Origin: a bacterium
GTDB lineage: Bacteria; Hinthialibacterota; Hinthialibacteria; Hinthialibacterales; Hinthialibacteraceae
Assembly (NCBI GenBank): GCA_016125385.1
Contig: WGLV01000065.1
Coordinates: 1-49,662, forward strand
Length of the DNA stretch: 49,662 nt
Direction of reading: 5' to 3'
Below are positions 1 through 49,662 of the stretch, in pieces. The notes under the pieces are model-generated. The model saw only the letters and a list, made by a program, of their open reading frames with translations. It was not told the DNA's origin and did not search any database. A program made the position numbers and the translations under genes. Every line of letters begins with the position of its first letter. Positions within the stretch are counted from its first letter, which is position 1.

Positions 1-361
1 GAACGCGAGCCCGGCGGCCTGCGGGTCCTTCCGAAGAAATACATTCCCGGTCAGGACGGGATTGAAACGCCGGTGATCGGAGTCCATCCGTCGATCACGG
101 TGATCGAAGAAATACATTCCCGGTCAGGACGGGATTGAAACAATGAAAGCGTGATTCAGGTGGTGAATTTCCTACAAGAAGAAATACATTCCCGGTCAGG
201 ACGGGATTGAAACGATGATCGTTTTTTTGCGGGATGATTTTCTTGATCCCAGAAGAAATACATTCCCGGTCAGGACGGGATTGAAACGATCGAGAACGCG
301 AGCCCGGCGGCCTGCGGGTCCTTCCGAAGAAATACATTCCCGGTCAGGACGGGATTGCGAG
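1..361 (+). CRISPR. CRISPR array, leader-distal end (5 repeats)
   Basis: Four identical 36-base repeats start at 33, 106, 178 and 252. A fifth at 326 keeps the first 32 bases and then diverges at its 3' end. Each intact repeat ends in GGGATTGAAAC and contains a short CCCG/CGGG dyad. The ATTGAAAC end is known from type I and III repeats, where it forms the 5' handle of the crRNA. This places the leader off the left edge and the degenerate repeat at the old, trailer end. Spacers are 36-38 bases long: 69-105, 142-177, 214-251 and 288-325, plus a partial one at 1-32. The partial spacer is identical to the last 32 bases of the final spacer (294-325). No cas gene lies in the window. Confidence 0.97.
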
Positions 362-481
362 TTATTGCGGATTGCTTGTTTTTGTAGGGGATTTGTGTGA
401 GTGAACGGGCGGAAGTGGATTTATCCCGCGTCGCGGATTTGTGGCACTGAATGGTCCAAACTTCCGCCGGTCTTTGCGTAA

Positions 482-494
482 GGTATTTATACGC
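482..494 (+). promoter_or_regulatory. TATA-like box before the 551 RHH gene
   Basis: The sequence GGTATTTATACGC lies 57 bases before the ATG at 551. It resembles an archaeal TATA box; transcription would start near 515 and give a leader of about 35 bases containing the GGGAGGGG ribosome binding site. Confidence 0.4.
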
Positions 495-550
495 ACCGTC
501 CCTACCGTTTGGTGGTAAATGCGTTCACTTGGGGATCAGGGAGGGGCGAA

Positions 551-763
551 ATGACGAAAACCAGGACAATCAACATCCGAGTAAGCCAAACCCAGTTGGC
601 TCGAATCAAAAGCAACGCGTCATTGAAGGGATACCGATATCTCTCGCGGTACCTGCGCGCCGCGGCGTTGGGTGAGGACGAGCAGGTTCGCCTCAAGAAG
701 ACGAATCGATTCAAACGGAATCCCATTTCTCCCCCAATCGAACACAGCCGGCGCTTTGCATGA
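551..763 (+). CDS. ribbon-helix-helix (CopG/Arc-like) small DNA-binding protein
   Basis: A 70-residue basic protein. Residues 4-46 fit a ribbon-helix-helix fold: a short strand (TINIRVSQTQLARIK) followed by two helices ending LSRYLRAAAL. Such proteins bind DNA as dimers, often as antitoxins or as plasmid copy-number or autoregulatory repressors. I chose the ATG at 551 because GGGAGGGG lies 4 bases upstream; an in-frame upstream start at 509 lacks a binding site and adds residues outside the fold. The tail (47-70) is basic and probably disordered. No toxin-like gene follows. The next gene is another RHH protein on the opposite strand, convergent, 91 bases away. The target is unknown. Confidence 0.75.
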   Translation: MTKTRTINIRVSQTQLARIKSNASLKGYRYLSRYLRAAALGEDEQVRLKKTNRFKRNPISPPIEHSRRFA

Positions 764-854
764 TGGATTTTTCTTCACCGCCACCCGGTCAAACCAAAGC
801 GTTGCAGCGCCCAGATCAGGACGAATTCAAAAGAACCACTCGCGAAAGCCGCCG

Positions 855-1124
855 TCAGTATTCCCAATCGATCCGGTATTCATAGGAATTGATGGCTTCC
901 CGGCGGGTTTCGCGGGATAACACCCTGGTTCCCGTTCTCGCGGCCTCGCCGTCATACCCCAGGCCGTCCAGCCGCTCCAGGCACAAGCGGCGAATGGCGT
1001 CGGACAGCGTGATTTCCCGGCGCTGAGCTTCGCTTTCAATCCGTTCATGCAGGAGGTCGTCGATGCGGACGCCGACGAAATTGCGCTTTCTCTTGTCCGA
1101 TGCGATGGCGTAGTCGAAGTTCAT
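855..1124 (-). CDS. ribbon-helix-helix protein, second gene of a two-gene unit
   Basis: An 89-residue protein. Residues 14-52 (NFVGVRIDDLLHERIESEA, then a second helix around LSDAIRRLCLERL) form a ribbon-helix-helix domain. The C-terminal 35 residues are charged and unassigned. Its ATG overlaps the stop codon of a 37-residue ORF (ATGA), so the two are translationally coupled and should share the TATA box near 1269. The pattern of a tiny acidic ORF plus an RHH protein resembles a toxin-antitoxin or autorepressor cassette, but I recognise no toxin. A regulator of the neighbouring recombinase is equally possible. Confidence 0.8.
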   Translation of the reverse strand: MNFDYAIASDKRKRNFVGVRIDDLLHERIESEAQRREITLSDAIRRLCLERLDGLGYDGEAARTGTRVLSRETRREAINSYEYRIDWEY

Positions 1125-1234
1125 TGTGCAAGCGGCTTCATCTCCTCTTCGGCTTCGTCGACGATCTCGCCAAGCCTCGCCATCAGCTTGTTATAGATGG
1201 CGAGATAATCGCGTGGAGTTCGCTTCGTTTCCAT
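1121..1234 (-). CDS. 37-residue hypothetical protein coupled to the RHH gene
   Basis: A short ORF starting METKRTPRDYLAIYNK and ending DEAEEEMKPLAQ. It is helical and acidic toward the C terminus. Support comes from its position: a TATA-like box (1265-1273) lies about 31-39 bases upstream, and its stop overlaps the start of the RHH gene as ATGA. No family recognised. It could be a partner of the RHH protein, or a leader peptide that couples translation. Confidence 0.6.
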   Translation of the reverse strand: METKRTPRDYLAIYNKLMARLGEIVDEAEEEMKPLAQ

Positions 1235-1264
1235 CGAGTTCACCGGGAAAGCGAATGCATTCGC

Positions 1265-1273
1265 CTTTATAAA
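1265..1273 (-). promoter_or_regulatory. TATA-like box for the 37-aa/RHH unit
   Basis: On the minus strand TTTATAAAG lies 31-39 bases before the ATG at 1234, the spacing expected for an archaeal promoter with a leader of about 5-10 bases. Confidence 0.5.
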
Positions 1274-1303
1274 CTTTGTATTGCACTGGAAAAGAAAAAG
1301 AAT

Positions 1304-2647
1304 TCACCGTTTTATCGCCGCGATCTCATTTTGTAGTTTGCGCACCGTGTTCACCAGGTTTTGCAGGATATCGTTCTGACTGAATGGAGCGGCTTCGAGG
1401 TCATTCCCCGCGCTTCTCTTCTCCAAGGCCTCCAGTTCCCGTTTGACGCGCTCGAACTCCAGATCGCGCTCCCGAATCTTCCGGGCGACTGCCGCCTGAT
1501 CCAGCGTCCGCTTGCAGGTCCGGCACGTCACATCCAGAAAACCGTTGATCGTCTGGCAATACTGGCAAACCTTCGGCGTGGGTAGTTTCACCGTTTGGGC
1601 GTCGGCTGGCGCCAGCCCCCGTTTGATCAGTTCATTCTTATAGGAGTCATCCCGGGTACTGAGGTCGTAGGTTTTCAGCTGCCGAGTGCTGGTCCAGCGC
1701 GCGGCGTGCTGAATCTCCAGGTCGGAGTCTCCCCGGATCAGGCGGAAAGTAACGCCGTTGCGTTTCAGACTATACGCGGTGATGGGCTTGGATATTCCCA
1801 AATGGCTGCAAGCTTTCTTCAATTTTTTGTTGATGTTCGGCGGCTTCATCTGGGTCCCGAACTCGCGGGCCCCCAGGTTGATGAACAAAAAGGCGTCCGG
1901 GTCGTCTCGCAGCGGGTGGACTTCCAGCACTTTGAGCAGGTAGGGGAAACTATCGATGCACTGGATGTATCCAATCCCTTCCTTGCCATGTTCCGATATC
2001 CATATCCTGGCGTACGAGTCATATTTCTCCGCGTCCTTGATGCGGGCGTACAGCGTTTCCTGCGGCCGCCCGAGGCCTTCGAGCGAAAGCATGAGAAACA
2101 ATTGCATGTACGGGTCCGTGTTGAAATAATTCAGGATCCGCTCGAATTCGTCCCACGCGAGTTTATCCTGGCGTCTCTTCTCACGGCTCTTATCCACCGA
2201 GCGGGACAAGTGCCGGATGGGATAGGGAACCAGCGCGGGATCGATTCGGCCTTTTTCATCTTTTTCCGGGAACAGGACCTTCCACAGGCAGCGGATATCC
2301 TTCACGAAATCGGACTTGCTCTTGGGGGAATGGTTGACTTCGTGCATCCGCCGCATGATGCGGTCGATCTCATCCCGGTCGACGTCCTTCAGATTGATAT
2401 CGGTAGAGTCAACGATGAAGCGAAGCGTGCTGAGCAGGCGATTCCGGCGGGCGAAGCTCAAATCCTTGCTCTCCATGATGCGGCAGAAGAGTTTGAAATA
2501 GTCCAGGTTCTCCGGATTACGGCAATAATATTTGCCCATCTTACGGAAATACGCCGGCCGATCTTCCGGCTTTTTCAGAAGCAGGTGGAGGTTTTCCTTT
2601 TGATACGCGTAGCGTTTCCCGTTGTTATAGATGTCTTCTTCCGCCAT
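1304..2647 (-). CDS. tyrosine recombinase/integrase with C-terminal zinc ribbon
   Basis: 447 residues. Residues 60-150 form an N-terminal core-binding helical domain. The catalytic domain follows, with R194 (GLGRPQETL), R296 (YSLKR, where HxxR is usual), W318 in the His/Trp position and the nucleophile Y327 (KTYDL). Residues 361-378 hold two CxxC pairs (C361, C364, C375, C378), a zinc ribbon, and the last 65 residues are a charged, probably coiled-coil, segment. Tyrosine recombinases with such tails are common in archaeal elements. The usual HxxR histidine is replaced, so activity needs testing. The TATA box at 2673-2682 predicts a nearly leaderless mRNA. A perfect 11-base inverted repeat (2685-2695 with 2792-2802) lies just upstream and may be its binding site. 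This is the likely integrase of the left element. Confidence 0.9.
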   Translation of the reverse strand: MAEEDIYNNGKRYAYQKENLHLLLKKPEDRPAYFRKMGKYYCRNPENLDYFKLFCRIMESKDLSFARRNRLLSTLRFIVDSTDINLKDVDRDEIDRIMRRMHEVNHSPKSKSDFVKDIRCLWKVLFPEKDEKGRIDPALVPYPIRHLSRSVDKSREKRRQDKLAWDEFERILNYFNTDPYMQLFLMLSLEGLGRPQETLYARIKDAEKYDSYARIWISEHGKEGIGYIQCIDSFPYLLKVLEVHPLRDDPDAFLFINLGAREFGTQMKPPNINKKLKKACSHLGISKPITAYSLKRNGVTFRLIRGDSDLEIQHAARWTSTRQLKTYDLSTRDDSYKNELIKRGLAPADAQTVKLPTPKVCQYCQTINGFLDVTCRTCKRTLDQAAVARKIRERDLEFERVKRELEALEKRSAGNDLEAAPFSQNDILQNLVNTVRKLQNEIAAIKR

Positions 2648-2672
2648 GTCGTCACCGGATAGTCGTTATGCG

Positions 2673-2682
2673 CTTATATACC
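2673..2682 (-). promoter_or_regulatory. TATA-like box for the recombinase gene
   Basis: The minus strand reads GGTATATAAG 26-35 bases before the ATG at 2647. The distance implies transcription starting at or very near the start codon (leaderless). Confidence 0.55.
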
Positions 2683-2684
2683 TT

Positions 2685-2802
2685 TGTTAAACAATCCGGC
2701 GATAAAAGCGGGTGGGCATCGAACTGGACGCGGAATGCGCTGGCCGGGCATTCAGGAACCAGTTGTATTCACCCCCGTTCAGCGAGCCGAAATTGTTTAA
2801 CA
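2685..2802. repeat. perfect 11-base inverted repeat, arms 2685-2695 and 2792-2802
   Basis: TGTTAAACAAT at 2685-2695 is matched by its exact reverse complement ATTGTTTAACA at 2792-2802, with 96 bases between. The first arm sits directly upstream of the recombinase TATA box. It could be a pair of operator or recombinase-arm sites. The sequence between the arms holds no gene. Confidence 0.7.
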
Positions 2803-2945
2803 GAGGATTCACAGGCCGATATAAATAGTTTGCGGTGGAGGAGAAAAACAGAGTATACGAATCCAGTGCATCGGCGGCGTTTCATCCGGGTGAAGCGAGC
2901 TTCGACCCAGTGGGTTCCCATCCGGCGGAAAATATCGAATACAGT

Positions 2946-3083
2946 TTAATTCTTCGTGGCGAGGAATTCTTCACCGCGTTCCTGGAGCATGAACAGGAAT
3001 TCCTGCTGGATCAAACCTTGGGGAGCCCAACCGCGCAACTCATCCACCGCTTGTTGATAAATTTCTTCCAGATCAATCTTCAT
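2946..3083 (-). CDS. 45-residue hypothetical protein
   Basis: A short ORF beginning MKIDLEEIYQQAVDELRG and ending EEFLATKN, amphipathic and acidic. A strong binding site (GGGAGG, 5 bases before ATG) supports translation. It lies between the recombinase promoter region and the divergent winged-helix gene at 3228. No family recognised; small acidic proteins in such places are often antitoxins or anti-regulators. Confidence 0.55.
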   Translation of the reverse strand: MKIDLEEIYQQAVDELRGWAPQGLIQQEFLFMLQERGEEFLATKN

Positions 3084-3197
3084 GGCGACCTCCCGAGAGT
3101 CGTTTCTCCCTCAAAAATGTTTTCATTGTCAAGCGGCTTCGCGGACGGTGGCGGATTCGTCCCCGCCGCATGGTTCTGTGATTGTTCTGTTATTCCT

Positions 3198-3206
3198 TTT
3201 ATAAAT
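3198..3206 (+). promoter_or_regulatory. TATA-like box for the winged-helix gene
   Basis: TTTATAAAT lies 22-30 bases before the ATG at 3228, which is positioned for a leaderless transcript. No Shine-Dalgarno sequence is present, consistent with that. Confidence 0.55.
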
Positions 3207-3227
3207 GTTTTTCTCTGAACGGGGCGT

Positions 3228-3548
3228 ATGCAGGATGTGCGGGCGTTGGCGGGATTCGTGGCGGCCAGCCAAAGAAGGCGGCAGGTGTTGGAAGCGCTGC
3301 GCGACGAGGCGCGGCGGCCGATGGAGGTTGGCCGCGCTCTCGGCGTGGAGACCGGCAATCTGGCGCGTTTGCTGTTCCAGCTGGAGAGGAAGAATCTGAT
3401 CCAGTGCCTGACGCCGGCGAAGCGAAGCTGGCGGGTGTACGCGATCACCGAGCTGGGCCGACGCGTGCTGAACGACCAGTCGCTGTCATCCATCCATTCC
3501 GGTCTTTCACTCCACCGCGACAAACCTCACGACTCATCCACGCATTGA
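3228..3548 (+). CDS. winged helix-turn-helix regulator (ArsR/MarR-like)
   Basis: 106 residues. Residues 16-82 form a winged helix: a first helix ([16 protein letters not shown]), the HTH ([21 protein letters not shown]), and a wing with [17 protein letters not shown], where ITELGR is the typical wing-end motif. The last 20 residues are Ser/His-rich. No metal or ligand site is evident. This type of one-domain regulator is widespread in archaea. The start was chosen by the TATA box spacing and by the fold beginning soon after; it may be translated from a leaderless mRNA. Its target is not evident. Confidence 0.8.
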
Positions 3549-4039
3549 AATACACGAAAAACAGGGTTCTCTTTTTCCGGCGATTGGTTTATTCTTCTAT
3601 TCGGAGCGGCGTGTTGCGCTCCAGGGTGTGGAAACCCTTCCAACGACGGCTTGCATCAGCCGTAAAACCGATGCCGTTTCCCAGCCGACAATGGCCGGGA
3701 GGCGGCAATGTATGTCCAAGCCTCGCGGCCAAAGATTGTCGCAGCCGTTCGTTGGCGGCTTTCCAACTCCCGGCTATCGCCTCGATAGCAAATCCCAAAT
3801 CAACACATATCCAGGAAACCGGCGTGGGGGATCTCTCCCCATCGCCCTGTTTCCGTGCTGTGTACGGGAGTCGAAGCATGATCCGGACGCGAGTCATTTC
3901 TCCTGATGTCTCTCGAATCACCCTTCCCGCCCTCGCAGGCCACGCCGCCAAACGTATTAACTACTTTTCAGGTACTACAAAACCGAAAGATTTAAATAGG
4001 CGCGAGGCCCTTCATCCCCATCTTCAGAGGGGATGCGCC
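3549..4039. ncRNA. candidate structured RNA (seven consecutive hairpins, 3603-3854)
   Basis: No convincing gene, but dense base-pairing. Hairpins: 3603-3608/3617-3622 (6 bp); 3623-3627/3634-3638 (5 bp); 3646-3651/3658-3663 (6 bp); a compound arm 3686-3741 with 7+5+5 bp (CGACAAT/ATTGTCG, GGCCG/CGGCC, GAGGC/GCCTC); 3743-3747/3756-3760 (5 bp); 3773-3779/3783-3789 (7 bp, 3-base loop); and 3814-3854 with 6+4+5 bp (GGAAAC/GTTTCC, GGCG/CGCC, TGGGG/CCCCA). The strand cannot be set from pairing alone. I could not match it to RNase P, SRP, tmRNA or a group II intron by eye. 3861-3985 holds nothing I recognise; the promoter of the 4040 gene ends the interval. Confidence 0.55.
3990..3999 (+). promoter_or_regulatory. 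TATA-like box for the 4040 gene
   Basis: ATTTAAATAG lies 41-50 bases before the ATG at 4040. GAGGGGATG just before the start provides the ribosome binding site. Confidence 0.45.
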
Positions 4040-6598
4040 ATGCACGAGAATCAGACTGCTTCCATTGAGGGAATGCTTGAACTTAGTCCGCGAAATGCGG
4101 CGGAGCGAGGATCCCGGTTGTTCAGCTGGTGGGGAGACGCCGCGCGTTCGCTGTACCGATCCACTCTGGAAACCATGGCCAATCCCGGTTGGGTGAAGGA
4201 TGAATTTCTGAGCTGGGGGCGAGTCGCGGGATTCGCGTTGCTCACCACTCTCGCGGCGCCCTGCGCGCAATCGCGCGATTATCTTGTGGAGGATTTCACT
4301 TCTACTCAGTTGCCCCAAGCTTTAAACGTCCAGACCGGCGGCGGTTTGTCTTCAACCAACCAATATGGATCCGGACTCGAATCCATATTGGGAAAGGGGC
4401 GCGTGTACCAGGCGTCTCTTGGTGAAAACCAGGGATTCACTTTTTACTTCACCGGCGGGGAATGGTTTACGACTACCGCGGATCCGAAAAGCGTGTACTG
4501 GCTGGAATCATGGGTGGGAGCGAACGATCCGGCGGGAGTCGGCTTCGATCTGGCCTCGGCGAACGGGGACAGCGTGTCGGACGGCCATATCGTACTGGAT
4601 GAGGGAAACACGCAACGGTTCGGCGTGCTCAGCTTCGCGGATGATTTTCCGGTGGGCCAGGGAACGTACCTCGCCAATGCCTCCTCCACCAGGGGTTCTT
4701 CAACCCGAACCATCGAATTCGATGATTTCTCCCGAACCGCGCTGCCCCATTTCTCTGACTACCTGTCAAGCAAAACCTTCGTTCCCTACCTGATTGGAGA
4801 CGAGAGTTTTATCCTCGCGGCGGGCGCGCCCAACGCCTCCTACACGCCGGGAGACGTAGTGTTTTACCCGGTCTCCAACCGGATGGACATCCAGTTGCAG
4901 CCTGGAGAAGCGGAGACGCTTTTCTTCACCCCGCTTCAGCTGGACGAACCCGGGTACGTGCTATTGCGCGTGCGCTACGAAACGGCCAATCCCTCCGTCC
5001 AACTAGCCCTGGCGCAGCTGGAGGCGGACGATCCGCTTCCCGGAAGCGAACTTCCCTTCGCGTTCACCAACCGGGTGTACTCCCAGATCGCGACGTTACG
5101 AGACGGGGAGACGTCGCTCGATCTGTACGTCCTCATGCACGCTCGGAATATGACGGTTCCCTTGATCCAGGCGGCGTTGCCGGGCGGGCCATCTACCAGC
5201 GCCGACCCGGAAACCATCGTTCGCGTTCATTCCCTGGACGCGTGCCTCCTGCCTGACTTTAATAACTATCTCATTCAAGAACGCCAAGGGACTTACGGCA
5301 ATCGACCGACCGGCACGCCTGAACCTTCGGCCACGGCGGCCGCAACGCCAACCCGAACGCCGTCTCCCACGCCCACGCTTGAGCCATCTCCCACTTATAA
5401 ACCCCCGTCGCCGTCCCCCACGCCGACGCCAACGCGCGTTCCCAGCCCGACTCCGGCTCCAACCGGAACGCCTTCCCCTGCTCCCACCAATTCACCGATT
5501 CCGACTTTCACTCCAACCGCGACGCCATCGCCGACTTACACGCCGTTCCCCACGTTAACGCCTACGGCGACTCCGACGCCGCTGGAGACGAGAATCGAGG
5601 GACTGGTCATCGCGCGCGACACGGGAGCAACCATCGCCGGGGCGAGCGTCTATCTGCTGGAACACTACACCAACCAGCTTGATCCCTTCGCTGGTGAAAC
5701 AGCGGACGCCGTCAGCAGCGCGACCGGGTATTTTGTGCTGAACGCCCCGCGATCCGGCGGGACGGTGCAGTTGGGCGTGACCGGCGATTCGATCCACAAT
5801 CACGTCGGCTTCGCCTTCAACACCGACCGGGAGCGGATAACTCGCGACGAATACGTGCTGTCGAACAGCTTCGATATGGCGTGGTACGACGCCAAATTCC
5901 GCGCCGGAGGCCATAAGCGATTCTGGCCGGATGGGGTGACTCCAACCATCTATCTCGATACCAATAATGCGCCGCCCTTCAATGAACCGATCCCCGGCGA
6001 TGGGTACGACGTCTCCTTCGTTCTCGATCGAATCAAGGAACGATTGAATGAGGTCACGCAAGGATACAGCGGCGCGCTCCCCATCGAAATCGGCAAGAAT
6101 CCGCCATCATTCAAAACGCCCGGGTACGTCGTGATCCGATGGAACGACGACATCGCGCCCGGAGTGGTCGCCAGTGTGGGGACGGATTTTGATGAACAAG
6201 GGAATATAAACAATGTGAAAATTACGTTGAACACCAAAGCGCAATTTGATTGGAACGCGCCCTGGAGCCGAATGACGCCGGAAAACCTATACCAAGCGAG
6301 CGTTTTTAAGGAGTTTTCCGAAGCGCTCGGCGCCGTGGCCTCGTTCCCCAACGCGGACGACCTGGAGCGCAGCGTCATGCTTCCCACTTCCCAGGTAAGC
6401 GATTTCACCCGGGAAGATGAAATCATGTTCGACCATTTTTATGGAACGGGACGAGACAACAGAAGTCCGGATTACGAAGCGCCCGGGAACCGCGCTCCAC
6501 TTGTCTCCCCAAGTCTCGCAGCCGGCCAAAACGGGACGCTCTCCGTGCAAAAGCGCAACCGTTCTCTCTATCCGCTGAATCCGACCGAACGACGATGA
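4040..6598 (+). CDS. secreted multidomain protein with Pro/Thr linker and inactive metzincin-like domain
   Basis: 852 residues from the ATG at 4040; the longer upstream frame lacks coding character and the start has a good binding site. A hydrophobic stretch at residues 60-78 ([18 protein letters not shown]) looks like a signal or anchor, unusually far from the N terminus. Residues 80-425 are beta-rich and unassigned. Residues 428-515 are a Pro/Thr/Ser linker (repeated TPTPTP-like units), typical of surface proteins. Residues 516-610 resemble a carboxypeptidase-regulatory/Ig-like domain ([16 protein letters not shown]). The rest resembles a matrixin-type metzincin, but the zinc site HExxHxxGxxH reads [12 protein letters not shown], and SVMLPT occupies the Met-turn position, so it should not be a peptidase. 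It is probably an exported adhesin or binding protein. It converges with the next gene, 4 bases between stops. Confidence 0.75.
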
Positions 6599-6602
6599 GC
6601 TT

Positions 6603-8465
6603 CTACTGTGGATCGTAGATCAGGATATCGCTCAAGAAAAACCCGCCTTCACCCAGTCCGTAGGGGTTATCGTCCGCGTCGAGATACACGCAGGCTTGAT
6701 ATTTTGACCGCAACCCATTGACGATCTTTTCACCGCGCTGGGGCCGGACGCACCGGGATTCGATATCGCGATCAATTTCAGCAGGATCTCGCTTAAAAAG
6801 TTTATAGAAAAATCTTTTCACTTCACTGCGTAAATCGTAAGGACATTTCGCGACGCGATCCACGCCCGCCGCAGCGATCTCCGTTGCGGAGGCTTTACAA
6901 ACCAGAGAGTCGAGCCTCGCATTCACGCACCGGTCGCCGTCCCACCAATAAACTTCATCATTGATATCTTTTTGGGGGCAGCAATGTCCCACATCGAATT
7001 GCTTGTTCGCTCCATGCGAGCAATATCCGGCGACTGTGCCGGATAAACGCGGGCTGGCGATCATCGAACATTCCGCGTCCTGAGCGCAGGAGGCTCCTTC
7101 CTTTGAAAATTCACCCTCGCAACTCCCCACCGTCAACATGAGAGCCTGACCTGAATACGTATCATCCCCCTGGTTCAATGGAAGCTTCCGGTTGGAGTCC
7201 CCCGAACGGTCCATGGCGTAGGCGCTGACGTACAGCGTCGTCCCCACTCGCCGCAACGAAGCGGGAACCGAGGCGTCGAACGCCGCGATCCCCAACACGC
7301 CGAAGCGATCCGTGGCGAGCGAAGAGGCGTATTCAGGCGTGAAGTAGGCGTTGAGCGCATAGTGCCGGATATCGGGACGCGAGGTAACCGGCAACCGCGT
7401 GGTGTGACCTAAATAAGTTCCATACAAAGCGGAGGTATCGGCCGGGTTTTTATGATAGAAACGAATTTCCACAGCTCCCGCATTGATATTATCCGGATCA
7501 AAGCTCCACGCGCTCAAATTGAGCCCCGGCGTCGCTCCGATGCAGCTGAACGAGAGCGCGTCAACCGCACCCTCGGGCGGAGACGAGCAGCCCGCGTCCG
7601 CCGCGTCGATGAGACCATTGGCGTTGTTGTCCCTGCCGTCGCCGCATATCTCCGCCCTGCCGCGAGCGTCCTTACAGGCCCGGTCGCCGTCGCAGAATTC
7701 CACCGGCCCGCAATCCGCGTCGGAATCGCAATACCGGCATTCATCCCCGGTTTGCAGCCGGGGCGTCGTTACCCACAGCGAATCCGTACCCTGGACCAGG
7801 ATGCAGCCGTAATACACGCCTTCCTTCGAGCAAACATACCCGAATGGAGCTTTTTCCGACTGCAATCCCAAGGCTTTATCGCCCAACACCTGAACGCCGT
7901 GGACTTGGCCGTCCTCACCGATCAGCGCGCATTTCGGCCCGTCAACCATGCCGGCTTTTTCCACGCAGAACCGCATATTCATGCGAGCGCCGGCCCCGAG
8001 ATCGTAACTGTACCGAGAGCAATACCCCGAATGGCATTCCGCGTTCGAGAGGCAAGGCTCGCCCAGGTCCTTCCCGCAGTCGGGATCCTCCATGCAGCTT
8101 CGATCGCAGACGCCGTCTTCCCCGCACCCTTCACGATAAAGCGGAGCGGGCTCCCGATCGCAATCGGGATCGTGTCCCCCCGCCCGGCAGGCGATCCCCA
8201 GGTCCATGAGGCAGACCCCGTCCGCGCCGGAAAGGGAAGCCGGAATGCAGGCGTAAACCAACAGAGCCGGCTCGCCGCCGTACTCACCAGGCAGAAGAAT
8301 CCCGCCGTATTGTTCGGCGCAATCATAATCGAACGAGGGCTCGATCCCCTCCGTCGGGCAACGTCCATCGGAAGCTGAAATGGGAGCCGAATCGGCCAGC
8401 GCGGCGGCCGCCATACTCAACAGCAGAACGATCAGCATCAGGGAGCGGTTTGGTTTGAAAGACAT
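6603..8465 (-). CDS. secreted Cys-rich surface protein
   Basis: 620 residues with a clear signal peptide (MSFKPNRSLMLIVLLLSMAA, cleavage likely after ALA at 24). The mature part has many short Cys-rich blocks, such as GYCSRYS, GDECRYCDSDADCGP and CGDGRDNNANGLIDAADAGC. The last is a calcium-binding-like DNNANGLID loop common in exported proteins of uncultured archaea and some bacteria. Residues 300-460 are beta-rich with no Cys and could be an Ig-like module. No catalytic motif seen. The gene meets the 4040 gene tail to tail, so the two may share a bidirectional termination zone. The TATA box at 8511-8519 gives a leader of about 20 bases. Confidence 0.7.
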   Translation of the reverse strand: MSFKPNRSLMLIVLLLSMAAAALADSAPISASDGRCPTEGIEPSFDYDCAEQYGGILLPGEYGGEPALLVYACIPASLSGADGVCLMDLGIACRAGGHDPDCDREPAPLYREGCGEDGVCDRSCMEDPDCGKDLGEPCLSNAECHSGYCSRYSYDLGAGARMNMRFCVEKAGMVDGPKCALIGEDGQVHGVQVLGDKALGLQSEKAPFGYVCSKEGVYYGCILVQGTDSLWVTTPRLQTGDECRYCDSDADCGPVEFCDGDRACKDARGRAEICGDGRDNNANGLIDAADAGCSSPPEGAVDALSFSCIGATPGLNLSAWSFDPDNINAGAVEIRFYHKNPADTSALYGTYLGHTTRLPVTSRPDIRHYALNAYFTPEYASSLATDRFGVLGIAAFDASVPASLRRVGTTLYVSAYAMDRSGDSNRKLPLNQGDDTYSGQALMLTVGSCEGEFSKEGASCAQDAECSMIASPRLSGTVAGYCSHGANKQFDVGHCCPQKDINDEVYWWDGDRCVNARLDSLVCKASATEIAAAGVDRVAKCPYDLRSEVKRFFYKLFKRDPAEIDRDIESRCVRPQRGEKIVNGLRSKYQACVYLDADDNPYGLGEGGFFLSDILIYDPQ

Positions 8466-8510
8466 GGTGAAGGGCTAAGCGTGGTTCACTGACGTTATGT
8501 GGGACAAGGG

Positions 8511-8519
8511 TTTATAAAA
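8511..8519 (-). promoter_or_regulatory. TATA-like box for the Cys-rich gene
   Basis: On the minus strand TTTTATAAA lies 46-54 bases before the ATG at 8465. It is the only AT-rich box in this 200-base gap; I see nothing else in the gap. Confidence 0.45.
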
Positions 8520-8668
8520 CTAACTGGAGAAGATTATCCCGGAGGCGGCGTTCATTATCCCGATACCATGTAATCGCGTATAACACTCCAAGCCAAGATT
8601 CTGGTTGATGCGGAGATATACGGGAACCGCCTACGCATGAAGCATCCAGCGCTCGCTAGCGGACCGCC

Positions 8669-9910
8669 CTACGCCGAGAGGCGTTCATTGATCGTTTTAA
8701 GATTATAGAGAACAACGCGGCTCAGGGTGGCTTGCAGCGCGCGATCATTCCGTTTCCTGTATCCCTTGGTGTCGCCTTGGTAGCGATCCAGCAGGCCCAG
8801 CGGGATATCCAGAATCGGGACGCCGGCGTAACGCAGGATGTGAAACGCCAACAGGCGCGCGGTCCGGCTGTTCCCATCCTCGAAGGGATGGATGTACTGG
8901 AACTGGTTGTGGAAATACGCCGCGAAGGCGATCAAAGATGGAAGCGCCCGCTTCTCTTCCAGGAACGTTTCGTACCGTCTCATCAGCTTAAGCAACAGCG
9001 GGACGATCTCGCTCGCCTCCGCGATCGCGAACCGGGGGTTTCCCTTGATATGGACAGGGACGGCGCGGTATTCGCCCGCGATCTCCGGCCGATGCCGCAT
9101 CGCCAGAAAGTGATAATCCAGGATCCGCTGTTCGGTCAGCCGGATTCTGGACTCCGCGTCGGTCATGGCTTGGTTGACGGCGTCCCGGTAATGCTGGATT
9201 TCCTTCACGTCCGCGTCGCGAAGCTCTTTGGGGATGATCCGCTTCTTGAGGATCTTCACCGTGTCCGGCAGCGTGATCGGGTTGCCTTCCAGGGAAAGGC
9301 TGGCGTGGATGAATCGGGGATGAGATTCCTCCACCAGGGCCCGGTACGCCGGTTCGTTTTGCACCGCGAGCGTTTTGAAACGGCGAAGCTCTTTTTCAAG
9401 AAGGGGCGCGAGATCGCTCTCCCGCTCTTGTTTCACCAGCACGGGGAGACCGAAATACTGGAGCAGGTTGGCGATCAGCAGGTTGTAGGGAACGCTGGCG
9501 CGATAGGGCTTTCTGGAATGCAACAACAGCAAGCCGTATTGATGGAGAAGCTGGACGTACTTCTTGAACGTGCGCGGAGCGAGATCGAAATCGCCGCGGG
9601 AAAATTCCGTCTGGAGCATCGCCCGTGCCAGAAATTCCGCCAATCTTCGATCCAGCAGGTAGTTGTAATTGATCCCGTTGGCGATGCAATACGTGACCAG
9701 CCGGTAGAGAAGCTGGGAACGATGCGTGTGACGCACCTGGTATCCTTGAGCGGTTTTGTCCACCAGCCCCTCATCGACCAGCTCCATGAGCAAGCGGTAC
9801 ACGTTGGAATATTCCTCCGGCCGTTTGCGGAACTCCCGCATGATCTCCGGAGATTTCACCGCGCGGCCCTGGTTTCCCAGGTACACGAAGAAGTCGTATC
9901 GGGTCGCCAT
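8669..9910 (-). CDS. Fic-domain protein (AMPylase-type) with N-terminal winged helix
   Basis: 413 residues. Residues 1-65 form a winged helix (PEIMREFRKRPEEYSNVYRL, then the wing). Residues 200-210 hold a class II inhibitory motif, S204-LSL-E208-GN, which in this family blocks ATP until displaced. The Fic motif at 341-352 reads HPFEDGNSRTAR: the catalytic H341 and both arginines (R349, R352) are present, but the Gly of GNGR is Ser348. Fic enzymes usually transfer AMP to Tyr, Thr or Ser of a target and often act as toxins. The internal inhibitory helix means no separate antitoxin is required. The upstream gene at 10083-10601 is in the same direction but has its own spacing. The TATA box at 9931-9940 predicts a leaderless mRNA. 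Confidence 0.9.
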   Translation of the reverse strand: MATRYDFFVYLGNQGRAVKSPEIMREFRKRPEEYSNVYRLLMELVDEGLVDKTAQGYQVRHTHRSQLLYRLVTYCIANGINYNYLLDRRLAEFLARAMLQTEFSRGDFDLAPRTFKKYVQLLHQYGLLLLHSRKPYRASVPYNLLIANLLQYFGLPVLVKQERESDLAPLLEKELRRFKTLAVQNEPAYRALVEESHPRFIHASLSLEGNPITLPDTVKILKKRIIPKELRDADVKEIQHYRDAVNQAMTDAESRIRLTEQRILDYHFLAMRHRPEIAGEYRAVPVHIKGNPRFAIAEASEIVPLLLKLMRRYETFLEEKRALPSLIAFAAYFHNQFQYIHPFEDGNSRTARLLAFHILRYAGVPILDIPLGLLDRYQGDTKGYRKRNDRALQATLSRVVLYNLKTINERLSA

Positions 9911-9930
9911 GGCGTCGTGTCAGTCGCGGA

Positions 9931-9940
9931 GGTATATAAA
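9931..9940 (-). promoter_or_regulatory. TATA-like box for the Fic gene
   Basis: The minus strand reads TTTATATACC 21-30 bases before the ATG at 9910, so the transcript should begin at the start codon. The Fic gene therefore has its own promoter despite lying downstream of 10083-10601. Confidence 0.55.
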
Positions 9941-10082
9941 GATTGCTATTTTGCGGGAAAACTGAAGAAAAACTTGAATAAACAGTCAAAATACATCGTC
10001 AGCCTTCGCCTGCCGCCGCTGTTTTTTCCCTCTCATTCCTCCCGGGGAAGCTTCATACGCCGCCGGGAGCTTGGCCGTCAAA

Positions 10083-10601
10083 TCAAGCTTGAAGACCCCG
10101 CTTTGAAGCTTCGCCCCGTTCAACGAGTTCGTCCCACGCGTCGAGCTCCTCGCGATTGAAGCGCGGGCCGAATTCCCGCTCGAAATCGATGCTCTCGAAC
10201 GGCGCGCTTTCGTCCGGGGGAGCGGGCCGGATGAAGTACGGCGTCTTGGGTTTGGGGAGGGAAAGAAGCTTTCCATGATCCATTACGTACAGCTGGCGCT
10301 CGATCTCCACGGCGGAGACGGCAAGCTCCATTCCCGCGTCCTCCAGCTCACGAAGGACTTCCGTTTCGGTTTTGGTTCGCAGCATGGCCGCCACGTCGAA
10401 CCCCTCCAGTCGAAGCTCGTTGGGGTTGTACAGCGTTTCAATGCGGTTCAGCGCCGCGTGATACGGCGTCAGCGCCGAATTGACCGGGAGTTGATCAATC
10501 CGCGTCCCCAAGTCATACGCGCGCCGCTGGTGAGGCTGGAGCGTCCGTTCCTCCAGCGCCCAAATGTCTTCATACGAAAATTCCCGTTGTTGTTCGTTCA
10601 T
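10083..10601 (-). CDS. hypothetical protein, 172 aa
   Basis: Not recognised. Highly charged and helical, with MNEQQREFSYEDIWALEERT at the start, a helix with ERQLYVMDHGKLLSL around 115-130 and an acidic C-terminal part (FEREFGPRFNREELDAWDEL). A GAGGTG binding site precedes the ATG at 10601. No TATA box is seen just upstream. Instead the gene is preceded by the hairpin-rich region 10648-11006, so it may be read from the ATPase operon or from an unseen promoter. Its position before the Fic gene makes it a candidate Fic partner, but nothing in the sequence proves it. Confidence 0.65.
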   Translation of the reverse strand: MNEQQREFSYEDIWALEERTLQPHQRRAYDLGTRIDQLPVNSALTPYHAALNRIETLYNPNELRLEGFDVAAMLRTKTETEVLRELEDAGMELAVSAVEIERQLYVMDHGKLLSLPKPKTPYFIRPAPPDESAPFESIDFEREFGPRFNREELDAWDELVERGEASKRGLQA

Positions 10602-11080
10602 GTCGATTCACCTCGCGTTCGATCTCGATGGGAGAGCCGGATCAGGACGACTCTCTCGCTCGGCAAGAGAGTCGCCGCCCTGACCACATGGAAAATCATT
10701 CGTCTCCGTAAGCGCCTCTCAGCGAGCCGCGGCGATAAAGGTTTCAGGGCGTTGCCGCCGCCGCGCGCACCGGCTGGAGCGCAAGCGCCGGGCGGCGGGA
10801 AGGACCGGCCTTCGGCGAAACCTTTACGATGGCGGATTGCGCGGCGCGGACCCAAGCGCGCATCGGCGAGAGGGAGCGAGCGCGTCCAATCCGATTCGGC
10901 GGGAGCGGGTTCGGATCCCGCTCTCGTTCGTCCACCGGCCGCCTCGAAAAGAATCCAGGAATGCATCCGGTTCGCCGTTCAGCCGGAATCGCCCTGGATT
11001 CTTTTTATCCGCGGGAGGAATCGCTGAATTCGCCGCGTTTATCTGGATTCGCGGTTTCATACGCCCCGGAATCGCTGGAA
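10602..11080. ncRNA. gene-free region with four strong hairpins; possible structured RNA or plasmid origin
   Basis: Hairpins in order: 10648-10656/10666-10674 (CGACTCTCT/AGAGAGTCG, 9 bp); a long closed domain 10736-10826 whose ends are TAAAGGTTTC and GAAACCTTTA, enclosing CCGCCGC/GCGGCGG, CCGGC/GCCGG and a C(TTCG)G tetraloop stem; 10901-10909/10917-10925 (9 bp around GAGCGGG/CCCGCTC, one G-T pair); and 10947-10959/10993-11005 (13 bp perfect). The UUCG tetraloop suggests selection as RNA. Strand is not determined. No credible ORF of normal codon use lies here. Confidence 0.5.
10947..11006. terminator. bidirectional terminator-like hairpin
   Basis: A perfect 13-base stem (AAAAGAATCCAGG at 10947-10959 with CCTGGATTCTTTT at 10993-11005) with a smaller internal stem TCCGG/CCGGA. 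It is followed by T runs on both strands. It lies about 75 bases past the stop of the ATPase gene, where a terminator is expected. Confidence 0.55.
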
Positions 11081-13090
11081 TCACGTTGGAGACGGCTTCC
11101 ATTCAAAAAAACCCTGGCCAGCCGCGAAATCCTGCGCCTTGCCCACGACGAGGTTCCCCTGGACTGAAACATCCGCCGCCTCGCGGGCGATGGCGTGATA
11201 AGCGGAATCATTCGTCGCCAGGATCACGATATGGTGGAAACCGCTCTTGAGGTTCTTGCGGAGATTGGCGCGCCAGTCCGATTTGCCGGTTTCAATCTCT
11301 ATGGCGATCGGATTCTTCCCTTCCCGCTTGGCGACAAGGTCGGTGAATCCGTTCTTCGCCGCCTCCACCTCGACCTCGAAGCCCGCCGCCCGGCACGCGT
11401 CCGCCGCTTTCCGTTTCCAGTATTCATGCTCCAGGCTCCCCCAGCGGGAACGGCTCGGAATCGAGTATCCCATTTCCCGCAACGCCTGTTTCCCCGCGTC
11501 GGTTAGATCGAGCAACACCACCTTCCCGCTGCGCGTGGGGATGTTCACCGTTTGAAGCAGGCTCTGCTTCAGGCAGGATTCACGCAGGGCGTTCCCTTTT
11601 CTCCGGCTTACCCCCAGCAGGCGGTAGCGTTCCACCATGCCGAGCAACGGATGTTCAACCACGCTCCGCAATAGTTCCCCATCCTTCTCGCTCAACCGCG
11701 TCCGCTCGGGGATAGGTTGCTCGGGCGGTTTCGCCTGTGGCGCTTCCGGCGGGAGACTGGATTGGTCCTTCATCAAGCGAGCCAGGGCGGCGTCATCCAC
11801 CGCCCCTTTCCGGATTCCGCGATGAGGGATCTTGATCACGAAAGGCTGCGTCCAGCGATCCTGCAACTTCACCACCGCCATACCCACCGGCAGCCGGCCC
11901 AATAGATCGCGTTGCTCGTCATCCATCAGCATCGCCGCGCCCACCGCGTTAACGTCGGCGTTGTGTTTCTGGTTCATGGCGATGGTGGTGTAGGTGTTCC
12001 CCAACGCTGGGATCGAAATCAGGCTGGGATGCTGATCCACCAGCACGATGGCCTCCCCCAACTCTCGAATCTCACGCAGGATGGTATCGGTAACAGCCTC
12101 ACCGCCGTGACCGCCGGTCCGTTTGAGCAGGATGTGATGCGCCTCTTCGACGATCATGGCGTGCTTGAACGTCTCCCGGCGGGGCTGCGCCAGACGGTAG
12201 TGATGAATCCACAGCAGCAGAGATTCGATGATGAAGGTCTTGTCGGCGTTGGTGAGAGCGTCCAGCTCCAGGATCACGTTACGCTCCAGCAAGGCGGCCA
12301 GGTTCGGCTGAACCGCCGTATTGATCGTTTTTCCCATGTTGCCGAAGCAAATCGACTGGACGCCGCGCAGGGTGGAATCCATCCACAGCGCTTTGCGGCC
12401 CTTAACCGGGTGAGCCTCCAGCCAACGGAGGACGTGCTGGAAAGTGGGATACCGTTCCGGCCTGGCGGCGTACACGCCGAACTCCTGGTATACGCCGTGG
12501 ATGGCCTCCTGTAGCAGAAACATCACGCCTTCGCCCAGGTAGTAGGAATGCGCGATGATCTCAATCAGTTTCTTCAACCAGGTGGAGGCGTCGGTTCCCT
12601 CCGGCGGGATCAGTGGATTGAAGGCGAAGGGAACGGTTCCCCGCCCCGCCGTGTAGACCAGGATTTCCTCTTTACGCTCCGGAAGCAGGTCCCGGTAGTT
12701 GCGCTTCCAATCGAAGATCAGGAACGGCTTCTTATGACGCAGGAAATCGTCGATCACCACCACCACGGCGTTGGTCTTACCCGCACCGGACCGCCCGAAA
12801 ATCGCCGCGTGCTGAATCCATTCCGATTCATGCAAACCGAACGGATTCTTCAAGCGCCCTGCGTAGTACACCCATCCCAGCGGATACGGGCCGTCCGCTT
12901 TCGCCGGAGGCGGCGCGGAAAGGTGGGTCGCCTTTTCCTCCACCCGGGAGCCAAGCAGCCGCGCGGCCAGTACGCTCAGACCGATCTCCAAGTCGCGTTT
13001 TCCCGGCGCGTCCTCCGACAGGTAGGCTCGCCAGTACCACTCGGCCTTCTCGCCGATCACCGGCTTGAGCCGCCTGCACAGTTCCTCCAC
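11081..13090 (-). CDS. HerA/FtsK-like ATPase fused to PD-(D/E)XK nuclease-like domain
   Basis: 669 residues. Walker A is GRSGAGKTN at 99-107; the Walker B region is HAMIVEEAHHILL near 315, with DWKRNYRDL after beta-2. This is the layout of HerA/VirB4-type DNA-pumping ATPases. Residues 460-550 look like a winged helix. The last 90 residues contain GFTDLVAK (D584), IAIEIETGKS (E598, E600, K603), a PD-(D/E)XK-like nuclease signature. HerA-type pumps paired with nucleases process DNA ends or move plasmid DNA, and the single-chain version fits plasmid transfer, partition or defence. The next gene upstream ends 7 bases away, so the two are cotranscribed. Function as a conjugation ATPase or as an antiviral helicase-nuclease cannot be separated by eye. 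Confidence 0.8.
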   Translation of the reverse strand: MEELCRRLKPVIGEKAEWYWRAYLSEDAPGKRDLEIGLSVLAARLLGSRVEEKATHLSAPPPAKADGPYPLGWVYYAGRLKNPFGLHESEWIQHAAIFGRSGAGKTNAVVVVIDDFLRHKKPFLIFDWKRNYRDLLPERKEEILVYTAGRGTVPFAFNPLIPPEGTDASTWLKKLIEIIAHSYYLGEGVMFLLQEAIHGVYQEFGVYAARPERYPTFQHVLRWLEAHPVKGRKALWMDSTLRGVQSICFGNMGKTINTAVQPNLAALLERNVILELDALTNADKTFIIESLLLWIHHYRLAQPRRETFKHAMIVEEAHHILLKRTGGHGGEAVTDTILREIRELGEAIVLVDQHPSLISIPALGNTYTTIAMNQKHNADVNAVGAAMLMDDEQRDLLGRLPVGMAVVKLQDRWTQPFVIKIPHRGIRKGAVDDAALARLMKDQSSLPPEAPQAKPPEQPIPERTRLSEKDGELLRSVVEHPLLGMVERYRLLGVSRRKGNALRESCLKQSLLQTVNIPTRSGKVVLLDLTDAGKQALREMGYSIPSRSRWGSLEHEYWKRKAADACRAAGFEVEVEAAKNGFTDLVAKREGKNPIAIEIETGKSDWRANLRKNLKSGFHHIVILATNDSAYHAIAREAADVSVQGNLVVGKAQDFAAGQGFFEWKPSPT

Positions 13091-13097
13091 GTCGATT

Positions 13098-13640
13098 TCA
13101 GTCCCCCTGGATCAGCTGGCGGCGCCGCTGTTCCTCATGGGCCTTGCCCACCAGTTCCCGCAATTCCCCCCGCAAACGCGTCACGTCGCGCCAGCAGGCG
13201 ACTTCCTCCATGCGCTTCTCTCGCTCGAAATCGAGAAGCTCCTTCTCAAAATTGGCTCGTTTACGCTCCACGGAGAAATTGGTCTCGGGAGGCCAGTGAT
13301 CCAGTTCGTACAGCCGGGTCAACACCTTGCAGGCGTCGTACTCAATGCTGTACAGGTTCCGTTCCTTTATGGCTTCGCGTTCCTGGATCAAACCGGTTAC
13401 GTCCCGGATGCCCCCGCCGATGATCCTCCGTTTGCTTTCGAAAAAGGAATACAGGGGATCTCGCCCGTCCAACGGAGTGAACACGGACGCTTCCAGCGGT
13501 CCGAGAGAGGTTCCAAGGGGAGATTCATACAACGAGAGATAAGGCTGATCTAATAGGCCCGGACTATAAGGTGCGTCGCTTCGCGAGCGATACCACTCGG
13601 CCCGATCATACCGGGCCTGGTAGCGGGTGTTGAAGTTCAT
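13098..13640 (-). CDS. hypothetical partner of the HerA-like ATPase, 180 aa
   Basis: Not a family I can name. The N-terminal half is aromatic-rich (RYQARYDRAEWYRSRSD); the C-terminal half is a long charged helix (residues 115-180, EKELLDFEREKRMEE, ending RRRQLIQGD) that could be a coiled coil. The 7-base gap to the ATPase gene and the shared promoter (13671-13680) argue for a joint role, perhaps as an adaptor or assembly factor. No membrane segment or catalytic motif is visible. Confidence 0.65.
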   Translation of the reverse strand: MNFNTRYQARYDRAEWYRSRSDAPYSPGLLDQPYLSLYESPLGTSLGPLEASVFTPLDGRDPLYSFFESKRRIIGGGIRDVTGLIQEREAIKERNLYSIEYDACKVLTRLYELDHWPPETNFSVERKRANFEKELLDFEREKRMEEVACWRDVTRLRGELRELVGKAHEEQRRRQLIQGD

Positions 13641-13670
13641 TTGTCATCCCCACCCGGTAGTGGCGCTTCT

Positions 13671-13680
13671 GTTATTTAAG
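13671..13680 (-). promoter_or_regulatory. TATA-like box for the ATPase operon
   Basis: The minus strand has CTTAAATAAC 31-40 bases before the ATG at 13640. It would drive the 180-aa gene and the ATPase gene together. Confidence 0.5.
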
Positions 13681-13828
13681 CCTTACTCAAAGGCCTGGAT
13701 GACATTTCATACCCTTTGGATAAATGCCAGAAAAAATTAATAATTTCGTCCCCACTGTTTTCCATAAAACCAAATCATTCTTGATTTACCGATCCATTTC
13801 ATAAAACGCTTAATAAAAAAGAGGCTCC

Positions 13829-14749
13829 TCACAAGAATTTGTGCACGAGTTTTGGTTCGGGAAGGTTTCCGAGTCCGTGGTATAGGGCGAGGATCCGCAC
13901 ATCGGCCTGTCGGGTACGCGGATCGCCAACCCGCTCGTATTCATGATCCTGAATAAATCGCAGCAACTTCGGCTGGATTGATGACGGCAGGTCGCCGACT
14001 TCGTCCAAAAACAGAGTGCCGCCTTCACATGTCCCGATTTTTCCCGGTTGATCTTTGATGGCACCGGTGAAGGCGCCTTTGACGTGACCGAACAGTTCGC
14101 TTTCCAGCAATTCAGCGGAAAGCGAAGGGCATGAAACTGTTGCGAATGCTTGTCGCGCGCGTCCGCTCCATGAATGAATTGCTCGGGCAAGTTGCGTTTT
14201 TCCGGTTCCGCTTTCACCGCGCAGCAGAATGCTCGCTTCCGATGGCGCGGCTTGCTTCGCGACATCCAACGCTTGCTTCATGGCGGGGCTGGCGGTGGAC
14301 AACAACAAACTCGGATCGTTCGCTCCCAAACTCTCCTGGAGTTCTTTTACTTTTCGTTCAAGAAAACGTAGTTCCAACACTCGCCTTGTCGAAATGATGA
14401 TCTGCGTTGGCGTGAACGGTTTGGGAACGTAGTCGGACGCTCCCCGCCGCATGGCCTCGACGGCGGTCTCGACCGAGGCGTACGCGGTAATCACCACGAT
14501 ACGGGTCCAGGGAGAATGTTGAATGAATCGCGGGATCAAATCGAGACCGTCTTCCGCGCCGAGACGAAGGTCGATAAAGGCCAGATCATAGATTCGACGC
14601 TGGCATTCATCGACGGCGTCTTGAAAATTACTGACGCTGGAGACTCGATATTCTTCCATCTCCAGGCAAACGGTCAGCATTTTGCGAATATTGATCTCAT
14701 CATCAACGATGAGGATTTTCAGATGTTCCATCAGCGGCTCTGATTTCAT
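13829..14749 (-). pseudogene. truncated sigma-54 activator response regulator (AlgB/NtrC-like)
   Basis: 306 residues. Residues 7-130 are a receiver domain: acidic DDE after ILIV, phosphoacceptor in AFIDLRLG, and K in YVPKPF. The AAA+ part follows, with Walker A GESGTGKTQL, the GAFTGA sigma-54 contact loop and Walker B GGTLFLDEVGDLP. The match ends at QADVRILA (near 288), after which 18 unrelated residues lead to a stop. The rest of the AAA+ lid and the DNA-binding helix-turn-helix are missing, so the protein cannot bind its enhancers. It may be dead or a dominant-negative fragment. M at 14731 is an alternative start. Archaea lack sigma-54, so this is a bacterial remnant inside the archaeal-looking block. 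No histidine kinase is next to it. Confidence 0.85.
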
Positions 14750-15037
14750 GCGCGCCTTATTGTTTTAAGAGTTATGCATGAGCCAATCATACCCGCGCAC
14801 CGGGAAAAAGAAAACGTATCCGTTGATTGAGAAGGCGAGACGCCCAACAACCCGACTGCGAACGCAGTGGCGACGCCGCATCCGTTGTACGAATGTACGA
14901 TTTTTCGATGTCCAACAGCAGTATGTAGTTGGCCCCCGAACGCGTCCCGACATGGCGGAGACCGCGCCGCAATCGCCTACTGCCCGCAAATTTAGATTTA
15001 GAGTCGCACACAGGACTTTAAGTACAAACTGGGATGC

Positions 15038-15607
15038 TCAATTCCACAATACTCCAAGGATGATCCGCACCAATGCATAACTTCGCCAAAGCAGCATCAG
15101 GCTGCACAACAGCAGGATAAACCCATAGGTGAGGGTTTGTTTTTTCCGCCGGGCCACGATCAACGATTTGAACGCCAGATACAATCCATACAGGCTCACC
15201 GGAAACGCGAGCGGCAATCCACTGTTCGCCATGCGCGCAAGCAGGATCGCCGCCGCGCTTAAGAATCCTTCCGAATTCATGAAGAGACTCACCAAATCCC
15301 TCACACCCAATCCTGCCACGAGCCACGCCATCAACAAACATGATGAGAACAAAGCGGCGTATCCCGTCATCAGCCCGGCGATCCAATCCTGATGATTCAC
15401 CCATCGCACGTACGAACGAGCGAACAAGACGATTAATACGAGCACGAGGTAGAAGCCATAAGCCGCCAGCATGACGATGAAGATCCAATTCGTGGAACGG
15501 TTAACTAAAGACGAAATGGAATCCAGGAGATATCGTAAGCTCGCAAGCAACCAAAACACGACGACTGCGATCAGTACAAAACGGTGAGCATGATTTCCGT
15601 TTTTCAT
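15038..15607 (-). CDS. integral membrane protein, 189 aa
   Basis: Not assigned to a family. About five hydrophobic segments are visible: residues 8-28 (HRFVLIAVVVFWLLASLRYL), 40-65, 75-105, 115-145 and 155-188. Loops are short and positively charged (KKQTL, RRK). No signal peptide or cofactor motif. The TATA box at 15646-15655 suggests a leader of about 13 bases. A stretch of 288 bases without a gene separates it from the truncated response regulator. It may be a small transporter or an element-encoded membrane factor. Confidence 0.7.
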   Translation of the reverse strand: MKNGNHAHRFVLIAVVVFWLLASLRYLLDSISSLVNRSTNWIFIVMLAAYGFYLVLVLIVLFARSYVRWVNHQDWIAGLMTGYAALFSSCLLMAWLVAGLGVRDLVSLFMNSEGFLSAAAILLARMANSGLPLAFPVSLYGLYLAFKSLIVARRKKQTLTYGFILLLCSLMLLWRSYALVRIILGVLWN

Positions 15608-15645
15608 GGTGACGGGACCGTAACCATGTTCATATCGTCAAAACG

Positions 15646-15655
15646 TTATATAAAC
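15646..15655 (-). promoter_or_regulatory. TATA-like box for the membrane protein gene
   Basis: The minus strand reads GTTTATATAA 39-48 bases before the ATG at 15607. It is one of the clearest TATA boxes in the window. Confidence 0.55.
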
Positions 15656-15694
15656 CTGATGGACGAATATGGATAAAATTGAAGTAGAATTATC

Positions 15695-15964
15695 TCAGAA
15701 CGAGCGAACTGGAACACAACAAGCCGTCGAAGGGCTGGAATCCTCCTCCACGGCTGGCTCCGTGCAGGCCAATTCGACGTCGTCTCTGGTTACCGTTTTA
15801 CGCTTGGCGTGCCTGGTGAAATCCCACGCTCTTCGCGCGATGCGTTCCCCCTGCCTTTCGAGACGTTCGATTAACGCGCGAATCGCCGTATCGGAAATAC
15901 GTTCCGCCTTGCTGGTTTTAAGAAGCCGTTCCCCCGCCGCGAGTGAAATGATTCGCCCTGCCAT
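15695..15964 (-). CDS. archaeal-type histone with acidic Cys-containing tail
   Basis: 89 residues from ATG 15964; the frame is open further upstream but GGGAGAAC and the TATA box fix this start. Residues 20-66 match the archaeal histone fold: RISDTAIRALIERLERQ (helix 1-2), RIARRAWDFTRHA (helix 2), then RKTVTRDDVELA, the conserved loop RKT and D that binds DNA. Archaeal histones are usually 66-70 residues. The extra 22 C-terminal residues (CTEPAVEEDSSPSTACC) are acidic with three cysteines, an unusual tail. Helix 1 is preceded by MAGRIISLAAGERLL, whereas most archaeal histones start shorter. It could package element DNA or modulate host chromatin. Histone-fold proteins do occur in a few bacteria, so this alone does not prove an archaeal host. 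Confidence 0.85.
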   Translation of the reverse strand: MAGRIISLAAGERLLKTSKAERISDTAIRALIERLERQGERIARRAWDFTRHAKRKTVTRDDVELACTEPAVEEDSSPSTACCVPVRSF

Positions 15965-15992
15965 GTTCTCCCATAAAAAAGAAGTCGAAACG

Positions 15993-16002
15993 CGTATAAA
16001 AA
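15993..16002 (-). promoter_or_regulatory. TATA-like box for the histone gene
   Basis: The minus strand has ATTTTTATAC 29-38 bases before the ATG at 15964, followed by GGGAGAAC as binding site. Confidence 0.55.
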
Positions 16003-16014
16003 TATTGTGCGGTC

Positions 16015-16512
16015 TCAAGCGCAAGAAATCACTCGCTGAATCGAGGAGACGGCGTCGTCTATTTCGATCCGGTACAGAATCCGACGTCGTAAGGCTTCAT
16101 CCTGATGGTGCCAGGCGATTTCCATCCCATGAAAAAGATCCCGGTATTGTTGTACCTGAGCGGCGTTTTGGTCGTTGGCTTCCAGCACCAGTAAGAACCG
16201 GTACTGGTTTACCCATCCTTTCCGGGCGAAATCCGGACGCGACAGACAAAAATACTCCTGAGCTCGCCTCACTTGGCGGATAGCCTCGCCGACGTCAGCC
16301 AACCAAGGTTTCATCTCGCAGATCAGCCATTCCATAAGTCGTTTGACCGGATCCTCTTTTCGTAGCGCGACATCCACGACGCCCCGATCGCCATAGTGGT
16401 TAAACATCACTTCGCAGGCATCCAAGCGATAGCCTTCCATCTTCTTTCGAGCGATGAAGCTCGCGGTAAACGTAGCGTGCCGGTGATCATGAGTAAGGTG
16501 AGGGTGATTCAT
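16015..16512 (-). CDS. PD-(D/E)XK nuclease-like protein, 165 aa
   Basis: A possible nuclease fold: residues 47-72 read GVVDVALRK then EWLICEMKPW, i.e. D50, E68 and an E-x-K strand (CEMKP), the hallmark order of the PD-(D/E)XK superfamily. Helices before and after are amphipathic. No DNA-binding domain is recognised. The gene lies between the histone and replication-relaxation genes in the same direction and has its own TATA box at 16535-16543, predicting a leaderless mRNA. The assignment is by pattern only; a profile search could overturn it. Confidence 0.55.
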   Translation of the reverse strand: MNHPHLTHDHRHATFTASFIARKKMEGYRLDACEVMFNHYGDRGVVDVALRKEDPVKRLMEWLICEMKPWLADVGEAIRQVRRAQEYFCLSRPDFARKGWVNQYRFLLVLEANDQNAAQVQQYRDLFHGMEIAWHHQDEALRRRILYRIEIDDAVSSIQRVISCA

Positions 16513-16534
16513 ATACAGGCGCGTATACGTCGCG

Positions 16535-16543
16535 GTTTAAAAT
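16535..16543 (-). promoter_or_regulatory. TATA-like box for the nuclease-like gene
   Basis: The minus strand has ATTTTAAAC 23-31 bases before the ATG at 16512. The rest of the 200-base gap to the next gene holds no clear feature. Confidence 0.45.
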
Positions 16544-16715
16544 GATTCATCACGCCGTAACGGTGACGAATCTCCCGATACAGAAAATTCTATTATTAAT
16601 CGATTTTCGGACATCGCTTTAAGTACTTGTTTAGCAGGGGATTCGCTAATTTCAGCACGGGCCGGAAATAGCACGTTTTTCACCCTTTTCCGGACGATTT
16701 TGGGGAGGTTTTCGG

Positions 16716-17642
16716 TCAAACTTCTTCGTGTCGCTGGCCTGCTTCACCAAGGTCAAAAGACAAGGACGAGCCAAGAATGGAGACTCTCGGATTTTCCATT
16801 CTTCCCCCGCGAATCCAGATATTCGCCCCGATTCCCCGCTCCCGGATTTCATCGATCAATGTCAGCCAGATGAATTTCGAAGGTTTTCGATTCAATACCA
16901 ACCGGCACAGGCTACTGAGGCGCTCCTTCGACTCCGTTATGAACAAAAGGCGGAAACCATTGAAACTTCCGCCGAATACCTGATCGTAGCGCTTGTATCC
17001 GCCTCGCCGAAAATACTCCCTGTAATTTTGAATCTTCCGCGAAATCGAATTGGCGGCGCCACCCGCCAGCGGTTCCGTGGCTCGATCGTATTCAAGGAAA
17101 AACAAAAGCGCTCGTTCTTGCGCTGGATTCTTTATCAAAAACACCGCGTCCGGCGTGAATCCAATTCGACGGGAAGGATCGGCGTTCGAAGGAACTGAAT
17201 CGTGGATGAACGGCGCACCGGTTTCGCTTTCAGGATGAAAGGGAGAAGTGTGTGATATGGATTCGGTTTTCAATCCGGCGAACTTCTCCAGCATCTTAAC
17301 ATGAATCAAGACCCAATTGGCGCCGATTTGATGCTCAAGATTTCGCCGTCCATGCCAACCCAGTTTTTCGTTCGAATACCACGACTCGAACAGTTGGTTT
17401 TCTTTCAGGGAATCGACCCCTTTTTCGCTTAAACAAAAAAGGCCTTCCGGCCTTCCCTTCGTCCCCGAAAAACATCGCTCAATTGTCTGAACCAATCCCC
17501 TATCCAGATGCCGTTTCATCAATCGACGGGCGCTACGTGGATTCACCCCTTCCAGCAGAGCGATTTGCGCAATCGAAAGCACCCGGTATTGCGCCAACAT
17601 CAAAAGAGTCTTTTTATCGCATTTTTTCAACCCAGAAATCAC
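16716..17642 (-). CDS. replication-relaxation (plasmid mobilisation-type) protein
   Basis: 308 residues. The N terminus (1-75) is a winged helix of the Replic_Relax type: LLMLAQYRVLSIAQIALLEG, the HTH NPRSARRLMKRHLDRGLVQ, and a wing before FCLSEKGVD. Residues 160-260 hold a nuclease-like fold: GFTPDAVFLI, then FFLEYDRATEP, and YRRGGYKRYDQVFGG, resembling a D...E-x-D arrangement. Replic_Relax proteins act with mobilisation or rolling-circle replication of plasmids. Start taken at GTG 17642 because GGGAGGG lies upstream. It is the last gene of the left block; transposase debris begins about 100 bases further on. Confidence 0.65.
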   Translation of the reverse strand: MISGLKKCDKKTLLMLAQYRVLSIAQIALLEGVNPRSARRLMKRHLDRGLVQTIERCFSGTKGRPEGLFCLSEKGVDSLKENQLFESWYSNEKLGWHGRRNLEHQIGANWVLIHVKMLEKFAGLKTESISHTSPFHPESETGAPFIHDSVPSNADPSRRIGFTPDAVFLIKNPAQERALLFFLEYDRATEPLAGGAANSISRKIQNYREYFRRGGYKRYDQVFGGSFNGFRLLFITESKERLSSLCRLVLNRKPSKFIWLTLIDEIRERGIGANIWIRGGRMENPRVSILGSSLSFDLGEAGQRHEEV

Positions 17643-17747
17643 GAAAATTCCCTCCCATACTTTTCTTCTAAAAGCGGTAGGAAAAACACGTTAATTTCAA
17701 GAGCTTGAGCTCGATGTTTAAGAGGAGCAAAAAAAAAACAGAAAACA

Positions 17748-17921
17748 ACTAGGCAACTCCGCGAGACGTTTTACGAATCCGTGGAGGCCTTACAGAACGA
17801 CCGCGACCGATGGCTGCATTTCTATAATCACGAACGACCGCACCAAGGCTATCGAAATATGGGGGAACGGCCCATTGATACCGTTAACCAATTCATCCAA
17901 ACTGTTCTCGAGGTTGACTAG
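17748..17921 (+). pseudogene. C-terminal remnant of a DDE (IS481/IS3-like) transposase
   Basis: 58 codons read RQLRETFYESVEALQNDR, then WLHFYNHERPHQGYRNMG and RPIDTVNQFIQTVLEVD before a stop. The YNHERPHQGY motif marks the end of the integrase (rve) core. No start or catalytic triad remains. It abuts, head on, the opposite-strand remnant at 17934, and marks the border between the left block and the nitrogen island. Confidence 0.8.
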
Positions 17922-17933
17922 TGGTACATTCAT

Positions 17934-18175
17934 ATTCACGAATCCACTTAAAGAACGTCTGCGGCGTGACCGGCGAAATCAATTCCTTTTTCGCCGGTCC
18001 CAGGGGAAGGCCGTATTTGATGAAATTCCTCTTCTCTTCCGCAGTGGCATGAAACATTTTCCGCCGATTCGGGATCGAAGAATTTCATTATCTGCTTTGA
18101 CATACTGGACCTGCGCCATGAGTTCACTGTCTCTTTGCCGAACAACGCCATCAAAAACAGATATAAGCATTGTTG
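17934..18175 (-). pseudogene. N-terminal remnant of a transposase, left copy
   Basis: The minus strand reads AQVQYVKADNEILRSRIGGK and then changes frame by a small deletion. With the frame restored it continues as a KYGLPLGPAKKELI-like segment and VTPQTFFKWI. This is the N-terminal part of planctomycete-type transposases (helical start, then RLVKFGKPLG-like). It is the same segment as 35662-35908 in the same orientation, roughly 80 percent identical by eye, and both copies end at about the same codon (FFxWI). Confidence 0.75.
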
Positions 18176-18232
18176 CATGTGTGATATATTTTTTCTTGGA
18201 AGCGTCTCGGATTCAGGTGCTTCGGAGGCTGC

Positions 18233-18871
18233 ATGGAGAATTTTGAAAAGGTTGGGATATCATTGCTTTCCCGGGGAGGAAGCGATCAAATCCTACTCGC
18301 TGGAATCACGGCAGGCGGACGAAGCCAGCGCATGGGATTCGACAAATTCGAACTCGCTTACAACGGCGTCCGGATCGTTGTTCGGTTGGCGAATACAGTC
18401 AGGCAATACGCGAAAGAAGTCGTGCTGCTTGGCGACAGGGCACCCGGCGGACAGTTTGAACGGACGCTGCCTGACGCCCCGGATGCGCGCGGCCCCGTGG
18501 CGGGCGTTCTGGCCGCCATGCGTTGGGCGCCGCAAGCGGCATGGCTTTTTCTTGCCTGTGACATGCCGCTGATGAGCGCCGCCGCGCTGCAATGGCTGAT
18601 CTCTCAGCGAGAACCCGGTGTGTGGGCGGTTATACCACGAGATCGAGACGGATTGCATCCTTTAGGCGCGATCTACGAACCAAACATGCGCGATGTGTTT
18701 GAAACGCATGTCAAGCAAGGTAATTTTTCACTTCACCACGCAGCCCAACATCCCAAGACAAAAATAGTGGATATTCCCAATCAATTTCGTGATTCGTGGA
18801 CAAACTGCAACACGGAGGAGGAATGGAAAATAGCGAAAGAAAAACTGATCGCTCAATACACGTCCCGCTGA
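18233..18871 (+). CDS. mobA: molybdenum cofactor guanylyltransferase
   Basis: 212 residues. It transfers GMP from GTP to molybdopterin, making the guanine dinucleotide cofactor needed by the nitrate reductase next door. The nucleotide-binding signature is ITAGGRSQRMGFDKFEL at 24-40, and ACDMPLMS near 105-112 is the metal-binding loop. GGAGG 5 bases upstream supports the ATG at 18233, although the start lies at the edge of the transposase-derived repeat. The last 19 bases overlap the end of the diflavin reductase gene on the other strand. Length fits the family. Confidence 0.9.
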   Translation: MENFEKVGISLLSRGGSDQILLAGITAGGRSQRMGFDKFELAYNGVRIVVRLANTVRQYAKEVVLLGDRAPGGQFERTLPDAPDARGPVAGVLAAMRWAPQAAWLFLACDMPLMSAAALQWLISQREPGVWAVIPRDRDGLHPLGAIYEPNMRDVFETHVKQGNFSLHHAAQHPKTKIVDIPNQFRDSWTNCNTEEEWKIAKEKLIAQYTSR

Positions 18872-20622
18872 TATCGTTTTTCAGCCTGAAGACGTTGAAC
18901 GTATTCAGCGGCGGCGTCTTCACTAAACCCGCCCGCGGTCTGGATAACACGGTGCAAAGCTTCATGAACGTCTTTCGCCATGCGCTGGGCGTCGCCGCAT
19001 ACGTAAAAATGCGCTCCTTCCTCCAGCCAGCGATACAACTCTTCCGCCTGCTCGATCATGCGGTGCTGCACATATACTTTTTCCCGTTGATCGCGTGAAA
19101 ACGCCGCGTCAAAGCGAGTCAGGCAGCCTTCATCCAGCATCTCCGTAATTTCATCCCGGTACAGAAAATCGGTTTGTTCATATGGATTCCCGAAAAAGAG
19201 CCACTGTTTTCCTTTCGCTCCCTGACAACGCCGCTCTTCGAGAAAAGCGCGAAACGGCGCGATGCCCGTGCCCGGTCCCACCATGACGATCGGCGTATCG
19301 GGGTCATCAGGAAGACTGAAATTTTTCGAGGGGGAGATAAAAACCGGCACGGCCGAGCCCGGTTCAACCAGCCGGGCGAGAAAACCCGAACAGACGCCGT
19401 GATGAAGTCTTCCGTGCGAATCGTATTGCACTACGCCCACCGTAAGATGCACCTCATCGGGATGCGCATTGGGGCTTGAGGCGATGGAATACAGCCGGGG
19501 CTGAAGCGGTTTCAGGCTCAAAGCGAATTCATGAGGCGTGACATTCAGATTGGGGATTTCATTCAGAACTTCCAGAATTTCCCTGCCCCATAGATACTCA
19601 TTGAGTCGTTCTTTATTTTCAGGATAAAGCAATTCTTCCAGCATGCTTGATCCTGTTTTTTCAAGAAGCCACTGTAGAAACGGCCGCGTCACTTTAGAAA
19701 TATCAAAACAATCAACCAGAGCTTCATGCAAACGTTTTGGGCCTTCCTTCGCAACATCCACCTCAACGTCGGGATCGAATCCCAATACGTTGATGAGAGC
19801 ATCCACTTCATTCGCGCAATTGCGCGGCCAGATTCCCAGCGCGTCGCCGACCTTATACTTCAATCCCGAACCAGCCAGAGATATCTCAACGTGACGCGTG
19901 TCTTTTTCCGATCTGCTTTCATTCAATCGCAAGACCCGCATCACCGTCGCGGGAAACGGATTCTTTTTTGAATACCCTTCTTCCACATCCGGTCTCGCGG
20001 CGGCGGCGTTCAGCGCTATAGATGCCGGCGGAGACACGTCACTCGATTGAATCGCCGGTAACACGCCGCTCATCCATGATTCAAATAGATCGTCGTAATC
20101 CACGTCGCAATCGACTCGCTGATACGCGCGTTTCGCGCCCAGACTGGAAAACCGCAAATCGATGTTTTTGCCGAACTGACAGAATTTTTCGTAGTTGGTA
20201 TCACCCAGCGCCAATACGGAATATTCCACGTGCACCAGCGAGATCGATTCGTCCGACGTCAGTTTTTCCCAGAACGATTGCGCGTTATCAGGCGGGTCGC
20301 CGTCGCCGTAGGTGCTGGTAATCACCAATAACCGGTTTTCATGTTTGAGGTTGTCAAACGGATAGTCATCCATTTCATAAACCGTTGGTGCGAAACCACG
20401 CTTGCCGGCCTGCTTGGATAGCATCTTCGCCAACGCTTCCGCGTTCCCGGTTTGTGACCCGAACAGGATAGTCAGCGGGGTCAGTTGAGCGTTCGCCGCG
20501 GCGCTGGCTTCCAGTTCGAGTTGGTTTCGCGAAAATAGCCCCGCCAGAAAACCGTTGAGCCACGCGCGCTGTTCGAGCGTGAACGGCGCGTTATCGGGAA
20601 TATGGGGAACGAGATTTGTCAT
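18853..20622 (-). CDS. CysJ-type diflavin (FMN/FAD) NADPH reductase
   Basis: 589 residues. Flavodoxin domain at 50-195 (ILFGSQTGNAEALAK), FAD domain with RLYSIASSPN and GVCSGFL, NADPH domain with VGPGTGIAPFRAFLEER, and the C-terminal RYQRDVY typical of sulfite reductase flavoproteins. It passes electrons from NADPH to a siroheme enzyme. Its gene starts 12 bases after the fused nitrate/nitrite reductase gene, so it is the probable electron donor for that enzyme rather than for sulfite. Residues 14-28 (FTLEQRAWLNGFLAG) echo the start of the fusion's nitrite reductase half. No sulfite reductase hemoprotein is nearby. Confidence 0.92.
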   Translation of the reverse strand: MTNLVPHIPDNAPFTLEQRAWLNGFLAGLFSRNQLELEASAAANAQLTPLTILFGSQTGNAEALAKMLSKQAGKRGFAPTVYEMDDYPFDNLKHENRLLVITSTYGDGDPPDNAQSFWEKLTSDESISLVHVEYSVLALGDTNYEKFCQFGKNIDLRFSSLGAKRAYQRVDCDVDYDDLFESWMSGVLPAIQSSDVSPPASIALNAAAARPDVEEGYSKKNPFPATVMRVLRLNESRSEKDTRHVEISLAGSGLKYKVGDALGIWPRNCANEVDALINVLGFDPDVEVDVAKEGPKRLHEALVDCFDISKVTRPFLQWLLEKTGSSMLEELLYPENKERLNEYLWGREILEVLNEIPNLNVTPHEFALSLKPLQPRLYSIASSPNAHPDEVHLTVGVVQYDSHGRLHHGVCSGFLARLVEPGSAVPVFISPSKNFSLPDDPDTPIVMVGPGTGIAPFRAFLEERRCQGAKGKQWLFFGNPYEQTDFLYRDEITEMLDEGCLTRFDAAFSRDQREKVYVQHRMIEQAEELYRWLEEGAHFYVCGDAQRMAKDVHEALHRVIQTAGGFSEDAAAEYVQRLQAEKRYQRDVY

Positions 20623-20634
20623 CAGTCGGTTCCT

Positions 20635-23600
20635 TTAGTTTGAAAACAGTTCCTGCAATTGGCCGATCTCATGCCGACGCGTAAATTCGACGAACGATTC
20701 GCCCGCATTCCTTTTTTGCAGATAGACGTTCAACACGCGTTCCAACAGCGCGGGTAAGCGTGTAAAAGGAATCGCCTTGAACACTTCACGAGCGAGCCCC
20801 TGATCCTGATCGACGCCGCCGCCCAGCAGAACGTTGTAACCTTCCACCGACTCGCCGTTATCCGTAACTTTGACGCCTAAGAGGCCGATGTCTCCACAAT
20901 AATATTGTGCGCAGGAATGGGGGCAGCCGGTCAGATGAATGTTTATCGGACGATCGAGTTTCACTTTGTTTTCGAGCCAGGCGGCAAGTTCCATCGCCTG
21001 TCCTTTGGTGTTGGTCGATGAAAACTTACATCCCGTGTTGCCCGTGCATGCGACCAGCCCGCCCATGATCGCGCTCGCCTGGTAATCGAAGCCCGCATGC
21101 TTTACCTTGCGCTGCAATTCCGGGATGCGATCTTCCGACACGTTGGGGATGATGAGATTCTGCCAGACGGTCAGCCGGACCTCGCTCGATCCGCATGAAT
21201 CGGCGATATCGGCTATCTGGCGCATTTGTCTCGCCTTCATTTGTCCCACAGGAATCTTCACGCCAACATAACTAAAACCCGGTTGCGATTGCCGAAAGAT
21301 TCCCAGATGGCCATGACGCGTGGTATGGCGGCGTTTGCGGCAGTTTTCATACGCAAAGCGCGTAAACTTGAACGAGAGTTTTTTCTCGACCTTTTCCAGA
21401 AATTTTGCGAGTCCCCACTTTTCAATCAAGTATTTCAAGCGGGCTTTTTTACGGTTGGTGCGGTCGCCGTGTTCGATGAATACCCGGACGATCGCTACCG
21501 CGACTGGCAAACATTGTCCGGCCTGAATCAACACGCCTGCATCCTGAGCGAAATCGCCGTGTCCCGTGATTCCACCCAACTGGACGCGAAAATAGATGCC
21601 CGGCTCGACTTCATGTCCTTCATCAACGCGCACCGCGAGAAATCCAACGTCATTGGTATCCATCACCACGCTGACCGCGCCGCCGTTATCGAAAGCGATG
21701 TTGAATTTTCGAGGCAAGCCATACAGCTCGCGATCATTGAGAATGTAATAATGAAGCGCCTTGGCCAGCGGCCGCACGTCGTACACTTCATCGGGATCGA
21801 TCCCGGACGTCGGACTCGCAGTGATATTGCGAACGTTATCCGCCCCGGAGCCTTTCGAAGTCAGCCCGATGTCATACAGCCGGGTCAATACGTTGACTGC
21901 GTTTTTCGGTTGGATATCACGAATCTGCATATTGGCGCGCGTGGTGATTGAAGCATATCCTCCTCCCCACTGCTCGGCGATATCGGCCAGCCCACGCAGT
22001 TGCATCGATGAAAGGATTCCACCGGGTATCCGGCAACGAAGCATGTAAGCTTCCTGAGCGGGAGACACGTAAAACAGACCGTGATACTTGAAGCGGAACA
22101 CGTCGCCGCCTTCAGGAAAGATATTCTTTTCCGCGCTGGACAGAATGCGTCCCCATACGTCGAGACCGTTGAGTTCGTGCTTGATTTTTTCTTCCTTGCA
22201 CAAATCATCGATAGTTGTTCCATACACGGTTTCGGATTCGGGAACCGCGATTTCGCCGGGAGAAGCGGCGCCGGGCATGACAAGCCCCTGCTGACGATAA
22301 CCCGCCATCAGCCCTTGCAGAAATTCTTTCTGCTCGTCGCTGAAGGCTCCAATCGATTGGGTGGATTTAAGTTCGGTGTTCATAGCGCTGACATCCTCTT
22401 GAATCATCTGTTCCATTTTCGATAATCGAACCGCGCTGAATTTAAATTCAGGCTGGAGCGAAACCGGGTCGCACGCATCGGACACAACCTGGTTAACAGC
22501 GTGTAAGCCATCGTTCCAGTGAAAAGATACGAAGCATTCGCTTGCCTTCACTCGCGTGTCCAACCGCGCGGGATAAACCGCCGTTCCGTTTATCGACTCA
22601 ACCCGCACCATGTCGCCTTCATTCACGTCAAGCTGCGCGGCGGCGGCTGGATTCATCTGAATGAAGGGAGCGGGATTCAGCCGGTTGAGTTTTTCAACAT
22701 GCCCAGTTTTTGTACGAGTGTGCCATTGATGAGGCAGGCGACCTGTGGTTAACACTATTGGAAAATTTTCACTCGGCGCGTCACCCGGAACCTCATCCCG
22801 CCGAACAATGAACCGAGCTTTGCCGTTCGCATGGGCAAAACGCATTCCGTCGCTCTCGCCCAGATACCGGCGCGGCATTGAGTCCAACTCGGTCGAATAA
22901 CAGGGCCAGGAGAGAGATTTTTGTTTCAGACGATCGTAAGTGACGCCTTCGAGAACGTATTCGGATTTATAATTGGAGGTTCTTCGCATCTCGTTAAAAA
23001 TATCTTCCGCGCATTGATACGAGAAATCGTGTGTATATCCCATCGCCCACGCGACGCGGGTAATCCAAAGCCAGTCAGGCAAGGCCTCTCCGGGAGGATC
23101 GACAATGCGGTTCATCAACGTGATGCGCCTCTCGGAATTAACCATCGTGCCTTCCGCCTCAGCCCAGAGCGCGCCGGGCAGCAACACGTCGGCGAATTCG
23201 CTGGTTTCCGTCGGATGAAACGCATCCTGCACGATCACCAGTTCAGCGTTTGTTAATCCAGCAATAACGTTTTTGCGGTTGGCAACGCTGGCTACGGGGT
23301 TGGTTGCGATGATCCACACCGCTTTTACCGATCGGTCTTCCAGCGCCTTGAAAAGCGAAACCGTATCCAACCCGGGTCTGGGAGAAATGAAACCGGATTC
23401 TCGATTCCATACCCTTTCGATGAATTCGCGGTCGCCGGCTTCTATCACGCACCTCTGCCCGGGCAGAGCGTGACTGAGGTATCCAACCTCACGCCCCCCC
23501 ATCGCGTTTGGCTGTCCGGTCAGTGAAAACGGCCCCGCGCCGGGAAAGCCGATCGAGCCGGTCGCGAGATGGAGATTACACAATGCGCTGGTGTTCCAGG

Positions 23601-24507
23601 TTCCCTTCACGCTCTGATTAAGGCCCATCGTCCATAGCGACATCCAGGCTTTCCGTTCGCCGATCCAACGCGCCGCGGTTTCGATATCACCCACACAGAG
23701 GCCAGTGATTTCAGCAACGCGTTCAGGCGTGTCATCCTGAACCAACGCTACGGTTTCGTCCCATCCTTCCGTGTTATTCGCGATGAAGACTTCATCGATG
23801 CAGCCGTTTCGAATCAGCAGATGAAGCAGCCCGTATAACAGCGTCAGATCGGTTCCTGCACGAAGGGGCAGGAAGAGATCCGCTTTATCAGCGGTCGCTG
23901 TTTTGCGCGGATCGGCCACGATCAACTTCGCACCGGATTTGCTTTTGCGATCCATCATGCGAAGAAACAGAATTGGATGACAATCGGCCATGTTTGATCC
24001 GATGACGAAAAAGAGATCCGCATGGTCGAAATCTTCATAACAGCCAGGCGGCGCGTCCGCTCCAAGCGACAGTTTATAACCGCTAGCCGCGCTGGCCATG
24101 CAAAGCCGCGAGTTGGAATCAATGTTATTTGTGCCGATAAACCCTTTGCAGAGTTTGTTCGCCGCGTATTGCGCTTCGCTCGACATCTGGCCCGAAACAT
24201 ACATGGCGACGGCGTCCGGTCCATCACGTTCGACGATCGCTCTCATTCGTGATGCGGTTTCGTGAACCGCTTCATCAATCGAAATCCGAACTCGCTCCGA
24301 GCCGCGCGATGTACGCGCGGAAGCGCATGTAAGCCGAGTGGGGGCTTGAATCGGGATGTGAGCAGTCAGCCCCTTGGTGCATAGACGGCCGAAATTGGCG
24401 GGATGATCAGGGTCGCCTTTCAGCGCTTGAATTCGACCATCGGTCACGGACGCGATCATTCCACACCCCACTCCACAATAAGGACAAACGGTTTTTAATC
24501 GATTCAT
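20635..24507 (-). CDS. fused assimilatory nitrate reductase-nitrite reductase
   Basis: 1290 residues in one uninterrupted frame. Residues 1-697 are a molybdopterin nitrate reductase (NasA/NasC type), with the [4Fe-4S] cysteines C8, C11, C15 and C43 (CPYCGVGC...LCTKG). It ends in the usual KFSAVRLSK. A short bridge (698-708) contains MEQMIQEDVSA. Residues 709-1290 are a siroheme nitrite/sulfite reductase of NirA type with two repeated ferredoxin-like halves and the heme/cluster cysteines C1154, C1160, C1195 and C1199 (CTGNTGC...GCPHSC). The chain could therefore take nitrate to ammonium. M709 looks like an ancestral nirA start, so a lost stop codon explains the fusion. Known relatives are mostly separate genes. 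Confidence 0.9.
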   Translation of the reverse strand: MNRLKTVCPYCGVGCGMIASVTDGRIQALKGDPDHPANFGRLCTKGLTAHIPIQAPTRLTCASARTSRGSERVRISIDEAVHETASRMRAIVERDGPDAVAMYVSGQMSSEAQYAANKLCKGFIGTNNIDSNSRLCMASAASGYKLSLGADAPPGCYEDFDHADLFFVIGSNMADCHPILFLRMMDRKSKSGAKLIVADPRKTATADKADLFLPLRAGTDLTLLYGLLHLLIRNGCIDEVFIANNTEGWDETVALVQDDTPERVAEITGLCVGDIETAARWIGERKAWMSLWTMGLNQSVKGTWNTSALCNLHLATGSIGFPGAGPFSLTGQPNAMGGREVGYLSHALPGQRCVIEAGDREFIERVWNRESGFISPRPGLDTVSLFKALEDRSVKAVWIIATNPVASVANRKNVIAGLTNAELVIVQDAFHPTETSEFADVLLPGALWAEAEGTMVNSERRITLMNRIVDPPGEALPDWLWITRVAWAMGYTHDFSYQCAEDIFNEMRRTSNYKSEYVLEGVTYDRLKQKSLSWPCYSTELDSMPRRYLGESDGMRFAHANGKARFIVRRDEVPGDAPSENFPIVLTTGRLPHQWHTRTKTGHVEKLNRLNPAPFIQMNPAAAAQLDVNEGDMVRVESINGTAVYPARLDTRVKASECFVSFHWNDGLHAVNQVVSDACDPVSLQPEFKFSAVRLSKMEQMIQEDVSAMNTELKSTQSIGAFSDEQKEFLQGLMAGYRQQGLVMPGAASPGEIAVPESETVYGTTIDDLCKEEKIKHELNGLDVWGRILSSAEKNIFPEGGDVFRFKYHGLFYVSPAQEAYMLRCRIPGGILSSMQLRGLADIAEQWGGGYASITTRANMQIRDIQPKNAVNVLTRLYDIGLTSKGSGADNVRNITASPTSGIDPDEVYDVRPLAKALHYYILNDRELYGLPRKFNIAFDNGGAVSVVMDTNDVGFLAVRVDEGHEVEPGIYFRVQLGGITGHGDFAQDAGVLIQAGQCLPVAVAIVRVFIEHGDRTNRKKARLKYLIEKWGLAKFLEKVEKKLSFKFTRFAYENCRKRRHTTRHGHLGIFRQSQPGFSYVGVKIPVGQMKARQMRQIADIADSCGSSEVRLTVWQNLIIPNVSEDRIPELQRKVKHAGFDYQASAIMGGLVACTGNTGCKFSSTNTKGQAMELAAWLENKVKLDRPINIHLTGCPHSCAQYYCGDIGLLGVKVTDNGESVEGYNVLLGGGVDQDQGLAREVFKAIPFTRLPALLERVLNVYLQKRNAGESFVEFTRRHEIGQLQELFSN

Positions 24508-24511
24508 AAAC

Positions 24512-25306
24512 TCAGTTCAGAATTTGTTTTCCTTTGTTCTGATAGAGAAATCTCAACACTTCGGCGCGGTAGTGGTTATAGGCTCCGTCGTCGGCGAGTT
24601 CGACGCGGTTGCGCGGCCGGGGCAATTCAACATTGAGAATTTCGGCGATGGTGGCGGCGGGGCCGTTGCTCATCATCACAATTCGGTCTGACAACAACAC
24701 GGCTTCGTCTACGTCGTGCGTGATCATGACGATGGTGGAATGCTGCCCAGAGTGAATTTCCAGAATTGAATCCTGCAGACTGGCGCGAGTCAGCGCGTCC
24801 AGCGCGCCCATCGGCTCGTCGAGCAGAAGCACCTTGGGCTTCATCGCCAGAGCGCGGGCGATGCCGACGCGTTGTTTCATCCCGCCGGAGATTTCAGCGG
24901 GGCGTTTGTCACGGGCGTCTTCCATGTGGACCAGCTCGAGATTGTGCATAACCCACTCATGGCGTTCGGCTCGCGTCATGTTTTGGCGAAAGACTTTATC
25001 CACCGCCAGTTGAACGTTGCCATATACGGAAAACCAAGGCAGCAGCGAGTGATTTTGAAACACCACCGCACGATCGGGCCCCGGCTCGCATACCTCCTGC
25101 CCCTCGAGAATCACGCCGCCGCGAGTCGCGCGATGAAGCCCCGCGATGATGTTCAACAGCGTCGACTTCCCGCAGTCGGAGTGACCGATGATCGAGATGA
25201 ATTCGCCGCGGTTGATGTTTATTGACACATCGCGCAAAGCATGAAACGGCCCTTTTTGCGTCTGAAACGTCATTTCTACCTGTTCAATCTGAAGAATCGC
25301 CTTCAT
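24512..25306 (-). CDS. nrtD: nitrate ABC transporter ATP-binding protein
   Basis: 264 residues. Walker A GHSDCGKST (Asp where Gly is usual at the fourth position), signature ISGGMKQRVGIARAL, Walker B VLLLDEPMGALD and a switch His in ITHDVDEAVLL. It powers nitrate/nitrite uptake with NrtB. It lacks the extra substrate-binding-like domain of NrtC, so it corresponds to NrtD acting as a homodimer. It lies 4 bases before the reductase gene and 14 bases after nrtB in one operon. Confidence 0.9.
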   Translation of the reverse strand: MKAILQIEQVEMTFQTQKGPFHALRDVSININRGEFISIIGHSDCGKSTLLNIIAGLHRATRGGVILEGQEVCEPGPDRAVVFQNHSLLPWFSVYGNVQLAVDKVFRQNMTRAERHEWVMHNLELVHMEDARDKRPAEISGGMKQRVGIARALAMKPKVLLLDEPMGALDALTRASLQDSILEIHSGQHSTIVMITHDVDEAVLLSDRIVMMSNGPAATIAEILNVELPRPRNRVELADDGAYNHYRAEVLRFLYQNKGKQILN

Positions 25307-25320
25307 GGTTGTCTCTCCGA

Positions 25321-26445
25321 TCAGCGGATTTCCACATTGGGTTCATAGCTGGCCCATCGCTGAATCGCAATCATGATCCGATCGAGCAGAAAACCGATGA
25401 TTCCGATGGTGAACACGGCGACCATGATTTGAGCGAGGGTTTTGCTGCTTCCGTTTTGAAACATGTCCCAGACGAATTTGCCCAGCCCGGGATTCTGCGC
25501 CAACATTTCCGCCGCGATCAACACCATCCAGCCAATGCCGAGTGAAAGACGTAATCCGGTGAAAATGTACGGCAGGGCGGCCGGGATGACGATTTTGAAG
25601 GTTTTTTCAAACCAGCCCAGTTTCAAAACCTTAGCGACGTTGAGGTAGTCCTGATCGATGTTGACAACGCCGTTGGCGGTGTTGATCAACGTGGGCCATA
25701 GCGAACAGAGCGCAACGACGATAGCCGAACTCAAAAACGCTTTTTCAAACATCGGGTCGGATGGGTTGTACCATGCGCTCACCATGATCATCACCATTGG
25801 AAGCCAGGCGAGCGGCGAGACCGGCTTGAAGATCTGGATCAGCGGATTCAACGACTGGTAAATCGTTTGACTCATTCCGCAGAGCAGTCCGATCGGAACA
25901 GCGATGACGGATGCGATCATGAAACCGAAAAACTCGGTATACAAACTGGTGAAAATCTGGTCGATGAAGGTATCTTTCCCGGCGTAACCGTGTTCAACCC
26001 ACTCACGATCGGGGAACCGTTGGAGATAACGGGCCTTCAACTCATCCTGCTTCGCGTAAAATTCGCGTTCCTTCACGCCTTCCTCGACGTGTTCGTTCCA
26101 CAAATTCACGGCTTCCTCATATACCTGATACGGTCCCGGCAACGTTCCGGTTCTCACCACGGCGTTTTGCGCCACGATCGACCATACAAACAGAAACAGA
26201 GCGAAAGCGAGCAGAGGCAGCAAGTACGTCCGTATGATCTGATCGAGATTCCGCCTTACGTCGCGTCTCGCAGCGATACAAAGAAATGGATTGATCCATC
26301 CCAACCCGACTCGTTCAAAGCGGTTCAGCCACCAATCGAATTTCGGCGCCTCGTTCACGGATTTCACTTTCGGCACGAGCGATCGTTCATCGCGGCGTGA
26401 TTCGTCCTGTTCTTCCGTCATCGACAGGCTCGCCTTTCCAATCAT
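25321..26445 (-). CDS. nrtB: nitrate ABC transporter permease
   Basis: 374 residues. An N-terminal soluble extension of about 70 residues precedes the first membrane helix (LLPLLAFALFLFVWSIVAQN). Further helices are visible around FGFMIASVIAVPIGLLCG and VMIMVSAWYN. The cytoplasmic coupling loop is AAEMLAQNPGLGKFVWD, the EAA-type loop that contacts the ATPase. The permease is longer than typical NrtB (about 280), due to the N-terminal extension and an inserted charged loop (residues 120-155). It sits between nrtA (12-base gap) and nrtD. Confidence 0.88.
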   Translation of the reverse strand: MIGKASLSMTEEQDESRRDERSLVPKVKSVNEAPKFDWWLNRFERVGLGWINPFLCIAARRDVRRNLDQIIRTYLLPLLAFALFLFVWSIVAQNAVVRTGTLPGPYQVYEEAVNLWNEHVEEGVKEREFYAKQDELKARYLQRFPDREWVEHGYAGKDTFIDQIFTSLYTEFFGFMIASVIAVPIGLLCGMSQTIYQSLNPLIQIFKPVSPLAWLPMVMIMVSAWYNPSDPMFEKAFLSSAIVVALCSLWPTLINTANGVVNIDQDYLNVAKVLKLGWFEKTFKIVIPAALPYIFTGLRLSLGIGWMVLIAAEMLAQNPGLGKFVWDMFQNGSSKTLAQIMVAVFTIGIIGFLLDRIMIAIQRWASYEPNVEIR

Positions 26446-26457
26446 ATCGATCCCTCG

Positions 26458-27804
26458 TTATTCATCTTTGATACCCACAGGAAACTGTTTGAGATAATCG
26501 TTAGGCTTTTTCGCGTCAAAGATGACGCCATCGATGAATCCGTCGTCGGGCTTCTTGTATCCATCGGTTTTGGGCACGTCATCTTCCGTCAGTACGCCGT
26601 CATCAATCAGTTCAGCGGCGGCCTTGAGCCAGATATCGGGGCGATATACTTCCTCAGCGGTTTTGAAATACCAATCGTCCGGCTTGACCTCGCCGATCTG
26701 CCCCCAGCGGCGCATCTGCGTCAAAAACCATACGCAATGGCTGTAAAACGGATATGTCGCGTCATAGCGATAAAAGACGTTAAAATCGGGGTAATCTCGC
26801 TTGTCGCCTTTTTCAAATTCAAAGGTTCCCGTCATGCTGTTAGCGATAACTTCCGCGTCGGCGCCAACGTACTCGCTCCGCGAAAGAATTTTGACAGCCT
26901 CCTTGCGGTGCTCGATGCTCTCGTCGAGCCATTTGCCGGCGCGGATCAGCGCCTTTATCACAGCGACGTGCGTCTTGGGATACTTGTTGTTCCAGTCCAG
27001 CGTTACGCCGAATACCTTTTCAGGATTGTTTTTCCAGATGTCATAGTTGGTCACAACAGGAACACCGATACCTTTAAACACAGCCTGCTGGTTCCACGGC
27101 TCGCCAACGCAATACCCCTGAATGGTTCCCTGTTCGAGAGTGGCGGGCATCTGAGGAGGAGGCGTCACCGAGAGCAACACGTCGGCATCGGTCGTGCCGG
27201 TGGTGTCGCCATTGGTGTAATAGCCTGGGCTGATACCCGATGCGGCCAGCCAGTAACGGATTTCGTAATTGTGCGTGGAAACCGGAAACACCATTCCCAT
27301 GCGTAATGGATCGCCGCTTCGTTTGAATTCTTCCACAACGGGTTTAAGCGAATCGGCGGAGATGGGATGAGGCGGCTTATCCTGATCCAGCTTGGGATCG
27401 TTTTTCTTCATCCGTCCCCAGATATCATTCGATACCGTGATTCCGTTTCCATTTAGATCCATACTAAACGCGGTGATGATGTTCGCTTGCGTTCCGATAC
27501 CGACGTACGCACCGATCGGCTGACCAGCCAGCATATGCGCGCCATCAAGCTCGCCGCTGATCACTCGGTCAAGCAGCACCTTCCAATTCGCCTGAGCTTC
27601 AACCGTCACGAACAACCCTTCATCCATGAAATAACCCAATTCCTTGGCGATGATGATCGGCGCGCAATCGGTCAGTTTGATAAAGCCGAATTTTAGTTCG
27701 AGTTTTTCAGCATCAAGCAGACCCGCCGAAACGGGAAGGTTAATAGCAATCAAACAAAAAATCATAAAATTCGCGAGGAACGCCAGGCGAGTACATCGCT
27801 TCAT
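26458..27804 (-). CDS. nrtA: nitrate/nitrite-binding periplasmic protein
   Basis: 448 residues with a signal peptide ([20 protein letters not shown], cleavage near VSA at 28). The nitrate-binding family signature is [18 protein letters not shown], followed by [15 protein letters not shown]. It captures nitrate in the periplasm and passes it to NrtB. It is the first gene of the operon, preceded by AGGAGA and a -24/-12 promoter (27853-27868). No lipobox is seen, so it is probably soluble rather than a lipoprotein as in cyanobacteria. Confidence 0.92.
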
Positions 27805-28367
27805 TCACATTCTCCTAACTGTTTTGTTCTGGTGAGTGTGCCAGACTAATGTTGCAAGCGTCATACCACTAATAGATCACGAAGGATATCCAACTATTAA
27901 TTGGCGATAACACGAAAACATGCGGGATGACTTTAATAAAATGAGTATGTTTGAAGAAAAGAGAGACAGCAAAATTTAGAAATCGTCCACCACGCTCTGG
28001 CGGCCATCCTGTTTATTGTTAAACAGCGCCTGTCTTAGAGTTTAAAATAAAACATCGTTTCAGATATTTTTTTCAGAAACCCTACAAATCCGTAGGCTGG
28101 ATATCCCAATCAGGATCGCCGCTTTCAGGTCATGCCTGAAGCGCTTCATGATCTTTGAATTCTGAATCTGGATCGGACAGTCGGCCGAGATGCTTACATA
28201 ATTATTGAATCTTATAAGTTATATTTAATCTGGTACTCGCCCATTTTGACTGGCAGATATGTGGTTCAAAGAAAGAGAATATGCGCGAGAAGGAAAAGAG
28301 AAAGGATCCCGATCAATCAAGGCGGCGGCATGATTGGACAATTCATCAACGCCGCCGCCTCAGTAAA
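27805..28367. other. intergenic region upstream of nrtA (no gene)
   Basis: About 560 bases between nrtA and the porin gene. It holds the -24/-12 promoter at the nrtA end and two short dyads: CCTAC-N6-GTAGG around 28081-28096, and an imperfect stem TTTCAGG/CCTGAA near 28124-28138. These may be activator sites, but neither matches the NtrC consensus. No ORF with coding character is present. Confidence 0.5.
27853..27868 (-). promoter_or_regulatory. sigma-54 (-24/-12) promoter of the nrt operon
   Basis: The minus strand reads TGGTATGACGCTTGCA: GG and GC are exactly 10 bases apart and match TGGYAY-N5-TTGCA. Transcription would start near 27842, about 37 bases before the nrtA ATG. This fits control by nitrogen status through an NtrC-type activator. 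Confidence 0.7.
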
Positions 28368-29672
28368 TCAGAATGTAATCGTCGTCATCAAATATCCCCA
28401 ATCGGCGTCATCATTGCTCCCCGTATCGTCGATGAAATCGCCTGCGATCAGGTGAGAATATCCAGCTTCGACCTTCAGCCAGTCAGACGCAACGTATGAT
28501 ACGATAAAGTCGAGTTCCGTACCGACGTAACCATCAGCACCGGGAGCGCCTGTGCGCAAGATAGCGCCCGCCGCGCTATACCAAGCGTCTGTATCTGGTT
28601 CAGCGAGTATGAAGTTATGCATTTCGAACTTCGCCGTCATCTTGTCCATCGGCTTGGCCGAGACTTCCATTTCAACGTCGTGCATGTTGCGCCACGAAGC
28701 GATATCCATCTGGCCGTAGTGAATGTGGTTGGTTGGAAAAAGGTTGTCAAAGGTTCCATGATCGCCATCGCTCGGGTTGTCATCGCCGGGAGACCAATTA
28801 TACCCGACGCCGATTCGCGGCGACCAAGTGTAATCAAAGGTATACCCCGCGTTAACCGACATGGCGAAAGCCTGATGATTAAGCCCGGCGAAATCTCCGA
28901 ACTGACCGGCGAATTCCGCCTCCCAGTCCCAGCCGGACTCGTAGGTTTTACCTAACCGGGCGCCGGCCGTATGAACCTGCGTATCGACGTTATCCACGTC
29001 TTTCAAAAGATAATACACTTCAACAAAGTCAAGATATTCAATCTTTTTCCACGTCGAGTACACGCCGTACAGCGTGCTGTGATTGTTGAGCACGTCGTTG
29101 AACTCGCCGAACTCGTGATCCACCGGCTGACCGGCGAACACGTCAATCGAACCGCCCAAATCACTCAGCACGACGTTGGCTTTAACCGCGTCGAAGGAAC
29201 GCGCCGTGTTGCTCCATAAAAAATGCCCTACCAAACGCTGTTTTCCATAAAATAGCAACTGCCGACCGACTTTCAGCGATACGGGGGAGCCACCGATTTT
29301 ATCCATTTCCATGTAAGCCTGGAAGAAATCGATATCGTCTTCAAAACCATTCGGCACAGCGTGCCGGCTGATGATATCGGACCCGAACTGACGCGAATCC
29401 TGAAGTTCGACGAAAGATTTCCAGTATTCACTTGGGTGCAAATCGAAATGCAGCTTGCTGCGTTGCAGAATCCGAGTGTCTCCAACATCGGATGATCCCG
29501 CCGCATTATAAAAGTTGCTAAACGATTCCACCCTTGTTCTCAGTTCTCCACCGACGCTCAACGTATCATCGAAAAACCTGAATTCATCCTCGCCGTACGC
29601 CGCCGTTACGGCGGCGATCGCGGGGAACGCGCAAATACAATAAATTACGTGCAATAGCCATTTTCTCTTCAT
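28368..29672 (-). CDS. outer-membrane porin of the alginate-export (AlgE-like) family
   Basis: 434 residues, signal peptide ending around AAVTAAYG (residue 27), then alternating beta strands throughout and a terminal Phe (LMTTITF), the recognition signal for the outer-membrane BAM machinery. SVGGELRTRVESFSN and HFDLHPSEYWKSFVELQ match the alginate-export porin family, which also includes porins not linked to alginate. Here the neighbours are nitrate genes, so it more likely lets nitrate or another anion across the outer membrane. It demonstrates a diderm cell for this half of the window. It is transcribed away from the electron-transfer genes. Confidence 0.85.
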   Translation of the reverse strand: MKRKWLLHVIYCICAFPAIAAVTAAYGEDEFRFFDDTLSVGGELRTRVESFSNFYNAAGSSDVGDTRILQRSKLHFDLHPSEYWKSFVELQDSRQFGSDIISRHAVPNGFEDDIDFFQAYMEMDKIGGSPVSLKVGRQLLFYGKQRLVGHFLWSNTARSFDAVKANVVLSDLGGSIDVFAGQPVDHEFGEFNDVLNNHSTLYGVYSTWKKIEYLDFVEVYYLLKDVDNVDTQVHTAGARLGKTYESGWDWEAEFAGQFGDFAGLNHQAFAMSVNAGYTFDYTWSPRIGVGYNWSPGDDNPSDGDHGTFDNLFPTNHIHYGQMDIASWRNMHDVEMEVSAKPMDKMTAKFEMHNFILAEPDTDAWYSAAGAILRTGAPGADGYVGTELDFIVSYVASDWLKVEAGYSHLIAGDFIDDTGSNDDADWGYLMTTITF

Positions 29673-30129
29673 GCCCGGCCCTCCATTTAGTTGTTAGAGT
29701 CGAAAACAATTTGATGTCCTGATTGAGAATGGAACTCAAATCACCGGAAGCCGGCTGAATGAACGGGGTGATGATGAATTGAGCCTTGCATTCGACTCGC
29801 TCATCACCATGCAATAATCAGACCGAGTGAACATATATATAGCATGCTACATGCAACATATAACATTGTTGCTTCACTGTCTCCTCCTAGTCTTTGAGTG
29901 TTCAGCATCTGACAGGTTTAATGTTGATAAATGATATTTCCTGAAGAAATCTTTGATCAAAAAACGTTAATTCATCAATGTATCCGGGCTTGATTAGCCT
30001 TCTTCTCCACATATATGCGATGAACATCCGTATTTTGTGATTCCGCGCCGTCAATTGAAGATTAAATCAATCTGGCGTCTGTTTTGCTTAAGTTGGATAT
30101 CAGAATTAACTTTATCATTTGGAAATCTC
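29673..30129. promoter_or_regulatory. divergent regulatory region between porin and NirB-type genes
   Basis: No gene. The centre has two clear dyads: the 10-base palindrome TAGCATGCTA around 29842, and GCAACA-N8-TGTTGC just right of it (about 29853-29872). Both are flanked by AT-rich sequence (ATATATATAG, CATATAACAT). Operators for an NO- or redox-responsive regulator such as NsrR are plausible since nsrR is in the same island, but the sites do not match the known NsrR consensus closely. Further right, ATTTC-CTGAA-GAAAT gives a third dyad near 29941. Confidence 0.5.
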
Positions 30130-32133
30130 ATGAACGAACCTCCAAATCCGACCCTTTTCGCCATAATGGGCTCCACTTCGGCGGCGCCGCGCCATGTCGT
30201 CGTTGTGGGCAATGGAATGGTAAGCGCCAGGTTTTGTGACCGGCTTCTTCAATGTCAAAACGGAATCAACTGGAAGGTAACCATCATCGGCGATGAAGCG
30301 TTTCCAGCTTATGACCGCGTTCATCTCTCCGTTTTTTTTGAACGAGACAATTTTGAAAGTCTGTTGATGCTCCCTTCAGAATGGTATCGACTAAAAGGAA
30401 TCGACCTGCGTGTAAGTGAACGCGTGGACCATATCGACCTGGAAACAAAACATGTAACTACCTCGAACGGCGATCGCTTTCATTATGACGATCTAGTACT
30501 CGCGACGGGATCGGAACCCTACGCTCCCCCAATCCGCGGCATCGATACGCCAGGCGTCTTCTTTTACCGCACTCTTAATGATTTGAAGAACATTCAGGAA
30601 TACGGGCGCGACGCCAAGTGCGCCGCTATCATCGGAGGGGGGCTGCTCGGGCTTGAAGCGGCGCAGGCGTTGCTTCACATGAACATCGAAACCCACATTC
30701 TTGAAATAGCTGACTTTCTGTTGCCCAAACAGTTAAATCGTGAAGCAGGCGAAGTTCTTCTAGCCAAGATCGAATCGCTGGGGATCCACGCTCACTTGCA
30801 GACAAGAACAACATCCATCCAGCCAATTCAAAATGGCTTGCGCCTGATACCGCAAGCCGGCGATCCGCTGGACGTGGATATGGTGATCATTTCGGCGGGA
30901 GTTCGCCCTCGTGATCGCCTGGCGAAGAAAAGCGGAATCGCCTGTAGCCCGGGCGGCGGAATCCTCGTCGATGAAACGTTGCGCACCTCCAATCCATCCG
31001 TCTACGCGATTGGAGACTGTGTGAATTTTCGAGGACATCTCTATGGTCTGGTCGCACCAGGATACCGAATGGCGGCGGCGCTGGCCGCTTCACTGAACGG
31101 AGAACCAGCTGTATTCATTCACAGCAATGAATCGACTCGCCTCAAACTGCTTGGCGTTGAAGTATCAAACATTGGCCATAGCCGCCAACCTGGCGAATGT
31201 TGCGTGTATCATCGTGACGGGGTATATCGTGAATGCTTTTTCGCGGAAGGCTCGGTCATTGGCGCGATATCGATCGGGCCGTGGCCCGAAGAACCGAAAG
31301 TATTGAGCTATATTGAGAATGGACTACCAATTGGAATCGAAGAAATCGACTCTTTTGTTCAAGATGGTATGTTCTGGCCTGAACAGACCGGCTCAATCTT
31401 CTTTTCTTTGCCCGACGCAGCGACGATCTGCACGTGCATGAGCGTGCGTAAATCAACACTGTGCGAGTTGTATGAATCAGGCAGGAGAAGCGTGGCGCAA
31501 CTCGCCTGCGAAACGGGCGCTTCAACGGTTTGCGGCTCGTGCCTTCCGCTGCTCAAGGAACTCACGGGCGAATCCCTCTCCATTCCGCAATCACATATTC
31601 CTCAATCACTACTGGTATTTTCCTCATTCGCCGCGGTCTTCGCATCAGTCATTTTATTCACTCTCTCCCCTCTACCATTCGCCGAATCAGTTGAGTCGGC
31701 GTGGCGCAAGATCGATGTATTCTGGCGAAACGGTCTTATCAAGCAGATCAGTGGCTACACCCTTCTCACCCTTTCGCTAATCGCGCTGCTGTTCTCATTA
31801 CGCAAACGCGTGACATGGCTGAAATGGGGCGAGTATTCATGGTGGCGAATGGTTCACGCCGTCATCGGCATGACGACCTTGCTTGCTCTACCGATTCATA
31901 CCGGTTTCCGACTAGGCGCGAACATGAACGAGGCGCTGATGATCAGCTTTATCCTGTTGTGCGCGGCGGGCGCGTTCGCGGGCGCCGCAACGGGAATCGA
32001 AGCGCTCAACCGTCCCCTGTTACGGCGCTTTCTCATCACGGCGAAGCCATACTTAACTTACCTTCACATCGCGTTATTCTGGCCCATCCCGATTCTGATC
32101 GCCTTCCACATTCTCGCGGTTTATTATTATTGA
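30130..32133 (+). CDS. NirB-type FAD/NAD(P)H reductase fused to BFD [2Fe-2S] and diheme-b-like membrane domain
   Basis: 667 residues from ATG 30130 (GGAAA upstream; M at 30166 is an alternative). Residues 20-400 are an NAD(P)H/FAD module like the N terminus of NirB: VVVVGNGMVSARF for FAD, CAAIIGGGLLGLEAAQAL for NAD(P), and VYAIGDC. Residues 430-475 are a BFD [2Fe-2S] domain (CTC...VCGSC). From about 488 there are five membrane helices. Helix 3 carries H-x13-H (VHAVIGMTTLLALPIH) and helix 5 carries H-x13-H (LHIALFWPIPILIAFH), the pattern of bis-heme cytochrome b. It lacks the siroheme domain of NirB. The chain should carry electrons from cytoplasmic NAD(P)H into the membrane. Its stop overlaps the next start (TGATG). 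Confidence 0.85.
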   Translation: MNEPPNPTLFAIMGSTSAAPRHVVVVGNGMVSARFCDRLLQCQNGINWKVTIIGDEAFPAYDRVHLSVFFERDNFESLLMLPSEWYRLKGIDLRVSERVDHIDLETKHVTTSNGDRFHYDDLVLATGSEPYAPPIRGIDTPGVFFYRTLNDLKNIQEYGRDAKCAAIIGGGLLGLEAAQALLHMNIETHILEIADFLLPKQLNREAGEVLLAKIESLGIHAHLQTRTTSIQPIQNGLRLIPQAGDPLDVDMVIISAGVRPRDRLAKKSGIACSPGGGILVDETLRTSNPSVYAIGDCVNFRGHLYGLVAPGYRMAAALAASLNGEPAVFIHSNESTRLKLLGVEVSNIGHSRQPGECCVYHRDGVYRECFFAEGSVIGAISIGPWPEEPKVLSYIENGLPIGIEEIDSFVQDGMFWPEQTGSIFFSLPDAATICTCMSVRKSTLCELYESGRRSVAQLACETGASTVCGSCLPLLKELTGESLSIPQSHIPQSLLVFSSFAAVFASVILFTLSPLPFAESVESAWRKIDVFWRNGLIKQISGYTLLTLSLIALLFSLRKRVTWLKWGEYSWWRMVHAVIGMTTLLALPIHTGFRLGANMNEALMISFILLCAAGAFAGAATGIEALNRPLLRRFLITAKPYLTYLHIALFWPIPILIAFHILAVYYY

Positions 32134-33500
32134 TGAAAATTACGCAAAATGGGTTCTATTGGTTTCTCTGGTCTCTGTCCAGCTCCGCGTCCATCGGCGT
32201 GCTGGGATTCATGATGGTATACGAACAGAATAGTACGCTATTCCTTCCTGGCATGACGACGAATGGACACTATCAAATTGAGATAAAATGTTCCGCCTGC
32301 CACACTCCGTTCATGGGCGTGAAACCGGACGCTTGTATGAGCTGTCACGAAGAAGAACTTAAGCGCGCAAACGATTCTCATCCCAAATCGAAATTCACCG
32401 ACCCGCGCAACGCGGATCGAGTCGCTTTATTGGATGCGAGAAACTGCATTACCTGCCATGAAGAACACGTTGAGGACCGTACGCATTCAATGGGAGTAAC
32501 GCTCCCCACCAATTATTGTTATTATTGTCACCAGGATATCGGCCAAGTCAGGCCAAGCCATCGCGATTTACCATACAACTCTTGCGCGACTTCAGGATGT
32601 CATAATTTTCATGACAATACCGCATTGTATGAAGATTTTTTGCTCGATCACGCCAACTCGCCCGATCTGAAATCGCCCGCCGCCATTCCTGCGTTAAAGA
32701 CGGATCTCACCAGCGCGTCCCACCCCGCTGCTCTGACACGCGCCGACGCGAACGCACCGTCCGGCATGAAGTTCGACTCAATCGTGTACCAGGAATGGGA
32801 GACCACGGCGCACGCTTACGCCGGCGTCAATTGCATGGATTGTCATAGCGCGGAGGCCAGCGGCGGTTCTAAAACATGGACGGAAATTCCATCGAATGAA
32901 GCTTGCGCACGATGCCACTCATTCGAGCATCAATCCTTTCTTGAAGGCCGCCACGGTATGCGCCTCGCTCAAGGGTTGCCCCCCATGCGTCCGGCGATAG
33001 CCCGTCTGCCCATGAAACCGGAATCAGCGCAAAAAGTTTTGAATTGCAACGCTTGTCACTCCGCTCACGCTTACGATACACGCAGAGCCGCCGTTGACGC
33101 TTGCCTGCAATGTCACAACGACGACCACTCGTTGAATTACCTGAACCAGGATTCTCCTCACTACAATTTATGGAAAACCGCATTGACTTCGGATGGAGAT
33201 TTGACGCAAGGAGTATCGTGTGCGACCTGCCACATGCCTCGCACAGAATATAAAGAAAATGGCCAAAATCAAATACGAATCATTCACAATCAGAATGATA
33301 ACCTTCGTCCCAATGAAAAGATGGTTCGCGGCGTTTGCCTTTACTGTCACGGTCTGCAATTCACTCTCGACTCTCTAGCGGACGAGAAGCTGATCCAAGC
33401 CAATTTCAATCATCCTCCTGAAAGTCACGTTCAAAGCATCGAATGGGGGAAGAAGCAAAATGACGAAATCACAGCCACAAAAGAAAGAAAGCGGAATTAA
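32133..33500 (+). CDS. membrane-anchored multiheme cytochrome c (10 CxxCH plus one CX4CH)
   Basis: 455 residues. An N-terminal helix (FYWFLWSLSSSASIGVLGF) anchors it with the bulk outside. Heme motifs in order: CSACH, CMSCH, CITCH, CYYCH, CATSGCH (CX4CH), CMDCH, CARCH, CNACH, CLQCH, CATCH, CLYCH. No CxxCK motif as in NrfA is present, so it is not a classical pentaheme nitrite reductase. The overlap with the upstream gene implies a joint complex: the diheme b domain would hand electrons to this protein. It might deliver them to a reductase, to the globin partner, or reduce a nitrogen compound itself. The sequence resembles multiheme proteins of anaerobic planctomycetes only in general layout; I would not name it further. 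Confidence 0.88.
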   Translation: MKITQNGFYWFLWSLSSSASIGVLGFMMVYEQNSTLFLPGMTTNGHYQIEIKCSACHTPFMGVKPDACMSCHEEELKRANDSHPKSKFTDPRNADRVALLDARNCITCHEEHVEDRTHSMGVTLPTNYCYYCHQDIGQVRPSHRDLPYNSCATSGCHNFHDNTALYEDFLLDHANSPDLKSPAAIPALKTDLTSASHPAALTRADANAPSGMKFDSIVYQEWETTAHAYAGVNCMDCHSAEASGGSKTWTEIPSNEACARCHSFEHQSFLEGRHGMRLAQGLPPMRPAIARLPMKPESAQKVLNCNACHSAHAYDTRRAAVDACLQCHNDDHSLNYLNQDSPHYNLWKTALTSDGDLTQGVSCATCHMPRTEYKENGQNQIRIIHNQNDNLRPNEKMVRGVCLYCHGLQFTLDSLADEKLIQANFNHPPESHVQSIEWGKKQNDEITATKERKRN

Positions 33501-33822
33501 GTCTGCTGATAATTGTTCAAAGCCGGTAAATTCGTCTAAAAAACAGCAGAATATTGAAGACATTTAATCTCTGCACTTCGCAACAAGTATTACTCCTGCG
33601 ACAAATCACTGCAAAATCTCAAGATTTCCGATGAGACAAAAACGGTATGGCATTTGCAACATATTAAACCCATTATTCGATACACGATTTCATTGTCATA
33701 GGGTCGAAGAATCTCTACTGGCAAGCAATTATTCATCAGGTTGTATCAAAAACAGATTTCAAAATCAACAATTTTGTATCAATGTGCGGCGTAACACATT
33801 TTCCAGTCGTTGGAGGTTTACC
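33501..33822. other. intergenic region with TTGTATCAA direct repeats (no gene)
   Basis: About 320 bases before the DUF3365 gene. TTGTATCAA occurs at 33741-33749 and 33774-33782, 33 bases apart (about three helical turns), suggesting a regulator that binds on one face. Otherwise AT-rich, with no gene. GGAGG stands 6 bases before the next ATG. Confidence 0.55.
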
Positions 33823-34413
33823 ATGAAAGATTACCGTTCGTTCACCGGCGTTATCTCGTTGCTTTTAACAGGAATCGCAGGCGCTTATATGTTCGCCTGC
33901 GTAAATTCTTCATCGATCCCGAATGGAATCAGCCCGAAAACCATGGCGGACGCATTGCACGCCGTGATGGAGTCGGACCGCACGGTTTACACAAAAAACG
34001 TCGTTAATCGCCTGACCAAAGATGAGAAAGTCATTACCGCCAGCGAACATTGGCAAGACGACAAAGCCCTTCCCCTTCCCGCCCAGATGTTCCGTATGGG
34101 CGCCGAAATGGTTAGCGAAAAGACAAGCGATTTTTCATACACGCTTCAATCGCTCTGGCCGATTAACAAACAAAACATGCCGAAAACCGATGTTGAAAAA
34201 GAAGGGTTAACATTTATCGTGGATAATCCGGGGCAAAATTATTATAAAGAAGAAAAACTGGGCGATTCGACTTATTTTACAGCCATTTATCCCGACACGG
34301 CCGTCGCGCCCGCCTGCATCGCCTGCCATAACGCTCACAAAGACAGCCCGCGGTCTGATTTCAAAATGAGAGAGGTTATGGGTGGAGTCGTAATTCGTAT
34401 TCCAATCAAATAA
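33823..34413 (+). CDS. DUF3365 / Tll0287-like single-heme c-type protein
   Basis: 196 residues with an N-terminal hydrophobic segment (VISLLLTGIAGAYMFACVNS); AC at 27-28 may be a weak lipobox. The fold is PAS-like and carries one heme motif, CIACHNAH near 168-173, as in the Tll0287 family, proposed to be a redox or gas sensor. GGAGGT lies 6 bases before the ATG. It lies between the multiheme gene and the globin. A periplasmic sensor or small electron carrier is plausible; substrate unknown. Confidence 0.85.
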   Translation: MKDYRSFTGVISLLLTGIAGAYMFACVNSSSIPNGISPKTMADALHAVMESDRTVYTKNVVNRLTKDEKVITASEHWQDDKALPLPAQMFRMGAEMVSEKTSDFSYTLQSLWPINKQNMPKTDVEKEGLTFIVDNPGQNYYKEEKLGDSTYFTAIYPDTAVAPACIACHNAHKDSPRSDFKMREVMGGVVIRIPIK

Positions 34414-34502
34414 ACCAACACATTTTATGCAACATTACAAACCATGCCAACACAAACTTACCGTTGATTTTTTTCAGCGGCGTTACTCAAGAGGAAAATC
34501 CA

Positions 34503-34925
34503 ATGAATGACATAACGCCGGAACAGATTAATCTGGTGCAGTCAAGCTGGGGAATGGTCGCTCCGATTTCCGGCACCGCCGCGGAGCTGTTTTACGGCAG
34601 ACTGTTTGAGCTGGATCCAGGCCTTAGACCACTGTTTAAGAGCGATATCAAGGAACAAGGCAAAAAACTAATGCAGATGATCAGCGTGGCCGTACAGGGG
34701 TTGAATAACCTCGACGGCATCGTCCCCGCCGTACAAAGTCTGGGCAAGAGACACGTTGGATACGGCGTAAAGCCTGAACACTACGATACTGTCGGCGTCG
34801 CCTTGCTATGGACGCTGGAAAAAGGCTTGGGGAGCGAGTTTAACGAGGATGTCAAAACCGCATGGGAAAACGTATATGGAACTCTGGCGGCAGTAATGAA
34901 AGATGCAGCGTATAGCACTGCCTGA
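34503..34925 (+). CDS. single-domain globin (NO/O2-binding)
   Basis: 140 residues. A complete globin fold of the bacterial Vgb/flavohemoglobin type: helices A-H with proximal His in LGKRHVGYGVKP (residue 83), LFKSD at the C-D corner and TLEKGLGSEF late. There is no reductase domain, so it is a single-domain globin that needs a separate reductase for NO dioxygenase or NO reductase activity; the neighbouring flavin proteins could supply it. GAGG 9 bases before the ATG. Upstream gap 89 bases, no strong promoter seen. Confidence 0.9.
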   Translation: MNDITPEQINLVQSSWGMVAPISGTAAELFYGRLFELDPGLRPLFKSDIKEQGKKLMQMISVAVQGLNNLDGIVPAVQSLGKRHVGYGVKPEHYDTVGVALLWTLEKGLGSEFNEDVKTAWENVYGTLAAVMKDAAYSTA

Positions 34926-34973
34926 GATTAGAATAGCAAAAAGCTCGCCATCAGAAGCCATTAATGCTTTCTT

Positions 34974-35001
34974 TTGCATTAAGGTTCGGGCATGCTATAG
35001 T
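34974..35001 (+). promoter_or_regulatory. sigma-70-type promoter of nsrR
   Basis: TTGCAT (34974-34979) and TATAGT (34996-35001) with 16 bases between. Bacterial -35/-10 form, unlike the TATA boxes in the left third. Confidence 0.55.
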
Positions 35002-35054
35002 TAACGTAATAATCCGTTGTGGGATGAATAATCCTTACTGAGAAAAACATCACC

Positions 35055-35504
35055 GTGAATCTGACCCGGTTTACAGACTATTCCCTTCGAGTCTTTCTCT
35101 ATCTCGCGCTTCGTTCCGATCAGCGTGTCTCGATCGAAGACATAACCCGCTTTTATGGCATTTCAAAAGATCATCTGATCAAAGTCGTCAATAAGCTCGG
35201 ACGTCTGGGTTACATCAAGACCACTCGCGGCCGGAATGGCGGAATCGAACTGGCGAAACACCCCAGTGAGATCACCATCGGCGAGGTCGTGCGTAAAACG
35301 GAATCGAATTTTCATATCGTTGAATGTTTTGACCCTCAGACGAATCACTGTTCCGTCACGGGGGTTTGCCACCTCAAATTCATCCTTGCCGAAGCACTTG
35401 AAGCGTTTTTAAAAGTGCTTGATAACCACACGCTCGAAAGCATGATCATTGACAAAGAGATGGCGAAAAAGTTCCTCAAGATTAGCGAATCGCTGACAAT
35501 GTAA
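35055..35504 (+). CDS. nsrR: Rrf2-family nitric oxide-sensing repressor
   Basis: 149 residues starting at GTG 35055. Winged helix at 1-80 (FTDYSLRVFLYLAL, SKDHLIKVVNKLGRLGYI) and the cluster loop CFDPQTNHC-SVTGV-C, three cysteines spaced x7 and x5. NsrR of enterobacteria has the same three cysteines, though with a shorter first gap, and binds a [4Fe-4S] or [2Fe-2S] cluster that NO destroys. It should repress genes for NO defence; the adjacent globin and heme genes are natural targets. IscR-type spacing is different, so NsrR is the better match. Confidence 0.85.
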   Translation: MNLTRFTDYSLRVFLYLALRSDQRVSIEDITRFYGISKDHLIKVVNKLGRLGYIKTTRGRNGGIELAKHPSEITIGEVVRKTESNFHIVECFDPQTNHCSVTGVCHLKFILAEALEAFLKVLDNHTLESMIIDKEMAKKFLKISESLTM

Positions 35505-35661
35505 TATCAATTACAAAAATAATTAATTAGCATATTATTCATGTCATGCATTAATCTGATTTCGGCGGTCAAAAAGGTAGTTGGTTATCGCTGTCCGTGA
35601 CGCCCGGCTGCACAGCAATCCTTTCTGCATGCCCCGATTACATTCGCCGCCTTGAGCGCTA

Positions 35662-35908
35662 TGTTCCACAAATCCACGAAAAGAACGTCTGTGGCGTAAC
35701 CAGCGAGATCATTTCCTTTATCGCCGGTTCCAGAGGAAATCCATATTTGATGAGATTCCGCTTCTCTTCCACAGTGGCATGAAACTTTTTTCCGCCAATT
35801 CGGGATCGAAGAATTTCATTTTCGGCTTTGAGATACTGTACCTGCGCCATAATTTCATTGTCTCTTTGCAATAATAGCGCCATCAAAAGCAGATAGAACT
35901 ATTGTCGA
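35662..35908 (-). pseudogene. N-terminal remnant of a transposase, right copy
   Basis: 75 codons in an open frame: MALLLQRDNEIMAQVQYL, KAENEILRSRIGGKKF and KYGFPLEPAIKEMI, ending at VTPQTFFSWI before divergent sequence. The frame is intact, unlike the left copy (17934-18175), which has a small deletion. Both copies lie on the minus strand, so they are direct repeats on either side of the nitrogen island. Confidence 0.8.
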
Positions 35909-36158
35909 ATATTTGATAAATTCGATTCAGTATGCGTCTTGGATTCAGGTTTTTGGGCCGAGGCTGGTATTTTTAGAACAGCCCGATGGAAAGGTTCTAT
36001 GGGGGCAGGTCACGGCCTTATTATGTATGAATAAATCGTGCAAAAACCGTGCAATTCAGGGGTATTTTGAGGCTGTTTTGAGGGGGGCGTCAACGGGAAG
36101 GACAAGGATTTAACATGTTCTATCTGTTTGATTTCCTGAAGAATGTACAAGATATCGA

Positions 36159-36207
36159 ATCCGACTTCGGATCAGGCGGTTGGGGGTTCGAGTCCCTCCC
36201 GGCGCGA
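36159..36207 (+). tRNA. 3' half of a tRNA-Arg (anticodon TCG), fragment
   Basis: The sequence runs from the anticodon stem-loop (CTTCGGA loop, anticodon TCG) through variable loop GGCGG and T arm GGGGGTTCGAGTCCCTCC to the acceptor strand CGGCGCG and A. The 5' half (acceptor and D arm) is absent, and the anticodon stem has a C-A mismatch. No CCA is encoded. tRNA 3' halves are classic remnants of integrase attachment sites. Confidence 0.75.
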
Positions 36208-36320
36208 ATTGATTTGAATAGACTTACAACAAAATCCCCCCCCCTCCAAAATGTTCAGGCAAGCATTTTTTGAGTCCGCTGGATTCCGATCGAAAAAACG
36301 CCCAGTGACAAGCACGTTAG

Positions 36321-36452
36321 CAGGGCGAGGCCTTCGCCACAGGCGACTTTATCAAATTCGGTCCGATCATGGTTACAAGCGGAGCGGTAATGTTGGAAGA
36401 TATTGTGCTTGACGCTAAGGAGATGAAATCTCAGGACGACTCAGCGGTGTGA
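36321..36452 (+). pseudogene. C-terminal fragment of an unrecognised gene
   Basis: 43 codons after an in-frame stop: QGEAFATGDFIKFGPIMVTS and then GAVMLEDIVLDAKEMKSQDD, ending SAV. The composition is coding-like, but I do not recognise the family. A second fragment from ATG 36463 (MTIRVHNDGMLAKRNMSVID) is cut off by the NRPS end at 36541. Together they look like a gene pair destroyed by recombination. Confidence 0.4.
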
Positions 36453-36541
36453 GGATGCCAGCATGACCATCCGTGTTCACAACGACGGCATGTTGGCCAA
36501 GCGGAATATGAGCGTCATCGACCTTGCCGACAAGCCGGTTC

Positions 36542-37297
36542 TTACAAAAACATCTGAATGTCGGTCTGCATTTCGTGAAAGAGCTCATTCTGGTGGGTCT
36601 GGATGAAGAAATGATCGCCGCCGAACTGTTTTGATCGAAATGGGCCGGTGGTCAGGGCGCTCCAGGCGCGGAGCTGGTCATTGCTGACTTCCCCGTCGCG
36701 CAATCCGCCCAACGCAACGAGCGGAACGGGAACCGGCGCGACGCTCTCAGAGAGGCGGTAGGTTTCATTCAATTCGAAATCGGCCCGCATAGCGGGAAGA
36801 ATGATTTCCATCAGCTCTTCGTTTTCAAGCACGGAGGCGGGAGTGCCGTTGAGATCGCGCAGTTTGGCGCGGAATTCAGGATCGGGCAGAAGGTAAGTCT
36901 GGTCTTCATCATACGGAAGAATCGGCGAGCGGCGGGCGCATACCCACACGCATTCAGGGAGCCGGGCGCCGCGCTGATGCAGGCGCCTCGTCAACTCAAA
37001 AGCCACTGCGGCGCCCATGCTGTAGCCGAACAGCGCGAAAGGACGGTCCCAGCACTCGGCAAGCGCTTCTTCCAACGCAGGGATTAGCGCATCCATGCGA
37101 GTGAACGGCGGCTCAGACAAGCGGATTTCACGCCCCGGAAACAGAACGGGGCATATCTCCACCGATTGAGGCCAGCGCGTTTTCCACGCTCGAAACGCGG
37201 AGGCTCCACCGCCCGCGTAGGGAAAACAGAAAATCCGCAGGGCGGAATCGGATCGCGGCTCATTATAAGGAAGCCATTTTTTCAATTGCGATTGCAT
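36542..37297 (-). CDS. type II (editing) thioesterase, GrsT/RifR family
   Basis: 251 residues. alpha/beta-hydrolase with catalytic Ser93 in GYSMG, Asp in the GLRDGEV region near 200 and His229 in GGDHFF; IFCFPYAGGGASAFR is the family N-terminal signature. It clears misloaded phosphopantetheine groups from carrier domains of the NRPS. It is the last gene of the operon, 4 bases after the terminal NRPS gene. Confidence 0.92.
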   Translation of the reverse strand: MQSQLKKWLPYNEPRSDSALRIFCFPYAGGGASAFRAWKTRWPQSVEICPVLFPGREIRLSEPPFTRMDALIPALEEALAECWDRPFALFGYSMGAAVAFELTRRLHQRGARLPECVWVCARRSPILPYDEDQTYLLPDPEFRAKLRDLNGTPASVLENEELMEIILPAMRADFELNETYRLSESVAPVPVPLVALGGLRDGEVSNDQLRAWSALTTGPFRSKQFGGDHFFIQTHQNELFHEMQTDIQMFL

Positions 37298-37301
37298 TAA
37301 T

Positions 37302-39749
37302 TCATGTATCCTGTTCAGGCTGCAACTGGATTAACAATTCTCGCGCCAGCGTGGCGGCGTGCGGATCGTCGAGCAGGGTTTCGTGCGAGCCGGGGATTTC
37401 GATCACCTCGACGCCTTCTTCGGCGAATGCCGCCCACCCCATCGTCTTGTCACAGATTGTTTCCTGCTTTTCCCGCGCGGAAAAGAGGGTCAGCCGGCCC
37501 GGATACCGTGAATGTTCCCGAGGCGAAAACGCCATCGCGTGATTGAGTTTGCACACACGCAGATAGCGGCGGCCATCGTCAAGATTAAAATCTTCTGGAA
37601 CGTATTCGGCTTCTCGCGCTTTTTGCAGCACAAAACGGAGCTGGGCCTCTTCATCCATCCCGCGCAGGTCATCCAGCGAGACGTTCAGCGTCTGATAAAA
37701 CAGGCTGTACAGTAAGGCGGCGGAATCGATGGTTTTCTGGTTTTCCGGCACGATTGCCGGATGGGGCGCGTCAAGCATCGCAACAAACGGCTCGGGTTCA
37801 CCCTCTTCGATCAAAAGACGCGCTATCTCAACCGCAACATAGGCGCCGAATGAATAGCCCGCGAGACGATACGGTCCCCGAGGCTGGCATTGGCGGATTT
37901 CACGCAGGTACGCAGCCGCCATCTCCGGCATGGCGTGGAACGGCTCCTCGCCTTCATTCATCCCCATCGCCTGCAATCCATAAACCGGGAAGGCCCCGCC
38001 AAGCCGACGTGCGAGATTCACGTAACAGACGACATGCCCGCCCAACGGATGGACGCAAAACAGTGGATGCTGTTCGCCGCCGGGTTGAATCAGAACCATC
38101 GGAGACGGCGTGGCGGCGCCGGTTTCGCGCGACAAAACGGCAGCCATCGCTTCCAGCGTGCGCGAATGCAAAAACACGGAAAGCGGAATTTTTTTTCGAA
38201 AACGGCTTTCAATTTCAGCCGTGAGACGCGCGACCAGCAGCGAGTGGCCGCCCAGCAGGAAGAAATCGTCATGTACACTGACACGATCGACTCCAAGCAG
38301 ACGCATCCAGATTTGAGCCAGTTGAATTTCAAGAAGCGTACGCGGAGCGACAAACGCGGCGCGATCATGCAGTGAAAGCTGCGCGTCATGATACTCAGGA
38401 ACGCCGCATTCCCCGACTCCGCGCACGAGATGCTCTACCAGGCGCCCGGGGTTCTCCACTATCTGGCGAAGAACGTATTCAAATCCACACAGAATCGTTT
38501 CAACGGATGATCGCGGCAGGCGGCGCCGATCGGCGATCGCGGTGATTTCAAGGCGGGACGACGCCGCGATGAGCCAGGTCAACGGATGCGCCGTGCGAGC
38601 GCCCTGACTTTCAACAACAGACGCCCGCAAGGTTGAGTTCGGGGCTGACGCCCCAGCCGGAGCCGGGTAGTTTTGAAAAACCAGCAGGCTCTCATACAGC
38701 GGCGCCGACTGGGGCGCCTCGCTCCATGAATGGATTTCACCGGCGGAGCAGTCGCTGAACTCTTCGAGAGCCAGCAGATGTTGTTGAGTCGACCCCAGCC
38801 ACGTCTCAACCGTCATACCGGGATCGACGCGGAGACGAATGGGAATCGAATTTATAAACAGACCGACGATGGATTCGGCGCCCGGCAAGCGCGGAGGACG
38901 ACCGGAGACGGTCGCCCCAAACACGATGTCATCCCGCTCGCTATAGCGGCCGAGCATTATCGCCCAGGCGGCGCGCATGACATGGCTGAGCGTCAGACCA
39001 CGTTCGCGAGTCCAGCCGCGCATGGCTTCAAGCCAGTCTTCTGGCAGGAATACAGCGCGGCGGATAAATCGATCGGCGCTTTCATCCACCGGGATGGGCG
39101 GCGAGGAAACACCCAAGCGATTCGCCTGCGAAAAGCCCCGCAAATACGTACGCCAGAAGGTTTCAGAGGCGGATTTGTCTTTTTCTTTGATCCAGCGGAT
39201 GTAGTTTTTATATGGAACAGCGGATGGCAGAACGGGTTCTGTCTTCGAGCAAGCGCTTTGATACAGCGCAAATAATTCATTAAACAGTATCGGTAACGAC
39301 CATCCATCCAGCAGGATGTGATGCCAGGTGAAAACCAGCAGAGATTCCTTCTCCCGGCGGTGGAGCAGCGTCAGTCGAAACAGCGGAGCGCGTTGAAAGC
39401 GGAACTCGCGCAGACGATCCGCATGCAGGAATTCCTGTAACGTTGCGTCATACGAATCGTCCGGCACAGAGCGCCAATCCATCTCTTCCAGCGGCGTCTC
39501 CACATCACGCAAGACCGCCTGCACCGGTTCGTCGAGGCCTTCCCAGGCGAACGCGGTACGCAACACGGGGTGACGGGCCATCAGGCGCTTCCACGAATCG
39601 AACATCGCCGTACGATCCAGCGAACCTTCAAGCAGGAAGACGGATTGCTCGACGTGAACGCCTGTCCGGGGGGCGGCTAACGACTGAAACAGCATTCCCC
39701 GTTGAGAGGGTGATAATGTATAGAGGTCTTCGACGGCTTTTTGCTTCAT
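37302..39749 (-). CDS. terminal NRPS protein C-T-TE without an adenylation domain
   Basis: 815 residues. Condensation domain 8-430 with HHILLDGWS at 143-151; its start (YTLSPSQRGMLFQSL) is the type that accepts D-configured donors, consistent with the preceding epimerase. Carrier domain around 470-535, phosphopantetheine Ser503 in LLGGHSLL. Thioesterase 550-810 with Ser633 in GYSFG, Asp660 and His789 (GSHETLL). Between C and T only about 35 residues remain (VRGVGECGVPEYHDAQLSLH), where a 500-residue A domain is normal. The T domain must be charged in trans, or the C domain acts without an added amino acid (for example in cyclisation or dimerisation). Gap to the previous gene: 21 bases. Confidence 0.88.
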   Translation of the reverse strand: MKQKAVEDLYTLSPSQRGMLFQSLAAPRTGVHVEQSVFLLEGSLDRTAMFDSWKRLMARHPVLRTAFAWEGLDEPVQAVLRDVETPLEEMDWRSVPDDSYDATLQEFLHADRLREFRFQRAPLFRLTLLHRREKESLLVFTWHHILLDGWSLPILFNELFALYQSACSKTEPVLPSAVPYKNYIRWIKEKDKSASETFWRTYLRGFSQANRLGVSSPPIPVDESADRFIRRAVFLPEDWLEAMRGWTRERGLTLSHVMRAAWAIMLGRYSERDDIVFGATVSGRPPRLPGAESIVGLFINSIPIRLRVDPGMTVETWLGSTQQHLLALEEFSDCSAGEIHSWSEAPQSAPLYESLLVFQNYPAPAGASAPNSTLRASVVESQGARTAHPLTWLIAASSRLEITAIADRRRLPRSSVETILCGFEYVLRQIVENPGRLVEHLVRGVGECGVPEYHDAQLSLHDRAAFVAPRTLLEIQLAQIWMRLLGVDRVSVHDDFFLLGGHSLLVARLTAEIESRFRKKIPLSVFLHSRTLEAMAAVLSRETGAATPSPMVLIQPGGEQHPLFCVHPLGGHVVCYVNLARRLGGAFPVYGLQAMGMNEGEEPFHAMPEMAAAYLREIRQCQPRGPYRLAGYSFGAYVAVEIARLLIEEGEPEPFVAMLDAPHPAIVPENQKTIDSAALLYSLFYQTLNVSLDDLRGMDEEAQLRFVLQKAREAEYVPEDFNLDDGRRYLRVCKLNHAMAFSPREHSRYPGRLTLFSAREKQETICDKTMGWAAFAEEGVEVIEIPGSHETLLDDPHAATLARELLIQLQPEQDT

Positions 39750-39770
39750 ATTGAAATGGAGAACTTTTCT

Positions 39771-42700
39771 CTATTGTTCAAATTCGAGTTGATTCAAGAC
39801 GGAGTCCAGCTGGTTCTGATCGAGATCGACGTCACTGAACTCGGATGGAGACAACGCGCCCGCGTCATTTGAACGGCAATGATCGATCAGGCGGCTCAGG
39901 CGATTCTCAAAGCGGTTCATCCATGACTCGATTGTCTCAGGGCGATGGAGAGCTCGGCTGTAAATCCATTGCACGCGCAATCGTTCCTGATGAATCGATG
40001 CGACGATTTCCAGCTCGTGCAGACGCCGCGCGTTTGGGTCCATCATGGGGCCGGTTGATTCTTCCGCGAAACCAAGAATGAACGACGATGATGCAACGGA
40101 TCGATCGAAACGCCCCAGATAGTTGAACGCGACCTGTGGATGCGGCCAGCGGCTCATTTCGTCAGGCCGGGCGTTCTTCAATAAACCATATTCAAAAGCA
40201 TGGCGGGCGAAACGCCGCGATTGTTCCTTCATCGCGATCAGAAGGTCTCTTTCGTTCTTCGAATCACCAGGTTCGAGCATAACAGGGTACAACGTAGTGA
40301 ACCAGCCAACCGTTCGAGACAGATCGATGCCCTCTCCCTCAAAATCCCGACCGTGTCCCTCCAGATGGATAAGACATTGAGCCGTATCCATCCACTCGCA
40401 TAACACCGGCGCCAGCGCAGCGAGCAGCGTTTCCTGTACATTCACGCCGTAGGCGGACGCAGCCTGATGAAGGAGCGCGCCGGTGTCTTCGGAAGATAGA
40501 ATTATCGCACGGCTTTCAGCGGTATTCGCAGTATTCGCATCTGATTCCACAGTGAAGTCATGCGGGATCAGTGAAAGGACGGGAGTCCGACTTCTCCAGA
40601 ATTCCGCAGCTGCGTTCATGCGGCGGGATTGGGTGTATTCGTGCAAGCGGCGCGTCCAGCCCGTCCAGGACGAAGAGATGTCGGGCGGCAGCGGTTCGCC
40701 GCGATGGATCGCCTCCATTTCTTCAAACAGTACACGCCATGACACGCCGTCGATGGCGAGATGATGAATCACGATTAAACACAACGCGGGCCGTCCCGCG
40801 CCCATGTTGAAACGCGCCGCGGCAACGATCGGTCCGGTTTCGACATTCAGGCTCGACTGGACTCGTCCCGCATATTCGGCGATGCGTTCGGATCTAACTT
40901 GTTCAGCATCACCAGATGCGTCATATTCAAAAAGACGCGGAGCCGCTTGCGTTGGATCAATGGCGGATTGATTCCATTGTTCTCCAGACCGGGAAAATCG
41001 GAGACGCAGTGCGTCATGACGCACTATCAGCGCGTTCAGGATCCGTTCAATCTCTTTGATTGAAACCGATTCAGGGATTTCCAGAAATACCGCCTGATTG
41101 AAATAGTGCGGATGATTGTTGCAGCGTTCAAAGAAGTAACTCTGGATCGGTGTAAGCGGGAGCAATCCTTCTACCGTTTCAGTCAGAGATATTGAATCAG
41201 CCACCGGTTCAGCGACCGAAGCCAATTCGGCAAGCGTCTGGTTCTGGAAAATCTGTTTATGGGTCAATCTGTATCCGGCGCGGCGGGCGCGAGCAATTAC
41301 CTGCGCGCTCTGAATAGAATCGCCCCCCAGCATGAAGAAATTGTCATGCAGCCCGGCGCGCTCGACTCCCAAAACATCAACCCAGATATCAGCCAGCGCT
41401 TTTTCGACCGGCGTACCGGGCGGCGTATAGCGGGCGGATTCGGATTGAAAGACCGGCGCGGGTAAGGCGGATCGGTCGATCTTGCCATTGGGCGAGAGCG
41501 GCCATTCGTCGAGATAGAGCAGCGCCGATGGAACCATGTATTCGGGGAGCTTACGTTTAAGCGAATTGAGTATCGCCATCTCACCGCGTTTATCGGCGAG
41601 CAGATAGCCGACGATTTTTTTGACGCCGGGCGCGTCTTCACGCAGCAGTACGATCGCCTCTCGAACCTCAGGCAATGAAGATAACGCCGCTTCGATTTCT
41701 CCCAGTTCCACGCGAAAGCCTCGAATCTTGATCTGGGAATCGAGACGGCCGAAAAATTCAATCTCTCCGGAAGGTAACCATCGGACGGAATCGCCGGTGC
41801 GATACATGCGCGCGCCGGGCGATGGGGCGTAAGGATCGGGAAGAAACATTTCGCCCGTTAATGCGGGGCGGCGATGATACCCTCGCGCGACGCAAACGCC
41901 CCCAATAAAAAGTTCGCCCGGGACGCCGACGGGACATGGATTCAGCCAGGGATCAAGCACATAAAGCCGGACGTTTTGAATGGGCCGGCCGATGGGGACG
42001 ATCGGGCGATCATACTCGGGACGGCAAGCCCAATGGCTAACTTCAATCGCTGCTTCCGTCGGTCCATAGAGATCGTGTAATTCGGCGCCGAGACGTTGGA
42101 AAAAGAGAGTCATCGTCTCATAAGGCAATGCTTCTCCGCTGGTGAATACACGTTTTACCGTGCGGCAACGTTCAACGCCTTCCTGCTCAAGAAAAACGCG
42201 AAGCATGGGCGCGACGAAGTGAATCACTGTGATTTTCCGGCGTTGAACCAGTTCCATGATGTACGCAGCGTCACGGTGACCGCCCGGCCTGGCAATCACG
42301 AGCGTCGCCCCCGTCATTAAAGGCCAGAAGAGTTCCCATACGGAAACGTCAAAGCTGAAAGGAGTTTTCTGGACGACGCGATCGCGTGGCGTCAGGGGGA
42401 ACATGGTTTGCCCCCAAAGAAGGCGATTGCACACGCCGCGATGAGCGTTCATCACGCCTTTGGGGATCCCAGTTGAACCTGAAGTATAGATGACATAGGC
42501 CAGGTTATCCGGCGTTTGTACAGGCGGCAGGTCCGTATCAGCGAGCGAATCCAATTTCGCCGATTCCTCATCCAGGCAAATATATCTCCCGGATTCAGGC
42601 AGGCGATCCAAGTGCCGGCTCATGGTTATCACGGCGGCAACGCGCGAGTCATCCAGCATGAACGACAGACGATCTTGCGGATAATCGGGATCAAGCGGAA

Positions 42701-44528
42701 CGTAGGCGCCGCCCGCTTTCCATACGGCAAGCAGGGCGATCAGCATTTCAAACGAGCGTTCTAAACAGACACCGACACGCGACTCGACTCCAACGCCTGT
42801 TGAACGCAAATAACGCGCAAGCCGGTTGGCGCTGCGATTCAACTCATCATACGTAACGGTAACTTCATCCAGCTCGAGAGCATTGGCTTCGGGCGTACGG
42901 CGCGCCTGTTCTTCAATATGCTGATGAATCAGCAGCGGTTCCGGCAATGGCGCCCGCGTAGCGTTCCATTCATGCAGGACTCCGCGGCGCTCTTCGGTGG
43001 TCATCCAGTCCGTTTGAAAAACGGGTTGGTTACTTGCTTCAATCATTGCGATCAAAGTCAACCGCAGATGCTCCGCCATGCGACGTACGGTTTCCGCGTC
43101 GAACAGATCGAGGCTGTAGCCCACTTCGCCGAGCAATCCATCGCCGGTTTCAACAAAAGAAAAGGTCAGGTCGAATTTTTCCGTTTCGGCCTGCATGGGA
43201 ATCGGTTCGATGCGCAGCCCTGGCAATTCGAAGCGTGAGGCGGGCGCATTCTGCAGGATGAGCATCACCTGAAACAGGGGTGAGTAACTAAGCGTGCGCT
43301 GGGGTTGAAGCGCGTTGACGATTTCTTCAAACGGGACGTCCTGACGCGCGTACGCATCAAGGGCGATGAGACGAACCCGATTCAACAATTGTATGAAATC
43401 CGGTTCATCGCCGAGATCGATACGAAAGACCAGCGTATTGAGAAACAGGCCGATCAGCGATTCAAGCGTTCTGGAAGGCCGATTCGCGACAGGAGTTCCG
43501 ATGGTCAGGTCTCTCTGGCCGCTATAGCGCGACAACACAATCGACAGGCCCGTCATTAACGTCATAAACAGCGTCGCACCGGAGCGGCGGCTGAGTTCAT
43601 TCAGGCTCGATAACAAAGCGGCGTCGATATGAAAAGTTTCAACCCTCCCCCGAAACGACTGAACGGGCGGGCGGGGCCGGTCGGTGGGAAGGGCCAGAAG
43701 CGGCGGAGCACCGCGCAAAGTCTCGATCCACTCATCCAGACGGGCCTTAAGCCCGCCTTCTTTCATCCAGCGGCGTTGATGGTACGCGTAATCGATAAAC
43801 TGGATCGGTAATTCTTTTACATCTGGCGGAGCATTCTCAGAACGCGCCCGATAAAACTCAATCAACTCGTTTACGAATACGCCCATCGACCAACCATCGG
43901 CGACGATGTGATGAAAGGTCAGAAACAGCAAATACTCTTCGTCTTTCAAGCGCAGCAACCCCACTCTCCAGAGCGGAGCATGAGCCAGGTCGAAAACGTA
44001 TGATGACTCGGCGCCAATGCGCTCATGGACGGAAGTTTCGATCTGGCTTGGCGGCAAGCCACGTTCGTCATCTCGCCAGAGAGGGATGTCAATATCATCC
44101 AGCACGGATTGAACGGGACGCCCGTTCGGACTGGGGATGGCGGTTCTGAGAACGGCATGGCGGCGAGCGATTTGTGCAAGAGCCCATGTCAACGCGTCTT
44201 CATTCAGGCTTCCGTTTAATCGCCATACGGAGGATATGTTATACGCGGCGCCCGCCCCTTCCAGCTGATGAAGAAACCAGAAGCGTTCCTGCGATGAGGA
44301 AAGGGGGATGTCAACGCCCTCCGGCGCTTTTTCGAAGCGCGGCGCCGAGCCTGGCGCCTCCATGTATTTCAATACGGCGATCAATTCCGGCTTACGCGCG
44401 CGAAGCTCATCCATCAAATCGCCCGACAGAACGCCTTCAGGCGCGTTGAAACGCAGTTTTCCATCATCCATCCAAAGATGAACGTCGAGCGACTGGAGAT
44501 GAGAAAGCAGATCGCCGACCGTTCTCAT
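39771..44528 (-). CDS. NRPS module TubC-C-A-T-E, predicted D-Ser
   Basis: 1585 residues. Residues 1-53 are a TubC-type docking domain (LLSHLQSLDVHLWMDDGKL). C domain 72-500 with HHIVADGWS at 206-214 (LCL type). A domain about 520-1010, with TSGSTGIPKG, DLYGPTEAA and NGKIDR. Aligning by eye to GrsA positions, the pocket reads D-V-W-H-F-S-L-I-E, close to the serine code. T domain Ser1071 in LGGDSIQS; the D before S is usual ahead of epimerases. E domain 1121-1560 with HHLAIDGVS and EGHGRD and the closing LDSVLNQLEF. The start overlaps the previous stop (ATGA). Confidence 0.9.
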   Translation of the reverse strand: MRTVGDLLSHLQSLDVHLWMDDGKLRFNAPEGVLSGDLMDELRARKPELIAVLKYMEAPGSAPRFEKAPEGVDIPLSSSQERFWFLHQLEGAGAAYNISSVWRLNGSLNEDALTWALAQIARRHAVLRTAIPSPNGRPVQSVLDDIDIPLWRDDERGLPPSQIETSVHERIGAESSYVFDLAHAPLWRVGLLRLKDEEYLLFLTFHHIVADGWSMGVFVNELIEFYRARSENAPPDVKELPIQFIDYAYHQRRWMKEGGLKARLDEWIETLRGAPPLLALPTDRPRPPVQSFRGRVETFHIDAALLSSLNELSRRSGATLFMTLMTGLSIVLSRYSGQRDLTIGTPVANRPSRTLESLIGLFLNTLVFRIDLGDEPDFIQLLNRVRLIALDAYARQDVPFEEIVNALQPQRTLSYSPLFQVMLILQNAPASRFELPGLRIEPIPMQAETEKFDLTFSFVETGDGLLGEVGYSLDLFDAETVRRMAEHLRLTLIAMIEASNQPVFQTDWMTTEERRGVLHEWNATRAPLPEPLLIHQHIEEQARRTPEANALELDEVTVTYDELNRSANRLARYLRSTGVGVESRVGVCLERSFEMLIALLAVWKAGGAYVPLDPDYPQDRLSFMLDDSRVAAVITMSRHLDRLPESGRYICLDEESAKLDSLADTDLPPVQTPDNLAYVIYTSGSTGIPKGVMNAHRGVCNRLLWGQTMFPLTPRDRVVQKTPFSFDVSVWELFWPLMTGATLVIARPGGHRDAAYIMELVQRRKITVIHFVAPMLRVFLEQEGVERCRTVKRVFTSGEALPYETMTLFFQRLGAELHDLYGPTEAAIEVSHWACRPEYDRPIVPIGRPIQNVRLYVLDPWLNPCPVGVPGELFIGGVCVARGYHRRPALTGEMFLPDPYAPSPGARMYRTGDSVRWLPSGEIEFFGRLDSQIKIRGFRVELGEIEAALSSLPEVREAIVLLREDAPGVKKIVGYLLADKRGEMAILNSLKRKLPEYMVPSALLYLDEWPLSPNGKIDRSALPAPVFQSESARYTPPGTPVEKALADIWVDVLGVERAGLHDNFFMLGGDSIQSAQVIARARRAGYRLTHKQIFQNQTLAELASVAEPVADSISLTETVEGLLPLTPIQSYFFERCNNHPHYFNQAVFLEIPESVSIKEIERILNALIVRHDALRLRFSRSGEQWNQSAIDPTQAAPRLFEYDASGDAEQVRSERIAEYAGRVQSSLNVETGPIVAAARFNMGAGRPALCLIVIHHLAIDGVSWRVLFEEMEAIHRGEPLPPDISSSWTGWTRRLHEYTQSRRMNAAAEFWRSRTPVLSLIPHDFTVESDANTANTAESRAIILSSEDTGALLHQAASAYGVNVQETLLAALAPVLCEWMDTAQCLIHLEGHGRDFEGEGIDLSRTVGWFTTLYPVMLEPGDSKNERDLLIAMKEQSRRFARHAFEYGLLKNARPDEMSRWPHPQVAFNYLGRFDRSVASSSFILGFAEESTGPMMDPNARRLHELEIVASIHQERLRVQWIYSRALHRPETIESWMNRFENRLSRLIDHCRSNDAGALSPSEFSDVDLDQNQLDSVLNQLEFEQ

Positions 44529-47500
44529 ATTTCGCCCTCCACTCGCGTCCCTGATGCGAAAGACGGCGCCAAGGCTGAGCGGATTTGCTTGATCCGTTCA
44601 GCAAGACGATTCAGGCGGGTTTCTTCGAACACCGCACGCAATGGCAAATCGATGTTGAATGCCTCCCGGATGCGATTCATGAGTTGGGCGGCCAGCAGAG
44701 AATGTCCTCCCAACTGGAAGAAATCGTCATGGCGGGAAACTCGTTCCGTGTTAAGCAATTCTTTCCATATACCCGCTAATACTCGTTCTTCTTCCGTCGC
44801 CGGTTCTTTGTATTCATCAGCAGGGGATTTAATAGAATCAGGGGCAGGCAGCGCATTGCGGTCGATTTTTCCATTGGCGTTCAAAGGCAATGACTGCAAA
44901 GCGATGAACGCCGAAGGAATCATATAATCGGTCAGGCGTCCTCTTAAAAACGTTCGAAGACCATCCACCTCGAAGGCGCTGGAATCACGCGGAACAACGT
45001 ATGCGATTAAACGCGCGCTTTCACTGTCACGGTCAGGTGAAGAACTTTTTTGTGCGATCACCACCGCGTCCGCGATATCGGGGTGCGATTTGATCGCCGC
45101 TTCAATTTCCGCCGGCTCGATTCGATGTCCACGAATTTTGATCTGGTTATCCAAACGGCCTAAAAATTCGATTCGGCCGCCGGGGAGAAAGCGAGCCATG
45201 TCTCCGGTTTTGTACAAGCGAGCGCCGGGCGGACCAAATGGATCGGGGATAAAGCGCTCCGCGGTTAAATCGGGGCGATTGAGATATCCCCGCGACACTC
45301 CTGCTCCACCAATATACAATTCGCCGGGGACGCCAACCGGCGAGAGCCGCATCGCGCGATCTAGTATGAAAGTTTTTACATTAGCGAAAGCCGCGCCGAT
45401 TGGAACGATCCAATCGGCGGGAAGCCAACCACTTGGCTCACATTCGAAAAACGTACTATCGATGGCGGTTTCGCTGAGGCCGTAGGAGTTGATCCAGCAG
45501 GTTGTCGGAGATGAAGTCTGGATGAAATCTCGAACCTCATGAACGTACCAAACGTCCGAACCCGCGATACAACATCGAAGTGGCGGCATCGTTAGCCCAT
45601 TGCGTTTGAGATACGCAATCAGTTCACGCAGCACGGCGGGCACGAATTCGGCGCAATCGATCCGCTCCTCGCACAATAACTGATATAACCTTTCAGGAAC
45701 CAGAAGCGCTTCACGTGGGCACAAAACCAGTGATCCTCCTGAACCCAACGCGCGTAATACGTCGCCGGTAAAAACATCAAACGACACGTTCGCCATTTGG
45801 AGATGGTTTTGAACGTCTTCTTCCAGCTGATAGGCGAGCCGCCACCCATGGTACGCATTCACCGCGTTGCGATGTTCAACCATCACGCCCTTGGGCGTTC
45901 CAGTCGAGCCGGAAGTGTACACGATATACGCCAGTTGTTCGGGATCGACCGGAATTTGCAGCGGTTCGGCGCTGAATTGTTTGAGCATCTCCCATTCGGC
46001 GTCCACGTTTAACAAGGGCAGCTCGTTCATCGAGAGCATCGCCGCGGTTTCATCATCCACGATGAGGAAGGAAGCGTTTGAATCACACAACATCCACTTC
46101 AATCGCTGATTGGGCGTCTCGGCGGCGAGCGGAAGATAAGCGGCGCCGGCTTTCAGCACGCCCAACAACGCAGGAATCCACTCAAGACGTTTTCGCATAC
46201 AGACCGCAACCACGGATTCACTCGACAAGCCCGCTTCACGCAGGCGGCGCGCCACGCGGTTGGAGGCGGTCTCTAATTCAGCGTACGTCATCTTCCGCGA
46301 TCCATCGACGACCGCGAACTCACCTGGAACTCGCGCCGCCTGCCTGGTGAATAAATCAACGATCGATTCATCGGAGAATGATTCAACAGGCCCGAAACTC
46401 CATTCACTCAGCAGTGCGTTGCGTTCGGTTTCGGTCGTCATCGGCGCATCGACGACAGAACAATCGAGATCGTTCAGAAAGAAATCCAGCAGGCAGAGCA
46501 TCTGGCTGACGGCGAGGCGCCGCATCGGTTCAGGAAATACGTCCAGCGCGAATTCAAATTCAAGCGTGAAATCACCCCGTTGTTCGAAATCGGTGACCTG
46601 AAAACTGAAGGCGTCCTCCTCGTGGCGGCCATGAATTCGCTGAGCCTGAATCGGCTTTCCATCGAAGGGAGGAAACTCCATGATCTGAAGCGTGAACATG
46701 GAATCGTAGACTTTTTTACTTTTGGGATTGCGAACCGCATAAAGGTGATGTTTAAGAACCAGCGTCGTATCGAGAGCGATTTTTCGCATCAGCATCACGA
46801 AGGTATCCCCGCGTTCAAGTTCAACTCGAATGGGATGAACCTCCATGAACAGACCGATTGCATCCTTGAACTCGCGGCTTCGATTATGAAACGACGTTCC
46901 AAACGAAACGACGTCCACGCCGCTGATCCGATGGAGAAACGTACACAGCAACGCGGTGAAGAAGTGATATACGCCCGCGTTAACAGTAGAGCCGGGAATC
47001 TCGCCGTACTCGATCCGATCCAGAATACGCCGGGTACGGTCGGGGCCGATGCGATGGAAGAGACTGACAACTTCCGTCCCTCGCCGAATGGGAATTTTGC
47101 CATAATAGGGGATGGGCGGCGTCTCCAGTTGAAGACGCTTTTCCCAAAACGCGGCCGATTTGAGAGAACGAGATGATTGACGAAGCCTCCGTTCTTCATC
47201 GAGATAATCACGATAACGCGGCAAAGGGATCGGTTGCGGTTCGGCGCCCGTAGACTCCCGTTCATACAGTGAAGCCATATAAACGAATATTTGTGAAATC
47301 GACTTTCCGTCGGCAACAATGTGATGGAAATTATAAAACCAGACATACCGGTCATCGGCCAAACGCACCAGCGCTGAGTCGAATACGCACTGAGTCAGAT
47401 CGGGGACAACACGAATGCGTCGATCGACCCAATCATCAAAAGCACGCTCGGGGTTCGGCTCGCGCATCATGTCGATAAACTCCATCTCGTAATCAAGATG

Positions 47501-49228
47501 CTCAAGCACACGCTGCCTCGGGAAGCCATCGTTTTCATCAAATACAGTGCGAATAGCGTCGCTGGAATCGATCAACCTTTGAAAAGCGCGGCGAAACGCT
47601 TCAACATCCACTTTCGTATTCAGCGTGATCGCCATCGCATTGTTATACAGCGATACGTCCGGGTTCAGCTTCTGCCCCATCCAGATCAATAACTGCACAC
47701 GCGTGAGGTTTGAACGATCGGCCAATGTTTCATATTCGATCAGTTCAGTGGAGCGTGATAGAGCCGGTATTTTTGCATCGAAATGCATCCCGATATCCGA
47801 TATCGGGCGGGCGGGGGCGGTCGTTACTGATTCAAGAATCGTCTGAAAATCTCGTTCGATGATTTCTAACGTGGATTGATGAAAGATCTCAGGCTTGCTT
47901 TCAATACACCCAACAAGCGCACCGTTGGCTTCTTCCAGAAAAAGGCTGAAGTCCGTCTTAGCCGCCCCGGCTTCTACAGGCATCCATTCAGCTTCCAACC
48001 CGGAAAGCGATAGTGAAGGCACAGAAAACGTCTGTAAGGCAAACCCGATCTGGGCGTATGGAATGCGGTTTGGATGACGAGGAACGTTCATTTCCTCAAT
48101 TAGCAAATCGAATGGCATTTCTTCATGAGACTGGGCATCCATCACGGAACGGCGTACTCGCTGGAGAATATCTTCATAACTCGCGCCGCTATCCAGCGAG
48201 ACACGAATGCAAATATTATTGACGAAATCGCCAATGAGAGGTTCCAGTTCTTCACGTGTGCGGTTAGCGACCGCCGTGGCGATCACGATATCATTGCGAT
48301 CCAGCATTTTTGAAATCAGGATGGCGTAAACGGCAAGCCCAGCCATAAAAAGCGTAGCGTCGCCTGCCCGGGCGAGTTCTTTTAATTTTGCGGTTGTATT
48401 AAGCGGGATGTGAAATGTGCGCCGAGCGGCTTGAAGGGTGGAATTTGCTTTATCAAGTCGATCAGACGGAAAATCGAAATACGGCGGCACATCTTTCAAA
48501 AGGCGTTTCCAATAATCCACATCTTTTTGAAAGTATCCGTTTTGAAGGCGTTCTCGCTGCCATACGGCGAAATCAGCGTATTGAATCGGCAATTCGTTTA
48601 ATTGAGGTGAAGTAGATTCACGACAGGCGCGATACAGTTCGCTGATTTCAACGAGCAACAATCCCATCGACCAGCCATCGGCGATGATGTGATGCAGTGT
48701 TGATATCAGGACGGATTCATTTTCTTTTAGCCGCAGCAAGTGGACGCGAAACAGAGGCGGTTGTGTCAAATCAAATGGAATATTCGCCTCCGACGCAATA
48801 AAATCGTGAAGGGCGGCGAGCGAATCCGCTTGGTGCAAACCGCGCCAATCCGTCTTTCTTATTGGAAGCGAAACATGCTCCAATACACTCTGAACCGGAA
48901 GGCCTCCCTCCATCACAAATCCAGTTCGGAGGGTTTCATGCCGCTGAATCAAACCATTCAAACTTCGCTGCAGCGCGAGTTCATCCAGTTCGCCGAACAG
49001 TTTTAATGCGGAAGGGATGTTATATTCCACTCCACCGGGATTCATCTGACAATGCAACCAGATCCGCTGTTGAGCGAATGAAAGCGGCGGATTTTCAGCG
49101 CACGGGCGTTGAGAGATCGCATCATCACGGCGTGACGGCGCATCGGATCGCGACTCGCGCAGCTTGTTCAAGAGTTGCGCCCGTTGTTCAGGTGATAGAC
49201 GATCGAGGCGCGTTTTCAGATCGGTCAT
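44525..49228 (-). CDS. NRPS module C-C-A-T with tandem condensation domains, predicted Orn/Lys-like
   Basis: 1567 residues. First C domain 48-480 (HHIIADGWS at 179-187, LCL type). A second C-like domain 505-930 starts VQLLIWMGQKLNPDVSLYNN and keeps an intact HHIVADGKS at 635-643. A domain 955-1445 (TSGSTGTPKG, INSYGLSE, NGKIDR). By eye the pocket reads D-V-G-E-C-A-S-I-D, close to the ornithine code D-V-G-E-I-G-S-I-D; the Glu suits a basic side chain. T domain Ser1510 in LGGHSLLA. The role of the second C domain is not clear: a spacer, a modifying or interface domain, or a second condensation. Confidence 0.88.
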   Translation of the reverse strand: MTDLKTRLDRLSPEQRAQLLNKLRESRSDAPSRRDDAISQRPCAENPPLSFAQQRIWLHCQMNPGGVEYNIPSALKLFGELDELALQRSLNGLIQRHETLRTGFVMEGGLPVQSVLEHVSLPIRKTDWRGLHQADSLAALHDFIASEANIPFDLTQPPLFRVHLLRLKENESVLISTLHHIIADGWSMGLLLVEISELYRACRESTSPQLNELPIQYADFAVWQRERLQNGYFQKDVDYWKRLLKDVPPYFDFPSDRLDKANSTLQAARRTFHIPLNTTAKLKELARAGDATLFMAGLAVYAILISKMLDRNDIVIATAVANRTREELEPLIGDFVNNICIRVSLDSGASYEDILQRVRRSVMDAQSHEEMPFDLLIEEMNVPRHPNRIPYAQIGFALQTFSVPSLSLSGLEAEWMPVEAGAAKTDFSLFLEEANGALVGCIESKPEIFHQSTLEIIERDFQTILESVTTAPARPISDIGMHFDAKIPALSRSTELIEYETLADRSNLTRVQLLIWMGQKLNPDVSLYNNAMAITLNTKVDVEAFRRAFQRLIDSSDAIRTVFDENDGFPRQRVLEHLDYEMEFIDMMREPNPERAFDDWVDRRIRVVPDLTQCVFDSALVRLADDRYVWFYNFHHIVADGKSISQIFVYMASLYERESTGAEPQPIPLPRYRDYLDEERRLRQSSRSLKSAAFWEKRLQLETPPIPYYGKIPIRRGTEVVSLFHRIGPDRTRRILDRIEYGEIPGSTVNAGVYHFFTALLCTFLHRISGVDVVSFGTSFHNRSREFKDAIGLFMEVHPIRVELERGDTFVMLMRKIALDTTLVLKHHLYAVRNPKSKKVYDSMFTLQIMEFPPFDGKPIQAQRIHGRHEEDAFSFQVTDFEQRGDFTLEFEFALDVFPEPMRRLAVSQMLCLLDFFLNDLDCSVVDAPMTTETERNALLSEWSFGPVESFSDESIVDLFTRQAARVPGEFAVVDGSRKMTYAELETASNRVARRLREAGLSSESVVAVCMRKRLEWIPALLGVLKAGAAYLPLAAETPNQRLKWMLCDSNASFLIVDDETAAMLSMNELPLLNVDAEWEMLKQFSAEPLQIPVDPEQLAYIVYTSGSTGTPKGVMVEHRNAVNAYHGWRLAYQLEEDVQNHLQMANVSFDVFTGDVLRALGSGGSLVLCPREALLVPERLYQLLCEERIDCAEFVPAVLRELIAYLKRNGLTMPPLRCCIAGSDVWYVHEVRDFIQTSSPTTCWINSYGLSETAIDSTFFECEPSGWLPADWIVPIGAAFANVKTFILDRAMRLSPVGVPGELYIGGAGVSRGYLNRPDLTAERFIPDPFGPPGARLYKTGDMARFLPGGRIEFLGRLDNQIKIRGHRIEPAEIEAAIKSHPDIADAVVIAQKSSSPDRDSESARLIAYVVPRDSSAFEVDGLRTFLRGRLTDYMIPSAFIALQSLPLNANGKIDRNALPAPDSIKSPADEYKEPATEEERVLAGIWKELLNTERVSRHDDFFQLGGHSLLAAQLMNRIREAFNIDLPLRAVFEETRLNRLAERIKQIRSALAPSFASGTRVEGEI

Positions 49229-49232
49229 ACAG

Positions 49233-49662
49233 TTACCCGTTATTCCCTTCCACTTCGCTTAACAGCCGCATGAGTTGCTCGGAATCGGCATTTTCCAATT
49301 GTGTCCGATCCACATATTCAGATAACAAGGCGATCGTCGGGTTTTCAAAAATGCACCGCAATGTTATATCGATTTCAAATTGCTTTCGTATTCTCGAAGT
49401 TAATTGAACGGCAATGAGCGAATGCCCCCCCAGATCGAAGAAATTATCGTCAATGCCAATGTTTTGAAGATGTAATAACTCAACCCACATGGCATGAATC
49501 ATTTTTTCGGTATCGTTTTTGGGGGGTTGGGTTGGTTGGGCGGGTTGTTGGGCTTCGGGTTCGGGCAGGGCGGCCCGGTCCAGCTTGCCGTTCTCCGTCA
49601 ACGGCATCGAAGCCAGCGCCACGATCCGCGACGGCATCATGTACTCCGGAAGACGGCCGCGC
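49233..49662 (-). CDS. NRPS, 3' end (A-domain end plus T), partial
   Basis: The frame is open to the window edge. It shows the last part of an A domain (LPEYMMPSR, then ENGKLDRAAL, motif A10) and a T domain with LGGHSLIAVQL. The linker between them is Gln/Pro-rich (EPEAQQPAQPTQPPKN). It is the upstream NRPS gene of the operon, 4 bases from the next start. Specificity is outside the window. Confidence 0.9.
   Translation of the reverse strand, partial: RGRLPEYMMPSRIVALASMPLTENGKLDRAALPEPEAQQPAQPTQPPKNDTEKMIHAMWVELLHLQNIGIDDNFFDLGGHSLIAVQLTSRIRKQFEIDITLRCIFENPTIALLSEYVDRTQLENADSEQLMRLLSEVEGNNG

Follow-up and report, generated by a model that had tools for sequence, protein, structure and literature searches.

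Two overlapping genes, termed P1 and P2, appear to encode a putative electron path running from NADH through two membrane hemes to an 11-heme protein outside the inner membrane. They lie on the forward strand of the window, i.e., the whole stretch of 49,662 nucleotides analysed, and comprise (i) P1 (30130-32133; ATG at 30130, TGA stop at 32131-32133), a protein of 667 residues that joins an NAD(P)H/FAD module, a BFD [2Fe-2S] domain and a five-helix bis-heme b membrane domain, and (ii) P2 (32133-33500), an N-terminally anchored undecaheme cytochrome c of 455 residues whose ATG at 32133 shares one base with the P1 stop codon (TGATG). The anatomy of the module is strongly supported by the sequence, and the layout proposed in a preliminary description of this DNA is confirmed in its domains, H-x13-H pairs, TGATG junction and heme motif counts. 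Few routes carry electrons from cytosolic NADH to periplasmic hemes without quinones, and the predicted parts are unexpected, in that a NirB-type reductase, joined to a diheme b domain, would feed a c3-like and HAO-like wire devoid of a catalytic heme. No prior description of the module was found in the literature searched.

The N-terminal module of P1 (residues 22-400, 30193-31329, forward strand) is of the NirB N-terminal/BphA4 type, as indicated by matches to Pyr_redox_2 (6.5e-50), Rubredoxin_C (2.4e-6) and TIGR02374, and by a fold search that discloses a BphA4/TodA fold for the reductase half (TMt 0.86-0.88). It precedes the BFD domain (residues 432-478, 31423-31563, forward strand; Fer2_BFD, PF04324, 3.5e-6), whose cysteines C434-x-C436-x31-C468-x2-C471 show the Bfd spacing, an order of domains characteristic of NirB and shared with the NirB/NasB electron-transfer modules. 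The TIGR02374 (NirB) profile aligns to residues 23-480 with 398.6 bits, below the cut-off of 578.35, and the alignment ends at profile position 466 of 794, P1 lacking the siroheme/[4Fe-4S] nitrite-reductase domain and, unlike NirB/NasB, carrying a membrane diheme-b domain instead. The preliminary description held that the siroheme domain had been lost; its absence stands, but loss is an interpretation, given that the reductase fold also exists without siroheme in BphA4/TodA.

The membrane domain (31609-32130, forward strand) comprises five hydrophobic helices according to hydropathy, with H576/H590 (codons at 31855 and 31897) on the third and H646/H660 (32065 and 32107) on the fifth, both as H-x13-H and predicted to bind heme b. 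These four histidines and the four BFD cysteines are invariant in 17 P1 homologues of several phyla, and both motifs recur in every later homologue examined, so that the pattern is not accidental; homologues without the His pairs, looked for among the 17, did not occur, which supports the diheme b assignment made earlier. Judged by positive-inside charges, TM3 and TM5 carry H576/H646 at their cytosolic end and H590/H660 at their periplasmic one, consistent with a cytosolic P1 N-terminus, and AlphaFold models the membrane region with moderate confidence (pLDDT about 60-84).

P1 resembles the NOX/FRD family and E. coli Fre-MsrQ-MsrP, in which electrons pass from NAD(P)H through flavin and two b hemes to an extracytosolic acceptor, the b hemes being held by His pairs on TM3 and TM5, as predicted for P1 (PMC11031084). 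SpNOX displays the same layout, with H69/H129 and H82/H142 (PMC11031084), and both helices run from inside to outside in P1 as in the family. On the other hand, P1 has five rather than six transmembrane helices, its reductase is an N-terminal fusion of the NirB/BphA4 class instead of a C-terminal FNR-type dehydrogenase, a [2Fe-2S] cluster is inserted, and an 11-heme cytochrome would serve as acceptor; the Pfam domain search gave no match to PF01794 (FRD) in P1.

P2 displays a single N-terminal transmembrane helix (residues 11-29), ten CxxCH motifs and one CX4CH (C151-H157), the latter invariant among P2 homologues. It comprises (i) a pentaheme c3-like half (32268-32612, forward strand; PF14537), in which the CX4CH (32583-32603) is the final motif and which is homologous to a pentaheme protein of Bacteroidota (2e-13), and (ii) a C-terminal hexaheme, HAO-like half (32745-33452, forward strand). 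By hhalign, P2 is homologous to the HAO/octaheme multiheme core (97-99% probability), the C-terminal half reaching E values of 1.8e-19 to HAO-like proteins, 2e-11 to HAO and 1.2e-21 to related multihemes; this half also matches NrfA and TvNiR sequences. Its six hemes correspond in the alignment to HAO-like hemes 2, 3, 5, 6, 7 and 8, a likeness shared with the wider HAO/octaheme reductase family (IhOCC, TvNiR), whereas P2 shows a gap in the profile alignment where HAO and HAO-like proteins carry the heme 4 motif. Because this catalytic heme is missing, P2 looks like a wire rather than a reductase; unlike the HAO/octaheme family, it also bears the c3-like pentaheme domain in front and is membrane-anchored. 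No CxxCK catalytic heme of the NrfA/octaheme nitrite reductase kind is present in P2, all 11 motifs ending in His, and the 11 motifs are conserved in P2 orthologues together with about 11 further His, enough for all 11 hemes to be bis-His. An early local alignment had placed a P2 heme on the catalytic Lys heme of TvNiR, suggesting an HAO/NrfA-like enzyme, a reading rejected once the full profile alignment disclosed the missing catalytic heme. The P2 structure is poorly predicted (pLDDT 62), and the fold search gave no significant match, the best being HAO (E 0.025).

Downstream on the forward strand lie (i) a DUF3365/Tll0287 (sCache_heme) monoheme c lipoprotein with a CIACH motif (33823-34413; PF11845, 6.6e-19, 69.2 bits against a cut-off of 24.1) and (ii) a single-domain globin of the Vgb/Bjgb type (34503-34925; PF00042). 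The operon DUF3365 copies contain no Cys outside the CxxCH and the lipobox/signal region, and thus lack the axial heme Cys of the Tll0287-type His/Cys subgroup, which may leave their heme accessible to NO. Tight binding of NO has been characterised for one DUF3365 domain without axial Cys; against a role in NO binding stands the view that DUF3365 proteins occurring on their own act as redox carriers (PMC12889525). Searched by sequence, the PDB yielded no relative of DUF3365.

The window itself is a nitrate-assimilation island, a setting absent from the preliminary description. Its reverse strand encodes (i) an outer-membrane porin (28368-29672; PF13372), upstream of and divergent from P1; (ii) a nitrate-type ABC transporter (24512-27804), identified by domain matches and composed of NrtD (24512-25306), NrtB (25321-26445) and NrtA (26458-27804); (iii) a NasA-type assimilatory nitrate reductase fused to a NirA nitrite reductase (20635-24507, 1290 residues), matching the NirA family above its cut-off (843.8 bits) and a NasC-type nitrate reductase below cut-off; and (iv) a CysJ-type NADPH flavoprotein (18853-20622, profile match), the likely donor to NasA/NirA. 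PF13372 homologues also occur upstream of P1 in L029, L044, L051 and L058, and porin homologues near P1 in L094-L096, L101 and L104.

The P1-P2 module is scattered over bacteria of at least five phyla, often within nitrate-assimilation gene clusters, and a third heme protein is nearly always present. The conduit adjoins a globin in 16 of the 57 loci fetched via globin, a scan biased to globin linkage; searches with P2 only, run for this reason without globin bias, added 10 loci. P1 and the DUF3365 c-heme lipoprotein gene are adjacent to P2 in all ten, NrtABD nitrate ABC transporter orthologues lie near the conduit in seven (the other three having no nitrate transport genes), and a globin is nearby in five, with none adjacent in the other half. 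The two-gene unit first described therefore holds as regards the P1-P2 linkage but extends to at least three genes (P1-P2-DUF3365), with the globin a frequent fourth. P1, P2, DUF3365 and globin show correlated distance matrices (r 0.43-0.81). The other genomes of the phylum, 13 in number, lack both the conduit and the nitrate locus (NirA half); a single-sequence P1 genome scan and a search of viral contigs gave no match, and the plasmid search matched P1 only in its FAD-BFD half, mostly as NirB where annotated, with none to the membrane domain. Alcanivorax and Pelagicoccus are among the cultured hosts, which makes the module testable.

A Flammeovirga c3 match in the plasmid search led to a parallel version in Bacteroidota, comprising an FNR-[2Fe-2S] reductase, a four-helix bis-(H-x13-H) membrane protein, a pentaheme c, DUF3365 and globin. 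Its NADH/[2Fe-2S] reductase is non-homologous to the P1 input module; otherwise the chain is the same. The similarity of its membrane protein to the P1 membrane domain is weak at profile level (14% probability), with the four His aligned. A scan of 345 Bacteroidota genomes matched only the starting genome. The module is conserved over phyla and its two versions draw on unrelated NADH modules, which suggests that selection has favoured the electron path as such.

The cofactor order proposed at the outset, FAD, [2Fe-2S], heme b, heme b and multiheme c, is supported by domain content and invariant ligands. P1 and P2 would form an inner-membrane conduit in which electrons from cytosolic NAD(P)H, probably NADH, pass to FAD and the BFD [2Fe-2S] cluster, then to a putative inner heme b (H576/H646) and outer heme b (H590/H660), and then into the 11-heme wire of P2, an outward direction being likely. 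From P2 they would pass to heme proteins of the periplasm, above all the DUF3365 lipoprotein as presumed reactive end point, joined in many relatives by a small class-I cytochrome c as further acceptor. The reading as a whole, in which this reducing power most likely serves the handling of NO or another nitrogen oxide arising from nitrate assimilation, has about an even chance of being right; the target itself is unproven, and the loci in which an adjacent globin or nitrate transport genes are missing count against it. The NO theme of the preliminary description gains support from the globin and nitrate genes beside the conduit and from the DUF3365 proteins without axial Cys, and the association with nitrate assimilation hints at a step of this common pathway that has gone unrecognised, probably the handling of a toxic by-product. 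The globin would act alongside in the cytosol, where the flavin half of P1 may keep it reduced. A further, rather speculative extension makes P1 the one NADH reductase for defence against NO in cytosol and periplasm alike, its flavin half keeping the cytosolic globin ferrous while the diheme-b half and P2 would keep the periplasmic DUF3365 protein ferrous for NO to be bound or reduced. A comparable locus, narK-bjgb-flp-nasC of Bradyrhizobium, combines globin, NAD(P)H flavoprotein and assimilatory nitrate reductase, as does the window, in a system that counters NO (PMC4724949); unlike P1, Flp is regarded as a typical NAD(P)H oxidoreductase of the cytoplasm, with neither transmembrane hemes nor a multiheme cytochrome.

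Electrons could also flow towards the cytosol, P1 acting as a membrane-tethered, NasB/Flp-like donor to the assimilatory nitrate/nitrite reductases, fed by NAD(P)H and, by way of P2 and the b hemes, by electrons from the periplasm or from quinol. Location within nitrate-assimilation clusters agrees with this, as do NasA proteins of ~700-740 residues in the window and L095/L096, those of L095/L096 without a BFD-type Cys pattern, and the need for Flp, a proposed NasC donor, in Bradyrhizobium growth on nitrate (PMC4724949). Such a role is nevertheless rather improbable, considering that a CysJ-type NADPH flavoprotein already lies beside NirA in the window and L095/L096, that no nitrate genes occur among the Bacteroidota module neighbours tested, and that low-potential FAD and [2Fe-2S] would be a poor sink for electrons of periplasmic cytochromes. 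It is doubtful, too, that nitrite, NO or hydroxylamine is reduced in the periplasm by P2 or DUF3365, in which case the module would be an NADH-dependent periplasmic N-oxide reductase: the possibly open DUF3365 heme and the relationship of P2 to HAO/octaheme proteins, NrfA and TvNiR would fit, but the want of a heme 4 counterpart and of any CxxCK heme, and the sufficiency of conserved His, argue against P2 as the reductase of nitrite or hydroxylamine, the end targets initially suggested besides NO.

Multiheme c and diheme b together are the usual make-up of NADH:quinone or ferric/extracellular electron-transfer systems, and the module could be such a general complex, placed near nitrate genes by chance. 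A porin is often adjacent, and within the same class a related bis-His scaffold neighbours decaheme cytochromes; this reading is very unlikely, however, given that the module stays linked over phyla to DUF3365, globin and nitrate transport genes, that PF13372 is a substrate-porin family, and that no outer-membrane multiheme cytochrome was noted beside the module. The Tenderiales undecaheme Uet complex likewise pairs an 11-heme cytochrome with a β-barrel porin (PMC10734462, PMC5371394); set beside the module by description only, it differs in its extracellular and periplasmic cytochromes, and no NADH module is described for it in the accounts consulted.

Following the globin, the forward strand encodes an Rrf2-family regulator (35055-35504; family profile match), for which the preliminary assignment as NsrR is sustained only as NsrR-like, the protein scoring 141.3 bits against a cut-off of 182 for NCBIfam NsrR (PRK11014/NF008240) while reaching the Rrf2 superfamily cut-off. 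The region upstream of P1 showed no consensus NsrR site; a repeat search discloses an inverted repeat, TTAATGC-N8-GCATTAA (34961-34982), upstream of the Rrf2 gene as candidate operator. An Rrf2-family gene lies beside the module also at loci L021 and L026.

P1 (30130-32133 (+), 667 aa) and P2 (32133-33500 (+), 455 aa) are consecutive open frames in the order proposed in the preliminary description, with a TGATG overlap in which one base is common to the P1 stop and the P2 start. P1 comprises (i) a pyridine-nucleotide FAD module (Pfam 6.5e-50), (ii) a BFD [2Fe-2S] domain, and (iii) five hydrophobic helices following BFD, with the H-x13-H pairs H576/H590 on the third and H646/H660 on the fifth. 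Pfam also detects a Rubredoxin_C-type domain, and P1 matches the N-terminal 466 positions of the NirB profile with a score under the NirB family cut-off. The proposed His pairs are retained in homologues: H576, H590, H646, and H660 are invariant in a 17-sequence alignment spanning several phyla, as are C434, C436, C468, and C471, and 12 further locus copies, 10 from newly found genomes, display both the BFD Cys and the membrane His patterns. The enrichment of Lys/Arg in the predicted cytosolic loops (means of 5.2 and 4.0, versus 1.6 and 0.6 for the loops predicted to be periplasmic) places H576/H646 on the putative cytosolic side of the membrane and H590/H660 on the putative periplasmic side. 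P1 thereby resembles SpNOX, in which TM3/TM5 pairs hold the inner and outer hemes (PMC11031084), with the same sidedness. The AlphaFold model of P1 (mean pLDDT 82) discloses a reductase half matching BphA4/TodA. Overall, the anatomy of the P1/P2 conduit is considered very likely.

P2 displays an N-terminal anchor, along with the ten CxxCH motifs and one CX4CH motif previously attributed to it. All 11 heme motifs, CX4CH included, are conserved among P2 homologues, together with approximately 11 further near-invariant His (46, 83, 112, 143, 160, 227, 274, 312, 332, 343, and 385), enough for the predicted bis-His ligation of every heme; in a single sequence, the P2 from locus L047, the C-terminal half is incomplete. 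The PDB matches of the P2 profile comprise NrfA, IhOCC (4qo5), and octaheme nitrite reductases. Since the structure model of P2 is poor and the fold search with it weak, the interpretation relies on sequence profiles, compared with HAO-like, HAO, and related multiheme proteins from Nitrospirota genomes. The C-terminal half is clearly homologous to all three (E 1.8e-19, 2e-11, and 1.2e-21, respectively, each from a single comparison), its six hemes corresponding to HAO-like hemes 2, 3, 5, 6, 7, and 8. No counterpart of the catalytic heme 4 is found, its position falling in a gap of the alignment to HAO-like/HAO, so that P2 looks like a wire built on an enzyme scaffold.

A globin-based scan retrieved 57 loci, 16 of which contain P1-P2-DUF3365-globin, from Verrucomicrobiota, Gammaproteobacteria, Nitrospirota, and Myxococcota; in the window, the monoheme DUF3365 lipoprotein and the globin lie at 33823-34413 (+) and 34503-34925 (+). 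Because this set was fetched by globin, an unbiased set was obtained by searching genomes with the P2 profile alone. Counting the seed genomes, P2 occurs in 7 of 289 genomes of Verrucomicrobiota (phylum of G014), 3 of 398 of Pseudomonadota (G015), 3 of 246 of Nitrospirota (G016), and 1 of 195 of Myxococcota (G017), a rare and patchy distribution. All 10 newly found loci carry adjoining P1 and DUF3365, seven carry nitrate-transporter genes, and five the globin; the core unit is therefore P1-P2-DUF3365. In many loci, though not in the window, DUF3365 and the globin are separated by a gene for a small class-I cytochrome c. The distance matrices of P1, P2, DUF3365, and globin correlate (r 0.43-0.81, Mantel p 0.001 or less), to which shared species history may contribute.

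This globin also lies inside long open frames of 800-1250 aa at L053 10001-12772, L060 10004-12412, L065 10001-12877, L069 9923-13366, and L057 7949-11695, which suggests globin fusions. In Aquimarina, the globin has two tandem domains in a protein of ca. 290 aa (L024 9578-10453, L040 9578-10462), and the contig carrying a same-family globin with 42% identity (L075 953-1342) is assigned to a Heimdallarchaeota MAG.

Flammeovirga and Aquimarina combine DUF3365 and globin with (i) a PaaE-like FNR carrying a C-terminal [2Fe-2S] domain, (ii) a 4-TM protein of ca. 160 aa with two H-x13-H pairs, and (iii) a pentaheme cytochrome homologous to the N-terminal half of P2 (2e-13). The 4-TM protein aligns over its full length with the P1 membrane domain, the four His in register, at a probability of only 14%. 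Two genomes of the window's class encode a related bis-His scaffold (5.5e-7 in the whole-genome search) whose fourth and last helices are separated by a long insert, which in genome G011 is an FHA domain. The scaffold gene has that of a cNMP-binding 4Fe-4S protein on one side and that of an anchored decaheme cytochrome on the other. The pairing of a bis-heme membrane piece with a multiheme c is thus seen with no fewer than three kinds of input module. In the class loci the three genes are consecutive (L013 3657-7878, with the FHA insert, and L014 284-4462) and would make up a sibling conduit whose input module differs and may be regulated.

DUF3365 proteins are now regarded as Cache domains that bind heme covalently; among them, a member without axial Cys binds NO tightly and a stand-alone Cys-ligated member acts as a redox protein (PMC12889525). 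In the operon copies, Cys is confined to CxxCH and the lipoprotein signal region, which rules out heme ligation by Cys of the Tll0287 kind.

In the proposed mechanism, NAD(P)H would supply electrons that P1 and P2 pass on to DUF3365 and the small cytochromes, and this outward direction is probable. Such flow may serve the handling of NO or other N-oxides while nitrate is assimilated; we give NO or an N-oxide as target about even chances, and the same holds for the full proposal of an outward NAD(P)H conduit for this purpose in nitrate assimilation. In Bradyrhizobium, assimilatory nitrate reductase makes NO, countered by a globin and a flavoprotein (PMC4724949). The principle of NADH, flavin, two b hemes, and periplasm is already known from NOX, FRD, and MsrPQ. 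Open-access papers, a scope leaving out subscription journals and most preprints, yielded no description of the P1/P2 combination, which is not proof of novelty.

The minus strand of the window encodes a porin, the NrtA/NrtB/NrtD transporter, a NasA-NirA fusion, and a CysJ-type flavoprotein. The fusion joins a NasA-type assimilatory nitrate reductase to a NirA nitrite reductase in one 1290-aa frame (20635-24507 (-)), so that both assimilation steps would be on one polypeptide. Genes of these kinds also border the conduit in L020, L029, L047, L051, L055, and L058, and in the P2-profile loci L093-L098 and L102. The 13 other genomes in the phylum of the window lack both the conduit and a close NirA, which suggests acquisition of the entire island in one piece. 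To its left lie a phage-type integrase (1304-2647 (-)), a Fic protein (8669-9910 (-)), and a HerA-like ATPase (11081-13090 (-)), in keeping with a mobile region. An NtrC-type response regulator (13829-14749 (-)) ends within its sigma-54 domain, without a DNA-binding domain, and is thus probably truncated or frame-shifted. NRPS-like and thioesterase genes (36542-49640 (-)) reach the contig end, probably a cut-off biosynthetic cluster adjoining the conduit island.
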